In this document: piece by piece, positions 1 through 40,897 of the stretch | Layout of the letters: every line of letters begins with the position of its first letter | Position numbering within the stretch: the stretch's first letter is position 1 | Source of the DNA: Armatimonadota bacterium | GTDB taxonomy: Bacteria; Armatimonadota; UBA5829; DTLH01 | Length of the DNA: 40,897 nt | Direction of reading: 5' to 3' | Assembly: GCA_016190935.1 (NCBI GenBank) | Contig: JACPPP010000110.1 | Span: forward strand, 1 to 40,897 | The notes under the pieces: model-generated | Seen by the model: only the letters and a program-made list of their open reading frames with translations | What the model was told of the DNA's origin: nothing | The model's database searches: none | Made by a program: the position numbers and the translations under genes

Positions 1-228
1 ACGGTCTGAAGTAGCTGTGGAATGAACGAAATGATGTGTATATCCTGCCAAAATCAACTGCTTCCATCTCAATAATCCCACAGCTATTTTACCCACACAA
101 TTATATGCCTCCCTCAATACAACGCGTCGTTATAATACTAGGAGAGCGATTCCTTAATAACGATACAAGCATTTATGCTAGTTACAAGCACGGTTATATG
201 CAATGGTAATTAGAAATCGCTCTACTAG

Positions 229-1998
229 TCAGTCTTCTACTGTTCGGATATGCAATTCCCTAAGCTGCGCATCATCGACCGGTGATGGCGCTGAGGTCAT
301 CGGATCAACGCCGGTAGATGTCTTCGGAAACGCTATTACCTCCCGGATGTTGTCATCGTCGGTAAGCAGCATAACGATCCTGTCGATCCCCGGAGCGAAT
401 CCTCCGTGGGGCGGCGCACCGTACTCGAACGCCTCCAACATGTGGCCGAACCGCGCCTGTGCCTCCTCTTCACTGTAGTTCATCAGTTCGAAGACCTTCG
501 CCTGAATGTCCCGCCTGTGAATCCTGATGCTGCCCGATGATACTTCAGTCCCGTTGGCAACCAGATCATAGCTCCAGGCCCTGACTTTCGCCGGGTCCGT
601 TTCGAGAAGCGGTATGTCGTCCTCGTGTGGAGAGGTGAATGGATGGTGCATTGCGTCCCACCGGTTCTCGTCCTCATTCCATTCGACAAGCGGAAAATCC
701 ACAATCCAGCAAAAAGCCATTTCATTCTTGTCAGCCAGGCCGAGTTTCCTTCCGAACTCCGCGCGCATCCGACCCAGCGCGTTAGCCACCGTCGCTGGTT
801 TATCGGCCAAGATAGCAAGCAAGTCACCCGGCTTTGCCTCAGCGCGCTCCAGAATCGTAGACATTTGCCCATCGGTCAGAAACTTCGCAATCGAAGACTT
901 GACTCCGTCCTCGGTTACGGCGACGGTCACAAGCCCCCTGGCGCCGAAGGTCTTGGCGTGCTCGGTCAGCTCGTCGATCTCCTTGCGACTATAGCCTGCG
1001 CATCCCGGCAGGGCTATTCCCTTGACCTGCCCACCGGACTCTACTGTGCCTCTGAATACCTGGAACTCAGTCTTCGCCGCGATGTCCGACAGATCGTAGA
1101 GCTCCATACCGAACCTCAGATCGGGCTTGTCAGTCCCGAACCGCTCCACCGCCTCGTGATATTTTATCCTCGGAAACGGTTTCTGGAACTTCAGCTTCTT
1201 ATCAGACAGTTTCTCTACGACCTCCGTGAACAAGTCATCCATCAGCTCGAAGATGTCTTCCTGCTTGACGAAGCTCATCTCGAAATCGAGCTGAGTGAAC
1301 TCGGGCTGGCGGTCGGCCCGAGGGTCCTCGTCTCGGAAGCACTTGGCGATCTGGAAGTATCGCTCGAAGCCCGCGACCATCAGGAGTTGCTTGAGCTGCT
1401 GCGGCGACTGTGGCAGCGCGTAGAACTGGCCCGGATAAAGCCTAGCCGGGACGAGATAATCCCGCGCGCCCTCCGGCGTACTCTTTATCAAGATCGGAGT
1501 CTCTACCTCAATGAAGCCGCGGGCGTCCATGAAGTCCCGGATCAGTTTGACCACCCTGTGCCTCAGGAACAGCTTCGTTTGCATTTCGGGCCTTCTCAGG
1601 TCGAGATAGCGGTATTTAAGCCTGACCATCTCGTCGATATTGACCTGATTGGCAATCGGAAATGGGGGCGGTTTTGCGGTGTTGAGCACCTCGATGTTCG
1701 CGACCTCGACCTCGACCTCTCCGGTCGCGAGGTTCGGGTTCTCAGTTCCCTCCGGCCGGTGTCTGACTACGCCGGTCACCTCAAGCACATATTCGCTGCG
1801 CACGGCCTCGGCGACCTTAAACGTATCGGGCGTCTTTACCGGGTCGACAACCGTCTGAACAACGCCGGTCCTATCGCGCATGTCGATGAAAATCAGCCCG
1901 CCATGGTCGCGCATCCGCTGCACCCAGCCGTCGAGTCTGACCTCCCGACCGATATCCTCTGTTGTAACTTCGCCACACCATATTGTCCGCTTCAACAT
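229..1998 (-). CDS. aspS: Aspartyl-tRNA synthetase
   Basis: 589-aa ORF with class II aaRS motifs ([47 protein letters not shown]) typical of bacterial AspRS. Confidence 0.97.
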
Positions 1999-2414
1999 CA
2001 GTTGTGTCTGCCTTCTCTCTTATGCCGATACATCGCAGGTGTTAAGATCATCACACCCGCCACCTCTTTCCAGAAAAGGTGGTCGAAGTGACGAGTATTA
2101 CCGGTCAGCAGGTGCGATGCCTGCGCCTCAATCGCCGCCGCAAGTACCGGCCTATCCTTTATATGTAAGTCTATGTCTTCAGGCAGGTCATCGCTTGCAG
2201 CGGTCCCACCAGAAATGGTCATCTTTGAAACCAGAACCTCCAACTCGGACAGGCTCTCCGGTCGCTCCTTCCACACATTCTGTTTGGCCTCTTCCACCAC
2301 GTAGTATGAGGACACCAGTTCCACATCGCCGATGTCCCACAACCAGCGAACGCGGGAGGTCTTCTTGTAGGCAGCGGAGAAGATCACATTTGCATCGAGA
2401 AAGAGTCTGTCCAA
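1998..2414 (-). CDS. PIN-domain (VapC-like) toxin
   Basis: 138 aa; [12 protein letters not shown]-terminus and acidic PIN pattern ([24 protein letters not shown]). Stop TGA shares its A with the aspS ATG at 1998. Confidence 0.85.
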
Positions 2415-2419
2415 TGGAT

Positions 2420-2722
2420 CTACTCCGGTTTCCGGTGAGGAATAGTCTCCGGATCAAGCCCCATTGCCTTGACCTCCTCCACGACTTCCGCGTACTCCTC
2501 CATATCCATACTGTTAGTCAGGAGGAACTCTGCTATCCGTTCCTTGGTGTAAATCTCGATCGGCATTGCGACCGCAGGACGAATGAGGATGCCATCCCCC
2601 CTGTCCTCGGCGATCACGAGAGTCCCTTCCTCGATCCCAAACCGCTTTCGCAGCTTGGCCGGAATGACTACAGTCCCTCTCTTCCCTACCCTGCTTATAT
2701 CACGCTCTTTCTGTTTTCGCAT
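2420..2722 (-). CDS. AbrB/MazE-type antitoxin
   Basis: 100 aa; VGKRGTVVIPAKLRKRFGIEEGTLVIAEDRGDGILIRPA is a canonical SpoVT-AbrB swapped-hairpin motif; adjacent to the PIN gene. Confidence 0.88.
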   Translation of the reverse strand: MRKQKERDISRVGKRGTVVIPAKLRKRFGIEEGTLVIAEDRGDGILIRPAVAMPIEIYTKERIAEFLLTNSMDMEEYAEVVEEVKAMGLDPETIPHRKPE

Positions 2723-2748
2723 ATTTCACCTGCCGGAATATCTGAATA

Positions 2749-4041
2749 TCATGCATGGCTATTATCCGCGATACCGGCCACTCTGTCAAGCTCAAGCGCC
2801 TCCGCCACCTTATCCATGCCCACCTGCCTCTGCTCCTTCGCCGCCATGTCCCTCACCGTCACCACGCTCTGCTTCACCTCATCCTCACCTATGATCATGA
2901 CGTATTCCGCGCCGAGCTTGTCCGCAAGCTTCATTTGAGACTTAAGGCTTCTGCCGGTAAAGTCCGACTCGGAAGCAATCCCGTATCGACGGAGGTCGGC
3001 AAGCAACTTCACTGCCGCCGCCCGTGCTTCGCTACCGATGGCCGCAACGAACACCTTCGGCTTCGGCTCCGCCGGAAGCTCGATATTTAGTCGCTCCAGC
3101 GTCAGCAGGAGCCGTTCGACCCCCAGCCCGAACCCGAGCGCCGGAGTCGGCGGGCCGCCAAGCTCCTCGACCATGCTGTCATATCGACCTCCGCCGCAGA
3201 CCTCATTCTGAGCTCCCAATAGCGGCGTCTGGAAGACAAAGACCGTGCGCGTGTAGTAATCAAGCCCTCGAACCAGGCGCGGATCGAGCACGAAGCTGAT
3301 ACCCAGTCCCTCAAGAGACCTCTGGACAGTCTCGAAATGCGCCCGACACTCATCACATAGGAACTCCGCTGGCCCCGGCGCGTCCCGGAGCAGTTCCCGG
3401 CACCGCTCAACCTTGCAATCGAGCATCCTCAGAGGGTTCTTCTCGTACCGCACCTGACACTCCGGGCAAAGCTCCGAGACAAACGGCTCGGCGTATTTCC
3501 GCAGGGCCTCACGGTACACGGGCCTATCCTCCGGGCCTCCAAGCGAGTTCAGCCTGAGCTCAATGCCGCTCAAACCGAGCGACGAGAGGAACTGATGAGC
3601 AAGGGAGATCACCTCGACGTCCGCCGACGGTTCTCCTGACCCTATCATCTCGACCCCGAACTGATTGTGCTCCCGGTACCGGCCCGCCTGGGGGCGCTCG
3701 TAGCGGAATATGCGGCCGACGTAGTACAGCTTGGCGACCGGCAGGTCGGCCCCGATGTTGTGCTCAAGATACGCCCGCACCGCCGGCGCGGTCCCCTCCG
3801 GCCTGAGAGTAATGCTCCGCCCGCCGCGGTCGGTGAAGGTGTACATCTCCTTCGTAACGATATCCGTCGTCTCGCCTGTCGTGCGGGTGAAAAGTTCCGT
3901 CTCCTCGAACGTAGGCGTGCGGATTTCACGGAATCCGTAAAGCGCGCAGATCTCCCTGAATTTCCCCTCAATATACTGCCACCGCGGGGTCGCAATCGGA
4001 AGAACATCCTGCGTGCCCCGCGGCGCTTTAAACCTTGCCAC
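2749..4041 (-). CDS. hisS: Histidyl-tRNA synthetase
   Basis: 430 aa; starts PRGTQDVLP, class II motifs, VRGLDYYTRTVFVF and the C-terminal anticodon-binding domain. Confidence 0.97.
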   Translation of the reverse strand: MARFKAPRGTQDVLPIATPRWQYIEGKFREICALYGFREIRTPTFEETELFTRTTGETTDIVTKEMYTFTDRGGRSITLRPEGTAPAVRAYLEHNIGADLPVAKLYYVGRIFRYERPQAGRYREHNQFGVEMIGSGEPSADVEVISLAHQFLSSLGLSGIELRLNSLGGPEDRPVYREALRKYAEPFVSELCPECQVRYEKNPLRMLDCKVERCRELLRDAPGPAEFLCDECRAHFETVQRSLEGLGISFVLDPRLVRGLDYYTRTVFVFQTPLLGAQNEVCGGGRYDSMVEELGGPPTPALGFGLGVERLLLTLERLNIELPAEPKPKVFVAAIGSEARAAAVKLLADLRRYGIASESDFTGRSLKSQMKLADKLGAEYVMIIGEDEVKQSVVTVRDMAAKEQRQVGMDKVAEALELDRVAGIADNSHA

Positions 4042-4428
4042 TGTTCAGCAATCTCCTCCGCAATATGGTAGCCAAAATAGACTGCTCTGTCAAACAAGAT
4101 GACGTGTGCGAGCTACGACCCTGGTTCGTTTAGGGTAGTTCTGACGGTTTCTCGGCTCTTAATCCCCTGGCATGCGCGAAACGGAACGGGATTGGATGTC
4201 CTGGACCATCCGCGGGCCCGAGTTGACTCTTTCTTTCTAATGCATAAATCTCGCGTTCTTGGAAAACGAAATTGAGCGTGGGCTGAGCGTGGAGATAGTT
4301 GAAAGTAGGCCGGTTGACCGGTCGACCCCGAAACCTGCTTGTATCTGTGTCACGACTTTGAACCCTTGTCAAGTGGTATTTTGGGCAACTGGGAATAGAA
4401 AAGTAGAAAAGAGCCTCCGTACGTATTG

Positions 4429-4678
4429 CATCACGAGAAAATCGCACCATGTGGTCTTTCATGCATCGTGAGAGATCGCACCGACCGAGTCTGCCCGACG
4501 TACCTGCTGAGTCGGCTGGGGCGGGGTGTGGGTCAAGGCTGTGCAAGCACCGAAACAGGCTTGGCCTTGACGCACGCCTCCCCCAGCCGTACAATCCAAC
4601 CGGTCGGGCGGACGGAACACCTTTGGTGCGGTCCTATTTGATGCAACGATCCGATTTCGGTGCGATCTCTCGTGATTC
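4429..4678. ncRNA. Candidate structured RNA: nested rod-like hairpin with an alternative outer stem (6S-like or leader element)
   Basis: Perfect 15-nt inverted repeat GAGAGATCGCACCGA (4470-4484) / TCGGTGCGATCTCTC (4657-4671), nested GTCTGCCCGAC (4489-4499)/GTCGGGCGGAC (4603-4613), nested 25-26-nt arms 4514-4539/4564-4588. A further copy of the outer arm lies at 4430-4448. Confidence 0.35.
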
Positions 4679-4688
4679 AATTCGCGTA

Positions 4689-4718
4689 TTGACATTGTGA
4701 AGGGGGCTGTAGTATCAT
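4689..4718 (+). promoter_or_regulatory. Sigma70-type promoter for tRNA-Glu
   Basis: TTGACA (4689-4694) - 18 nt - TATCAT (4713-4718), about 50 nt upstream of the tRNA. Confidence 0.6.
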
Positions 4719-4766
4719 ATACCCACGATGACCTAGGCATAAGACTGTAAGACCATCGCAAAAGAG

Positions 4767-4842
4767 GCCCCGTCGTCTAGCGGTCCAGGATGCATGGTTC
4801 TCAGCCATGAGATCGAGGGTTCGAATCCCTTCGGGGCTACCA
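4767..4842 (+). tRNA. tRNA-Glu (anticodon CTC), CCA encoded
   Basis: GCCCCGT acceptor pairing with CGGGGCT, anticodon arm CATGG-TTCTCAG-CCATG, T-loop GGTTCGAATCC, 3' ACCA. Confidence 0.95.
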
Positions 4843-4846
4843 CATT

Positions 4847-4890
4847 ACCGGTCCAAAACACTCTCTAAGCGTTTTGGGCCGGTTTGCTTT
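4847..4890 (+). terminator. Rho-independent terminator after tRNA-Glu
   Basis: ACCGGtCCAAAAC...GTTTTGGgCCGGT hairpin followed by a T-rich tract (TTTGCTTT). Confidence 0.6.
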
Positions 4891-5161
4891 ATCCGGCGGT
4901 AATCCGCCTCGCCACGCGTGATTCCACGCTCAGATTGCCCGGTTTTCCTTCACCGCCACACGGACCATGACGACCGGTCTTGAAATCGGGGTCTGAAGCA
5001 TCAGTGCCCATATCGCCCCCCAACCGCCGTTTCTCTCTGAAACATGAGAACTTGAGGCTGCTCGATTTCAAGATTTCACGCTCAAAATCGGCAGCGAAAA
5101 CGCGGAGGTTCGAATCACAAGCGGTGAAAAGCGGTCGGTTTGCGAGGGTTCAAACCGGCAG

Positions 5162-6235
5162 CTACCGCGATTCGTGTTCGTGGCGATGGTGAATGTCCGG
5201 TGCGTGTGGGTGCGAGTGCCGATTGGCTTCGTGGCGATGCTGGTGCGAATGCGTCTCGTTCGGATTCTTCTCTTCTTCGTGCAAATGCGCGTGGTGCAGT
5301 CCGTCGTGTCGATGGCGGTGTTCGTGCTCCACAGTCAGATGTTCATGGACATGCGCGTGTTCTTCAGTGAGAAGCAGAGCAACTCCGACTACCATGAACG
5401 GGATCGATAGCACAAAGAAAGCGTTTGGCAGGGTCCGGAACAGGACGAAAGATAGCACAGCGCCCAAGAACGGAGCCGCCCCGAAATACGAACTCGTTCT
5501 TGCTGCCCCCAGGCTGCGCAAGGCAAGAATGAAGAGCATGATGCTGGCCCCATAGCTCACAAAGCCTAAGAGCATGGCCATCATCGCATTCCCCACGCTC
5601 GGAAGTGGCTGTCCGATCACTGTCGCCAACGATAGCGAAAACAGCCCCGCGCACAATCCCTTGATTGCCACAATCTGGAGCGGGTCCTTCGCCGAGATAT
5701 TGCGGGTCAGGTTGTTGTCTATGCCCCAAAAGATGCAGGCTGCTACTACCCCGACGGCTCCGGGCGAGATGCCCCATCTACCTGAGAGATCGCTGGAGAG
5801 CAATGCCCCTGCGAAAGTGACGCACGCTGCAGCCGCCCAGACGCGTCGCCCTACAGCCTCTCCGAGAAAACAAGCAGCTATGAGGACTGTCGCCACCCCC
5901 TCAAAGTTGAGCAAGAGGGAGGCAGTGGCGGCAGGTGTTGCCTTCAGGCTCAGCATCAGTGTGATAGGCGCAGCCACTCCGCCCGCAGCGACGGCTCCGA
6001 AAAGCCACGGCAGGTCACTTCTTGTCAGAGGCGCTTCTGTCTGTTCCCGCTGGTGCATGAAGCGCTGTGCCAACATGACCAGCACCGAGCCGATGCCACT
6101 TCCAAGATACAGCAAGCCCGCCAAGGCGAGCGGATGCACACTGTCGAGAAGCAACTTCGCAAACGGAGTGCTTGCGCCAAACAATACCGCAGCCATGATA
6201 GCCTGCAAGATTGGGTAGATGCGTGTTCGTTCCAT
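5162..6235 (-). CDS. EamA/DMT-family transporter with His-rich C-terminal tail
   Basis: 357 aa with ~10 hydrophobic segments (AAVLFGASTPFAKLLL, LLNFEGVATVLIAACFLGE) and a long HxH-rich C-terminus. Confidence 0.88.
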   Translation of the reverse strand: MERTRIYPILQAIMAAVLFGASTPFAKLLLDSVHPLALAGLLYLGSGIGSVLVMLAQRFMHQREQTEAPLTRSDLPWLFGAVAAGGVAAPITLMLSLKATPAATASLLLNFEGVATVLIAACFLGEAVGRRVWAAAACVTFAGALLSSDLSGRWGISPGAVGVVAACIFWGIDNNLTRNISAKDPLQIVAIKGLCAGLFSLSLATVIGQPLPSVGNAMMAMLLGFVSYGASIMLFILALRSLGAARTSSYFGAAPFLGAVLSFVLFRTLPNAFFVLSIPFMVVGVALLLTEEHAHVHEHLTVEHEHRHRHDGLHHAHLHEEEKNPNETHSHQHRHEANRHSHPHAPDIHHRHEHESR

Positions 6236-6402
6236 TGAGTTTCCACTCTGCTTCCGACTACATTATACTGCCTGAGTCCAGCACAATGCAGTAGATGGTG
6301 TAATGGTCGGCACGCTGTGGCGGTGATCACAGGCTAAGTGGATTGAGCAGATAGTTTCCCCCACACATATCCGGAAGTGTGGGGGTTGCTACCGTGCAGG
6401 GG

Positions 6403-6804
6403 CTACTCAACAAGGAATCCCCATCTCCGCCTCTGCTCCTCCCAATCCGGTGGAATCGCTCCGGTGAGCTTGGTCTGGGAGAAACCGTCCGGCTCCCGGC
6501 CGTCGAGGATCGCTTCGATGATGTCTGGGGCAAGTATGGTAAAGCGGAGCAGGCGGCTCATGTAGGTGGCGCAGACTCCCAGAGATTTCGCCATTTCCCG
6601 AATCGAACGATACTTCGCGGAGTCGAGCAACTCCTGCCAGGCGTAGGCACGCGCAATGGCTATCGCGAAGGGTTCGTCGTAGTCGGCCTTGCTCATTCGT
6701 TCCTGCAGTCCATCAGGAACGATTACTTCCTTCCTGCCGCCCCGCTTCTTCAGTTTCATCGGGATTCGGAGGAGAATGCCATTCTTCCCGCGTTCCAGGT
6801 TCAT
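6403..6804 (-). CDS. Prophage HTH/ParB-KorB-like small protein
   Basis: Likely start MNLERGKNG at 6804, just after the recombinase stop; IREMAKSLGVCATYMSRLLRFTILAPDIIEAILDG resembles a ParB/KorB-type HTH seen next to prophage recombinases. Confidence 0.65.
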   Translation of the reverse strand: MNLERGKNGILLRIPMKLKKRGGRKEVIVPDGLQERMSKADYDEPFAIAIARAYAWQELLDSAKYRSIREMAKSLGVCATYMSRLLRFTILAPDIIEAILDGREPDGFSQTKLTGAIPPDWEEQRRRWGFLVE

Positions 6805-6805
6805 C

Positions 6806-8191
6806 TCATCTATCACTGGGCATCCTTTCGTCGTATGCAGTCCTGGTCTCGCCAAGAACCGAGAGCAAGGAGTGCAGGCCACCTGTCTGCATCCGCACGT
6901 CAAGGCCGTCTTCGTTTACTGATATGCTCTCGACCAGGGCACCCACGATCATTCGCTGTTCAGCGGGGTAAAGCTCGTTCCAGATGGGATCGAACTGCTG
7001 GAGAGCATCGGTTACTTCCCATCGGGTAACGGCTGCCGAGTCGAGATCACAGGATGCGAGATATGTCTGAGCTATCATCTCCGGCGACTTGATGATCGAG
7101 CGGATCTGGTCTACCACAGCCTTCTCGATATCACCGGCGGGCAGAAGCCTCACTGGGCATGAGGTATAGCCGTTCTTGCCTGCCTTAACGCACAGGTAGT
7201 ACCGGTACGTCCGACCGCCCTTCCGGGTGTACGTGCTCGTCATGGCACACTCACAGTGTCCGCAGCGAATCACCCCTTTGAGGAGTGACGGCACCTTCTC
7301 ATGGGCAACCTGCTCTCTTGGCGGATTCGACTTCAGCATCGTCTGCACTCTGTCCCAGAGCTTGCGCGAGACTATGGCTTTATGCTCGCCTGGGTAGACT
7401 TTTTCCTTGTGTGCTATCTCGCCGACGTATGTCCGATTGTTCAGCAGTCGGTAGATATGCGATGCGTTCCAAGGCTTCCCCGGCCGAGTCGCGCCTTTGC
7501 GGGTGGTCCACGACTTGGTGGTTATTCCGAGTCCGTTCAGTTCCTTCGCGATTCCCAGTCCTGACCCGGTCTCTGCATGCCGCCTGAATATCCGGAGGAC
7601 GGTCTTTGCCTCCTCTTCGTTCACGATTAGCTTGTGGGTCAGCGGATCGGGATCGTACCCCAAGAGCGGTGTGCCGCCGGTATACTTACCTTTCTTCTTT
7701 GCGCCAGCGATCTTGTCGCGCACCCGTTCGGCGATGATGGCTCTCTCGAACTCGGCAAAGCTCATCAGAATGTTCAGCGTGAGTTTCCCAATGGCAGTTG
7801 TTGTCGAGAAGTTCTGGGTGATGCTCACAAAGGAGACGTCACGAGCCTCGAATAGCTCCATTAACTTCGCAAAGTCGAGCAGGGAGCGCGAGAGCCTGTC
7901 TACTTTGTATGTAACAACCACATCTATCTTGCTGGATCGAATGTCGTCGAGCATTCGCTGGAGGGCGGGACGGTCGGCGTTAGCGCCGGTGAAACCGCCA
8001 TCCGAGTAGACATCAGACAAGAGTGTCCAGCCCTCATGTCGCTGGCTCGCTACATATGCCTCACATGCCTCACGTTGGGCATCAAGGCTGTCGAACTCCA
8101 TGTCGAGGCCGTCTTCGGTGGATTTCCTGCAGTACACGGCGCACCGAAGCGTCTGCTGCGCAGTGGCAGGGGCTGTTGGAGCAGTCATCAT
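6806..8191 (-). CDS. Large serine recombinase (prophage integrase candidate)
   Basis: 461 aa; resolvase domain (AVYCRKSTEDGLDMEFDSLDAQREACEAYV; YKVDRLSRSLLDFAKLMELFE), recombinase and zinc-ribbon segments. Confidence 0.94.
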   Translation of the reverse strand: MMTAPTAPATAQQTLRCAVYCRKSTEDGLDMEFDSLDAQREACEAYVASQRHEGWTLLSDVYSDGGFTGANADRPALQRMLDDIRSSKIDVVVTYKVDRLSRSLLDFAKLMELFEARDVSFVSITQNFSTTTAIGKLTLNILMSFAEFERAIIAERVRDKIAGAKKKGKYTGGTPLLGYDPDPLTHKLIVNEEEAKTVLRIFRRHAETGSGLGIAKELNGLGITTKSWTTRKGATRPGKPWNASHIYRLLNNRTYVGEIAHKEKVYPGEHKAIVSRKLWDRVQTMLKSNPPREQVAHEKVPSLLKGVIRCGHCECAMTSTYTRKGGRTYRYYLCVKAGKNGYTSCPVRLLPAGDIEKAVVDQIRSIIKSPEMIAQTYLASCDLDSAAVTRWEVTDALQQFDPIWNELYPAEQRMIVGALVESISVNEDGLDVRMQTGGLHSLLSVLGETRTAYDERMPSDR

Positions 8192-8691
8192 TTGCTTCTA
8201 TTCCTTGCGTCGATGCCGAAGAACGTGCGTCCGTTCCAATGGCAGCCGGTGATGGCCTTGGTTGCAGCGGTCAATGATCGATATCGCTTGCCCTGGTATT
8301 CGACCCCTCCAGACACAACGATCACCTCGTAGCGCGCTCCCTTCCATTCCCGGATGAGCTTTGTTCCGATAATGGGCATGTCGTCAGTAGCGCGTCTGCG
8401 CCTGCCGCTCTTCGTCTCAACTCTGATTCCGGTCTCATCATAGCCGTGCTCGATCAATAACTGCCGCAATCGGTCTCTGACAGTTTCCGGCAAGCCCCCG
8501 AAGGTGAACTCCTGGATGCGGTACGCAAGCCTGTTAATGATGAATGTGCGGTTGTAGGTTGGCGGCTCCGAACCAAACATCGTCATGTATAGAGCCTTCA
8601 GATCGTCGTGGCTCAGGCTGTGAAGGTTTGCCATCTGCTGTTGTACTAGGTCCGCCACGATACCTCCTCGATAACCGTTCCTCGTGACCAT
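8188..8691 (-). CDS. DUF2924-like protein
   Basis: 167 aa; R-x-FIINRLAYRIQE and C-terminal GTKLIREWKGARYEVIVVSGGVEYQGKRYRSLTAATKAITG; overlaps the recombinase start. Confidence 0.82.
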   Translation of the reverse strand: MVTRNGYRGGIVADLVQQQMANLHSLSHDDLKALYMTMFGSEPPTYNRTFIINRLAYRIQEFTFGGLPETVRDRLRQLLIEHGYDETGIRVETKSGRRRRATDDMPIIGTKLIREWKGARYEVIVVSGGVEYQGKRYRSLTAATKAITGCHWNGRTFFGIDARNRSK

Positions 8692-8752
8692 TCATCACTC
8701 ACGTCGGCAACAAAAGCAAGTTTTCAAGAACAGAGACTGCTCATTCCAGGCG

Positions 8753-9169
8753 CTATTTCCGAACAGCTTTTGCTGATGCCGCCGCGCGCATCTGGGCGAG
8801 CGTCTTGCCCTTGGTCCACTGGGCGTGCGGGCGATCCTTGAAGGTCTTCCAGCTTCCGCCCCATTCGAGGCCGCACTGCTGGGCGATCTTCCCGAACACA
8901 TCCCACGGGCCGTTCCAGGTAACCTTGCCGTTGATAACAAAGGCGTAGTCGGCTGCGAGACCGAAGTTGTGCCAGGAGTACCCGCCGCGCGCGTTGGTCA
9001 CGATGCTCCCGGGCGCGGTGCGGCCCTTGGCGTATAGCTGGTTCTGGCTCACGATGGACCTGTAGCCCCAAGTCAGAACGACCTTGATGCCATGGTCGGC
9101 AAGCTTCTTCTCGAAGAGGTTGAGCTTCTTGGCGAACTCGGGGTCAAGCCCGACTCTCGACGCGCTCAT
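8753..9169 (-). CDS. Peptidase M15-family endolysin
   Basis: 138 aa; GYRSIVSQNQLYAKGR, SWHNFGLAADYAFV and PHAQW match phage L-alanyl-D-glutamate endopeptidases. Confidence 0.88.
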   Translation of the reverse strand: MSASRVGLDPEFAKKLNLFEKKLADHGIKVVLTWGYRSIVSQNQLYAKGRTAPGSIVTNARGGYSWHNFGLAADYAFVINGKVTWNGPWDVFGKIAQQCGLEWGGSWKTFKDRPHAQWTKGKTLAQMRAAASAKAVRK

Positions 9170-9375
9170 CGGCTCTCTCCCTTCGGAAGCGATTTGGCGC
9201 TATGAACGCTCTTGTCAGCGAAAACATCAAGTCCAGAGTTCGCAAGCGTGCGGCCTTTATTCATCTGGTTCATCTCGCGTTTCCTCCTGCGCAGTATTCC
9301 GGCGGCAAGAATCCCCGCCACCTCAGCCATTCTGTCATCAAAGGTCAGCCGGTTCGGATAGCAGTCTGTAGGCAT
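9166..9375 (-). CDS. Small prophage protein of unknown function
   Basis: RBS AGGAGG before ATG at 9375; RLTFDDRMAEVAGILAAGILRRRKRE. The longer ORF start (9447) would include the regulatory motif. Confidence 0.55.
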   Translation of the reverse strand: MPTDCYPNRLTFDDRMAEVAGILAAGILRRRKREMNQMNKGRTLANSGLDVFADKSVHSAKSLPKGESR

Positions 9376-9415
9376 GAACAACCTCCTGGGGCTTCGTAAG
9401 AGACTGAGCAGCCTC

Positions 9416-9456
9416 CAGTTGATATTTACTGGCGGGGATTCCAGCATGCCGGGAAT
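9416..9456 (-). promoter_or_regulatory. Phage regulatory motif copy C (upstream of lysis genes)
   Basis: Minus strand: ATTCCCGGC-N12-CCGCCAGTAAATATCAACTG, identical to copy A at both conserved blocks, 40 nt from the ATG at 9375. Confidence 0.7.
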
Positions 9457-10044
9457 CTACACGTACTCGTCCAACCCGTGTTCCAGGAACAGGAAAGCGA
9501 TCCGACGTCGAAGCTCGTCGATCTTGTGCCTGGAGACCCCGTCCTCGCGGGCGATATCGACAATCGTGCGCTCCTGCAGTCGCACGCACAGGTTCTGCAG
9601 ATCGGCGGGAAGAAGGGATACCGCGCATTGCACATCGATGCGCATCTCCAGAATGTCGAACGCTCGGCGGCTGATGCGACCCGTGGCCATCAGATACCCC
9701 TCGGCGTCGATGGCTTCCCCGCGCGACACCCTGTCACCCGTCTCGGTCTCGATTGTCTCGTCGAGGGAGCAGTCGTGCTGTCGGAAGTCGAACTGACTGG
9801 TGAGCCTCGCGCTGACCATGGTTCGGATCTTGTTGTCGAGCACGGTGTTGATGAACGTCTTGAGCGTTCCTTTTCGGGGATTGTGCTTGGGAAGTTGCTG
9901 GCGCAGGTGAAGCGACAGGTCCTGTTCGATGTCTTCTTGATCGCTTCTTGTGTAGCCCGCCTGACCTATCAGGCGGCGTGTCTTGTAGCGGATGAGGTTG
10001 GTGGCATAGTCGTTGAGCCCCTCAAATGGATTGGTGTGATGCAT
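9457..10044 (-). CDS. ECF-like phage sigma factor
   Basis: 195 aa; region-2-like N-terminus (DQEDIEQDLSLHLRQQL...GTLKTFINTVLDNKI) and region-4-like C-terminus (LPADLQNLCVRLQERTIVDIAREDGVSRHKIDELRRRI). Confidence 0.75.
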   Translation of the reverse strand: MHHTNPFEGLNDYATNLIRYKTRRLIGQAGYTRSDQEDIEQDLSLHLRQQLPKHNPRKGTLKTFINTVLDNKIRTMVSARLTSQFDFRQHDCSLDETIETETGDRVSRGEAIDAEGYLMATGRISRRAFDILEMRIDVQCAVSLLPADLQNLCVRLQERTIVDIAREDGVSRHKIDELRRRIAFLFLEHGLDEYV

Positions 10045-10243
10045 TTCGCCTCCTCGGTCGGTTCAGCTCTCGAACCTCCCGGGGAGGACTGCAGACCTTC
10101 GCGGATCACCGGTTGGGTTGCAGGCTCACGTGAGATGCTCTCGCCGAACCTTTCAACCGGGAATCTCGAAATTTCGCCGATGTAGATGGGGAGCAACGGC
10201 CAAATGCACCGTTGAGAGGGGTGTAGAGGATAGTACCAAGATG

Positions 10244-10285
10244 CAAAAAGGGCAGGAAAAAATCCGTAAGAATTTCTTCCTGCCC
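10244..10285 (-). terminator. Rho-independent terminator
   Basis: Minus strand GGGCAGGAAGAAAT-TCTTACGG-ATTTTTTCCTGCCC (14-bp stem with one G.U) then CTTTTTG-type T tract. Confidence 0.7.
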
Positions 10286-10316
10286 TCGTCTGGGGTCAGC
10301 GAAATTTCGCTGGAGG

Positions 10317-11369
10317 CTATTCAGGCTCTATGTGGAAGCGGGCCCGCCAACCCTTTGTCTCTTTCACATAGAAGAACGGATCACCCGGAATCTTGAAGAA
10401 CACGCGGAGGTCCTTTGCGAGATTCTCCCTTCGCTTCTGGATGACTCGGTCCGCCGTCGGTCTGCTCCAGTCGAAGTCACCGTGACCCTTGGCGAACTCC
10501 CGAAGAAGGTTCCATTGCTCAGTGGGATCGCCGTTCTTCTTGTTGGCCATGCCCATTTGGGAGCAGTTAAAGACTCCGGTTTCCGACTTGACCTTGACTG
10601 ACACCTTATCTCCGTAAATGAAGCGGATTTCAAGATCGGACCACTGTGCGCCTGATGGTGTATTGAACCTGCGCACTCCATCTCCGGACCCCGCTGTGGA
10701 AACAACTGATGAATGGAATCTGGTCAGCGCGTCCCCGACAGTCGGATTACTGGTAGGCTTTCCGTCGCTGAGAATCATGATATCTGGAAGCGTAAGGAAT
10801 AGAGCCTCGTGGTCATCAAGTATTGATCTACAGGAGGGAGTGCAGAACTGTGCAGTTGGGGATATGAGGATGAAGGGTCCCGGCTGTCGGGCGGCGATTG
10901 TGCTGACTACGTCGTGGAAGTCTTCTTGTCTGAACTGTATCGTCATGAATACCGGAAAGACAGAACCCGCCAACGGCACATCTAACCCAAGTTGCGTGGT
11001 CTTCCGCAAATCCTGGAGCGCCTCAGCGTTCATGTCGAGGGAAAGCAATTCGCCGATTTTCGAGTGCAGTTTCCATCGGTCGAGTTCGTAGACGACCAAG
11101 TCCTGGGTGGCCGGATAGACCGTATCGCACATCGGAGGCTCGCATCGGCAAACCGCTGCGATGCGATCATCCGCCCTGTAGACCACCTCGTGGAAGCAGT
11201 TGCACGATCCTGTCGGACAAGGTATGGATGTGGCCGGAGTCTGCCGAGGCTTCAAGAAGACCCTTGCCATGTCGAGATCGTCTCCTGACTTGAGCCGCCA
11301 TTCCGCCTCGACTGCTGCGAGACCAGGAATCGATTCACAAGCAGACCAGAAGCTACGGTTCGTCCTCAT
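10317..11369 (-). CDS. Uncharacterised protein with Cys-rich N-terminal region and winged-helix-like C-terminus
   Basis: 350 aa; CPTGSCNCFHEVV...AVCRCEPPMCDTV, then C-terminal WNLLREFAKGHGDFDW...RRENLAKDLRVFFKIPGDPFFYVKETKGWRARF. Start overlaps the upstream gene's stop. Confidence 0.6.
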   Translation of the reverse strand: MRTNRSFWSACESIPGLAAVEAEWRLKSGDDLDMARVFLKPRQTPATSIPCPTGSCNCFHEVVYRADDRIAAVCRCEPPMCDTVYPATQDLVVYELDRWKLHSKIGELLSLDMNAEALQDLRKTTQLGLDVPLAGSVFPVFMTIQFRQEDFHDVVSTIAARQPGPFILISPTAQFCTPSCRSILDDHEALFLTLPDIMILSDGKPTSNPTVGDALTRFHSSVVSTAGSGDGVRRFNTPSGAQWSDLEIRFIYGDKVSVKVKSETGVFNCSQMGMANKKNGDPTEQWNLLREFAKGHGDFDWSRPTADRVIQKRRENLAKDLRVFFKIPGDPFFYVKETKGWRARFHIEPE

Positions 11370-12531
11370 CTTCCTTACCTTCAGGAGTGATGATGAACTC
11401 CCTCTTCTTCAACCATGCCTCGACCAACTCGCCATCGTCATCGCGTGAGAACTGCGCTACATTCGACGGTCGAATGCTGACTGTTCTCGGGTTCTTCGCG
11501 TCCTCGAACTTGACATGGAAGCCGGCCTTGAGAATGGGAACCCCCGATGGGATCTTGCGTTCCTTATCAGCAAGCATAGCGAAGATATCGTCAGCCTTCC
11601 ATATCTCGATCTCCTTGTAAGGTCCTCCCCAGAAGAACTGGAGTTCCTTGAGCTTTATCCATTCGATGCCTTCGATGTCGGAGCAAACCAGCGAATCAGC
11701 GCCGCTATCTCGAAGAGGCTTGAGAGTGTACTTCCCGTCACCCGGAAAGAAGTCTTCGTTCCCAAACAAGTGGAGACCCAACATCCTCTTGTAGAGGTCT
11801 ACTTCACCCCTTGTTCCTGCATTGATGCCGATCTCACCGGTGGCGGGCTGATAGATGAGTACGTCATGCTTCCCTGGGCGGTAGTACACGCAGCCTGGTT
11901 CACCGTCCACCATGCTGCCTTCCCGCTTGCACGGTTCGCCGTGGCGTACCAGAAACCACATGCCGTCTTCCCGGACGTAGTGGAACACCCTGCTGCCGCG
12001 CCCACGATTGTGTTCCACGAACCAGTTGTCTAGGTCGGTTTCGAGTGCGCGGATCACGTCTTCACTCGGAGGTGCGAGATCGGTATTCTCATCATCCTTG
12101 GCCTGGAAGTACTGAAACGTGCGCGCTCTGGTCAGCAACTGCTCCGAGTGCTTGCTCTCAAGAAGTCGCGGGTTCTGAAAGTAAACCTGGATTGCGACGT
12201 CTGTAGGCGTGGGATCGGGACGGCCGTCTATGACTATCCCCTCGACATCGGCCTCTCGCAAGAGCTCGTCCATCGCCTCAGGTGTGGACATCTCATTCAC
12301 CAGATGGAGTACCTCCACGAGATCGCTCGGGACGTGGTCGTCGGGAGTTATCAAGATAGCGGCAAGCGCGTCGTAGTCGAAGCCGTCGGCCTCCGTCTCG
12401 GGCGACGGTATCGTAAAGCCTCTGTTGGAAAAGTAGTGAGCGTGCGGGTACAGGAAACGAGTCAGGTTTTGGACTGACACGGCTTTCAGTGTGTCAGGCT
12501 GCGAGAAACGTCTGAGATTGAATGTGGGCAT
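11353..12531 (-). CDS. Uncharacterised conserved-looking protein, partner of 10317-11369
   Basis: About 392 aa from likely start MPTFNLRRFSQPDTLKAV; 17-nt overlap with the downstream gene implies a two-gene operon. Confidence 0.65.
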   Translation of the reverse strand: MPTFNLRRFSQPDTLKAVSVQNLTRFLYPHAHYFSNRGFTIPSPETEADGFDYDALAAILITPDDHVPSDLVEVLHLVNEMSTPEAMDELLREADVEGIVIDGRPDPTPTDVAIQVYFQNPRLLESKHSEQLLTRARTFQYFQAKDDENTDLAPPSEDVIRALETDLDNWFVEHNRGRGSRVFHYVREDGMWFLVRHGEPCKREGSMVDGEPGCVYYRPGKHDVLIYQPATGEIGINAGTRGEVDLYKRMLGLHLFGNEDFFPGDGKYTLKPLRDSGADSLVCSDIEGIEWIKLKELQFFWGGPYKEIEIWKADDIFAMLADKERKIPSGVPILKAGFHVKFEDAKNPRTVSIRPSNVAQFSRDDDGELVEAWLKKREFIITPEGKEDEDEP

Positions 12532-12580
12532 GCTGCTTTCCTTTCTTGTTTCGATTCCTCTCGGAAGCGATATCGACCTT

Positions 12581-13243
12581 TCAGTCAGCGCCCCGGACAG
12601 CCACGACCTTCCCCACAATTCTCAGGTCGTCGTCTGGACCTATGGGCATCGGCTTGTATTTCGGATTCTCCGGCCGGAGTTCAATCCGGTCGTCCGTGAT
12701 ATAGAGCCTCTTTACTGTCGCCTCGTCCTCAAGCAGCGCCACGACTATGTCGCCACTCTCGGACACAGGCTGTTGGCGGACAATCAGCGTGTCTCCCTCA
12801 TTAATGCCCGCGCCTTTCATGCTGTCGCCTTGCACAGCAAGAGCGAAGAACCGACCGCCTGACACCACGCTGCTGTCCACCAAGACCTCACCAATAACAT
12901 TCTCGTCCGCCAAGATCGGTAGTCCTGCGGCTACCCTGCCGATCACCGGCACGGAGACAAGGCCCAAAACCGGGCTGACAGGTTCCCGGACGATTGCCAG
13001 TCCCCTGGCTTTGCCCGGATCTCTCTTCAGATAGCCCTTGCGAACGAGCTGGCTGATCTGGTCGTGAGCGCTCGCGTTCGTGATGCCCAGCAACTCGCCA
13101 AGCTCGGCCACGGTCGGCGGAAAGCCGTGCTGGTCAACAAACCTCTGAATTGCCCTGAGCGTTCTCAACTGCGTGTCGCTTATCTCCGCAGTCGGCTTGC
13201 GCCCAGGCTTGAGTCTTTCACTTGAGCTGTTCTTGGGGTCCAT
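12581..13243 (-). CDS. lexA: LexA-type autocleaving repressor
   Basis: 220 aa; LexA N-terminal wHTH (QHGFPPTVAELGELLGITNASAHDQISQLVRKGYL), AG cleavage site (GRVAAGLPI), catalytic GDSM and ATVKRL Lys. Confidence 0.92.
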   Translation of the reverse strand: MDPKNSSSERLKPGRKPTAEISDTQLRTLRAIQRFVDQHGFPPTVAELGELLGITNASAHDQISQLVRKGYLKRDPGKARGLAIVREPVSPVLGLVSVPVIGRVAAGLPILADENVIGEVLVDSSVVSGGRFFALAVQGDSMKGAGINEGDTLIVRQQPVSESGDIVVALLEDEATVKRLYITDDRIELRPENPKYKPMPIGPDDDLRIVGKVVAVRGAD

Positions 13244-13304
13244 ACTACTTCACCACCAAAGAAGATAAGCCGCTATGCACAAGGCAAGCGACCGCAAGCG
13301 AGAG

Positions 13305-13333
13305 ATTATATCACCTAATGGCTGTCTGGTCAA
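13305..13333 (-). promoter_or_regulatory. Sigma70-type promoter for the lexA-like gene
   Basis: Minus strand TTGACC - 17 nt - TATAAT, 62 nt upstream of the ATG. Confidence 0.65.
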
Positions 13334-13379
13334 TTGCAATATCCGCTCGGTTCTTCACGTACGTGGAAGCCGCGCAGAA

Positions 13380-13420
13380 ATTCCCGGCAACCACCCCCAA
13401 CCGCCAGTAAATATCAACTG
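13380..13420 (+). promoter_or_regulatory. Phage regulatory motif copy A (upstream of early/replication module)
   Basis: ATTCCCGGC-N12-CCGCCAGTAAATATCAACTG, 65 nt from the start of 13486. Confidence 0.7.
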
Positions 13421-13485
13421 TGGACGGGCTGGCTGAGTCCAGTTTAGTCCCGGGGGCGCGCCTCAAACCTTGACTGGAGGACAGA

Positions 13486-13800
13486 TTGATACGAACGGTA
13501 TACAAGTTCACATTCGACGACAGCGTAGCGATGGACGACGTCGAGCGAATACTCGCATTGTCCGCTATTCCCGTGGAGTCGATCCACGGTGAGTCTGCGA
13601 TGTTGGTCGACGGCAGATTTGCCGTGAATAAGAGGCGTCGCACCTGCCTGATAGACGCGGAGTCTCAGCTCGGAAACGACCTCGCGAGAGTGTTCACAGG
13701 ATTCCTGAACGCCAACGCCGGTGGCAGCTTCCGAGTCGATTTCGGGGAGACCGGCGAGCGGCTCGGCGATGTGCTCGATCTGTATGGAGCATTCGCATGA
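13486..13800 (+). CDS. Phage early protein of unknown function
   Basis: TTG start after GGAGG; 104 aa; overlaps the next gene's ATG; first gene of the rightward operon. Confidence 0.6.
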   Translation: MIRTVYKFTFDDSVAMDDVERILALSAIPVESIHGESAMLVDGRFAVNKRRRTCLIDAESQLGNDLARVFTGFLNANAGGSFRVDFGETGERLGDVLDLYGAFA

Positions 13801-14825
13801 ACGAGCCGATGCTCACCACCTACTCATTCTGGAACTCGTTCCGCAACTGCCGGAAAGCCTGCGAGTGGAGGTATCTGAGAGAACTGGTCCCCATCGGTCG
13901 GGACCAGGCCCTCTCATTCGGAACGCTCATCCACACGTGCCTTGAGATGTGGCACGGCGGTGACGGCCTGGATTCCGTGCTCGACTTCCTCGACAGATCA
14001 CTGCCGAACCGGGCGCAGGACGAATCGCGGAAGTCCGACTGGCACTTGGCCAGAGCAATGATGACCGGCTATGCCGCACGGTACGCAACTGAGGATTTCG
14101 ATATCGTCGCTCTTGAGAAAACGTTCGAGGGCAAGATCATCAATCCCGCTACCGGAGCATGTTCCCGCAGCTTGACCATGGCCGGAAAGGTAGACGGCAT
14201 AGTGCGGATGCGGGCAACTGGTGAGCACTACATCCTCGAGCACAAGACGGCCTCGCAAGTGGACGCCGACTATCTGGAACGCCTATGGACTGATCTCCAG
14301 ATCACGCTGTATGCGCGCTACATCGAGCAGACGCTCGGTATTCGCATCGCTGGCGTCATCTACAATGTGCTCGTCAAGGCCAAGCTCCAGCAGGCCAAGG
14401 GCGAGACCGAAGCCGAGTTCGAATCCCGCCGCGCCGACCTGCTGTCCAAATCCAAGACCGGCAAGTCTGCCGCCACGCGCAAGTTGCCGGAATCGGATGA
14501 GGCATTTCAAAACCGGCTCGCAGCCAAGTACGCGGAGCCGGATATGTTCTGTCGAGAAGCTCTCTATATCTCGCGCGACCAGTTCGACGCGATGAAGAGC
14601 GACCTCTGGGAGCTTACCCAGCAGTTCCTCGACTGCAGACGGCGCGACGCGTTCTGCCGGAACACATCCTACTGCTTCGCCAACCATCGGACGTGCGCAT
14701 ACTTCCCGCTCTGTCGTTCAAACGGCAGCGAGAACGTGATCGCCAACTTCTACGAGACGAGACCGCCACACGAGGAGCTGCGGTCGGACTCTGAGATATC
14801 AACCGCCCACAAGGAGGCATTCTGA
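13797..14825 (+). CDS. PD-(D/E)XK (RecB/Cas4-like) nuclease
   Basis: 342 aa; GTLIHTCLE, YILEHKTAS (D/ExK) and C-terminal Cys cluster CRRRDAFCRNTSYCFANHRTCAYFPLC. Confidence 0.83.
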   Translation: MNEPMLTTYSFWNSFRNCRKACEWRYLRELVPIGRDQALSFGTLIHTCLEMWHGGDGLDSVLDFLDRSLPNRAQDESRKSDWHLARAMMTGYAARYATEDFDIVALEKTFEGKIINPATGACSRSLTMAGKVDGIVRMRATGEHYILEHKTASQVDADYLERLWTDLQITLYARYIEQTLGIRIAGVIYNVLVKAKLQQAKGETEAEFESRRADLLSKSKTGKSAATRKLPESDEAFQNRLAAKYAEPDMFCREALYISRDQFDAMKSDLWELTQQFLDCRRRDAFCRNTSYCFANHRTCAYFPLCRSNGSENVIANFYETRPPHEELRSDSEISTAHKEAF

Positions 14826-15559
14826 TGCTACTTCCAACCCAGAAGACACCGCCCAAGCCAAACCTGGCGGACCTCACGGTGCTGGTCTACGGCGCAACAA
14901 AGATAGGCAAATCGACCTGGTGCTCGAACGCGGACCGTGCGGTGTTCCTCTCGACCGAGCCTGGCTTGAACTCCCTGGAGGTATTCCAGGTTCCGATCCG
15001 GTCGTGGGACGAGCTGCTCGCGGCCTGCGGAGAAATAGCCGAGGGTAATCACGAGTTCAAGACCGTGATACTCGACACCGTCGACAACGCGTATCGAATG
15101 TGCGCCGAGCACGTCTGCCGCAAGTTCAAGGTCGAGCACGAGTCCGATCTCGGCTACGGCAAGGGCTTCGCTCTCACCAACAACGAGTTCCAGCGCGTCC
15201 TGAACAAGCTCGCTTTCATGCCCTGCGGCTTGTATCTCATCTCCCATTCCCAGGAGGTGGAGATAGAGACCCGCACCGGCAAGTACAACAAAACCGTGCC
15301 GACACTGCCGGAGAAGGCCAGAAAGATCGTTCTCGGCTTAGTCGACATGGTCCTCTACTGCGACATCGAAACGGCGGCAGGTACCGACAACAAGATGGCG
15401 GCTCGCCGAGTCATGCGCACTAAGCCCAGTCTTAACTATGAGGCCGGTGACCGTACCGGCAAACTGCCCGAAGTGATCGATCTCGACTACGCCAAGTTCA
15501 CCGAGGCGTTCAACGCCACGGCTGACACCAAGAAAACACCCAAGGAGGCAACCCGATGA
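14825..15559 (+). CDS. Sak4-like RecA-fold ATPase
   Basis: 244 aa; Walker A VLVYGATKIGKSTW, Walker B FKTVILDTVDN, LISHSQE. Confidence 0.78.
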   Translation: MLLPTQKTPPKPNLADLTVLVYGATKIGKSTWCSNADRAVFLSTEPGLNSLEVFQVPIRSWDELLAACGEIAEGNHEFKTVILDTVDNAYRMCAEHVCRKFKVEHESDLGYGKGFALTNNEFQRVLNKLAFMPCGLYLISHSQEVEIETRTGKYNKTVPTLPEKARKIVLGLVDMVLYCDIETAAGTDNKMAARRVMRTKPSLNYEAGDRTGKLPEVIDLDYAKFTEAFNATADTKKTPKEATR

Positions 15560-16020
15560 ACCAGGATTACGACAGCACCGGCACGAGCGATCTTGATCTC
15601 GCTCAGTTTGACGACGACTTCGCCGAAGCGCCCGTCGAGGAGCGGGAGTTCGAGGACATACCGGACGGCAAGTATCAGGTGAACGTCGAGAAGGTCGAAC
15701 TCACCCGCGCCCAGTCTTCCGGCAACCCGATGTTGAAGTGGACGCTCAAGATTCTCGGCCCACGGTTCGCAGGACGTCTGCTCTGGCGCAACAGCGTGAT
15801 GGCTTCAAAGGAGAACCTAAAGTGGCTCAAGACCGACCTGCACACCTGCGGGCTGGACGTCGAGAAGCTCTCCGACCTCCCGGCCAGACTCGGCGATCTG
15901 CTCGATGTGAAGCTTGAGGTAACAAAGCGCACCAAGGGCGAGAGCGAGAACATCTACTTCAACCGGCGGATAGTGGTTGAGGACTTGGCTCCCGAGGACG
16001 ACTCGCTCGCCCCGTTCTAA
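15556..16020 (+). CDS. DUF669-like (SSB-associated) protein
   Basis: 154 aa; PDGKYQVNVEKVELTRAQSSGNPMLKWTLKILG pattern next to the Sak4-like gene. Confidence 0.75.
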   Translation: MNQDYDSTGTSDLDLAQFDDDFAEAPVEEREFEDIPDGKYQVNVEKVELTRAQSSGNPMLKWTLKILGPRFAGRLLWRNSVMASKENLKWLKTDLHTCGLDVEKLSDLPARLGDLLDVKLEVTKRTKGESENIYFNRRIVVEDLAPEDDSLAPF

Positions 16021-16550
16021 TGGCGGAACTCATCACAGTCGTAGTCGATACGCGCGAACAGGAGCCGTATTCGTTTCCTCCTCGGCGGTTCGTGATCGAG
16101 CGGAGTGCTCTACCGGCGGGGGACTATTCCCTCGCCGGTCTGGAGCACGTAGTCGCCGTTGAGCGGAAGACGGCCGAGGACTTCGTCCACACGATCATCC
16201 GCGACAGGGACCGGTTCCGCAAAGAGTTGCTAAGGCTCGCTGAATACGACCGCGCCTGTGTGGTAGTGGAAGCCGGACTGGATGATCTCCTCAGCGGAGC
16301 CTATCGTTCCGGCGCGCATCCGAGTTCCGTCGTGGGAGCCGCGCTCTCGATCATCGTCGACTACGGCGTCCCTGTCTATTTCTGCTCCGACCGGCAGTGC
16401 GCACGCCGGTTCGTCGAAGAGTACTTGCTGCGCTACCATCGGAGGGCTCAGGATTCATGCCAACAGCAACAACAGAACACACCCGAATCCGGGGGGAGGT
16501 CGAGCGAGTATTCTTCTCATCCGCCAACTTCTCTGCCGGGCGGTTCATAA
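16020..16550 (+). CDS. ERCC4-domain nuclease
   Basis: 176 aa; VVDTREQEPYSFP...ERSALPAGDYSLAGLEHVVAVERKTAEDFV is the ERCC4 nuclease core. Confidence 0.87.
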   Translation: MAELITVVVDTREQEPYSFPPRRFVIERSALPAGDYSLAGLEHVVAVERKTAEDFVHTIIRDRDRFRKELLRLAEYDRACVVVEAGLDDLLSGAYRSGAHPSSVVGAALSIIVDYGVPVYFCSDRQCARRFVEEYLLRYHRRAQDSCQQQQQNTPESGGRSSEYSSHPPTSLPGGS

Positions 16551-18649
16551 CAGAGCGCGGTGACCGGATACAGTTCGCCGGAAACGTGGTGGTTCAGGAG
16601 AACCAGCCGCTCGTGCTTCACGGCAAGTTCGTTCGGCACCCCAAGTATGGCTTCCAGTTCGAGGTCACGAGCATGGAGTTCGACCGGCAGATGGACGCCC
16701 GCGGGCTCGCCAACTATCTTGCGAACAATCCTGACATCAAGGGTATCGGCCCGGCAAAAGCAAGGATCATCGCTGAGCGGTTCGGCTCGGAGTTCGAGCA
16801 GCACCTAATCGATGAACCGGAGAAGATCGCGGACGCCGCGAAGGTGCCGATCTCGCTTATCGAGTCGCTGCGAGATCACTGGCTTGAGACGAGCAGTGTG
16901 AACCAGGCGATGACGGCGCTTGCCGCATACGGGCTCACACATCATCAGGTAACGAGGCTGGTGAAGAAGCTCGGCAACAATGCAGTCGGCATCATCGAAC
17001 GCGATCCCTATGTCATCGTCGGAGAGATCGACGGCTTTGGCTTCAAGCGGATCGACAAGATCGCTCGGCAGGTGGGCATCGCCAAGGACGAGCCGAGCCG
17101 TGTTCGCGCTGGAATTGTGTTCTGCGTCGATGATGCCCTGGATCAGGGCGACTGCTGGGTGGAGTACGAAGACCTGCTCGACCGGGCGAACGAGCTTCTT
17201 GTGATGGATTGCCTTGACAGCCGAGAGCAGATCGAGAAGCACCTGGACAATCTGATCGATGAGAAGTCCCTGACCTGCTACCCCGCAGACTGCCGGTTCC
17301 TCGTGGCGAAGCCGTTCATCCGGAGCACGGAAGAGGACCTGGCGCGTGTGTTCGCTGGCGGTGTAAAGCCCAGCCCGTGCCTTGGTGACAAGTCCGATCT
17401 GCAGACTGAGGTGAAACGTGTCGCGCCGCGACTCAATCCCAAGCAGCTTGACGCGGCCGTTAGTGCCGCCGCACACTCCATATCACTCATCTCCGGTGGT
17501 GCTGGATCCGGCAAGACATTCACCGTTGCCGCCATGACTCGGCTCTGTGACGAGCATGACCTGCGCGTAGTGCTCTGCGCGCCGACCGGCAAGGCCGCCA
17601 AACGAATGGAAGAGGCCACCGGGCGGGAAGCGTCAACGATCCATAGGCTGCTTGGTTTCAACGGCAAGACCTATGCGCGCGACTCGGAGAATCCTATCTC
17701 TGCCGACATGCTCATTGTCGACGAGGTTTCGATGGTCGATGTGGTTCTAGCCTGGCATCTGTTCCAGGCAATCGATCTTGACCGCACGGCCGTTGTTCTC
17801 GTTGGCGACCACAATCAACTTCCGCCTGTCGGCCCGGGCAACATCCTTCGAGACCTGATCGAGTCCAGAGTACTGCCGACAACAGTCCTCGACGATATAG
17901 TCAGACAGGCCGGTATCCTCAAAGAGAACAGCATCGCGATTCTCAAGGGCGAAGTGCCAAAGACTCCGCAGCGCGATACCTCCGCGCGGGGCGCATGGTA
18001 CGTCGCTGATCAGCATACCGATGCGGAACGAGTCCAGCGGTTCGTTCTCGACCTGTTCGAGCACACTCTCAACGAGAAGCTGGGCTTTGACATCCTGCGA
18101 GACGTACAGCTTCTGACTCCAACGCATAAGGGCCCGCTCGGCACAGTCGAACTGAACACTAAGCTCCAGCGCCTCATCCAGCGGAAGCTCTGGAACTACG
18201 ACGCGCCGCCCGTTCAGACAGGCAGACGTCCTAAGCTGCTCGTCAATGACAAGGTCATTCAGACCCGGAACAACTACGACCTCGGAGTCATGAACGGCGC
18301 GATGGGTATTGTCCGCAGCGTTGGTCTCGACGGGTCGCTAACCATCGAGTTCGAGGACAAGACGGTCCACATCGAGGCCGGGGTACCGCAGCGCAGTGAC
18401 ATCCAGCTTGCCTACGCGCTCACCATTCACAAGTCCCAGGGGTCGGAGTTTCCCTGTTCGGTGGTCATCGCACACAAGTCGCACTCGTTTATGCACCATC
18501 GGAACCTGCTCTACACCGGAGTGACCCGAGCCTCTCAGACCGCCATCATCGTCGGCGACCACTGGGGAATCGCCAACTGCGCCAAGCGCGTGCAGGTGGA
18601 TGCGCGGAAGACGTTCCTATCACTCCTGTTGAACAGGGGTGCCCAATGA
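16457..18649 (+). CDS. RecD/RecD2-like SF1 helicase
   Basis: Start MPTATTEHTRIRGEVERVFF; HhH region, Walker A SGGAGSGKTFT, VDEVSMVD, LTIHKSQGSEF, TGVTRASQ. Confidence 0.92.
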   Translation: MPTATTEHTRIRGEVERVFFSSANFSAGRFITERGDRIQFAGNVVVQENQPLVLHGKFVRHPKYGFQFEVTSMEFDRQMDARGLANYLANNPDIKGIGPAKARIIAERFGSEFEQHLIDEPEKIADAAKVPISLIESLRDHWLETSSVNQAMTALAAYGLTHHQVTRLVKKLGNNAVGIIERDPYVIVGEIDGFGFKRIDKIARQVGIAKDEPSRVRAGIVFCVDDALDQGDCWVEYEDLLDRANELLVMDCLDSREQIEKHLDNLIDEKSLTCYPADCRFLVAKPFIRSTEEDLARVFAGGVKPSPCLGDKSDLQTEVKRVAPRLNPKQLDAAVSAAAHSISLISGGAGSGKTFTVAAMTRLCDEHDLRVVLCAPTGKAAKRMEEATGREASTIHRLLGFNGKTYARDSENPISADMLIVDEVSMVDVVLAWHLFQAIDLDRTAVVLVGDHNQLPPVGPGNILRDLIESRVLPTTVLDDIVRQAGILKENSIAILKGEVPKTPQRDTSARGAWYVADQHTDAERVQRFVLDLFEHTLNEKLGFDILRDVQLLTPTHKGPLGTVELNTKLQRLIQRKLWNYDAPPVQTGRRPKLLVNDKVIQTRNNYDLGVMNGAMGIVRSVGLDGSLTIEFEDKTVHIEAGVPQRSDIQLAYALTIHKSQGSEFPCSVVIAHKSHSFMHHRNLLYTGVTRASQTAIIVGDHWGIANCAKRVQVDARKTFLSLLLNRGAQ

Positions 18650-19209
18650 ACACGATCCAGGCAATTGAGACTCAGTACAACGGCTACAGATTCCGCAGCA
18701 GGCTGGAAGCACGATGGGCGGTGTTCTTTGACAGCCTCGGCGTCCCCTACCTCTACGAGCCTGAGGGGTTCGAGCTTGGCGACGGAGTCAGGTACCTCCC
18801 GGATTTCTGGCTGCCTGATCAGCATTGTTGGGTGGAGATAAAGCCTCCCGGCGAGTGGGACTATCACCTTGAATGCGATCTCCTCGCCGAGCGGTCCGAC
18901 TGCCAACTGTTACTCTACATAACGGGTAACCCCTGGCCAGGGGAGTATGGAATCGTGCCATACCCGGCCACAAGCGAACTACACAGTAGTTCGGCTTGGG
19001 TCTTTGCCCTGGGGCGCAAGAGTGATCGCGAGCTGTGGATATGCAACGACGATGTCGGCGCGGAATGCCTGAACCCCATCGCTCTTGAGGACGAGAAATA
19101 CCCTTCGGCAAATGCTCCACGGCTCATCGGCGCGTACAGGGCGGCCCGTCGGGCGCGCTTTGAGTTCGGTGAGCGGCGGCCGAGATACCGGGGGTGGCCA
19201 AATGGATAG
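18646..19209 (+). CDS. PD-(D/E)XK-like endonuclease
   Basis: 187 aa; YRFRSRLEARWAVFFDSLGVPYLYEPE...YLPDFWLPDQHCWVEIKP. Confidence 0.68.
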   Translation: MNTIQAIETQYNGYRFRSRLEARWAVFFDSLGVPYLYEPEGFELGDGVRYLPDFWLPDQHCWVEIKPPGEWDYHLECDLLAERSDCQLLLYITGNPWPGEYGIVPYPATSELHSSSAWVFALGRKSDRELWICNDDVGAECLNPIALEDEKYPSANAPRLIGAYRAARRARFEFGERRPRYRGWPNG

Positions 19210-21829
19210 GAACACTCCGGAGGCCATGGTCTACGATCTGATACCGGACGAACTCAAAGCACTTCGGCAGTGGGTCTGCTACCGCATCGAGGATCGCAAT
19301 GGCATTCCCACCAAGATACCATACCGAACGGACAAAGTCGGACGCGGTAACGCCAAGACCAATGATCCGGCGACCTGGCATACTTTCGATGAGGTACTGG
19401 AAGCGGCCGCCAAGCCCGCAAACAGGTTCGACGGCATAGGGTTCGTACTATCTGAGTCCGACCCTTATGTGTTCGTGGATCTCGACCATGTGGTGAACGA
19501 CGGTGAGATGGAGCCCTGGGCGCTTGAGATGATCGGGCGCATTGGTTCCTACACGGAGTTCAGCCGGTCGGGAACGGGCATCCACATCGTCACGCGAGCA
19601 AAGAAACCCGGACCCAGGTGCCGGACACACAGCAGGCCGCAGTTCGAGATATACGACGACGTGCGGCTCGTCGTGTTTACGGGCAGGCTGTGGCCCGGCT
19701 CGCCAACCGAGATCAACGGCGCTCAGGAGGCAGTGAGCGAGATTTACTTCGACGTGTTCGGTGAGAACCCCCAGAACGTCCCGCCGAAGGAGAGCACAAA
19801 AAACGTCCGGCCGGTCGGAAAGTCCGATCCGGCGCTCATCGAGGAAGCCTTGTCCGCGACCAACGGAGAGAAGTTTGGGCGGCTGTGGAACGGGAACATC
19901 GGGGAGTACAACGGCGATGCCAGCGCGGCGGACATGGCGCTCTGCTGCATGCTTGCGTACTGGACGGACAAAGACCCTGCCAGGATGGACAGGCTGTTCC
20001 GCGAGTCGGGACTGATGCGCGACAAGTGGGATGAATCGCGAGGCCCGAAAACATACGGACAGATCACGATTGACGCAGCCAACGGTATAGTCAAAGAGAC
20101 CTATGCCGACCACACAGGCAAACGGAAACGGCGCGCGAAGCGAGATGCCGGAGTAGCTAAGACGCAAACGCGCCCCGTTGAAGGTCTACCTGCCATCCGT
20201 GCCGACTGCCAGGACCTTCGCAGCGTGACAGGTCAGTGCTGGGAGGCCATCGCCAGTGCCAACAACCCTCCGAGGTATTTCCGGTATATCGGTCTTCCTT
20301 CCAGACTCGAAAAAGACGATGATGGGATGCTGGTCCCCAGGGAACTGACTCCCGACAGGCTGCGACACGAACTGGCTCGTGTGGCGAATTGGGTAAGCGG
20401 GGAGCAGGATGAATCGGCCAAGCCTCCAGTCGATGTCGTGAGGGACGTGCTGGCGACTCCCAATCCTCCGCTGCCGGTGCTGGCGCGTATCACGGACGTT
20501 CCTGTGTTCGCTCCGGATGGTTCGCTCTCAATGGCCGAGGGCTACCATGCCGCCGGGCAGACATATCGGATGTCGAGGGCCGGGCTGAAGATTCCCGACA
20601 TACCGTCTGCCCCATCGTCAGGCGAGGTCGATGCAGCGAAGAGCCTGATCCTCGATATGATCTCAGAGTTCCCGTTCGTGGATGAAGCCGACCGCGCGCA
20701 TGCCGTCGGACTCCTTCTTCTCCCATTCGTGCGAGACCTTATCGACGGGCCGACGCCCAACCATCTTGTCGAGGCTCCGCAGGCGGGCACGGGAAAAGGA
20801 CTGCTGGCCGATGTCCTGCTGACACCCGCCTGTGGCAAGCAGGTGTCGACTATTTCCGAGGCCAGGGACGATGACGAATGGCGAAAACGGATAACCGCGC
20901 AACTCCGCAGCGCGCGCACGGTGGTTCTCCTGGACAACGTCACGCGGCCGCTCAACTCCGGGGCACTGGCTTCCGCGCTTACGGCAACGGTCTGGGAGGA
21001 CCGGATACTGGGCAAGTCTGAGAACCTGCATATCCCCGTGCGCTGCGTCTGGGTGACGACTGCCAACAATCCCACCATGACAACGGAAATCGCCAGGCGA
21101 TGCATACGCATTCGGCTGGACGCAAAGGTGGACCGTCCGTGGTTTCGTGACGGGTTCAGGCAGAAGAAGCTTCGCGGTTGGGCGCTTGCTAACCGCGGCG
21201 AACTGGTGGGCGCTGCTCTTACGCTCGTCCAGGCATGGGTGTGCGCCGGTATGCCCGCCTCCGAGACCAAGCCGCTGGGTTCCTATGAACAATGGACCGC
21301 GATAGTCGGGGGGATACTGCAGCACGTGGGTGTACCCAGGTTCCTGTCGAACCTCCTTGAGTTCTACGAGCAGGCGGACATCGAGGGAACGATGTGGCGG
21401 CAACTGGTCGAGGCATGGTCGGAGAAGTTCGGTCAGGAGCGCGTGGGAGTGAACGACCTGTTTGACCTGGCTTTGGAACTGGACGTGTTCGACTTCGGCA
21501 AAGGCGGCGAGAGGTCGCAAAGGACTGCTTTTGGCCGACGGCTCAGTCGGCAGCGTGATCGTGTGATAGGCGAAAATAGGATAATCGCTGCGGGGAAATC
21601 CAAGCGCGCGAGTCAGTGGATGCTGGTTCCTACAAGCGATCTGTTTTCCGGGAGGGTGAACATAGAGAACATCGGTGAACATTCCCCCTCTTCCCCTCAT
21701 GCGCCAGCGCACACACATGCATGCGCACATGCATGTGTAGACGAGGGTGAGAATGTTCACTCAGGTTCACTATGTTCACCCGACGAGTCTGCTCCGGCTT
21801 CGTCCATGCCGGGCTATGAGGAGTTCTGA
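19202..21829 (+). CDS. PrimPol-like primase/helicase
   Basis: Start MDRNTPEAMVYDLIPDELKALRQWVCYR; AEP-like core (VFVDLDHVV; SRSGTGIHIV), C-terminal P-loop segment VEAPQAGTGKGLLADVLLTPA. Confidence 0.82.
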   Translation: MDRNTPEAMVYDLIPDELKALRQWVCYRIEDRNGIPTKIPYRTDKVGRGNAKTNDPATWHTFDEVLEAAAKPANRFDGIGFVLSESDPYVFVDLDHVVNDGEMEPWALEMIGRIGSYTEFSRSGTGIHIVTRAKKPGPRCRTHSRPQFEIYDDVRLVVFTGRLWPGSPTEINGAQEAVSEIYFDVFGENPQNVPPKESTKNVRPVGKSDPALIEEALSATNGEKFGRLWNGNIGEYNGDASAADMALCCMLAYWTDKDPARMDRLFRESGLMRDKWDESRGPKTYGQITIDAANGIVKETYADHTGKRKRRAKRDAGVAKTQTRPVEGLPAIRADCQDLRSVTGQCWEAIASANNPPRYFRYIGLPSRLEKDDDGMLVPRELTPDRLRHELARVANWVSGEQDESAKPPVDVVRDVLATPNPPLPVLARITDVPVFAPDGSLSMAEGYHAAGQTYRMSRAGLKIPDIPSAPSSGEVDAAKSLILDMISEFPFVDEADRAHAVGLLLLPFVRDLIDGPTPNHLVEAPQAGTGKGLLADVLLTPACGKQVSTISEARDDDEWRKRITAQLRSARTVVLLDNVTRPLNSGALASALTATVWEDRILGKSENLHIPVRCVWVTTANNPTMTTEIARRCIRIRLDAKVDRPWFRDGFRQKKLRGWALANRGELVGAALTLVQAWVCAGMPASETKPLGSYEQWTAIVGGILQHVGVPRFLSNLLEFYEQADIEGTMWRQLVEAWSEKFGQERVGVNDLFDLALELDVFDFGKGGERSQRTAFGRRLSRQRDRVIGENRIIAAGKSKRASQWMLVPTSDLFSGRVNIENIGEHSPSSPHAPAHTHACAHACVDEGENVHSGSLCSPDESAPASSMPGYEEF
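21654..21781. repeat. Long inverted repeat with iteron-like half sites and central hairpin (candidate replication origin)
   Basis: Arms 21654-21684 and 21751-21781 match 27/31 as inverted copies; central ACACATGCAT-GCGCAC-ATGCATGTGT hairpin. Confidence 0.6.
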
Positions 21830-22767
21830 TGGCGTACCTCGATTCACTGACAAGACACGCCCTCAGGGCGAGCATTCAGCCGGACGGCAAGATCAGGCTG
21901 GAGCCGGACTGGCTTATCACGGACGGCATCCGGCAGATAGTCCACGAGCACCGTGAGGAGCTTGTCCGGGAGATCACCGAGAACGCGGCATCTGGCGATC
22001 CGTCCGAGGAGACCGTCTCCGACTATCACCTTCTTTGGGTCGCGACGGACCTCGACTCGTTCGAGGAATACGATCCCCGATTCGGTTACGAGCTGAGCTG
22101 CGATCCCGTTTACCGGATGCTGGACGCTCCCTACTATGCCTGGTTGCGACACCGGATGGAGAACGCCCGGAAGTCTCACGGAGCGGGACGTCTAGACGAC
22201 TCGGCGTTCGAGGTTCTGAGAACCCGGTTCAACACCATCCATTCCTGGGCTGTCCGGCACATCGGCGAGGAGGCTCTTCGGCGAGCGATCAGGACCACGA
22301 ACGTGAAGTCCTATGTGCCGCCATCAGAGCAAACCTTCTCGGCTTACCGCAAGACCTGGGACGACGCCTGGAGTGCCTATCAGCGAAATCAGGCTGCATG
22401 CAACCGGTCTGCGGAACCATCTGATCAGGCGCGCAGGCTCCAGCATCTGCTCGATACCCAGGGATACGCTGGCATTCGGTCATCCATCATCGACGATGTC
22501 GTTGTCTTCGTCCGGGATGAGTCGGTGGTAGTCCCTCACAAGTGGACAACCAAGGTCCGGTTCACGCTGGACGAGTTGCGCCTGATGGTCGGCTCCTCCC
22601 CGGACGCTGTAAAACAGATCCACGAGGTCAAGCGGGTGTTCGGCGGAAAGGTCGTGCCCTCGGGAGATAATCCATTCGCGGTCAAGGGATCCGGGGGAAA
22701 CGTCATGCCGATACCTGCTGCCCAGCAGACTCTATTCCAGGCCGGGACAACAGCAAGCGCAATATAG
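21829..22767 (+). CDS. Phage protein of unknown function
   Basis: 312 aa ORF directly after the primase; N-terminal TubC_N-like look (LRASIQPDGKIRLEPDWLITDGIRQIVHEHREELV). Confidence 0.6.
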   Translation: MAYLDSLTRHALRASIQPDGKIRLEPDWLITDGIRQIVHEHREELVREITENAASGDPSEETVSDYHLLWVATDLDSFEEYDPRFGYELSCDPVYRMLDAPYYAWLRHRMENARKSHGAGRLDDSAFEVLRTRFNTIHSWAVRHIGEEALRRAIRTTNVKSYVPPSEQTFSAYRKTWDDAWSAYQRNQAACNRSAEPSDQARRLQHLLDTQGYAGIRSSIIDDVVVFVRDESVVVPHKWTTKVRFTLDELRLMVGSSPDAVKQIHEVKRVFGGKVVPSGDNPFAVKGSGGNVMPIPAAQQTLFQAGTTASAI

Positions 22768-22812
22768 GGCGCGAAGTGCCTCCCCCGCCCATCTCCGGAT
22801 TGCCGTAACAAC

Positions 22813-23343
22813 TTGAGCGATAGGAACACATTGATGATTGACGAAATGCGAACAGAACAGACAGAGCCTGAGATCGGAGCCAGGGATCGCGATGGGATGG
22901 ACCGCTGGCAGAGGAACACTGAGGCGAAACGCGGTCCCGGCGCTCCCGAGGGCAATACGAACGCCCTGAAGCATGGCATATACGCCGACCGATTCCTCTC
23001 ACCTGAGGAGCGCGTCATCTTCGACGCGATCATCCTGCAGCTTCACCAGGACTTCGTGTTCAACAAGAGCTCGGACTTCATGCAGGTGGAACTGGTGGCG
23101 GTCTACTTCTTGAAGCTGGAGCGTGCGCAGGAGGCAGGCGACTGGGAAGCAGCAGAACGGCTGGACCGGATGATACGCTGCCACCTCAAGGACCTCAAGG
23201 CGACCAAGATCGCGCGTGAGGGTGAGGAGCCGAAGGGTGCAGAGACTACTCCCGCCGAGTGGGCCACTGCGTTACTTGAGAAGCTGGCCGACGCGGAGAA
23301 GAACGCCCGGGCCGGGTCAGAGTCGGAGAAAACGCAGGAATGA
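22813..23343 (+). CDS. Terminase small subunit-like protein
   Basis: 176 aa; GPGAPEGNTNALKHGIYAD motif common at the N-terminus of phage small terminase-like proteins; upstream of the large terminase. Confidence 0.6.
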   Translation: MSDRNTLMIDEMRTEQTEPEIGARDRDGMDRWQRNTEAKRGPGAPEGNTNALKHGIYADRFLSPEERVIFDAIILQLHQDFVFNKSSDFMQVELVAVYFLKLERAQEAGDWEAAERLDRMIRCHLKDLKATKIAREGEEPKGAETTPAEWATALLEKLADAEKNARAGSESEKTQE

Positions 23344-23543
23344 GTTCGGATAACACCAGTTTGGCTTTGGGGGATCGGCGCGATCCACGCGTGGATTTCC
23401 GACTGAGTGAGAAACTGAGTTCCGATAAGACGTGTTCTCGGAACTTTCTCACTGCCGGAATCCGCCGCTCGGAACAATGGCTGCCGGAAATGCTGGCTGG
23501 GGAAAGGTCGATGAGTGTTCATTTCCCCAGCAGTGAGGGTGAG

Positions 23544-24461
23544 TCAGATCAGTTCGAGCGCATCCTCCAGCGCCTCGTCAGAGAGGTGCGTGTAGATTTC
23601 AGTCGTCGAGATGTCGCAGTGGCCGAGGGCGCGCTTCACCAGAAGCAGGTCGGAGGTTCTGGCGTAGAGGTGAGTCGCGAAGGTGTGTCGGAGGCCGTGA
23701 GGCGAGATACGCTTTGCGATGCCAGCCGCATCCAGCCAGCGCTTCAGCCGCTGCGCGATCTGCCTGTCGCAGAGCCGAGTCCCTCTGGAGGATACGAACA
23801 GGGCACGACATTCGCCAGTGTCGAGTCTGCGTCGTTCCTGGAGATAGCTCCTCAGCAGAGTGCGGAGAGACGACTTCAGAAACTTGACCTGCGGGATGTT
23901 GCCCTTGCCGGTAATGCGGATGTGCTTGCCGTCGAGGTCAACGTCGTCTATGTCCAGGTTCACCAGTTCCGCGAGCCGAATGCCGGTGCCGAGGAACATC
24001 TCGAAGATGACTCGGTCTCTGCGCGCAATCGGATTGGCGCGGTCATGGAGTTCCTTGAGGAGCCTGCGCTTCTCGGCCTCGGTCAGGAACTCCGGCGGCG
24101 TTCTCGCCAGTCGCTTTGTGGTAACGGTCTTAGCCGGGTTGGTCTCGGTGAGACCACTCTCAGCGGTCCAGGCGAAGAACGAACGGACGACGGCCTTCAG
24201 CCGATGCATTGTTGCCGGGGACTTGGGCGCGGCACCGTCGGAGTACGCGACTACAGGATCGATGAGCGCGGCGTCGATCATCCCAGGCGTGATGCTTCGC
24301 ATACCGTCACTGGGCAGCGCGCGGGCGAAGCATCGCAGGTCACGCAGATAGGCGGAGATGGTATGCTCCGAGCGACCTTGCGCCCGGAGCCTTACCGCGA
24401 AGTTGTCTATCGTCCGTTCGAGGTCGTCAGTCGGCTGCAGCAACCGGATCGGATTCGGCAT
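23544..24461 (-). CDS. Tyrosine recombinase (XerC/D-like)
   Basis: 305 aa; core-binding domain, GTGIRLAELVNL, ISPHGLRHTFATHLYA, LGHCDISTTEIYTHLS. Confidence 0.94.
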   Translation of the reverse strand: MPNPIRLLQPTDDLERTIDNFAVRLRAQGRSEHTISAYLRDLRCFARALPSDGMRSITPGMIDAALIDPVVAYSDGAAPKSPATMHRLKAVVRSFFAWTAESGLTETNPAKTVTTKRLARTPPEFLTEAEKRRLLKELHDRANPIARRDRVIFEMFLGTGIRLAELVNLDIDDVDLDGKHIRITGKGNIPQVKFLKSSLRTLLRSYLQERRRLDTGECRALFVSSRGTRLCDRQIAQRLKRWLDAAGIAKRISPHGLRHTFATHLYARTSDLLLVKRALGHCDISTTEIYTHLSDEALEDALELI

Positions 24462-24822
24462 TGCTCACCTCCGGTGTTGCCTTGAGGCTGCGGCCCATGG
24501 GTGTGTCTTTCGGGAGTGGGAGCTTGGGGATGTAGCCCTGTTCCTTTGCCCAGACCAGGAACGTGCGGAAGACGCGGATGGTCTTCTTGACAGTGATCTC
24601 GGAGCGGTCCTTGTCGCCGTGCATCTTGAGGAGCGCGTCCGACTTGAGGAACCCGGATACGTGTGGGATCAGGATCGCCGAGAGCTTCTTGTCGGGACCG
24701 AAGAACGCCTCGACCTGTTCGAGGTCTTTTGAGTAGGTATAGAGCGTGCGTTCGCTCTTGCCCTGGCCCTTGAGATACTCAAGGTGCTCATGGACAGCTT
24801 CGTGAAGTGTCTTTTCCGTCAT
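24427..24822 (-). CDS. Stand-alone SAM-like core-binding domain protein
   Basis: From MTEKTLHEAVHEHLEYLKGQGKSERTLYTYSKDLEQVEAFF; matches the N-terminal domain of tyrosine recombinases but has no catalytic domain; overlaps the next gene. Confidence 0.75.
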   Translation of the reverse strand: MTEKTLHEAVHEHLEYLKGQGKSERTLYTYSKDLEQVEAFFGPDKKLSAILIPHVSGFLKSDALLKMHGDKDRSEITVKKTIRVFRTFLVWAKEQGYIPKLPLPKDTPMGRSLKATPEVSNAESDPVAAAD

Positions 24823-24898
24823 TCTACTACCTCCTGATGGTTGGGTGTTGCATTCACATTCACGCTCAGGTTGCATGTGAAGTCAAGTCATTCTTGCC

Positions 24899-26458
24899 TT
24901 GAATGTGCAGGGAAATGCTGAGGAGAAACGGTTGGGTCGGATAACGTCGGAAGAAGAGAGGCTTGGAATGTCGCTCAGGGACCCTGTCCTGTGGGGCCAG
25001 GGATACTTGTGTAACCGGGACGGCTCTGCTCGCACATACTGGTCGCACCAGGTGGAGGACCTGCAGTGCGAGGACCGGAACATCATCCACCTTGACGGCC
25101 GCGACTCCGGCAAGTCCATATCGCTCACTACTGACGCGCTGCACTTCGCCTTCACCACTCGCGGTGGCCAGGGACTCGTCGCTGCTCCGCACCAGGGACA
25201 CCTCGACACGCTCATTGAGGAGATAGAGTTCCAGATCGATTCCAATCCCGAGCTGACGAGAAGTATCGCCGTCACGAAGTACGGCAAGCCAAAGATATAT
25301 CGCAAGCCTTACTTCCGGCTGGAGTTCACGAATGGCGCGGTCCTCTATTTCCGGCCTGCCGGTGCCTACGGCGACGCGTTCCGGTCACTGCACGTCGAGC
25401 GGGTGTGGGTCGACGAGGGCGCGTGGCTCACCGAGAAGGCGTGGAGGGCGCTTCGGCAGTGCTTGAAAGCTGGAGGGACGCTGCGCATATACTCCACTCC
25501 TAATGGGCTCAGGGACACGACATACTACCGTCTCACCAGCTCGAACCAGTTCAGTGTGTTCCGCTGGCCGTCTTGGCTGAATCCGGACTGGAGCGATGAG
25601 CGCGAGCGGGAACTGCTGGAGTTCTACGGGGGCCGAGACACAGCCGGCTGGCAGCACGAGGTCGCAGGCGAACACGGCAAGCCCTCATACGGTGCGTTCA
25701 ACGTGGAGTACTTGAACCTCTGCAGGCAGGAGGTCCTGGAGTATCGCAGGATTGCGATCACTGGCGAGGACTTGAGTTCGTGCGATACAGAGGAGGAATC
25801 CTACGACCGGCTTGAGATGCTGCTCAACCTGATGCCGCAGACTGGTGTGTTCTGGATAGGCGGCGACCTGGGTTACACCAACGACCCGACTGAGATCGTC
25901 GTGTTCCGGGAGACCGATCTGGGCGAGCGGTCAGTGCTCACACTGGTTGTGCGCATTCACATGGAGCACGTATCTTATCCGCACATCGCTCAGGTCATAT
26001 CGCTCCTGGAGCGTTACTATGCGCCAGTCGGCGTAGGCATTGACAACGGGGGTAACGGTCTCGCGGTCGTCCAAGAGCTTCTAACGCTCGACAAGTATCG
26101 CCCCCTGCAGTTTGAGGCCAGGCTCCGTGGCTACGACTTCGGCGGGGTGACTACTCTGGCTGTCCGGGATGGTCGAGAGGTTCGTAAGCGCACCAAGGAA
26201 CTCATGACCACTCTCATCAACGGCGCGCTGCAGAGGCGTCAAATGATCCTGCCTGCGGACGACTCGGAAATCGAGGACCAGTTCACGACGCACACTTACA
26301 CGCTCTCAAACGGCAACATCATCTATTCCAAGGGCAACGACCACATCATCGACGCGGTCCGCTGTGCGATGCTGGCCCACGAGCAGGCGACCTTGGATAC
26401 GGTGAGCGAGGAGACGGTCTCGGTGATACCAGTGCTGACGAACCCGATTTTCATCTGA
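24899..26458 (+). CDS. Terminase large subunit
   Basis: 519 aa (start could be 24968); HLDGRDSGKSISL ATPase motif, RVWVDEGAW Walker B, nuclease-like IGGDLGYTNDPTEI and NDHIIDAVRCAML. Confidence 0.9.
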   Translation: MNVQGNAEEKRLGRITSEEERLGMSLRDPVLWGQGYLCNRDGSARTYWSHQVEDLQCEDRNIIHLDGRDSGKSISLTTDALHFAFTTRGGQGLVAAPHQGHLDTLIEEIEFQIDSNPELTRSIAVTKYGKPKIYRKPYFRLEFTNGAVLYFRPAGAYGDAFRSLHVERVWVDEGAWLTEKAWRALRQCLKAGGTLRIYSTPNGLRDTTYYRLTSSNQFSVFRWPSWLNPDWSDERERELLEFYGGRDTAGWQHEVAGEHGKPSYGAFNVEYLNLCRQEVLEYRRIAITGEDLSSCDTEEESYDRLEMLLNLMPQTGVFWIGGDLGYTNDPTEIVVFRETDLGERSVLTLVVRIHMEHVSYPHIAQVISLLERYYAPVGVGIDNGGNGLAVVQELLTLDKYRPLQFEARLRGYDFGGVTTLAVRDGREVRKRTKELMTTLINGALQRRQMILPADDSEIEDQFTTHTYTLSNGNIIYSKGNDHIIDAVRCAMLAHEQATLDTVSEETVSVIPVLTNPIFI

Positions 26459-26579
26459 CGCGCCAGGTCGCGATCCTCGCGGCAAACTCGACAGGCGGCT
26501 CATTAGTCGTGGCAGGAGACACTCGCGCTGTGCGCGCGAACGTGGCGCGAACAGTCGCTAACCCGACAGGAGGTCTTGA

Positions 26580-28100
26580 TTGAACAACACCAACTCGGAA
26601 GCTCAAGAGTCCATGGAACAGAACGCTGCATACGGAATTGTGATCCCCGCGCTGGCGGCCGCCGCCGCGCTTGACTCATCCACGTTCAGCAGCATCAATG
26701 CCAACGACGCGATCCCAGCGAATTGGGATGACCGGGCCAGGAAAGCCTGGGAGTATTACGTCGAGGAGCCGCTGGTGAAGAACTGCGTGAACTCCTGGCG
26801 CACATTCGCCGTGGGAGACGAGATCAAGATCACGAGCGACGATGACGCAGTCAAGAGCGAAGCCAATGAGCTTGCCGACCGCCTCGGTGTCTCCGAGTTC
26901 GTGAAAGACATGATCCTCCAGCTTCTGGTCAAGGGCGATGCTGTCGGGTTCAAACGCTACACCAAAAACGGCAAGGACATCGAGGAAGTCACCTGCGTCA
27001 ACCCGATCTCGGTCAAGGTGAAATACGCGCAGGGACAGCTCGTCGAAGTTCGGCAGTATCCTGAAGACAGTCCAACGGCCGGAGAGGGACTTGAGCTGCC
27101 GGTCGAACAGACGCTGCACCTGAAATGGGATGCTCCCGAGTTCTCGCCGCGCGGCAACTCGCTCGTGCTGCCTGCGTTTCAGTCCATCGAACTGCTCCGG
27201 GATTACCGGCGCGCCGAACAAGCCATAGCCAAACGCTGGGCTACGCCATTCCGGCTGCTCAAGGTCGGAGGCGCGTTCGGTCAGAAGATGGTGATGCCCG
27301 ACCAGAAGATGCTTGAGCAGGTCCGCGACATGATCAACAAGATGGACATGAAGAGCGGTCTGGTCGTGCCGTTCTACGTGACTGTCGAGACCCACGGCAC
27401 GGAAGGCCAGGTCCTCAACGTCGAGGACAAGGTCAAAGAGGTCAAGGAAGACATCGTCGTTGCGCTGGGGCTATCGCGTTCTCTTGTCACAGGCGACGGT
27501 CCCAACTTCGCAACAGCGTCGGTCAGCATGCAGAAGATGCTCATCATGATCCGGGAGATAAAGCACGCCGCGCGCACCATTCTCGAATGGATATACGACG
27601 ACTGGCGGGAGCTTGCCGGGCACGCGGGCAAGAGCATCCAGTTCCTCTTCAACGACCTCGACCCGACCGATGCGGTTGATTTCAAGAAGCTCCTCATAGA
27701 GCTATACGACCGCAAGCTGATAAGCCGCTCGTCCCTCCAGCTCAAGATGGACCTCGACCCGGATATCGAGGAGGCCAACCGGCAGAACGAATGCAAGTCC
27801 GTCGATCTGCTCGATGAGAAACAGGTCAAGCCCATCGTCGATATGGTCGTGGCCGGAATCATGAGTGTCGAGACCGCTCAAGAAATGCTTGGTCTTGACC
27901 CGGCGAAGAACCCGGCAGGTTCCAGGTCGGAGGCGGCGTGGGCAGGATTATTCAGTCACGGCGGTCATAGCGGAGAGGTCTGTGACTCCTGCGCATACTT
28001 CGGTGAAGATGACAATCGCTGCAGAGTTACTCAGGCTGAGGTGGCCTTCGATTCCCCGGCGTGCCGGTTCCTCCAGCTCAGGAAGGTCGAGAGCAAGTGA
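26580..28100 (+). CDS. Portal protein
   Basis: 506 aa; location after terminase and portal-like pattern (VPFYVTVETHGTEGQVLNVEDKVKEVKEDIVVALGLSRSLVTGDGPNFATASVSMQ). Confidence 0.82.
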   Translation: MNNTNSEAQESMEQNAAYGIVIPALAAAAALDSSTFSSINANDAIPANWDDRARKAWEYYVEEPLVKNCVNSWRTFAVGDEIKITSDDDAVKSEANELADRLGVSEFVKDMILQLLVKGDAVGFKRYTKNGKDIEEVTCVNPISVKVKYAQGQLVEVRQYPEDSPTAGEGLELPVEQTLHLKWDAPEFSPRGNSLVLPAFQSIELLRDYRRAEQAIAKRWATPFRLLKVGGAFGQKMVMPDQKMLEQVRDMINKMDMKSGLVVPFYVTVETHGTEGQVLNVEDKVKEVKEDIVVALGLSRSLVTGDGPNFATASVSMQKMLIMIREIKHAARTILEWIYDDWRELAGHAGKSIQFLFNDLDPTDAVDFKKLLIELYDRKLISRSSLQLKMDLDPDIEEANRQNECKSVDLLDEKQVKPIVDMVVAGIMSVETAQEMLGLDPAKNPAGSRSEAAWAGLFSHGGHSGEVCDSCAYFGEDDNRCRVTQAEVAFDSPACRFLQLRKVESK

Positions 28101-31100
28101 ATCTGTCTTCCCCGATGATGTGCGCTGTCGCGGACCTCGACTGGCAGGCCAGGGCGATACGCGAGGCGACTGACAAGAGCCTCATGGCGCGCGACATGTA
28201 TGCCGAACAGGTGGCGTTCCAGCTTACGCAGTCGCTCAAGACCGCGCAGGAGCACGTCCACAAAGCGCTTCTGGGCTACAAGGATGTCGGCTCGCTGCCT
28301 GAGAACAAGCTCGCGGCGGTCAATGGTCTTGAGAAGCTGGACGCGCAAATCCAAGAAGCGATGCGCGCCCTTCGCAAGGGCCAGTCCCTGATGTTCCGCA
28401 AGGCAAGCCGCGCGTCCTTCCGCTCCGGCGTCTATCGCGGGATAGAAGAGTTCGCGACTGCACAAATGCCATTCTACAAAGACCTTACACCAGACGAGAT
28501 CGACAAGGTCACGACGTCGGTGTTCACGCTCATCGACACTGACGCCCTGGACTTCATGGCCAACTACAACCTGGTCCTGGTGGGCGATGTGCACCAGGAG
28601 CTTGCGAGCGGCATCAAACGCACCATCCTTTCCGGGATCACCACAGGCAAGAACGCCCGCGACATCGTTCGAGACATGGGCAGCGTCATCGAGGACAAGG
28701 AGTCCTTCCGGCACGCCGGTACAAAGGTGTTCTCCAAAGCTCAGTACCGGATCGAGATGATAGCGCGCACAGAGGTGCTGCGCGCGCACAACCAGGGGCG
28801 AATCAAGTTCCACCAGCAGGTGGGGGTCACGAAGCTCGAATGGATGACCATGGAGGACGAGCGTGTGTGCCCGGTCTGCGGTGGGCTTGATGGCAAGGTG
28901 TTCGACACCGACCATTTCCCCAGTCAGCCCGCGCATCCAAACTGCCGATGCACGAGTGTTGTCGCGTGGCCGTTAGTCATCTGCGGCGGGGAACTCGGGG
29001 CGACGGCCGCTGTGGGGCAGAGCGCATGCATACTGCCCCCGCAGGCAATACACGACCAGGCAAAGCAGCAGGCCGAGGAAGAGAAGAAACTCAAGGGCGC
29101 ATTTGGGTCCGGTCAGATGGCGGATCTGTCGGGGCTTACGGTGAAGCAGCTCCAGACTCTCGCCAAGGGCAACGGCATTGGGGTTGCCCGCACCAAGACC
29201 GACTTCATCAAGCTCCTCGACGCGGCAGAGCCGGGGATCGGACATGCCGACCTCTCCGGCGCGGCGCTGCAGGCAAAGATCAAGCAATTCAATATCGCGG
29301 CGCTGCGTAGCAAAGACGACCTCACGAAACTGCTCGCCGAGAAGCAGGCCGTCATCAAGCAGGCAAAGGCCCTGGAGGAAGCCGCGAAGAGCGCAGCGCC
29401 TCAGACCGATCTCTCCAGTCTTACCGTGACTCAGCTCAAGGACATGGCCAAGCAGCACGGCGTGTCTCTGAACCTCACGAAGTCCGATGTCATCGAGATG
29501 CTGGACGCGCTTGAGCCGCACATAGACCATTACAACTACTCCGGCAAGACCCTGATCGCCGCCAAGCAGAAGTACGGGATCCCGCCACTCAAGAACAAGC
29601 AGCAGCTCGTGAAAGCCCTGGAAAAAGCGGCGGGCAAGCAGATGGCTGATCAGGTCAAGCAGCAGGCTCTGGACGTGGCGAAGACCGAGGCTCTGAAGAA
29701 AGCCGAGCTTGCCATAAAGGATGCCACAGCGCAGGTGGTGATGCCGTCGTCTCCCGCGCAGTATTCATCGTTCCTCGATTCGGTGAAAGCCGTCGAAGGT
29801 GAACTTGCTAAGGACTCAGGGCTGCCCGCATCGGTTCTTCAAGAGCACGCAAAGGAAGTCGCCGTGAAGAAGCTGGCGTTCCAGCAACAGGTTGCGGCGA
29901 TGAAGTCCGGAGAACTCAAAGACCTAGCGAAGCAGACCAAGGTCACGCACTGGCAGTGGGCCACGAAAGATGAACTGACAACTCTGTTCAGCGAAACCGA
30001 TCCGGGCAAGATTGCGGCGGCCAAAGCAGGCATCGAAGCAAAGCACGCGAAGTGGGCCGAAAAGCACTTGGGGAAGTCCGGCAAGCCCGTGGCGAAGCTG
30101 CCGAGCCCGCCGCCGACTCATCACGCCGTTGAGCACATAACACCGGCGGCCCCCGCATTCACCAAGAAAGGCTCGGAGTTTGACGCTGCCGATGATGCAT
30201 GGAAGTCTGAGGGCAAGCCCGAGAAGTTCAAGTATGAAGGCAAGGCCAAAGTCGGCGGGGCTCATGAGAAGGAGTTCTGGATCGACGAGAACGGCGACAA
30301 GTGGCTATTCAAGCCGGTCGGTAAAGGTAGTGACGACTTCATAGCCCACGGCGAGGAGGCCGCTTACAGGTTGGGCAGGCTCATCGACCCTGACGCCGTG
30401 GAAGTCAGGACAATCCGTATGAACGGTCGCACCGGCTCGATCCAGAAATGGCGCAATGATCTGGCAGCGAAATATGACTTCTCCAGTTTTGATGTAGCCG
30501 ATCTCTCTGCAGATGAGATAGCGCAGGTCCAGCGCGAGCACGTCCTTGACTGGCTTATCTCAAACCATGACGGCCACGCCAAGCAGTTCCTCCGGGCGAA
30601 GAACGGCAAGGTCTACGGCATCGACAAGGGCCAGCTATTCAAGTTCCTGGGTTCGGACAAGCTCTCCGTAGACTATCACCCCAATGGGGTCTGCGGAGAA
30701 AGTGAACCTTTCTACAACACTCTCTTCCGCGCGGCAAAGCAGGGTAAGGTGACGGTCGATCCGTCGACCACTCTGCGCTACATTCGCGAAGTGGAGCGCA
30801 TATCGGACGACGACTACCTCGGACTGCTGCGGCCTTACGTCGAAGGCAAGTTCGGAAGCGACGAGGCCGGTAAGCGGGCGTTCTACGAACTGGCTCTGGC
30901 GCGGAAGCACAACCTGCGCCGGGACTTCGAAGAGTTCTATTCGGATGTCCTCGGAAAGAAGAGGTTCGCATTCGACGACGCGGCAGATATCCCGGCCAAA
31001 GGTCGGATCGGGAAGGCAGAAGAGAAGATCATTGAAGATGCCCGCGTTCTCGGCTGGCAGGGCAAGGCGCTTCCGATAGACGAGGATGACATAGAGGACC

Positions 31101-32674
31101 AGAACGCGCTCATCTTCACCGAGACGGCGAAAGGCCAGCAGCGCACGGTCATCAAGCTCAAGGTCAGGCCGGAGGCAGAGGCAAAGATACTGGCCAAGCT
31201 CCGCAAGGCCACAAAGCAGGTCAGCAAGGTCGGGGAGCGCCTGCCGGAAGACGACTTCGCCGCTGATATCCTCGATGCCGCGAAGAGCGTGAATCACCAC
31301 GCGGGTGATGGCAAGTACAACCAGGCCAAGATTGATAAGGCCGCCGGACACATCAAGGCTCTGAGGCAGCTTGCGAAATCCGATGACCCCGACATCCGTG
31401 AGATGGCCGAGACCTACATCGACTGGGTGGACAGAGTCCAGCAGGCCGCGATTCAAGGCAAGTCTATACCTGAGCGCTTCGAGGGTTATCTGAAGAAGGT
31501 CGTCACCAAGGCCAAGAAGACCGATTCGGACTTCACGGTTCGTAAGACAAAGGTGCTGCTCGAAAAGCGTAGCGTCAGCAAGGGTGACTTATCTGTCGAA
31601 AGCGATGCCGCCGATCTGGACTCCATGTTCGGCGGACGCCACCTATCCGATGGCGAGCAGTATGAGATAGACTTCGGTGACGGCGTCCGCGCGGTCTACC
31701 GCCCGTGGTCATCGAAGAACCTGTATGCGCATTCCGGGGAGTTCGAGATGGTTGTTCCCGACCGGCCCGATGCAAAGAGCCTGGACAGGGCGCTGGAGCG
31801 CATGGAGAAGATAGGGCTGAAGGCTAACGTTGCCACCCCCGAGGATGCGGAGATCCTCTATCTCCACAAGCAGGCATATCTGACAAAGGCCGACAAGTCC
31901 CCGGAATACACGCAGATGGTCTCGTCCCTTGACCAGCGCAACGCGTCCAAGACCGAGCGTGTGCAAAGCATGCGCGCGTTCTGGGAGAAGCGGCTCGGGG
32001 TTTCGGATATCACGAAGACGCCCGGTTATGACCCGGTCGGTGAGTATCAGCTCGGGTTCAAGGACCAGAAGATCACGGGCGGCTACCGCCACCAGTATCG
32101 GTTCGATATCTCTGATGCGGATATGGAGCGCGATATGGCAGGCTACAGCCTACACCACAGCCTGACGAACAGCTCCAGCATGAGCGGGTTCCTCGATGCG
32201 GCTCTGGAGAACAACGGCACCATGATAAGCACGGTCGAGAAGCTCAGGGTCGGGGTGCAGCCGCGCGGCATGTCGCCGGAATCGGACATGAGAAGCGGCG
32301 GCGCGTCTTATGTGTTTACACGAATCAAGAAGTCCCCACTCTCCGGCGCTTCCGGTGAGAACGGGCTCTACTTCAAGAAGCGACTTCTGCGGCGCATGGA
32401 TGCTATTAGCTACAGTCACGACGCCTTTGGCAAGGTTACCGAAGACTATGTGCCCACGCACCGGGGCAGCGATCCCAAGACCTGGAAGACCTATGCGCGC
32501 AACTCAAGCAACGAGACTATCCTCAAACACTCCGTGACGCTGCTTGATAACCTGGAAGCGATAGTGGTGGGAAGCGAGTCCGAGCGGACCAAGGTGCTCG
32601 CGATATTCAAGAAGCACGGCATATCCAAGCTGACCGACGGCCGCAAGGTCGAGGAAATCGTTCTGGTGAGGTGA
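28097..32674 (+). CDS. Giant head-morphogenesis fusion protein (Mu gpF-like + SAP/HeH-like repeats + HipA/PI-kinase-like + unknown C-terminal domain)
   Basis: About 1525 aa from GTG overlapping the portal stop; gpF-like ARTEVLRAHNQGRIKF...ERVCPVCGGLDGKVF...PAHPNCRC; SAP-like LTVKQLQTLAKGNGI; kinase-like KWLFKP...SNHDGHAKQFL...GIDKGQLFKF. Confidence 0.75.
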   Translation: MNLSSPMMCAVADLDWQARAIREATDKSLMARDMYAEQVAFQLTQSLKTAQEHVHKALLGYKDVGSLPENKLAAVNGLEKLDAQIQEAMRALRKGQSLMFRKASRASFRSGVYRGIEEFATAQMPFYKDLTPDEIDKVTTSVFTLIDTDALDFMANYNLVLVGDVHQELASGIKRTILSGITTGKNARDIVRDMGSVIEDKESFRHAGTKVFSKAQYRIEMIARTEVLRAHNQGRIKFHQQVGVTKLEWMTMEDERVCPVCGGLDGKVFDTDHFPSQPAHPNCRCTSVVAWPLVICGGELGATAAVGQSACILPPQAIHDQAKQQAEEEKKLKGAFGSGQMADLSGLTVKQLQTLAKGNGIGVARTKTDFIKLLDAAEPGIGHADLSGAALQAKIKQFNIAALRSKDDLTKLLAEKQAVIKQAKALEEAAKSAAPQTDLSSLTVTQLKDMAKQHGVSLNLTKSDVIEMLDALEPHIDHYNYSGKTLIAAKQKYGIPPLKNKQQLVKALEKAAGKQMADQVKQQALDVAKTEALKKAELAIKDATAQVVMPSSPAQYSSFLDSVKAVEGELAKDSGLPASVLQEHAKEVAVKKLAFQQQVAAMKSGELKDLAKQTKVTHWQWATKDELTTLFSETDPGKIAAAKAGIEAKHAKWAEKHLGKSGKPVAKLPSPPPTHHAVEHITPAAPAFTKKGSEFDAADDAWKSEGKPEKFKYEGKAKVGGAHEKEFWIDENGDKWLFKPVGKGSDDFIAHGEEAAYRLGRLIDPDAVEVRTIRMNGRTGSIQKWRNDLAAKYDFSSFDVADLSADEIAQVQREHVLDWLISNHDGHAKQFLRAKNGKVYGIDKGQLFKFLGSDKLSVDYHPNGVCGESEPFYNTLFRAAKQGKVTVDPSTTLRYIREVERISDDDYLGLLRPYVEGKFGSDEAGKRAFYELALARKHNLRRDFEEFYSDVLGKKRFAFDDAADIPAKGRIGKAEEKIIEDARVLGWQGKALPIDEDDIEDQNALIFTETAKGQQRTVIKLKVRPEAEAKILAKLRKATKQVSKVGERLPEDDFAADILDAAKSVNHHAGDGKYNQAKIDKAAGHIKALRQLAKSDDPDIREMAETYIDWVDRVQQAAIQGKSIPERFEGYLKKVVTKAKKTDSDFTVRKTKVLLEKRSVSKGDLSVESDAADLDSMFGGRHLSDGEQYEIDFGDGVRAVYRPWSSKNLYAHSGEFEMVVPDRPDAKSLDRALERMEKIGLKANVATPEDAEILYLHKQAYLTKADKSPEYTQMVSSLDQRNASKTERVQSMRAFWEKRLGVSDITKTPGYDPVGEYQLGFKDQKITGGYRHQYRFDISDADMERDMAGYSLHHSLTNSSSMSGFLDAALENNGTMISTVEKLRVGVQPRGMSPESDMRSGGASYVFTRIKKSPLSGASGENGLYFKKRLLRRMDAISYSHDAFGKVTEDYVPTHRGSDPKTWKTYARNSSNETILKHSVTLLDNLEAIVVGSESERTKVLAIFKKHGISKLTDGRKVEEIVLVR

Positions 32675-33147
32675 GTATGAAAGAGTTCATAGCAAGCGAA
32701 AAGGCGAGACTGCAAGCCCTGTTTGACGAGTTCAACCGCGACGGGTCGATCATGGTAATGCGCGAGGGGCGGGATACGCCGCTGTCGTTGGGGCTTGTCG
32801 ACAGCTACACGGTGACCCGGTTAGCGCCGATATTCGATGCCGCGGGCAATGTTACGAAGACAGACTTCTGGGTCATGTTCAAGTCGGTTGGCTATGACAA
32901 CGGCTACCAGTATGCGCACACCATCAAGGTCGTTGGATGGGGCAGCGAAGACAGTTACGAGCTTGACCTCACCGATGATCGTGGCCGCCGCTACCACATC
33001 GAACTGATCATGGACATAACGGAACACGACTATGTTGTCGACTGGCGCGCGTGGCAGAGCTACAAAACCGCAAATGCCGCCGAGTTCGAGATCATCGACG
33101 CCCAGCTTCTCGACGAGCATACGGCGATTGCGGAGGAGTGGCAATGA
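32671..33147 (+). CDS. Protein of unknown function
   Basis: About 158 aa, overlaps the stop of the giant gene. Confidence 0.6.
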   Translation: MSMKEFIASEKARLQALFDEFNRDGSIMVMREGRDTPLSLGLVDSYTVTRLAPIFDAAGNVTKTDFWVMFKSVGYDNGYQYAHTIKVVGWGSEDSYELDLTDDRGRRYHIELIMDITEHDYVVDWRAWQSYKTANAAEFEIIDAQLLDEHTAIAEEWQ

Positions 33148-33485
33148 GGCTTCGATACATGATTGAACACGCGCTTCGGGATCGGGACATGAACCCGCGC
33201 TATGAACCCATCGGCGTTTGGGTTCAGGGTTCCGGCCCAGGGCTGGATATCGTGATGGAATACCTGCCGGGCAATGAGGACGCCCAAGAGGAAGCGGACT
33301 GGGTCATCAACCGCTTGGTGGAGAACGATATCAGGTCCCTGCCGGGTGACTTCCTGGAGTATCACCGGTCCACGATGTCCCCGTATCGCGGCATGCGCGG
33401 AGAGATAGTGGAGACCGAGGAGTATGCGACGGCGGAGGAGTGCGCCGCACGTGTGCTTTCGGGTCTACCAAGACCTCCTACTTAG
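33144..33485 (+). CDS. Protein of unknown function
   Basis: 113 aa from ATG at 33144 overlapping the previous stop; MRLRYMIEHALRDRDMNPRYEPIGV. Confidence 0.55.
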   Translation: MRLRYMIEHALRDRDMNPRYEPIGVWVQGSGPGLDIVMEYLPGNEDAQEEADWVINRLVENDIRSLPGDFLEYHRSTMSPYRGMRGEIVETEEYATAEECAARVLSGLPRPPT

Positions 33486-34446
33486 TTTTGTGCTGCCTGA
33501 CATTCAGCGCCTTCCACAATATCCCAGGGTGGATGCTTATCCGTTCCTGCATCTCATGGTCGGCGGTAAGCAGGTCCGGTCGCACATCGCCGTGATCCAG
33601 AATGAGGTCGAGGAATTCTGTCTCGTTGCTCTGAAAGGGAAGGACAGCGCTCAAACCCGCGCGGCACTCGTCGACGAGGCTTTGTGCCCACGTTCTTCGA
33701 TCCGCCACATGCGATAGGGCATCGCTGCGAAGCACCGGTACTAACTGGTTCTCCAAGTCGCCCAGATCGAAACCGACATCATCACTCTTCACAGTGCGCC
33801 AATCCTTCCGGTTGATTGCGCCGTAGACGACGAAGGCCAGTCGCAGCTTGTTGGCATCCAACAAGCCGCATTGAAGAAGGCGGTGTGAGTCGTAAAGGTC
33901 TCTCGCCGCTCGTCGAGACAACAGCGCCGCGAACTTGCCTGCCGTGATCTCATGCACGTCCAGCATGGGTATGCCCGAAGCGGAGTAACTGCCTATTGGA
34001 AACGAGTCCCGGAGCGTTACAGGCCACAAGGGAACGCGGAGCATGAAGTTCAGGTCAAGCTGCAGGATCCCAGTCGGCGTCACCGCGCTCTCATACTGCA
34101 GCCGGAACTTCCCACCAGCATGTTCCGAAGGACTCCTGGTGATGACATAACCTTCGCGTCCGCATATCGCGGCAATAGCTCGTTCAAGTAAAGGTCTATC
34201 CTCTTCCATCGACGCACGGTCTTGGGAACCAACATAGTTCAGGTCGATATCGACTGAGAGGCGAGGAACCTGCAGCAGGAAGAGATTGAGCGCAGTTCCG
34301 CCTTTCAATGCCAGCTTCCCCTTGAGTTGGGGATGTGAGTTCAGCATCTCCAGCAAGGAAAGCAGATGGATAGCTTTCTCTAGTATCTCCGGCCTGAACC
34401 CCGTGGACTCGGACTCAGCAATCAAGCGATCTCTCGAAATCCTCAT
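33478..34446 (-). CDS. abiEii: AbiEii-family nucleotidyltransferase toxin
   Basis: 322 aa; LKGGTALNLFLLQVPRLSVDIDLNYVG is the AbiEii NTase signature. Confidence 0.88.
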   Translation of the reverse strand: MRISRDRLIAESESTGFRPEILEKAIHLLSLLEMLNSHPQLKGKLALKGGTALNLFLLQVPRLSVDIDLNYVGSQDRASMEEDRPLLERAIAAICGREGYVITRSPSEHAGGKFRLQYESAVTPTGILQLDLNFMLRVPLWPVTLRDSFPIGSYSASGIPMLDVHEITAGKFAALLSRRAARDLYDSHRLLQCGLLDANKLRLAFVVYGAINRKDWRTVKSDDVGFDLGDLENQLVPVLRSDALSHVADRRTWAQSLVDECRAGLSAVLPFQSNETEFLDLILDHGDVRPDLLTADHEMQERISIHPGILWKALNVRQHKTK

Positions 34447-35237
34447 TGCTCGTCCCAGTGCCTTTCGACTATGAAGTCCGGCACAACCAGGTTCCAGTCC
34501 TGGAATAACTTACTGTTGCCCTTGTGTGACCGCTCAAGGTAATGAGGTGACTTCGGACACCGGGCCTTGAGGCGTTCCAGGTGAGAAGGATCGACCATCA
34601 ACTGCTCGCGATGCTGATCCAGGAAGAATCCAACCTTGGCAGCGGTAGTGGCATTGTCCAATAGCTCGACGTATTCAACTATCTTGTCCAGATGGTAATA
34701 CTCTACCATCTCCAGTGATCGCCAGACTTCCTCCCAGCCGCCGGAGAGTTCCGGTCTCTGCAACATGTCTACCATGGTCCGCTCCAGGCTTGTCACGCGC
34801 AAGGTTTCACCATGAGATTCGGCATTGTCCACGGCAAATGCCTCCTGGCCTGTGGTAAGCAGAGAGCGAGGAAACAACACTGCCTTGAACGTTTGTCCCT
34901 CGAAGCCGAAGGAATGAACGCGTGAACGAGAGCAGCAGACGTAGTCGTTGCGCAGTGTGTAACCCTTGCCGTGGAATTGAAGCGCTGTGTGATATGCGAG
35001 AACTGCGTCAGGAGCCATTTTCGTGCATATCAGATAAGGGTCGGCGACTACAGGTATACCGGGAGGCGCGCTGAGGTAAAGCCCTTTTCGCACTTGCTTG
35101 ACCCGGCCGGTGTGAAGATAGTACTTGAGCAAGGCTCTCCGTCCGGTCGTCTTGCCTGGACGTTCGCGTGAGTAGAATTCCTCGAAGTCCCGCGAATCGA
35201 ATACCGTCTTTCTGTTCAGAAACATCTGAGCCTTCAT
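34443..35237 (-). CDS. abiEi: AbiEi-family antitoxin
   Basis: 264 aa; N-terminal wHTH-like RRALLKYYLHTGRVKQVRKGLYLSAPPG; ATGA overlap with the toxin gene. Confidence 0.82.
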   Translation of the reverse strand: MKAQMFLNRKTVFDSRDFEEFYSRERPGKTTGRRALLKYYLHTGRVKQVRKGLYLSAPPGIPVVADPYLICTKMAPDAVLAYHTALQFHGKGYTLRNDYVCCSRSRVHSFGFEGQTFKAVLFPRSLLTTGQEAFAVDNAESHGETLRVTSLERTMVDMLQRPELSGGWEEVWRSLEMVEYYHLDKIVEYVELLDNATTAAKVGFFLDQHREQLMVDPSHLERLKARCPKSPHYLERSHKGNSKLFQDWNLVVPDFIVERHWDEQ

Positions 35238-35275
35238 GTCGCAACCTCCTCGTACTTGATAATGTGTAGCGCAAG

Positions 35276-35312
35276 GTATAATTATACTACCCTATTCGAC
35301 GCACGCAGTCAA
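35276..35312 (-). promoter_or_regulatory. Promoter and palindromic operator candidate of the AbiE pair
   Basis: TTGACT-N17-TAGTAT on the minus strand; perfect palindrome GTATAATTATAC (35276-35287) overlaps the -10. Confidence 0.5.
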
Positions 35313-35548
35313 GTCCATTATCGGTTACCGCCTGACGCAACTTGAGTCCGTGTTCTGATAAGCATAGACATTTTATACCCTTTGGCGCTCGGCATCAAGT
35401 GGCACGCAGTCTTTGAGGCACAGGATTGAAAACCAGCAAGGGCTCCTGTGGTCTCAACGGCAGGCAACTTTCATTTGCGTAGACCGCCAAAAAACGTCCG
35501 TTTGCGCAGATGATTGTACGAGTTGGGTCACTCTCTTACTCAGAAAAG

Positions 35549-35588
35549 ATTCCGGCACGCCGTGAATTCCGCCAGTAAATATCAACTG
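35549..35588 (+). promoter_or_regulatory. Phage regulatory motif copy B (upstream of the methylase/head module)
   Basis: ATTCCGGC-N12-CCGCCAGTAAATATCAACTG, 41 nt from the start of 35630. Confidence 0.7.
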
Positions 35589-35629
35589 GAGAGGTTCCCT
35601 GCCAATGGGAACTGCATGTGTCGGAGTGA

Positions 35630-38600
35630 TTGATGCAGCTTTTCGCCACGGACAATGACCGGCTTGTCTTTCTTCTGGAGACGGACGCCTCGCGTCACCT
35701 GGAGCGGTTGCTCGCTCAGGCGGCAGAGCTCGTCACCGAGGAACTGCCGGAAGACGAGCGTCCGAAATACATAACCAACTACATCGGCTCCAAGCAGAAG
35801 CTCATCGACTGGATCTGGAAGCACACTCCCGAAGGGGTGGATTCGGTCATAGACGCGTTCTCCGGCTCCGGCGTCGTGGCCTACATGTACAAGACCAAGG
35901 GCCTGCGGGTGCTGGCCAACGACCGGCTTCGTTACTCCTACCACGCTGCCCGCGCAATCGTCGAGAACTCAAGCGTCCGGATAAGCGAGGACGAGCTTGC
36001 CGCTCTGCTTGCGGATAATCCAAAGGCTGGGACCTTTGTCCGAGACAACTTCAAAGGGATATTCTTCGCAAGCGGAGTTCACGGTGTCATCGACCAGATC
36101 CGGGCCAGCGCCGACAAGCTGGAGGGCTACAAGAAGGACATCGCGCTCTTCGCGCTCGGTAAGACTTGCATGTCCGGCAAGGGCGGCTTCGGCCACTTCT
36201 CATCCTCGACCGATTACGGAAAGCGCCAGGACACGCCAGAGGAGTTTCGGCAGCGCTTCGCCGATAACATCGCGCGCATCAATGCGCTCATATTCGACAA
36301 CGGCAAGGAGTGCAAGGCATCGAACAAGGACATCAACGAAGTCCTGTCGGAAGCCAAGGTCGACCTTGCCTACTTCGATCCGCCCTATGCCACCGAGTTC
36401 TCCACAACCAACTACGAGAAGAGCTACCACTTCGTCGAAGGTCTCATGACCTACTGGGACGGTCTCACGCTCGTTGAGGATTCCAAGACTCACCACTACG
36501 AGACCGACCACAAGACGGTGACCAAGGCCAACGCGCAGGAGTTCTTCTCGACGTTTCTCACGAACGCGAAGCATATCCCGAACTGGCTCATCTCTTACCG
36601 CGACCATGCCTACCCAAACGAAGGCGAGATGAAGCAGATCATCTCGGCAAGCGGCATGTCGAGCCGGATGCAGTCTCACCAGCACAGGTATCACATCTCA
36701 TCGAAGCATTCCGAGAACTCAGTCGCGATGGAGCATCTCTTCGTGTGCTCTCGCTCAAAGGAGATGAAGAAGGCCGCGAGCCTCTGTCCTGTCTGTTCTC
36801 AGCAGGCAATGGAGGCCGAGGCCATTTGGGACGAGACGGAAAACGAAATCCGCTACCGCGTCCGCGATCCAGAACAGTTCGACCCCGACAGTTTCAGGCG
36901 GAAACCACTCGACGGCGTGAACGGCGTTGCGATCATCGTTGGCAGGCTGAAGAAGGAGAGCGTTCCACAGGGGCGTGACCCGCAGGCGATGGTCCTGCAG
37001 GCATACCGGTTCGCCAAGAAGACGGACAGCAACCCCGAAGGCTGGACAACCGAGAAAGCCAAGGACTGGATAAAGCAGCATGAGCCTGAGGCGTCCAGCG
37101 CAGAGATTCGGATCGAAGAGAACATGCAGGCGCTGGCCCACGCGCCGCTGTCGGACGACCTTGACCTGCTCTGCTGCCAGGCCGGAATGGACCCGGTCAA
37201 GGTGACGGGCTACATGGGCAACAAGTTCGTGATGCTCGGCTGGATAGAGCGGCAGGTCCCCAAGGACGCAAAGACCGTCGTTGACGCGTTCTCCGGCGGG
37301 GCGAATGTCGCCTACCATCTCAAGCGCAAAGGGATGAAGGTCATCGCAAATGACCTGCTGCTCTTCCCATATCATATCGCACGGGCGGTCGTTGAGAACT
37401 CCCGCGAAGTCTTGACTGACGAGGATATAGAGAGGATTCTTTCTCCCAACCCCAACGCGGGCACGTTCATCGTCGACAACTTCAGCGGTTACTACTACAC
37501 CAAGCGGGTGCTCTCCTGGCTTGACCAGGTGTGGGCTAACATCCAGAAGCTTTCCGGCTACAAGAAAGACCTAGCGCTGGGGGCGCTCGGAAACACGGTC
37601 AAGGCTAAGTCTCTCTACGGTCAGTTCCATCGCTCGAAGATCAACCTCAAAGGCGAACTCGGCACGGAAGCCGACGCGGAGATGGAAGCGGATGCTGGTG
37701 GGTTCAAGGAAAGCCAACTCACCAGCATTCCCATCTCCAGCATGGTGGAGAGCTTCAAGCGGTACGCGAACCAGCTTAACCGGCTGGTCTTCGACAACGG
37801 CCAGGAGTGCAAGGCTTTCCATGGCGACGCGGTAGAGGCGGTGCGGAAGTACGGCGCGGACGTGCTGTATCTCGATCCACCCTACATAACGGAGTTCTCG
37901 AACAACGACTACGAGTATTCGTTGCACTTTGTCGAGGGCTTGATGAACCGCTGGGCGGACAAAGAGCTTCTCGACGACAACCGGCGCAGCTACAAGTCGC
38001 GGACTCACTTCGACCGCGAGAGCATCCGCGCTCTTATCGAGAACCTGGCTTCGGAGGCGCGGGGCAAGTACAAGACTGTGATCATGTCCTACCGGGACCA
38101 CGCGTTCCCGACCGAAAAGGAAATCCGCGACATCTTCGCTGAGCGTTTCGGGCAGGTTCGGGTCAAGGGCATGGATGTCGAGTATGGCATCGTCCTCGGC
38201 AAGGGGGGTGAGGGCAAGAACGGGCGCGAGCTTCTATTCGTGGCGTCCAGTTCCAGGCAGGCTCCCAGGTCAATCGCTTCGGCTGGTGTCTCAAACTGCC
38301 ACACTGCTATCCCCGTGGAAGTGAGTCTGAACAACAAGGACGGACTCTCGTCCGAGGCGATTGACCTCAACCCCAACGCTGGCGATCCACAATTCAGCTT
38401 CATCATGTGTCGCGCTGGCACGAACAAGAACGGCGACCACTTCACCCCGGACGAACTCGCCGCACGCTACACCACGGCCATAAACAGGAAGATCGACCTC
38501 AAACACTCCCAGGAACTCACGGACATCGTGGGCGGCATAGTCGCGGCCGAGTTTGTCGAGGACGAGACCGGCGGGCGCGTCGAGTGCGTAGGCGAGCTTT

Positions 38601-39523
38601 ATGCGGCGGAAGCCCCAACCGCCGCGCTCGCCTACAAGCTCATGAAGAAGGGCATCATCTCCCAGGTCTCGATGGAGTGTGACTACGAGTCCGGAGAGTG
38701 CTCGATTTGCGGGAAGACTGTGAGCAACAAGAACGACTACTGCGTGCATCTGAGAAAGTCCAAGGGCTCGGAGTATCAGGGCAAGCCGGTATTCGAGATA
38801 CTGCACGGCGTCACATTCACCGGCCTTGGGCTTCTGGACCGCAAAGGAGCCGACGATAACGCGCGGATAACTCAGGTCGCCTCGGACAAGACGGGGCAGG
38901 CAGAAGATACAAACTCAGGAGGCACCTCATTGGAAGACGTTAAGAACGAACACGAGACCGACGAGCAGCGTGAAGAAGCTGCAAAGAAGAAAGACGCTCC
39001 CGGCGGCGGGGCCGCTCCTCCGGTCGACGACAAGACCCGGGTGAAGGAGCTTGAAGCGGAGAACAAGGACCTCAAGAACCAGGTTCTGGAGCTTCAGAAG
39101 CAGGTCCAGGAACTCGAGGCGACAAGCAAAGCCGCCGCGAACAAGGCGCGTGCGCAGAAGCTTCTGAGGAAGCTGGAGAAGGCGGGAATGTCCTTTGCCT
39201 CTGACGAGGACAAGGACCAAGAACTGAACCGTCTTGCCGGACTTTCGGACGATGCGTTCGCCGCGACCGAGGCTGCCTATGACAAGGCCATCCAGTCAAA
39301 GTCCGAGTGTCCGAATGCCGGGAAGCAGGACGGGGACAAGGATGCCGGTGATAGGGAGAATTCTGCTTCCGCTTCGACGGATCGACAGATGCGCTCGCAC
39401 GCGGACGTGCGACCCGCCGATGTCGACGACAAGAAGCTCTCCCTTGAGGACAAGCTTCGCGACGGATTCATGACTGCCTACCGTGAGCGAGTCGGTCTCG
39501 CTGGCGCGGGCAAGAGCAACTAA
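35630..39523 (+). CDS. Two DNA adenine methylase domains fused to an XkdF-like segment, prohead protease and scaffold
   Basis: 1297 aa; two D12-class MTase cores (DAFSGSGVVAY/YFDPPYATEF and DAFSGGANVAY/YLDPPYITEF), DGVNGVAIIVG...GWTTEKAKDWIKQH, protease-like LKHSQELTDIVGGIVAAEF...ISQVSMEC, C-terminal coiled coil. Confidence 0.85.
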   Translation: MMQLFATDNDRLVFLLETDASRHLERLLAQAAELVTEELPEDERPKYITNYIGSKQKLIDWIWKHTPEGVDSVIDAFSGSGVVAYMYKTKGLRVLANDRLRYSYHAARAIVENSSVRISEDELAALLADNPKAGTFVRDNFKGIFFASGVHGVIDQIRASADKLEGYKKDIALFALGKTCMSGKGGFGHFSSSTDYGKRQDTPEEFRQRFADNIARINALIFDNGKECKASNKDINEVLSEAKVDLAYFDPPYATEFSTTNYEKSYHFVEGLMTYWDGLTLVEDSKTHHYETDHKTVTKANAQEFFSTFLTNAKHIPNWLISYRDHAYPNEGEMKQIISASGMSSRMQSHQHRYHISSKHSENSVAMEHLFVCSRSKEMKKAASLCPVCSQQAMEAEAIWDETENEIRYRVRDPEQFDPDSFRRKPLDGVNGVAIIVGRLKKESVPQGRDPQAMVLQAYRFAKKTDSNPEGWTTEKAKDWIKQHEPEASSAEIRIEENMQALAHAPLSDDLDLLCCQAGMDPVKVTGYMGNKFVMLGWIERQVPKDAKTVVDAFSGGANVAYHLKRKGMKVIANDLLLFPYHIARAVVENSREVLTDEDIERILSPNPNAGTFIVDNFSGYYYTKRVLSWLDQVWANIQKLSGYKKDLALGALGNTVKAKSLYGQFHRSKINLKGELGTEADAEMEADAGGFKESQLTSIPISSMVESFKRYANQLNRLVFDNGQECKAFHGDAVEAVRKYGADVLYLDPPYITEFSNNDYEYSLHFVEGLMNRWADKELLDDNRRSYKSRTHFDRESIRALIENLASEARGKYKTVIMSYRDHAFPTEKEIRDIFAERFGQVRVKGMDVEYGIVLGKGGEGKNGRELLFVASSSRQAPRSIASAGVSNCHTAIPVEVSLNNKDGLSSEAIDLNPNAGDPQFSFIMCRAGTNKNGDHFTPDELAARYTTAINRKIDLKHSQELTDIVGGIVAAEFVEDETGGRVECVGELYAAEAPTAALAYKLMKKGIISQVSMECDYESGECSICGKTVSNKNDYCVHLRKSKGSEYQGKPVFEILHGVTFTGLGLLDRKGADDNARITQVASDKTGQAEDTNSGGTSLEDVKNEHETDEQREEAAKKKDAPGGGAAPPVDDKTRVKELEAENKDLKNQVLELQKQVQELEATSKAAANKARAQKLLRKLEKAGMSFASDEDKDQELNRLAGLSDDAFAATEAAYDKAIQSKSECPNAGKQDGDKDAGDRENSASASTDRQMRSHADVRPADVDDKKLSLEDKLRDGFMTAYRERVGLAGAGKSN

Positions 39524-39534
39524 GGAGGCGCAAC

Positions 39535-39897
39535 ATGGCATTTCTGAACCCCAACCATCGAGGGCTGGCCTACGGCGACGGCTACATGCAGGGCGCGGGA
39601 TCGTGTGGCCAGTTCGTGAAGCTGGTCGGCAATGATCTCTTCGCCGTGAACACCGACTCGCAGGACAAGAGCTTCGGCGTGCTCATCAAGGACTACAAGG
39701 CAGGCGATATGCCCGGCATCTTCTGCATGGGCGGCGTCTACGAGACCGACGTCTACGAGGGCACAATCAACGCCGGTGATGATCTCAAGGTCTCCGCAAA
39801 TGGCAAGCTCACAGCGGGTGTCGAGGAGGGCGACGATGTGGTCGCCAGGGCTATCTCAGTATCGAGCGGGACGCTGAAGTTCCGCCTGCTCATCTAA
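39535..39897 (+). CDS. DUF2190-like capsid decoration protein
   Basis: 120 aa between protease/scaffold and major capsid; FGVLIKDYKAGD... INAGDDLKVSANGKLTAG pattern. Confidence 0.72.
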   Translation: MAFLNPNHRGLAYGDGYMQGAGSCGQFVKLVGNDLFAVNTDSQDKSFGVLIKDYKAGDMPGIFCMGGVYETDVYEGTINAGDDLKVSANGKLTAGVEEGDDVVARAISVSSGTLKFRLLI

Positions 39898-39912
39898 GGA
39901 CGGGAGGGACAA

Positions 39913-40776
39913 TTGGAAGCAACCCAGCTCAACATTCACAGCCAAGAATACATGGAGACCATGGCCCGGCTCATGACCGAAGCTCTGGAATCCCCAGAGG
40001 GCATGCGCGCGCTCGCGGCGGCAATCGCCGATCCAATCGAGCAGGAGATCAAGCGCAAGGAGATAACCTCGCTTCTCCTCACGCAGCACACTCTGCCCAA
40101 GGGTGAGCGGCCGATCTACCAGAAGAAGCCGAAGGTCAAGGCTTACTGGATCAGCACGGAGGGTGAGGCGCGAGAGCAGGAACTCGGTCAGGACGAGGTC
40201 GAGTTCCCAACTAACCGAATCCACTCCACACCGATGGTGGACGTATCGGTGCTGAAGAACGGCAACATCGGCACCCTGATGGACATCCAGACATCTTCGG
40301 CGGACGAGATTCGCAAGGAGATCGACAAGAGAACACTCACGGTCCTCTCTGCGGCCGTGCCGGCCGCGAACACTATCGAGGTCACGGGCGGCAAGCTCAC
40401 CGACGATGCCTTGAACGAGGCCATCTCCATCATTGAGGACCTGGAACTCTCGGTCAAGTACATCGTGATGCGTGGCCGGCGGTTCAACGATATGCGCGAC
40501 TGGGATCTCGACCCGGAGACCCGGGCGGAACTCAGAACCAAAGGTGTCATCAAGAACTACGGCACCGGCGGCATTCTGCTTACCGCTTCCGCCAGCATGA
40601 CTGAGATTCTGTTGGTGCCGGACGATGAGATCGGCAAGATGCCGATTCGCGAATCACTCAAGACCGAGTCCATCGAGCAGAAGACCCGGTTCAAGACGGG
40701 CTGGCTCGTCTGGACGGAGCTTGGGCAGGGCGTCACCCGGCCCGAGATTCTCGCCAAGATCAGGATACTGCCGTAA
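39913..40776 (+). CDS. Major capsid protein (HK97-fold likely)
   Basis: 287 aa, after scaffold and decoration genes; predicted N-arm helix plus P/A-domain-like KYIVMRGRRFNDMRDWD. Confidence 0.75.
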   Translation: MEATQLNIHSQEYMETMARLMTEALESPEGMRALAAAIADPIEQEIKRKEITSLLLTQHTLPKGERPIYQKKPKVKAYWISTEGEAREQELGQDEVEFPTNRIHSTPMVDVSVLKNGNIGTLMDIQTSSADEIRKEIDKRTLTVLSAAVPAANTIEVTGGKLTDDALNEAISIIEDLELSVKYIVMRGRRFNDMRDWDLDPETRAELRTKGVIKNYGTGGILLTASASMTEILLVPDDEIGKMPIRESLKTESIEQKTRFKTGWLVWTELGQGVTRPEILAKIRILP

Positions 40777-40833
40777 GGAGGGCTGACGTGACTAAGTACT
40801 GTAACTCATAAATTCGATGACGTATTATTATGA

Positions 40834-40897
40834 TCAGGCCGCTTTTGCGGTGGGGTAAGAACAGGCAGAGAGCTTTGACATCAACCGTGCCAGATCC
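40834..40897 (-). mobile_element. Possible edge of an inserted element (partial ORF at window end)
   Basis: AT-richer sequence interrupts an ORF that has an RBS and GTG start at 40788; minus-strand partial ORF ends ...DLARLMSKLSACSYPTAKAA*. Confidence 0.3.

Follow-up and report, generated by a model that had tools for sequence, protein, structure and literature searches.

A candidate phage sigma factor and its putative cognate promoters in an Armatimonadota prophage and in related phages

A prophage gene that resembles a sigma factor and ends one base before a repeated promoter-like motif raises the question of whether its product recognizes that motif and which genes the pair would control. 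The stretch of DNA analyzed here (the window) is a whole contig (C46) of 40,897 bases from an Armatimonadota assembly of 3.84 Mb in 366 contigs. Host genes (aspS, hisS) occupy its left end, the prophage starts at a serine integrase gene (6806-8191), and the right contig edge cuts the prophage after the major capsid gene.

The candidate sigma gene (9457-10044, minus strand) encodes 195 amino acids, with predicted region 2 helices at residues 12 to 83, a linker, and a region 4 helix-turn-helix at residues 128 to 190; its stop codon is the TAG at 9459-9457(-). The protein matched PHROG 1740 ("RNA polymerase sigma factor") at 1.2e-9, TIGR02937 (sigma70-ECF) at 1.3e-5 (24.9 bits, below the curated cutoff of 42.9), and Pfam Sigma70_r2 at 1.1e-3 (19.2 bits, below the cutoff of 24). 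In a 12-member family of such proteins, Sigma70_r2 was matched by 11 (best, 1.8e-8) and TIGR02937 by 10, and the family profile had an ECF RpoE as its best sequence match in the PDB; phmmer with the single sequence found no match in the PDB. The comparison with sigma-70 profiles that the earlier note on this DNA had proposed as a check thus came out in favor of a sigma identity. In an AlphaFold2 model (pLDDT, 78; pTM, 0.42), region 2 (12-83) forms three helices and region 4 (128-188) four, joined by a poorly ordered linker. The matches listed for this model by Foldseek/VIA-align were sigma factors or holoenzymes, and residues 128 to 195 superpose on region 4 of SigmaA (8cyf_B) with a Z score of 8.2 and 2.1 Å over 68 residues. 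Judged by the profile homology of region 2, the part expected to bind core and recognize the -10 element, and by the helix-turn-helix predicted in region 4, the protein is a sigma2-sigma4 member of the sigma-70 superfamily.

Three promoter-like elements of the form CCGGCA-N18-TAAATATCAACTG occur in the window, at 9423-9452(-), 13384-13413(+), and 35552-35581(+). In copy C, the putative -35 block CCGGCA (9452-9447) is followed after an 18-nt spacer by the putative -10 block TAAATA (9428-9423); the same blocks lie at 13384-13389 and 13408-13413 in copy A and at 35552-35557 and 35576-35581 in copy B. Copy B is one C shorter, so CCGGCA was taken as the invariant upstream core. Rereading confirmed that the motif around copy C begins at 9456, on the same strand as the sigma open reading frame and directly after its end at 9457. 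The distance between the blocks, previously estimated at about 18 nt, is exactly 18 in all three copies, and none of them resembles the housekeeping hexamers TTGACA and TATAAT, as had also been remarked. The 20-mer CCGCCAGTAAATATCAACTG has exactly three occurrences in the window (9416-9435(-), 13401-13420(+), and 35569-35588(+)), and a 21-mer version with up to 3 mismatches still finds three window sites, versus 0 in 100 dinucleotide shuffles. At the same tolerance, the whole 3.84-Mb assembly holds no copies beyond these three.

Each copy stands ahead of a phage operon. Copy C precedes a minus-strand lysis/integrase operon, made up of a small protein (9166-9372, beginning MPTDCYP with AGGAGG upstream), an endolysin (8753-9169; PHROG 2649, 2e-33), a DUF2924 protein (8188-8691; Pfam PF11149, 2.5e-41), and the large serine recombinase, or integrase (6806-8191; Pfam Resolvase/Recombinase, PHROG 95). 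A longer open reading frame start for the small protein, at 9447, falls within copy C, and its homologues have the same start place in three other loci (L007, L008, and L057). Copy A precedes a plus-strand recombination-replication operon that opens with a conserved small protein (13486-13800; here the 13486 family) and continues (13797-22767) with an exonuclease, a Sak4-like protein, a RecD2 helicase, a primase/polymerase, and others. Copy B precedes, on the plus strand, a fused DNA methyltransferase of 1,297 aa (35630-39523; Pfam MethyltransfD12, PHROG 27806) and the capsid genes for a decoration/scaffold-like protein and the major head protein (39535-40776; PHROG 673 and 2522). By sequence comparison, the putative promoters appear to be confined to the phage, where they stand ahead of its operons.

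Two further features of the structural region were seen. The methyltransferase open reading frame consists of two methyltransferase halves with internal DNA repeats of 70 to 88% (D2, D11), and its homologous segments sit in separate pieces in a mosaic contig, G061. An AbiEii-like toxin gene (PF08843; 33478-35237), likely with an AbiEi-type partner, is inserted among the structural genes on the opposite strand.

A search with the exact-geometry pattern CCGRCA-N18-TANATA returned six places assembly-wide, versus five in a reversed control. Three of the six are the window copies; a fourth, which the earlier note had missed, lies on another contig (C47:24070-24099(-)), 30 nt upstream of a gene for a 444-aa phage tail protein (PHROG 52, 8e-41). 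The tail part of the prophage that is missing from the window is probably contig C47, and this tail gene then probably belongs to the same prophage. The two contigs do not overlap, so the link is one of homology only: viral contig 3300032163_001782 carries both a window-type site before a methyltransferase gene (94% identical) and a tail protein 90% identical to that of C47.

Scanning genome contigs with the single 195-aa protein found no relative; a profile of the family did, and recovered 80 viral and 41 genome sigma loci, whose host labels are given here as in the MAG titles; one of the loci (L116) is from a cultured isolate, Desulfosarcina cetonica. From the sigma 3' ends of 71 nonredundant homologues, a two-block motif was fitted. 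It took the form ctCCGACAct-N15-GTAgGTAtCcAgTaGG, with the consensus YCCGACA-N18-TAnnTA, and elements scoring above 8 were counted. By this measure, 57 of the 71 sigma genes carry the element at their 3' ends. The same score was reached by 2.8% of random regions from the same loci, by 4.3% of shuffles, and by none of the 71 regions preceding the sigma genes. The 15-nt gap is kept in nearly all of the sigma-adjacent elements, which mostly lie 0 to 10 nt past the stop codon. About 14 of the 71, most of them among the remotest homologues, have no such element near the sigma stop. Upstream of the sigma gene in the window itself (10045-10316), no site that might give positive feedback reached a score of 9. 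At locus L056, a pair of elements was seen ahead of the sigma gene itself (5166-5284), where they might close a positive feedback loop.

Because the model had been fitted on the same sites, whole clusters at 45% identity were left out in a retest, and 52 of the 71 homologues still had the element. Over 1.08 Mb, the left-out models gave 105 sites at scores of 13 or more, compared with 39 in the reversed sequence. Away from the sigma gene, 26 of 40 sites were intergenic (13.6% expected) and 19 of 40 stood before a gene in the same direction (4.9% expected); those inspected individually precede 13486-family operons, endolysin operons, terS, portal, or recD2. The strongest test, being out of sample, is that of the tail gene. 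With a matrix trained on sigma-adjacent sites only, the element was found upstream of 32/37 homologues of the C47 tail protein (loci not deduplicated), mostly 59 to 77 nt before the start codon.

The order seen in most relatives is sigma gene, element, and then an operon that starts with a 13486-family protein, and the gene for this protein mostly lies 30 to 130 nt downstream of a site. In the window lineage, the sigma gene is followed instead by the endolysin/integrase operon, and a site precedes both this operon and the 13486 operon; G004 has a separate endolysin operon with a site of its own. From these and other layouts, we conclude that the sites go with their target operons and not merely with the sigma gene. 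The sites are retained at their positions in close relatives (80 to 88%). In genomes of the same order, where the sigma proteins are 33 to 45% identical, most prophages have their own repeated element, mostly with the 18-nt spacer: CCGACA-N18-TACATATCAAG in G002 (four copies), CCGACA-N18-TAAATAACTAAG in G004 (three copies), and repeated elements of the TAAATATC and TATATATA types in G012 and G015, respectively. A single element of the TAAATGACC type was found in G011.

The motifs are therefore specific to lineages while their geometry is conserved, and the sites of one phage share a sequence type; on contig 3300027863_001757, for example, the sigma-adjacent and tail sites are both ATAGTAAATAACTAAGT. 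Mutual information over 54 sigma/element pairs was highest for residue 78, where the region 2.4 helix ends, and the base two upstream of the GTA of the -10 block. Glutamate at this residue goes with C in 19/20 cases and arginine with G in 23/26; the window sigma has S78, with C at that base. Two loci (L092 and L095) with glutamate and C lie beside a clade with arginine and G, so that the switch runs the expected way. Mapped on a maximum-likelihood tree inferred without column 78, the residue class changed at least 12 times and the base at least 11 times. Likelihood ratio statistics for correlated evolution were 36 (R/K versus G) and 34 (versus C/non-C), and residue 78 ranked first among 155 columns for that base (median, 6; 95th percentile, 14); since the background is inflated for several other bases, these values serve as a ranking, and nominal P values are not valid. 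Independent pairs on well-supported branches number only 3 to 4, nearly all concordant but not significant, as the sign test is underpowered. Mean mutual information showed no clear difference for region 4 with the -35 block or region 2 with the -10 block, and we therefore make claims for single positions only. The co-variation across homologous prophages that had been proposed as a second check is thus found at the level of lineage-specific motifs and of one residue-base pair, and the promoter sequence appears to co-vary with the sigma factor.

Such co-variation also bears on whether the phage protein uses these sites at all. The element might serve a host alternative sigma factor, or the housekeeping one aided by an activator, with the phage sigma acting elsewhere; the host genome has 20 Sigma70_r2 loci, and the -35 core of the relatives, CCGACA, matches TTGACA at 4/6 positions. 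Against this, the geometry is constant in phages from many host bins and yet the sequence differs among phages of one host order, the element type follows the phage sigma, and the full motif occurs in this assembly only in the prophage. We regard a host sigma as improbable, if somewhat less so than the other alternatives.

Slightly less probable still is an operator function, in which the LexA-like repressor or some other regulator of the phage would bind the element at the dyad CCAGT-N8-ACTGG. This dyad of 5 + 5 bases is perfect over the -10 region of copies C and B (9414-9456 and 35550-35590), and CCGGT-N8-ACCGG occupies the same region in Desulfobacterota-type phages (L035, L036, and L038), perfect dyads being confined to these two lineages. 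In copy A, however, the dyad is broken, and arm pairing across 54 sites averages 1.93 of 5, versus 1.83 in shuffles, 75/500 of which reach 1.93. With no co-variation of its arms, the dyad was rejected as a general feature of the element. What is conserved is instead two blocks oriented toward genes and separated by a fixed 18-nt spacer of free sequence, and the co-variation that ranks first involves sigma region 2. Least probable is a sigma-derived activator, one that binds the sites without working as a true sigma. Such a role has been suggested for certain late activators in Gram-positive phages and is compatible with window scores below the curated Sigma70_r2 and TIGR02937 cutoffs. Against it, region 2-like and region 4 domains are predicted in the right order, the hits of relatives reach 2e-8, and two blocks at -35/-10 spacing form the kind of site that a sigma factor would need.

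The reading we favor, with a probability of roughly 85%, is that of an alternative sigma factor, encoded by the phage, which would redirect host RNA polymerase to the lytic operons once repression is lifted. The comparative evidence thus supports the proposal of the earlier note that this sigma recognizes the three copies and coordinates lysis, replication, and head genes. Consisting of sigma2 and sigma4 only, it would join the host core RNA polymerase and recognize a two-block promoter with -35 CCGGCA, an 18-nt spacer, and an extended -10 CCAGTAAATATCAACTG; its targets would be the lysis/integrase, recombination-replication, methyltransferase-capsid, and, probably, tail operons. We infer core binding, promoter use, the -35/-10 assignment, and the start sites from the observed homology and predicted fold of the protein, the copies, geometry, position, and orientation of the element, and their conservation and co-variation in relatives. 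Before induction, a LexA-like repressor made from a host-type promoter may keep the prophage silent, with no sigma produced; on induction, the sigma would be made and the polymerase redirected to all lytic operons at once.

This putative order of events, from repressor to sigma, is drawn from a cassette (lexA-11353-10317-sigma) that recurs in relatives and from a candidate terminator within it. The repressor gene (12581-13243, minus strand; TIGR00498 lexA, 1.5e-51) comes first and is preceded by a canonical host-type promoter, TTGACC-N17-TATAAT, at 13305-13333(-). Since a scan for canonical promoters found one where shuffles predict 1.7, this call is based on its position and its 11/12 match. 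Between repressor and sigma lie two conserved proteins (10317-12585, minus strand) with homologues beside the sigma gene in many loci and no match in Pfam or PHROG. No anti-sigma was recognized next to the window sigma gene; one of these two proteins might be one. A cysteine cluster was seen in one of the two. The candidate terminator (10245-10285, minus strand), between the gene at 10317-11369 and the sigma gene, consists of GGGCAGGAA...TTCCTGCCC followed by TTTTT; its loop of 18 exceeds the length limit of the scanner, and it was read from the sequence and is absent from the scanner output.

Sigma factors and sites do not always match within one phage. G061 shares structural genes with the window (80 to 96%), and its sigma is only 42% identical; its own type of element is seen at three sites, those before terS and portal among them, and the window type at one, before the methyltransferase/capsid genes. 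Modules and their promoters appear to move together, and a window-type site kept beside a 42%-identical sigma suggests that this sigma tolerates both types or that the module was recently exchanged. In G002 (L024/L025), a site of the G004 type (CCCGACACTTCATGGATTACAGAAGTAAATAACTAAGTGG) and not of its own type lies before the sigma operon, about 1.3 kb upstream of the sigma end. As G002 and G004 belong to one genus, the sigma of one prophage might switch on another. Very similar sigma loci were also seen in L117, L118, L119, and L122, under bin labels that include Blastocatellia (L117), Myxococcota, Desulfomicrobiaceae, and Hydrogenedentota. Near-identical sites are shared among the bins called Desulfomicrobiaceae and Hydrogenedentota (L119, L122) and Blastocatellia (L117), which points to binning error or a very wide host range.

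Since the pairing of sigma and signal recurs in dozens of related viruses, it looks like a widespread on-switch for dormant viruses. A broader proposal, to which we give about even odds, is that an unrecognized phage-specific sigma2-sigma4 group acts as the master switch for lytic growth across a large family of temperate phages, mostly of uncultured phyla (Armatimonadota, Planctomycetota, Desulfobacterota, and others), with a promoter code per lineage, partly set by residue 78, that insulates or cross-triggers coresident prophages. For a wide range of prophages whose hosts have almost no cultured phages, this would provide a regulatory logic that can be tested and, through an adjacent promoter with fixed spacing, a rule for finding regulons from sequence. 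With the correspondence between residue 78 and one base, the way in which small sigma factors recognize promoters can be put to a direct test, and paired sigma/promoter sets could become orthogonal expression parts.

Phage sigma factors as such are already known; literature searches, with subscription papers mostly outside their reach, found no description of this sigma family or its promoter code, which appear to be undescribed in the literature searched. The earlier label of "ECF-like" holds for the domain layout, a sigma2-linker-sigma4 protein of about 195 aa without regions 1.1 and 3, like that of ECF (group IV) factors, but not for the rest: the protein falls short of the curated ECF cutoffs, and the consensus YCCGACA-N18-TAnnTA is unlike ECF promoters, which are of the GGAAC/CGTC type, with an AAC-containing -35 and a CGTC-like -10. 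Among 50,697 records, the only homologues from named phages are the sigma-70 domain proteins of Wolbachia phage WO (HQ906662, KX522565), of the same superfamily but far diverged (22 to 29% identity), with no clear copy of the element by eye after the sigma stop. SPO1 gp28 and gp34 and T4 gp55 are essential middle/late phage sigma factors (PMC9429907). The window sigma would resemble them as a phage-encoded factor that redirects host RNA polymerase to a set of phage-specific promoters, but SPO1 and T4 are virulent, the window sigma belongs to a temperate phage, and no sequence relation was detected. T4 late promoters have a -10-type element only, whereas the putative promoters in the window have both blocks. 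Closer in lifestyle is Xpf of PBSX, a defective prophage of a Firmicute, a sigma-like positive factor that turns on the late operon; both are sigma-like factors of temperate elements, and the candidate set in the window would extend beyond late genes to the replication and integrase operons.

Follow-up and report, generated by a model that had tools for sequence, protein, structure and literature searches.

The bipartite motif that recurs in the window (the whole stretch of DNA analysed here, 40,897 nucleotides from an Armatimonadota bacterium) is, in all likelihood, a set of -35/-10 promoters that would be read by the host RNA polymerase together with a phage-encoded ECF-like sigma factor. 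The case is built on sequence comparison, that is on the elements themselves, their spacing, their positions at the heads of phage modules, the way in which they are coupled to the sigma gene and vary along with it, and the pattern in which motif and sigma factor are exchanged together.

A spaced element at the heads of prophage modules

The window contains the end of a host chromosome contig, with genes of the aspS and hisS type, and then a prophage whose late part within the window comprises terminase, portal, head genes and AbiE-like genes. The features on which the argument draws are the following.

6806-8191, minus strand: serine recombinase
8753-9169, minus strand: endolysin (Peptidase_M15_4), lysis module
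9166-9375, minus strand: small protein, first gene behind promoter copy 1; homologues stand behind such promoters in other phages
9423-9452, minus strand: predicted promoter copy 1; -35 CCGGCA at 9452-9447, N17, -10 GTAAATA at 9429-9423; 25.1 bits
9457-10044, minus strand: predicted ECF-like sigma factor of 195 aa, the proposed promoter reader, directly upstream of copy 1
10041-10178, minus strand: leader RNA, conserved and structured, immediately 5' of the sigma gene
12581-13243, minus strand: LexA-like phage repressor, divergent from copy 2; TIGR00498 174.9 bits, cut-off 110.95
13305-13333, minus strand: host-type promoter-like site for lexA; TTGACC-N17-TATAAT, 11 of 12 matches to the sigma-70 consensus
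13384-13413, plus strand: predicted promoter copy 2; -35 CCGGCA at 13384-13389, N17, -10 GTAAATA at 13407-13413; 16.9 bits
13486-13800, plus strand: first gene behind promoter copy 2; the gene most often represented, by homologues, behind such promoters (28 of 120)
13797-14825, plus strand: PD-(D/E)XK exonuclease, anchor gene of the sigma-swap comparison
35552-35581, plus strand: predicted promoter copy 3; -35 CCGGCA at 35552-35557, N17, -10 GTAAATA at 35575-35581; 24.8 bits
35630-39523, plus strand: large D12-methyltransferase-containing protein behind copy 3; homologues behind such promoters at 6 sites

The 20-mer CCGCCAGTAAATATCAACTG is present in three exact copies, at 9435-9416 (minus strand), 13401-13420 (plus strand) and 35569-35588 (plus strand), where shuffled sequence leads one to expect 0.00, and no further copy with up to three mismatches occurs in the window. 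Exactly 12 nt 5' of the 20-mer stands the block ATTCCCGGC in copies 1 and 2 and ATTCCGGC in copy 3, the base right after this ATTCC(C)GGC block is an A in all three copies, and the N12 between block and 20-mer has a different sequence in each of them. The likely start codon follows the 20-mer at 40 nt for copy 1 (ATG at 9375, minus strand), 65 nt for copy 2 (TTG at 13486, plus strand) and 41-44 nt for copy 3 (TTG at 35630 or ATG at 35633, plus strand). The original prediction, which had placed three identical 20-mers at these sites, with the block at a constant 12 nt across a variable spacer, 40-65 nt upstream of start codons and pointing into different modules, is thereby borne out in every one of these respects. 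Only a few nt separate the beginning of copy 1 from the stop codon of the sigma gene, and this copy points into the lysis module; copy 2, divergent from lexA, reads into the replication/recombination module, that is into gene 13486, the exonuclease and onward; and copy 3 reads into the methyltransferase/head gene and the gene for the major head protein (39913-40776). Terminase and portal in the window have no promoter copy of their own and would need read-through from copy 2. The element is better defined as CCGGCA-N17-GTAAATA with a conserved initiation region, the boundary of the 20-mer being peculiar to the phage family of the window. The promoter-like site of lexA, which is of the sigma-70 consensus type, contrasts with this element; as a site it is weak, one having been found where 1.7 are expected by chance.

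The product of the gene behind copy 3 (1297 aa) shows similarity to D12 methyltransferases in two stretches, followed by an apparent prohead protease/scaffold-type region, and its relatives, 72-87% identical over the aligned part, also stand behind such promoters in other phages. Just upstream of copy 3, on the opposite strand, an AbiEii/AbiEi-like pair (33478-35237, minus strand; type IV toxin-antitoxin or phage defence) is carried as cargo. A tyrosine integrase gene (23544-24461, minus strand) and an ORF resembling the N-terminal part of an integrase (24427-24876, minus strand) lie between the small and the large terminase and oppose the late genes, the prophage carrying a tyrosine integrase as well as the serine recombinase.

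The remainder of the same genome assembly was searched by pattern only, with GGCA-N17-GTAAATA. Besides the three known copies, this search returned one on another contig (G000:C47:24070-24097, minus strand; locus L227), which reads AATCCCGGCA-N17-GTAAATATCCAAGTGGAGG and scores 25.0 bits, the runner-up site on that contig scoring 3.9 bits. Close behind it come a gene for a phage tail protein (phrog_52) and then baseplate genes, and a similar gene (MQMDVYQPVF...) is also behind such a promoter in prophage G242 (L083 -1917). Since the prophage contig (C46) breaks off inside the head module, C47 is probably its continuation, which suggests that the two contigs are pieces of one prophage. At 13.9 bits, a fifth match, on C248, is apparently a chance hit, and in its own genome the pattern is essentially restricted to the prophage and the tail contig.

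Identical 20-mers in three places, able to form a short hairpin (CCAGT-N8-ACTGG), might also be read as a short RNA or DNA structure such as an antitermination site, or as copies of a mobile or recombination site. We give hardly any credence to this reading, as the hairpin arms are not conserved in relatives, the copies are bound to module heads and to one orientation, and the spacer inside the element varies from copy to copy, which counts against recent duplication of one piece. The claim that the copies are not recent duplicates is upheld by the same difference between spacers, with the reservation, based on the spacer comparison given below, that some shared descent is possible.

Variants of the predicted promoter and sigma factors in related phages

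Homologues of the window's sigma factor were found in about 110 phage and prophage loci, distributed over genomes of the same phylum, 41 genome contigs of many phyla and 80 viral contigs, and in most of these loci a diverged version of the window element follows straight after the sigma stop codon. The search of the prophage and its relatives that had been proposed along with the motif thus yields a related element in about a hundred phage loci, with the consensus CCGaCA-N17-GTAgGTA-n3-AGTAGgg. In 86 of 111 sigma-bearing loci, a count that includes near-identical relatives, a site lies at most 60 nt from the stop codon of the sigma gene; in the other 25 no site near this gene exceeds 14 bits, some of these loci having diverged elements (for instance the L156/L158 phage) and others being unexplained. 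An iterated weight matrix over all loci collected 127 non-redundant sites with the consensus tCCGaCA-n-tTCg-N8-tCCGGTAgGTAtc-n-a-n3-Gggg, in which the -35 columns are among the most conserved, with up to 1.84 bits. Because the distance of 17 from CCGACA to GTA is fixed by the construction of the matrix, spacing was tested separately by pattern: in the sigma-bearing phage loci, 1.6 Mb in total, CCG[AG]C[AG]-N17-GTANRTA is matched 70 times, by 52 distinct sequences, the same two elements at other spacings from 8 to 26 have 0-4 matches each, and the N17 pattern has no match in control loci.

For 120 sites that are followed by an ORF, at a median distance of about 50 nt from site to start, the downstream gene was compared with the genes of the window, with the caveat that the downstream ORF was chosen mechanically and some starts are approximate. 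Homologues of the replication-head gene 13486 account for 28 sites, followed by the methyltransferase/head gene (6), the lysis-head gene (5), portal (4), exonuclease (4), the ATPase gene at 14825 (4), a RecD-like helicase (3), gene 21829 (3), the 8188-8691 gene (2), endolysin (2), the sigma gene itself (2), small terminase (1) and integrase (1). The 20-mer in its exact form belongs to a single phage family, and accordingly an exact-pattern scan of the genome contigs gave no match; among viral contigs the exact 16-mer matches 48 times, mostly in unrelated contexts, and the -35 block accompanies it in only eight contigs.

The 16-mer core CAGTAAATATCAACTG has an inverted repeat (CAGTnnATATnnACTG), six of its eight position pairs being complementary, and could accordingly be taken as a dyad operator for a dimeric regulator such as the LexA-like repressor, whose gene adjoins copy 2 and which would coordinate the modules by repression from copies standing before operons. 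Among the relatives, however, the dyad is lost, with 2.78 of 8 pairs compared to 2.66 (sd 0.06) when columns are shuffled, and in L053, a close relative, it is broken in both copies (ACTA, ACAG) while CCGGCA-N17-GTAAATA is kept. Nor would an operator account for a -35 block at a constant distance, for the uniform orientation of the copies or for the dependence on the sigma lineage, and no convincing LexA box common to the upstream regions of lexA and the sigma gene was found. An operator is hence very improbable, the CAGT..ACTG dyad appears to be incidental, and the site for a dimeric activator, which the original prediction had offered as an alternative to a promoter, is not supported, on the same grounds, namely that the dyad of the 16-mer is conserved neither in relatives at large nor in L053.

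Evidence for -35/-10 promoters read by the phage sigma factor comes from co-variation. Copies of the element within one phage carry that phage's own variant, as judged from 27 phage clusters compared with shuffled assignment: identity within phages is 0.74 compared to 0.54 for the -35, 0.87 compared to 0.68 for the -10 and 0.58 compared to 0.39 for the initiation region (each P<=0.001), whereas the downstream flank shows no difference (0.29 compared to 0.28). The identity of the spacer is moderately raised within phages (0.42 compared to 0.28), suggesting that composition or some shared descent of the copies plays a part. Striking variants are shared in L114 (GGAAACA in both copies), in L148 (TGTCACA in two) and in L190 (TTCGTCA...CGGGTAGGTC in both).

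Viral contigs related to the window through the exonuclease gene allow a comparison of phages in which the sigma factor is kept with others in which it is replaced. On contigs whose sigma factor is 80-88% identical, the window element is kept at the heads of the lysis and replication modules; at single sites in L049 and in L056 the -35 is off by one base from the window element. In L204 the exonuclease is 96% and the endolysin 86% identical to those of the window and the sigma factor 34%, and its two promoters read TGCCCA-N17-GTAAGAA and TGCCCG-N17-GTAAATA and have different initiation regions. For L208 the respective values are 86%, 90% and 30%, and both heads carry TCGTC[AG]-N17-ATATGTAGCCATTAG (-10 ATATGTA); for L213 they are 80%, 81% and 43%, and both heads carry CCGACA-N17-GTAAGTAACCAGTGG (-10 GTAAGTA). 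The element goes with the sigma factor and not with the downstream genes, and this sequence pattern is the strongest evidence for the proposed mechanism. Loss of the motif over retained genes, which had been named at the outset as grounds for abandoning the promoter reading, does occur as far as the exact motif is concerned, but the cases examined then have a different sigma factor together with a matching variant. The promoter reading itself is strongly supported by the N17 spacing, the positions at module heads, the coupling to the sigma gene and the replacement of the motif along with it.

A promoter of this kind might be read by a sigma factor of the host, the phage sigma factor acting elsewhere. 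All promoter evidence other than the sigma coupling would fit such an arrangement, and as hosts vary between phages the promoter variants could track the hosts. Yet distinct variants occur within prophages of one bacterial order (G245, G242, G243, G232), variants are swapped together with the sigma factor over near-identical genes, and the host genome outside the phage contigs is nearly devoid of the element, so that reading by a host sigma factor seems very unlikely to us.

The phage sigma factor and its leader RNA

The ORF at 9457-10044 is, to judge from its region 2, its size and its predicted fold, a divergent ECF-like (group 4) protein of the sigma-70 family. In Pfam only region 2 is matched (Sigma70_r2, E=0.0011, which falls short of the curated cut-off); phrog_1740, 'RNA polymerase sigma factor', is matched with E=1.2e-9, and TIGR02937 (sigma70-ECF) over residues 26-182 with E=1.3e-5, below its cut-off, which was exceeded by one of five members of the sigma family tested. 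Aligned homologues match phrog_1740 in 42 of 42 cases and Sigma70_r2 in 41 of 42 at E<=0.01 (best 1.3e-10). For region 4, Sigma70_r4_2 is found in 5 of the 42 and other HTH models in more, and C-terminal helices are present in the AlphaFold model with good confidence (pLDDT about 85-91). The length of 195 aa fits the two-domain type that lacks regions 1.1 and 3. Two AlphaFold models reach pLDDT 78 and 85 and a low pTM (0.42-0.44), as expected for two domains on a flexible linker. Among PDB structures, those listed as similar in fold to these models are sigma factors or RNA polymerase complexes with a sigma factor in them (best E 3.8e-4); the best viral matches include phage RpoE-like proteins, and a profile search of the PDB retrieves ECF sigma factors.

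The sigma gene is immediately preceded by a leader, about 135 nt long, that hardly differs between the window, L053 and L049. The region 5' of the gene comprises a pair of CGAAATTTCG palindromes spaced by 133 bp, a hairpin resembling a terminator and, after these, the leader. A covariance model built from nine sequences matches, outside its training set, L104 (E 4e-22), L102 (5e-19), L120 (6e-11) and L152 (3e-6), these E-values being rough. The leader lies in the other loci as follows.

L104, 2790-2914: leader RNA
L102, 9298-9427: leader RNA
L120, 9297-9422: leader RNA
L152, 4108-4227: leader RNA
L087, 9324-9449: leader RNA

A long-range helix, GGTCCGGCGA/TTCGCCGGACC, has four covarying pairs. 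In the leader alignment, which, having been fitted to the structure tested, is biased in its favour, 96.9% of cells are paired compared to 30-56% when slid, and seven pairs have changed on both sides. The 3' side of the helix appears to lie in the loop of a terminator-like stem in other phages, and in the family of the window the 3' stem would cover the ribosome-binding site of the sigma gene. The leader probably controls sigma expression and is a candidate for a new cis-regulatory RNA, neither the window leader nor the L087 region having a match in Rfam. L055 and L056 have a different region upstream of the sigma gene, from which it follows that the control part is exchangeable.

The palindromes lie in the window at 10167-10176 and 10298-10313, and pairs of palindromes 119-135 bp apart are also seen upstream of the sigma gene or operon in distant phages (L087, L091, L130, L139, L141, L145); such a pair may represent operators or a looping site. 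The terminator-like hairpin GGGCAGGAA..TTCCTGCCCTTTTT (10249-10286, minus strand) separates the lexA operon from the sigma gene, which points to a separate control of the latter.

Proposed circuit and comparison with known phage systems

Sigma binding, start sites, silence in the lysogen and the route of sigma induction are inferred from these data. CCGGCA would serve as the -35, recognized by region 4 of the sigma factor, and GTAAATA as the -10, recognized by region 2, across a fixed 17-bp spacer; the initiation region ATCAACTGGAGG (consensus n3-AGTAGGG) would span the start site, placed about 7 nt past the -10 inside the conserved ACTGGAGG. In the lysogen the sigma factor would be absent and its promoters silent, and the host-type promoter-like site of lexA makes it plausible that host polymerase keeps the repressor module on. 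Induction would allow sigma synthesis, probably by way of the LexA-type repressor module and the regulatory leader RNA, and the sigma factor, once present, would activate the lysis, replication, head and tail modules together.

Systems in which a phage sigma factor serves private promoters are already known. A literature search on this sigma family, its promoter code and its spread, which covered part of the literature, found no description of them. Taken jointly, the observations tentatively suggest, as a possibility we rate somewhat short of probable, an undescribed large regulatory system in temperate phages of many phyla, in which one ECF-like sigma factor with private promoters would switch all lytic modules, sigma-promoter pairs would be swapped as units between phages with near-identical modules, and the sigma gene would be gated by structured leader RNAs of a new class, which contain the covarying long-range helix and would work as attenuator or translational switch. 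Phages and prophages that have not been cultured, in phyla from Armatimonadota to Planctomycetota and Desulfobacterota, acquire a legible promoter code; the element marks the heads of lytic modules, aids annotation and joins contigs of one prophage, as with the tail module here. The natural sigma-promoter pairs, swaps included, form a data set for the choice of the -10 by region 2 and of the -35 by region 4 and a source of orthogonal promoter systems, and sigma gene and leader RNA together are a candidate for a lysis-lysogeny switch that differs from the antiterminators and activators used by model phages.

Sigma homologues are carried by a minority (about 13%) of isolate phages (Schwartz et al., 2022; PMC9429907); that paper, in the parts bearing on this comparison, deals with sporulation-like sigma factors of Bacillota phages and defines no promoter set for an ECF-like family such as the present one. 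The entries phrog_1740 and TIGR02937 name proteins only and attach no promoter to them. In tblastn searches against isolate phages the sigma factors of the window, L138 and L188 found nothing, and that of L150 alone reached a sigma-70 protein of Wolbachia phage WO (KX522565, HQ906663), with about 25% identity. Phage WO has a repeated element, TTGGACG-N17/18-GTATATAT, near this homologue, at 55723-55754, 56599-56631 and 65190-65221 in KX522565 and at 10046-10077 and 10167-10198 in HQ906663, one copy in KX522565 lying directly behind the sigma gene. The motifs given in the relevant part of a Wolbachia Cappable-seq study are only of the sigma-70 type, plus a TAAAAT motif (PMC12558409). The WO element fits the consensus only loosely in sequence and spacing and is possibly, as a lead, the WO version of the same promoter system.

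Late promoters of T4 depend on gp55 and have the -10 TATAAATA and no -35 element. The present system shares with T4 gp55 a phage sigma-like protein and, in the window family, an AT-rich -10 (TAAATA), and -35 columns of up to 1.84 bits do not fit a late promoter of that type. A LexA/SOS-type dyad operator is likewise disfavoured by an inverted repeat that is not conserved among sites and is broken in L053. In the lytic Bacillus phage SPO1, which uses a sigma cascade, the middle and late promoters are read by the phage sigma factors gp28 and gp33/34. To our knowledge, the motif sequences found here are unrelated to those of SPO1. The features of a SPO1-like system, namely a spacing near 17 bp, several copies at operon heads and a sequence that apparently depends on the sigma factor, were all found, and as in SPO1 the phage sigma factor is predicted to redirect host RNA polymerase to promoters with a -35 and a -10 at near-constant spacing. 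Unlike in SPO1, a single ECF-like sigma factor would do so in a temperate phage with repressor and integrase, and in its relatives, and the promoters also head the replication module.

Follow-up and report, generated by a model that had tools for sequence, protein, structure and literature searches.

A candidate iteron-type replication origin at the 3' end of a prophage primase-helicase gene

Origins of the SaPI, SCCmec and P4 type are characterized by an AT-rich core between or beside the iterons, and the spacers of SaPIs are AT-rich. In phage P4 (NC_001609), the annotated type 1 repeats occur in both orientations, the commonest form being ACTGTTCACC, i.e. GGTGAACAGT, and the iterons lie in two separate regions, ori and crr, with crr directly 3' of the alpha gene. 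A 302-bp region directly 3' of the primase gene of Streptococcus phage Sfi21 (AF115103) is annotated as an origin of replication and phage inhibitory sequence, and its AT-rich core is flanked by inverted words of the TTAGTTACT type; the resistance effect of this element is attributed to an origin in the available part of the corresponding report (PMC6356513). Two hexamers have been proposed for SaPI, and Cch2 binds its own iterons through its C-terminal domain, according to the portions of PMC7581432 available to us. The replication structure of pRN1 and BIP-1 lies 3' of a gene for a prim-pol, SF3 helicase and winged helix, and its sequence is not conserved between relatives; the accessible sections of PMC4234260 describe these origins as large stem-loops without iterons. 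The primase-polymerase of Nitratiruptor phage NrS-1, the founding member of the type, is a hexameric SF3-like helicase, and 8-nt recognition sites have been suggested as a possible origin in this phage (PMC7102993 and PMC8718748, in the parts available). GTGA and GTGG are primase recognition sites for the NrS-1 polymerase, which starts at the template base 5' of them (PMC8718748, available part).

We analyzed a stretch of 40,897 nucleotides from an Armatimonadota bacterium (hereafter, the window). On the basis of sequence comparisons, we suggest that the 126-bp segment at 21655–21780 is probably a prophage replication origin of the iteron type, recognized by the primase-helicase encoded by the gene in which it lies.

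The array in the last codons of the primase-helicase gene

The window contains a prophage beside bacterial genes, the left flank carrying genes of the aspartyl- and histidyl-tRNA synthetase types and a tRNA-Glu gene. The order of the prophage genes is a large serine recombinase (6806–8191), recombination and helicase genes, the primase-helicase, terminase and portal. Three features describe the coding context of the array:

19205–21829, + strand: NrS-1-type primase-helicase gene, presumed initiator (PF22763; PHROG DNA primase families)
19922–20104, + strand: helix-bundle domain of the primase part (PF22763; Pfam, residues 240–300)
21829–22767, + strand: gene for a 312-aa protein, overlapping at its start with the stop of the primase gene (no match in Pfam or PHROG)

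The start of the primase-helicase gene is an ATG chosen within a longer ORF (19085–21829). The NrS-1 helix-bundle domain (HBD) was matched with an E-value of 1.7e-28, and the product is a PrimPol with this domain, as are the NrS-1-type primase-polymerase-helicases. As regards an SF3/AAA+ helicase domain, no Pfam helicase model was matched, and a PHROG family named 'DNA polymerase/primase' spans residues 414–798. The original prediction had drawn a parallel with the lambdoid phages; SaPI, SCCmec, P4, pRN1 and Sfi21 are closer, and the array-carrying gene gave no match to an O-type (lambda) initiator with Pfam or PHROG.

The array lies within the last codons of this gene and consists of three GGTGAACAT-like words set against three inverted copies, with a spacer of 70 bp between them:

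21655–21663, + strand: left iteron 1, GGTGAACAT
21664–21672, + strand: left iteron 2, AGAGAACAT, imperfect
21674–21682, + strand: left iteron 3, GGTGAACAT
21683–21698, + strand: pyrimidine-rich tract TCCCCCTCTTCCCCTC adjoining the left arm; a similar tract follows the left arm in relatives L003 and L077
21707–21739, no strand: perfect alternating purine-pyrimidine run of 33 bp, presumed melting or Z-prone core
21713–21738, no strand: perfect hairpin with an 11-bp stem and a 4-nt loop, which the closest relatives do not share
21753–21761, − strand: right iteron 1, inverted, ATGTTCACT
21763–21771, − strand: right iteron 2, inverted, imperfect, AGGTTCACT
21772–21780, − strand: right iteron 3, inverted, ATGTTCACC

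Inverted arms at 21654–21684 and 21751–21781, matching at 27 of 31 positions, had been predicted with three half sites in each, about one helical turn apart. We recovered the same coordinates and the same count, and found three words per arm with a start-to-start pitch of 9 and 10 bp on the left and 10 and 9 bp on the right, i.e. a mirror image. With a repeat finder, the arms reached 38 nt, with 82% complementarity and a gap of 52 nt between them. With up to one mismatch, GTGAACAT occurs 34 times in the window versus 25.1 expected, and six of these 34 copies fall in the 124 bp of the array. None of 200 codon-shuffled windows contained an array of five exact copies, whereas the real window contains exactly one; the exact-word detector found a single array in the 40.9 kb, and the array segment occurs once in the host genome. 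The array is therefore beyond chance.

Layout, word and core in the relatives

A primase-domain profile provided 160 loci (the best 80 of 445 viral and the best 80 of 430 genomic relatives), which clustering at 85% reduced to 122. A long ORF with 400 bp past the stop was present in 91 of the 122 and a short ORF in 15, and 16 lacked a usable stop or flank. An exact-word array was found within 400 bp of the primase-helicase stop in 45 of the 91 non-redundant relatives, versus a mean of 0.39 arrays (maximum 2) in 100 3-mer shuffles, and the density of arrays near the stop was 24 times that found elsewhere in these loci (45 in 72.8 kb versus 21 in 821 kb). The spacing of the words in these relatives peaked at 9 bp (55) and 10 bp (31). 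A mismatch-tolerant detector identified arrays in 46 of the 91 relatives versus 1 of 182 control windows taken elsewhere in these loci. The two detectors together gave 54 array-positive loci among the 91 (29 of 53 viral and 25 of 38 genomic), and in the other 37 neither detector found an array. None of the 15 short primase-only ORFs had an array near its stop, indicating that the array goes with the helicase-bearing gene. In the comparison across related phages that the original prediction had proposed, an inverted array of 2–3 plus 2–3 words is kept at the same place.

The word itself is not kept. Two relatives with 97% identity share GGTGAACAT with the window, but the word is GGTGTATGT in L003 (76% protein identity), GGTGAGTTT in L077, L078, L080 and L082, TGTGACG in L006, L007 and L083, and GGGGAACCT in L013. 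The host genome has two further primase-helicase ends, L065 (contig C6) and L070 (contig C80), with repeated GCGAAAT-like and GTGGAGGG-like words, and the array of L070 was found by the detector as well. Altogether, the 45 array-positive loci have 42 different 6-mer cores. Where the word changes, the direct copies of one arm and the inverted copies of the other shift together. Since a plain stem needs matching arms alone, the presence of copies within each arm, at a pitch of about one helical turn, suggests that a protein reads each word. The lack of a GTGAACAT-like array in homologous genes had been named as grounds for refutation; this was too narrow, because the word differs among the relatives while the layout stays.

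The position of the array with respect to the gene end varies: of the 45 arrays, 8 are inside the ORF, 15 span the stop and 22 follow it. The low-complexity peptide quoted in the original prediction agrees with the encoded sequence, and it might be argued that this protein tail is what matters and that the DNA pattern is a by-product, the array being coding in the window and inside the ORF in those eight relatives. However, the arms differ in the peptides that they encode, the copies are frame-shifted (pitch 9 and 10), and the array is wholly past the stop codon in 22 of the 45. This explanation is already largely refuted, and we find it hardly credible.

It is also very unlikely that the array is an operator or a terminator, with the words binding a regulator or the arms forming an RNA structure that controls the downstream genes. 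Inverted repeats can serve as operators or RNA hairpins, and the array is placed where the primase gene gives way to the next gene, which overlaps the primase stop, but the array occurs with other downstream genes, the homologue of the one in the window being present in 1 of the 45 loci, and its variable position leaves no fixed distance from a start codon. Direct repetition within an arm is maintained as well, which a stem would not require. No Rfam family was found at its cut-off in this segment (best E-value 0.61), and an RNA element was rejected, as none came near its cut-off.

Scans by DNA pattern point away from such a regulatory role as well, since they lead, among the matches listed, to genes of the D5/DUF5906 type. 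IMG/VR was searched with two word arrays as DNA patterns, with no protein criterion. In the core-facing polarity, GTGAAC gave 26 stretches and GTGACG at least 120. Among the matches listed (146), 134 had a long ORF ending within 450 bp, the remaining 12 being left out for want of a qualifying ORF, and the 134 ORFs formed 55 clusters at 60% identity. The representatives of these 55 clusters, from the matches listed, matched DUF5906 (32), D5_N (24), Pox_D5 (9) and Prim-Pol (6), and more rarely VapE (3), NrS-1 HBD (3) and DUF927 (1), 32 of 55 being a lower bound for the helicase-family clusters. Single PHROG families named DNA primase had up to 30 matches among the 55 listed clusters. The array pattern by itself thus leads to initiator helicases of several families. 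The reversed polarity was rarer (15 versus at least 120 for GTGACG, and 3 versus 26 for GTGAAC); shared ancestry may account for part of this bias, since a single cluster comprised 46 of the 134 loci listed. Other matches among the 55 listed clusters included two resolvases and one lipase.

A perfect hairpin between the arms, with a 10-bp stem and a 6-nt loop, was part of the original prediction. The hairpin exists, but its stem was measured at 11 bp (21713–21723 and 21728–21738) and its loop at 4 nt, and it lies inside the 33-bp alternating run; the next longest purine/pyrimidine alternating run in the window is 12. In the two 97%-identical relatives, the best stem is 4 bp and the alternating runs are 22 and 29 bp; with a third close relative, the runs are 22, 29 and 24 bp. 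The hairpin was therefore rejected as the key feature, being lost in these relatives while the alternation is retained, and the conserved core element appears to be the alternation, or a lower GC content. We analyzed the cores of 31 of the 45 array-positive loci (core length 35–140). The longest alternating run exceeded that of 95% of same-length segments of the locus in 16 of these 31 cores, and in 27 of the 55 pattern-found cores; 28 of 31 and 54 of 55 cores, respectively, had a GC content lower than the locus mean. The cores therefore tend to be alternating, GC-poor or both. The window is an exception to the low-GC trend, with a core GC of 60% versus 58% for the window, and the AT-rich core of SaPI/SCCmec/P4-type iteron origins was not found in it. 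Alternation and low GC both favor opening or a change of form under negative supercoiling.

Many related phages share this layout and this place with other words, so the array is most likely where the copying of the phage DNA starts. The reading first predicted, a candidate origin in the 3' part of the primase gene, is the best-supported one, with the array being kept in the relatives and recovered by a search on DNA pattern only.

Candidate initiator, GC skew and proposed mechanism

The 312-aa downstream protein was rejected as a general binder of the words, since a homologue was found in just 1 of the 45 array-positive relatives; from this distribution, it is unlikely to be the binder in the window, and the array can probably do without its gene. 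Of the two genes, that of the primase-helicase is the one conserved together with the array. The primase-helicase ends in a C-terminal domain of about 135 residues, common to 25 proteins including that of the window, which stops just before the array:

21350–21646, + strand: predicted winged-helix DNA-binding domain (AlphaFold2 model residues 41–139)

The AlphaFold2 model of the C-terminal domain had a mean pLDDT of 81.5, with blocks 51–140 at 90–97, and the predicted fold has three helices and a beta hairpin in winged-helix order. In a structure comparison, winged-helix chains were among the best matches (MCM8, Cdt1, Z-alpha and others; best Z 8.2). The C-terminal profile had a single match in a sequence search of the PDB (E-value 0.16), and a Foldseek search gave no match below an E-value of 0.001. 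From the model, the order of helices and strands and the structure comparison, a C-terminal winged helix is predicted for the initiator, and this domain may bind double-strand DNA. The residue at one helix position, compared by eye in few sequences, is T in the window, I in L003, H in L077, L080 and L082, and S in L084; in this small set, it agrees among proteins with the same word and differs across words. The Z-alpha domains among the structural matches appear alongside many other winged helices, and middling Z scores are common in this comparison.

We compared the GC skew of the 2.85 kb before and the 2.85 kb after the stop, with gene orientation uncontrolled. In array-positive loci (n = 34), the skew rose across the stop (mean +0.030, p = 0.0014), and in array-negative loci (n = 46) the change was −0.007 (p = 0.52); the direct comparison of positive and negative loci in the 91-locus set gave p = 0.008 (42 versus 30). 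GC skew had been proposed as a check in the original prediction. For the window itself, the third-position shift is borderline (+0.057, with a 95% interval of −0.0003 to 0.115), and its onset seems to fall within the primase gene instead of at the array.

A shift that begins upstream of the array would be in line with a cis-acting control element of replication (P4 crr-like, an incompatibility or handcuffing site) that is bound by the primase-helicase, with initiation elsewhere in the phage. P4 has such an element apart from its ori and directly 3' of the alpha gene, and the words bear on binding rather than on start sites. However, the window contains a single array and the 18-kb NrS-1 stretch a single merged array region, the element of Sfi21 in this position carries an origin annotation, and the segment 3' of the replication gene of pRN1 was sufficient together with the replication operon (PMC4234260, available sections). 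We consider the control element unlikely, although less so than the operator or terminator.

For an origin at this site, the following mechanism may be proposed. The predicted C-terminal winged helix would bind each word of 9–10 bp, and the three words on each side, in opposite orientation, would load two helicase assemblies face to face across the 70-bp core. The core, with its 60% GC and 33 alternating base pairs, would be the easily deformed part, opening or flipping under negative supercoiling; the helicases would then unwind outward and the fused primase would start the strands. Most of the words in the window hold GTGA, and an NrS-1-like start 5' of this site would place primers outward on both arms. 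By analogy with NrS-1, such GTGA priming would be attractive for the word type of the window, but not in general. GTG or CAC was found in 16 of the 45 words, where random 10-mers drawn from the loci gave 9.8 (SD 2.7, maximum 18), and a GTG primase site in all words was rejected as a general rule. GTG was in the left word in 10 cases and CAC in 7, and the polarity is opposite in NrS-1.

We tentatively suggest, as a possibility that we ourselves regard as doubtful, that primase-helicase phages share an origin grammar: 2–4 direct words at a pitch of 9–10 bp, an alternating or AT-rich core and mirrored words, placed where the initiator gene ends. Between close relatives, the word would be swapped together with the recognition helix, resulting in private origins; words of the window type would also carry the GTGA primase site, loading the helicase and then priming the leading strands outward, and a GC-rich alternating core would flip to a Z-like form rather than melt like AT-rich DNA. 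Full-text searches, judged by title and abstract and with subscription journals thinly covered, listed no paper on a general rule of fixed layout, free word and alternating or AT-rich core. Most phage origins are unknown, and a layout that needs only the sequence to be recognized, in a predictable place and with any word, would provide many testable origins. Such a rule would explain the low-complexity tails of primase genes, and would allow predictions of which phages and satellites can exploit, block or titrate the origins of others, as is thought for the Sfi21 element. It would also offer a natural series for the joint change of specificity in an initiator and its site.

Comparison with known phages and systems

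Arrays were found after the stop in phi105, Listeria LP-P111, phage Wrath and JNU_P9; Halfdan has a weak array and Kakheti25 one weak match near the stop. The phi105 array is situated 30–158 bp past the stop of gp60. No array was found near the stop for the large-phage helicases of RpAliso, CcrSC, phiCbK and phiAsp2, or in RcTitan, 9NA, JD001, Seurat and JCL1032.

NrS-1 has the same type of protein as the window, and also an array at the end of the primase gene. However, this is a 4+4 array with another word (GGTTACACTTT), located after the gene, directly 3' of it, and overlapping an annotated small gene. No description of this array was found in the available portions of PMC7102993 and PMC8718748. 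It includes one copy of the 8-nt primase recognition sequence TTTGGTTA (sequence from the available part of PMC8718748), and the exact 8-nt site has one copy in bases 12000–30000 of the record, where the authors, in the same portion, count two.

P4 likewise has a primase-helicase, with iterons (crr) directly 3' of its gene, but its words are irregular and do not form a mirror-symmetric 3+3 array. The commonest P4 word differs from GGTGAACAT at one base in nine; this likeness may be due to chance, since there are 42 different cores in 45 loci. The exact detector picked up nothing at the annotated P4 iterons, because the P4 words are arranged differently.

A long stem-loop without iterons, as in pRN1 and BIP-1, was not found in the window, which has iterons and a hairpin that is not conserved; the detector identified a 2+2 array in the BIP-1 record at 26607–26710. 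Sfi21 resembles the window in that inverted words flank a core where the primase gene ends, but its array is non-coding, its core is AT-rich and its word is of the TTAGTTACT type.

SaPI Rep and SCCmec Cch2 are self-loading helicases with a C-terminal DNA-binding domain, such as is predicted for the presumed initiator of the window, and their iterons are short and directly downstream of the helicase gene (PMC7581432, available portions). The several short repeats found by the 3' end of the initiator-helicase gene agree with origins of the SaPI/SCCmec/P4 type. The window differs from SaPI and SCCmec in that the array is within the coding sequence, an NrS-1-type primase is fused and the spacer is GC-rich and alternating. 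The class of iteron origins at the 3' end of a helicase-initiator gene is thus known, and the window appears to add a variant to it, a candidate origin that is unusual in being embedded in coding sequence, in having a core that is alternating rather than AT-rich, and in the exchange of its word under a constant syntax.

Arrays in named phages and in the host genome

Among the named phages checked, arrays near the stop of the primase-helicase gene were present in phi105, Sfi21, LP-P111, Wrath and JNU_P9, and were mostly not found in RcTitan, 9NA, JD001, Seurat or the large phages (RpAliso, CcrSC, phiCbK and phiAsp2). Perhaps it is temperate phages and satellites that carry such arrays, judging by a small sample of named phages and the life styles assumed for them; JCL1032 would be an exception to this pattern.

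The host genome contains three more primase-helicase or helicase relatives (L065, L070 and L071, on contigs C6, C80 and C328, respectively). In two of them, different repeated words, each its own, were observed near the gene end, which is what one would expect of elements that live in one genome and keep their origins separate.

Paired and apparently duplicated arrays

In the locus L102, which shares its contig with L015, 22 copies of the word make up a TGTAAC array that lies 68-658 bp past the stop. This array has the look of a duplication: two 3+3 blocks stand about 325 bp from each other. Among the matches listed, three IMG/VR contigs found by DNA pattern alone (L300, L316 and L325) each carry two consecutive GTGACG arrays, about 104-112 bp apart.

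Other genes in and near the prophage

The following features of the window were also recorded:
4766-4842, tRNA-Glu, near the large serine recombinase gene
6806-8191, minus strand, large serine recombinase gene (Pfam)
21829-22767, 312-aa protein
33478-34446, minus strand, AbiEii-type nucleotidyltransferase gene (Pfam match)
34443-35237, minus strand, second ORF, overlapping and adjoining the AbiEii-type gene

The recombinase is likely to be the integrase, at the left end of the prophage. Together, the AbiEii-type gene, to which the Pfam match belongs, and the second ORF may make up an AbiE type IV toxin-antitoxin pair within the prophage. The 312-aa protein had no Pfam or PHROG match. A short motif at its start is conserved in relatives, downstream of the primase gene (L003, L006 and L007), and presumably resembles TubC N-terminal docking domains.

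Follow-up and report, generated by a model that had tools for sequence, protein, structure and literature searches.

A single gene in the head operon of a temperate tailed phage encodes two N6-adenine methyltransferases (MTases), a predicted prohead protease and a scaffold as one polypeptide, and the same fusion recurs in viral contigs and in genomes from many bacterial phyla. The window (the whole stretch of DNA analysed) comprises 40,897 nucleotides from an Armatimonadota bacterium (assembly GCA_016190935.1, contig JACPPP010000110.1). Its 1297-codon ORF at 35630..39523 on the forward strand is stop-free throughout in a reading-frame check and opens with TTG (35630) directly before ATG (35633); the ATG is the probable start because GGAG lies upstream of it. 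The expected full-length chain is ~142 kDa, in the order MTase 1-LINK-MTase 2-protease-scaffold. The reading that we favour, and consider fairly probable, is that this chain, present in few copies, enters the procapsid core via its scaffold tail, that an internal start supplies the scaffold itself, and that the methylases modify phage DNA. The features are as follows:

28061..32674, forward strand: MuF-type minor head protein, 1537 aa (PF04233, 7.7e-17; synteny)
35633..39523, forward strand: MTase-MTase-prohead protease-scaffold fusion gene (open frame; homologues)
35762..36784, forward strand: MTase 1, D12-class N6-adenine MTase, residues 45-385 (PF02086, motifs, Dam-like fold of the tandem model)
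35777, 35852 and 36374, forward strand: MTase 1 motifs NYIGSK, DAFSGSG and FDPPY
36785..37174, forward strand: LINK, putative prohead-protease-associated domain, residues 386-515 (same domain beside S78 proteases in L174, L175 and L177)
37199..38269, forward strand: MTase 2, D12-class, residues 524-880 (PF02086, motifs, tandem alignment)
37205, 37283 and 37871, forward strand: MTase 2 motifs TGYMGNK, DAFSGGA and LDPPY
38294..38320, forward strand: short conserved motif NCHTAIPVE (alignment of relatives)
38405..38884, forward strand: predicted prohead protease core, residues 926-1085 (invariant residues, AlphaFold2, Foldseek, phrog_3244/18299)
38498, 38663 and 38699-38752, forward strand: protease His959 in LKHSQ, Ser1014 in QVSMEC, and CxxC...CxxH
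38917..38922, forward strand: internal Shine-Dalgarno AGGAGG, separated by 7 nt from the internal start
38930..39523, forward strand: scaffold domain (start and Shine-Dalgarno conservation; coiled-coil helix in the model)
39535..39897, forward strand: small head protein, decoration-like, directly downstream (phrog_673; synteny 86/92)
39913..40776, forward strand: major capsid protein (phrog_2522, 2e-86; synteny 92/92)

Is the long frame real? The initial annotation had proposed a fusion of two MTases, a protease and a scaffold, and had named homologues always encoded as separate ORFs as the outcome that would speak against it; the opposite was found, homologues being almost never split, and the proposed layout holds with small adjustments to its coordinates. 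Chance, an assembly error, a frameshift or a missed stop are excluded, since the fusion recurs in dozens of independent contigs and also stands in the closed chromosomes of Desulfosarcina widdelii (NZ_AP021875.1; 1288 aa), D. alkanivorans (NZ_AP021874.1; 1288 aa, plus a second copy of 802 aa) and Sulfidibacter corallicola (NZ_CP071793.1; 819 aa, plus a 425-aa copy without MTase). The few broken copies could be taken to mean that the ORF joins separate genes artificially, yet against this identical architecture the idea is exceedingly improbable; split copies occur only where they are visibly decaying or frameshifted (L076, which has lost DPPY; L102, in which the protease Ser is Leu and a stop precedes the scaffold; and L082).

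Two scans of viral contigs yielded ~80 distinct loci with the fusion, many of them complete, and a protease-scaffold profile found 58 loci in GTDB species genomes, from Armatimonadota, Desulfobacterota, Planctomycetota, Acidobacteriota, Calditrichota, Kiritimatiellota, Pseudomonadota and further phyla. Domain searches over the stop-to-stop ORFs of the viral contigs distinguish a two-MTase form, MTase 1-(LINK)-MTase 2-protease-scaffold, of ~1170-1350 aa, and a one-MTase form, MTase 1-protease-scaffold, of ~800 aa. Across the family the number of MTases is one or two, rarely zero, while the head module stays unchanged; the MTase-less L144 has the same protease, and a search for further MTase-less relatives with L144 as query returned only L144 itself. 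A quick protease tree, approximate (it holds truncated and broken rows) and unable to separate MTase gain from loss, shows at least seven changes of MTase number and at least 11 of LINK. This modular series of zero, one and two methylases was absent from the initial annotation; if the favoured reading is true, it is a series open to testing in bacteria that are culturable and harmless. Culturable carriers include D. alkanivorans PL12 (with one tandem and one single copy), Desulfofustis glycolicus DSM 9705 and Ectothiorhodospira shaposhnikovii DSM 243. The sequences as such are already known: PHROG 27806, a 798-aa “DNA methyltransferase” annotated by its MTase alone, belongs to the same family in the one-MTase-protease-scaffold form (1285 bits over residues 522-1289; 540 bits for MTase 1), to which the window protein adds a second MTase and LINK. 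Their composite nature seems to have gone unremarked; no literature on the fusion was found in open-access papers, subscription papers being outside the scope of the search. If the favoured reading is true, a set of proteins annotated merely as DNA methyltransferases would be the missing protease and scaffold of these phages.

In the head operon, the fusion always takes the place of the protease-scaffold gene. In loci whose flanks are long enough to be counted, the major capsid gene lies downstream in 92/92, the decoration-like gene in 86/92, and the MuF gene upstream in 67/72; in the window, the neighbours are MuF, small genes, AbiE, the decoration-like gene and the major capsid gene. The window fusion is probably the head-assembly protease-scaffold gene of its phage. 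The MuF protein of the same phage also carries a C-terminal extension of ~1000 aa.

The protease-like region that had been proposed from LKHSQ, ISQVSMEC and a CxxC...CxxH cluster is borne out by conservation and by predicted fold. The His and the Ser (H69 and S124 of A1) are invariant in a 35-sequence alignment, as are several other acidic and His residues, and CxxC...CxxH, a zinc-finger-like insert, is invariant or nearly so. AlphaFold2 predicts the core at pLDDT 81-96 in a protease-scaffold model whose pTM of 0.44 does not predict domain arrangement. In Foldseek comparisons with the PDB, herpesvirus assemblins come top (probability 0.99, E only 6e-3), and against BFVD phage prohead proteases are near the top with E down to 1e-16, the best being Bacillus phage G gp19; the latter, the nearest isolated-phage homologue (33% identity), differs in being a stand-alone 300-aa protein without a methylase. 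The domain thus appears to be a prohead protease of the herpes-assemblin fold, assigned by fold and gene position rather than to S78 or HK97, because its sequence scores fall below curated cutoffs (Pfam S78, PF04586, 12.6 bits, cutoff 21; NCBIfam HK97 proheadase, TIGR01543, 16.8 bits, cutoff 59). Its matches to the head maturation protease profiles phrog_3244 and phrog_18299 are weak, and a PDB sequence search with the protease-scaffold part returned zinc-finger and coiled-coil noise only.

The coiled-coil scaffold tail, likewise anticipated, is a coiled-coil helix in the model and has the C-terminal motif DAGVRPxDVDDxxxSLED; the border in front of it carries a signal of another kind: an internal start, absent from the initial annotation. 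In the window, AGGAGG (38917-38922) is followed by a 7-nt spacer and TTG (38930), with a predicted product of 197 aa (~22 kDa). A Shine-Dalgarno sequence of at least 5 nt precedes an in-frame start at this border in 66 of 71 non-redundant loci, which are related, so that the counts are not independent; the start codons are ATG (50 loci), GTG (8) and TTG (8), and the complete AGGAGG is present in 41. In control windows of the same size taken from other parts of these ORFs, a Shine-Dalgarno of at least 5 nt occurs in 3.1% and one of 6 nt in 0.17% of cases. The internal starts of 65 loci fall in one alignment column, against five for the next best. Codon choice follows the signal: the Gly encoded at the Shine-Dalgarno is GGA in 63/65 loci, whereas GGA makes up 14.7% of the Gly codons of the same ORFs (binomial 6e-50 when relatedness is disregarded), and, in the loci that bear it, Val at the start site is GTG in 8/8 and Leu is TTG in 8/8, TTG being 8.5% of Leu codons. 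The notion that changes of Shine-Dalgarno spacing reflect a changed frame proved wrong, as GGA is in frame in 63/66 of these loci; the deep lineages L085, L088 and L089 keep the Shine-Dalgarno in a different frame, where it reads E-D or E-A. Selection at the border acts on nucleotides, as an internal start requires, and the conserved Shine-Dalgarno and start codon imply that the scaffold is apparently also made separately.

Precedents for this arrangement are known. In phage Mu and a Mu-like Pseudomonas phage, the scaffold is made from a nested internal start (PMC4378225). Like the fusion, lambda C/Nu3 and Mu I/Z combine a prohead protease with a C-terminal scaffold and an in-frame internal Shine-Dalgarno and start that make the scaffold alone, and the decoration and major capsid genes come next; the window gene has two marks of the lambda C/Nu3 type, an internal start with a Shine-Dalgarno at the scaffold border and a position ahead of the decoration and major capsid genes. 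The lambda and Mu proteins, however, lack methylases and are far shorter, the fusion protease has its zinc-finger-like insert, and its sequence showed no close similarity to the lambda or Mu counterparts. By this model, one gene would give two products, a modest amount of the full-length chain and an excess of the 197-aa scaffold; the C-terminal scaffold that both share would bring the full-length chain to the core of the procapsid; the protease would then cleave both the scaffold and itself, and the methylases would end up within the new head or next to it, where they could modify phage DNA at N6-adenine and so let it escape restriction. If this is true, the scaffold serves as a tag for delivering enzymes into the head, a natural means of encapsulation that differs from the packaged proteins known so far.

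Are the methylases enzymes at all? The initial annotation had noted that both keep their DPPY motifs, and FDPPY, LDPPY and DAFSG are indeed in place. Both domains carry the marks of D12 N6-adenine MTases: Pfam PF02086 scores of 95.8 (MTase 1) and 72.6 bits (MTase 2) against a cutoff of 22, the N-terminal xGxK, the AdoMet-binding DAFSG and DPPY. Their mutual identity is 36% (129/363 columns). A model of the tandem resembles E. coli Dam in structure comparison, though at pTM 0.45 it does not predict the mutual arrangement of the domains; a PDB sequence search gave no match for the MTases. DPPY is retained throughout the distinct intact long ORFs of the family, and in an alignment of intact MTase copies neither DPPY nor the AdoMet-binding motif varies. 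Against seven relatives, dN/dS is 0.05-0.10 for both MTases and equally low in the protease, which shows purifying selection on both MTases. Judged by their sequences, both are probably active as adenine MTases, and it is this part of the earlier interpretation, two probably active enzymes joined to a protease and scaffold in one conserved polypeptide, that stands. That the domains instead serve as DNA- or AdoMet-sensing modules, linking phage DNA to head maturation or packaging without modifying it, is very unlikely. If tethered to the protease, such domains would make proteolysis depend on DNA binding, and MTase number varies over an unchanged head module, but invariant DPPY and AdoMet motifs are expected for catalysis rather than for binding alone, and L144 has the same protease without any MTase.

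The nearest annotated phage relative of the MTases is the C-terminal domain of the phi1605 enzyme (Erysipelothrix phage; ~31-37% identity), a two-domain MTase encoded beside a type IIs endonuclease. Type IIS tandem methylases of this kind (M.FokI-like, phi1605 MTase) likewise hold two D12 domains in one chain. In contrast to that pair, each of the two window domains resembles just the C-terminal half, aligning to ~380-630 of phrog_56 and to the C-terminal half of the phi1605 enzyme, and they are fused to head proteins; recruitment of an intact M.FokI-type pair was rejected on these grounds. No M.FokI-like cognate endonuclease adjoins the fusion gene in the window.

Where, then, would the methylases act? 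Ordinary orphan phage MTases methylate replicated phage DNA in the cytoplasm before packaging. It is quite possible, if short of probable, that the fused enzymes do the same late in infection, either still attached or freed by autoproteolysis, with the fusion ensuring late co-expression only: such enzymes need not survive in the capsid, and the strong purifying selection on the catalytic motifs of both domains fits as well. But if late co-expression is all that is needed, why fuse? Separate genes would suffice, and physical attachment to a procapsid component persists in many lineages without a translational release point. No conserved internal start was found ahead of the protease or between the two MTases in the 71 loci (at most 3-4 loci, no shared column), and translational release of the MTases from such a start was rejected; translation does not free the MTases, and proteolysis would have to.

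A more specific form of the favoured reading, somewhat unlikely in our view, is that the MTases stay in the finished virion, are ejected together with the DNA and mark it as soon as it enters, in the manner of P1 Dar or T4 Alt. Cargo tethered to the scaffold would by its very design end up inside the head, and the extended MuF of the same phage would fit such a virion. In P1, anti-restriction proteins are head-assembly partners that are trimmed by the prohead protease, as is the N-terminus of DarA, and co-ejected from inside the head (PMC12810830); adenine methylases are also common in polyvalent, multidomain virion effectors (PMC5512222). P1 Dar (DarA, DarB) and polyvalent proteins thus resemble the fusion in carrying adenine methylases on head-associated proteins, with a proposed role in DNA protection on entry, and the Dar proteins depend on head morphogenesis. 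DarB, however, is a protein of its own that includes a helicase and is fused to neither protease nor scaffold; domain and PHROG searches of the 1297-aa protein found no helicase match, and the SNF2 partner seen in DarB is thus missing. Prohead proteases and scaffolds, moreover, usually exit or are destroyed before packaging, and the MTases could therefore be lost with them, which counts against retention and against the favoured reading as well. The initial annotation had offered self-cleavage or packaging as the sense of the fusion; a self-released in-head system that combines these steps, in which MTases enter with the protease-scaffold, are freed by autoproteolysis, stay, are ejected and methylate the genome before host restriction, is doubtful. 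Were the favoured procapsid reading true, DNA modification would be tied to capsid maturation, with a bearing on restriction evasion at entry.

LINK had been called XkdF-like, a label that is apt as an association, since the segment adjoins S78 proteases elsewhere, and inapt for the segment itself, which is not a protease: it has no match among Pfam, PHROG and NCBIfam models, and was rejected as a protease in its own right on that basis. Its profile (residues 386-515) also matches the N-termini of S78 prohead protease proteins from unrelated phages (L174, 7e-47; L177, 3e-22; L175, 3e-4) and is found in L173 and L179; a search against isolated phages gave no match, and many fusion relatives lack the domain. 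Because it stands beside ordinary S78 prohead proteases, LINK is, by this profile evidence, best described as an accessory domain of prohead proteases, and MTase 2 would therefore separate it from its protease in the window. MTase 2 is absent from L102 (MTase 1-LINK-protease) and from L125 (partial LINK-protease-scaffold); the ancestral order may have been LINK-protease-scaffold, with MTases added later.

The junction ahead of the protease is variable and disordered apart from NCHTAIPVE, whose counterparts are CHTSIPVE in L102 and CTTTVPVD in the MTase-less L144; this short motif is a candidate cleavage or docking peptide.

The window carries a temperate phage inserted into bacterial DNA. Host genes aspS/hisS share the contig with a serine recombinase, a LexA-like repressor, a helicase resembling RecD2 and a polymerase domain of the NrS-1 type, and the contig ends just 3' of the capsid gene. 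The features considered here are:

6809-8191 (-), 12584-13243 (-) and 16397-21829 (+), host/phage genes noted on the contig
28061-32674, MuF minor head protein, 1537 aa
33478-35237 (-), AbiEi/AbiEii, lying between MuF and the fusion
38294-38320, NCHTAIPVE, short conserved motif 5' of the protease

The interval separating MuF from the fusion gene, which spans 4-6604 bp across loci, is a cargo hotspot in which defence genes are abundant. AbiEi/AbiEii also occupies it in two other loci (L006, L007); elsewhere it holds restriction-modification systems of the BsuBI/PstI (L101) and XhoI (L112) types, a dGTPase (L094) or a 1600-aa, PDC-S37-like helicase-nuclease (L027, L071). MuF itself may be a second cargo protein: in the window, its unassigned C-terminal ~1000 aa match phrog_6577 and include a Rho_N/SAP-like stretch, with a weak, sub-threshold match to HipA_C.

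Different versions of the fusion can coexist on one chromosome. NZ_CP071793.1 has two prophages with 0 and 1 methylase (L144 and L148), and NZ_AP021874.1 two with 2 and 1 (L099 and L109), making both chromosomes handy comparison pairs. The junction 5' of the protease is disordered and variable apart from NCHTAIPVE, which is retained even in homologues lacking a methylase. LINK (residues 386-515), called XkdF-like in the initial annotation, is a small domain contained in no Pfam or PHROG model among those tested; it repeatedly adjoins prohead proteases in unrelated phages (L173, L174, L175, L177, L179).
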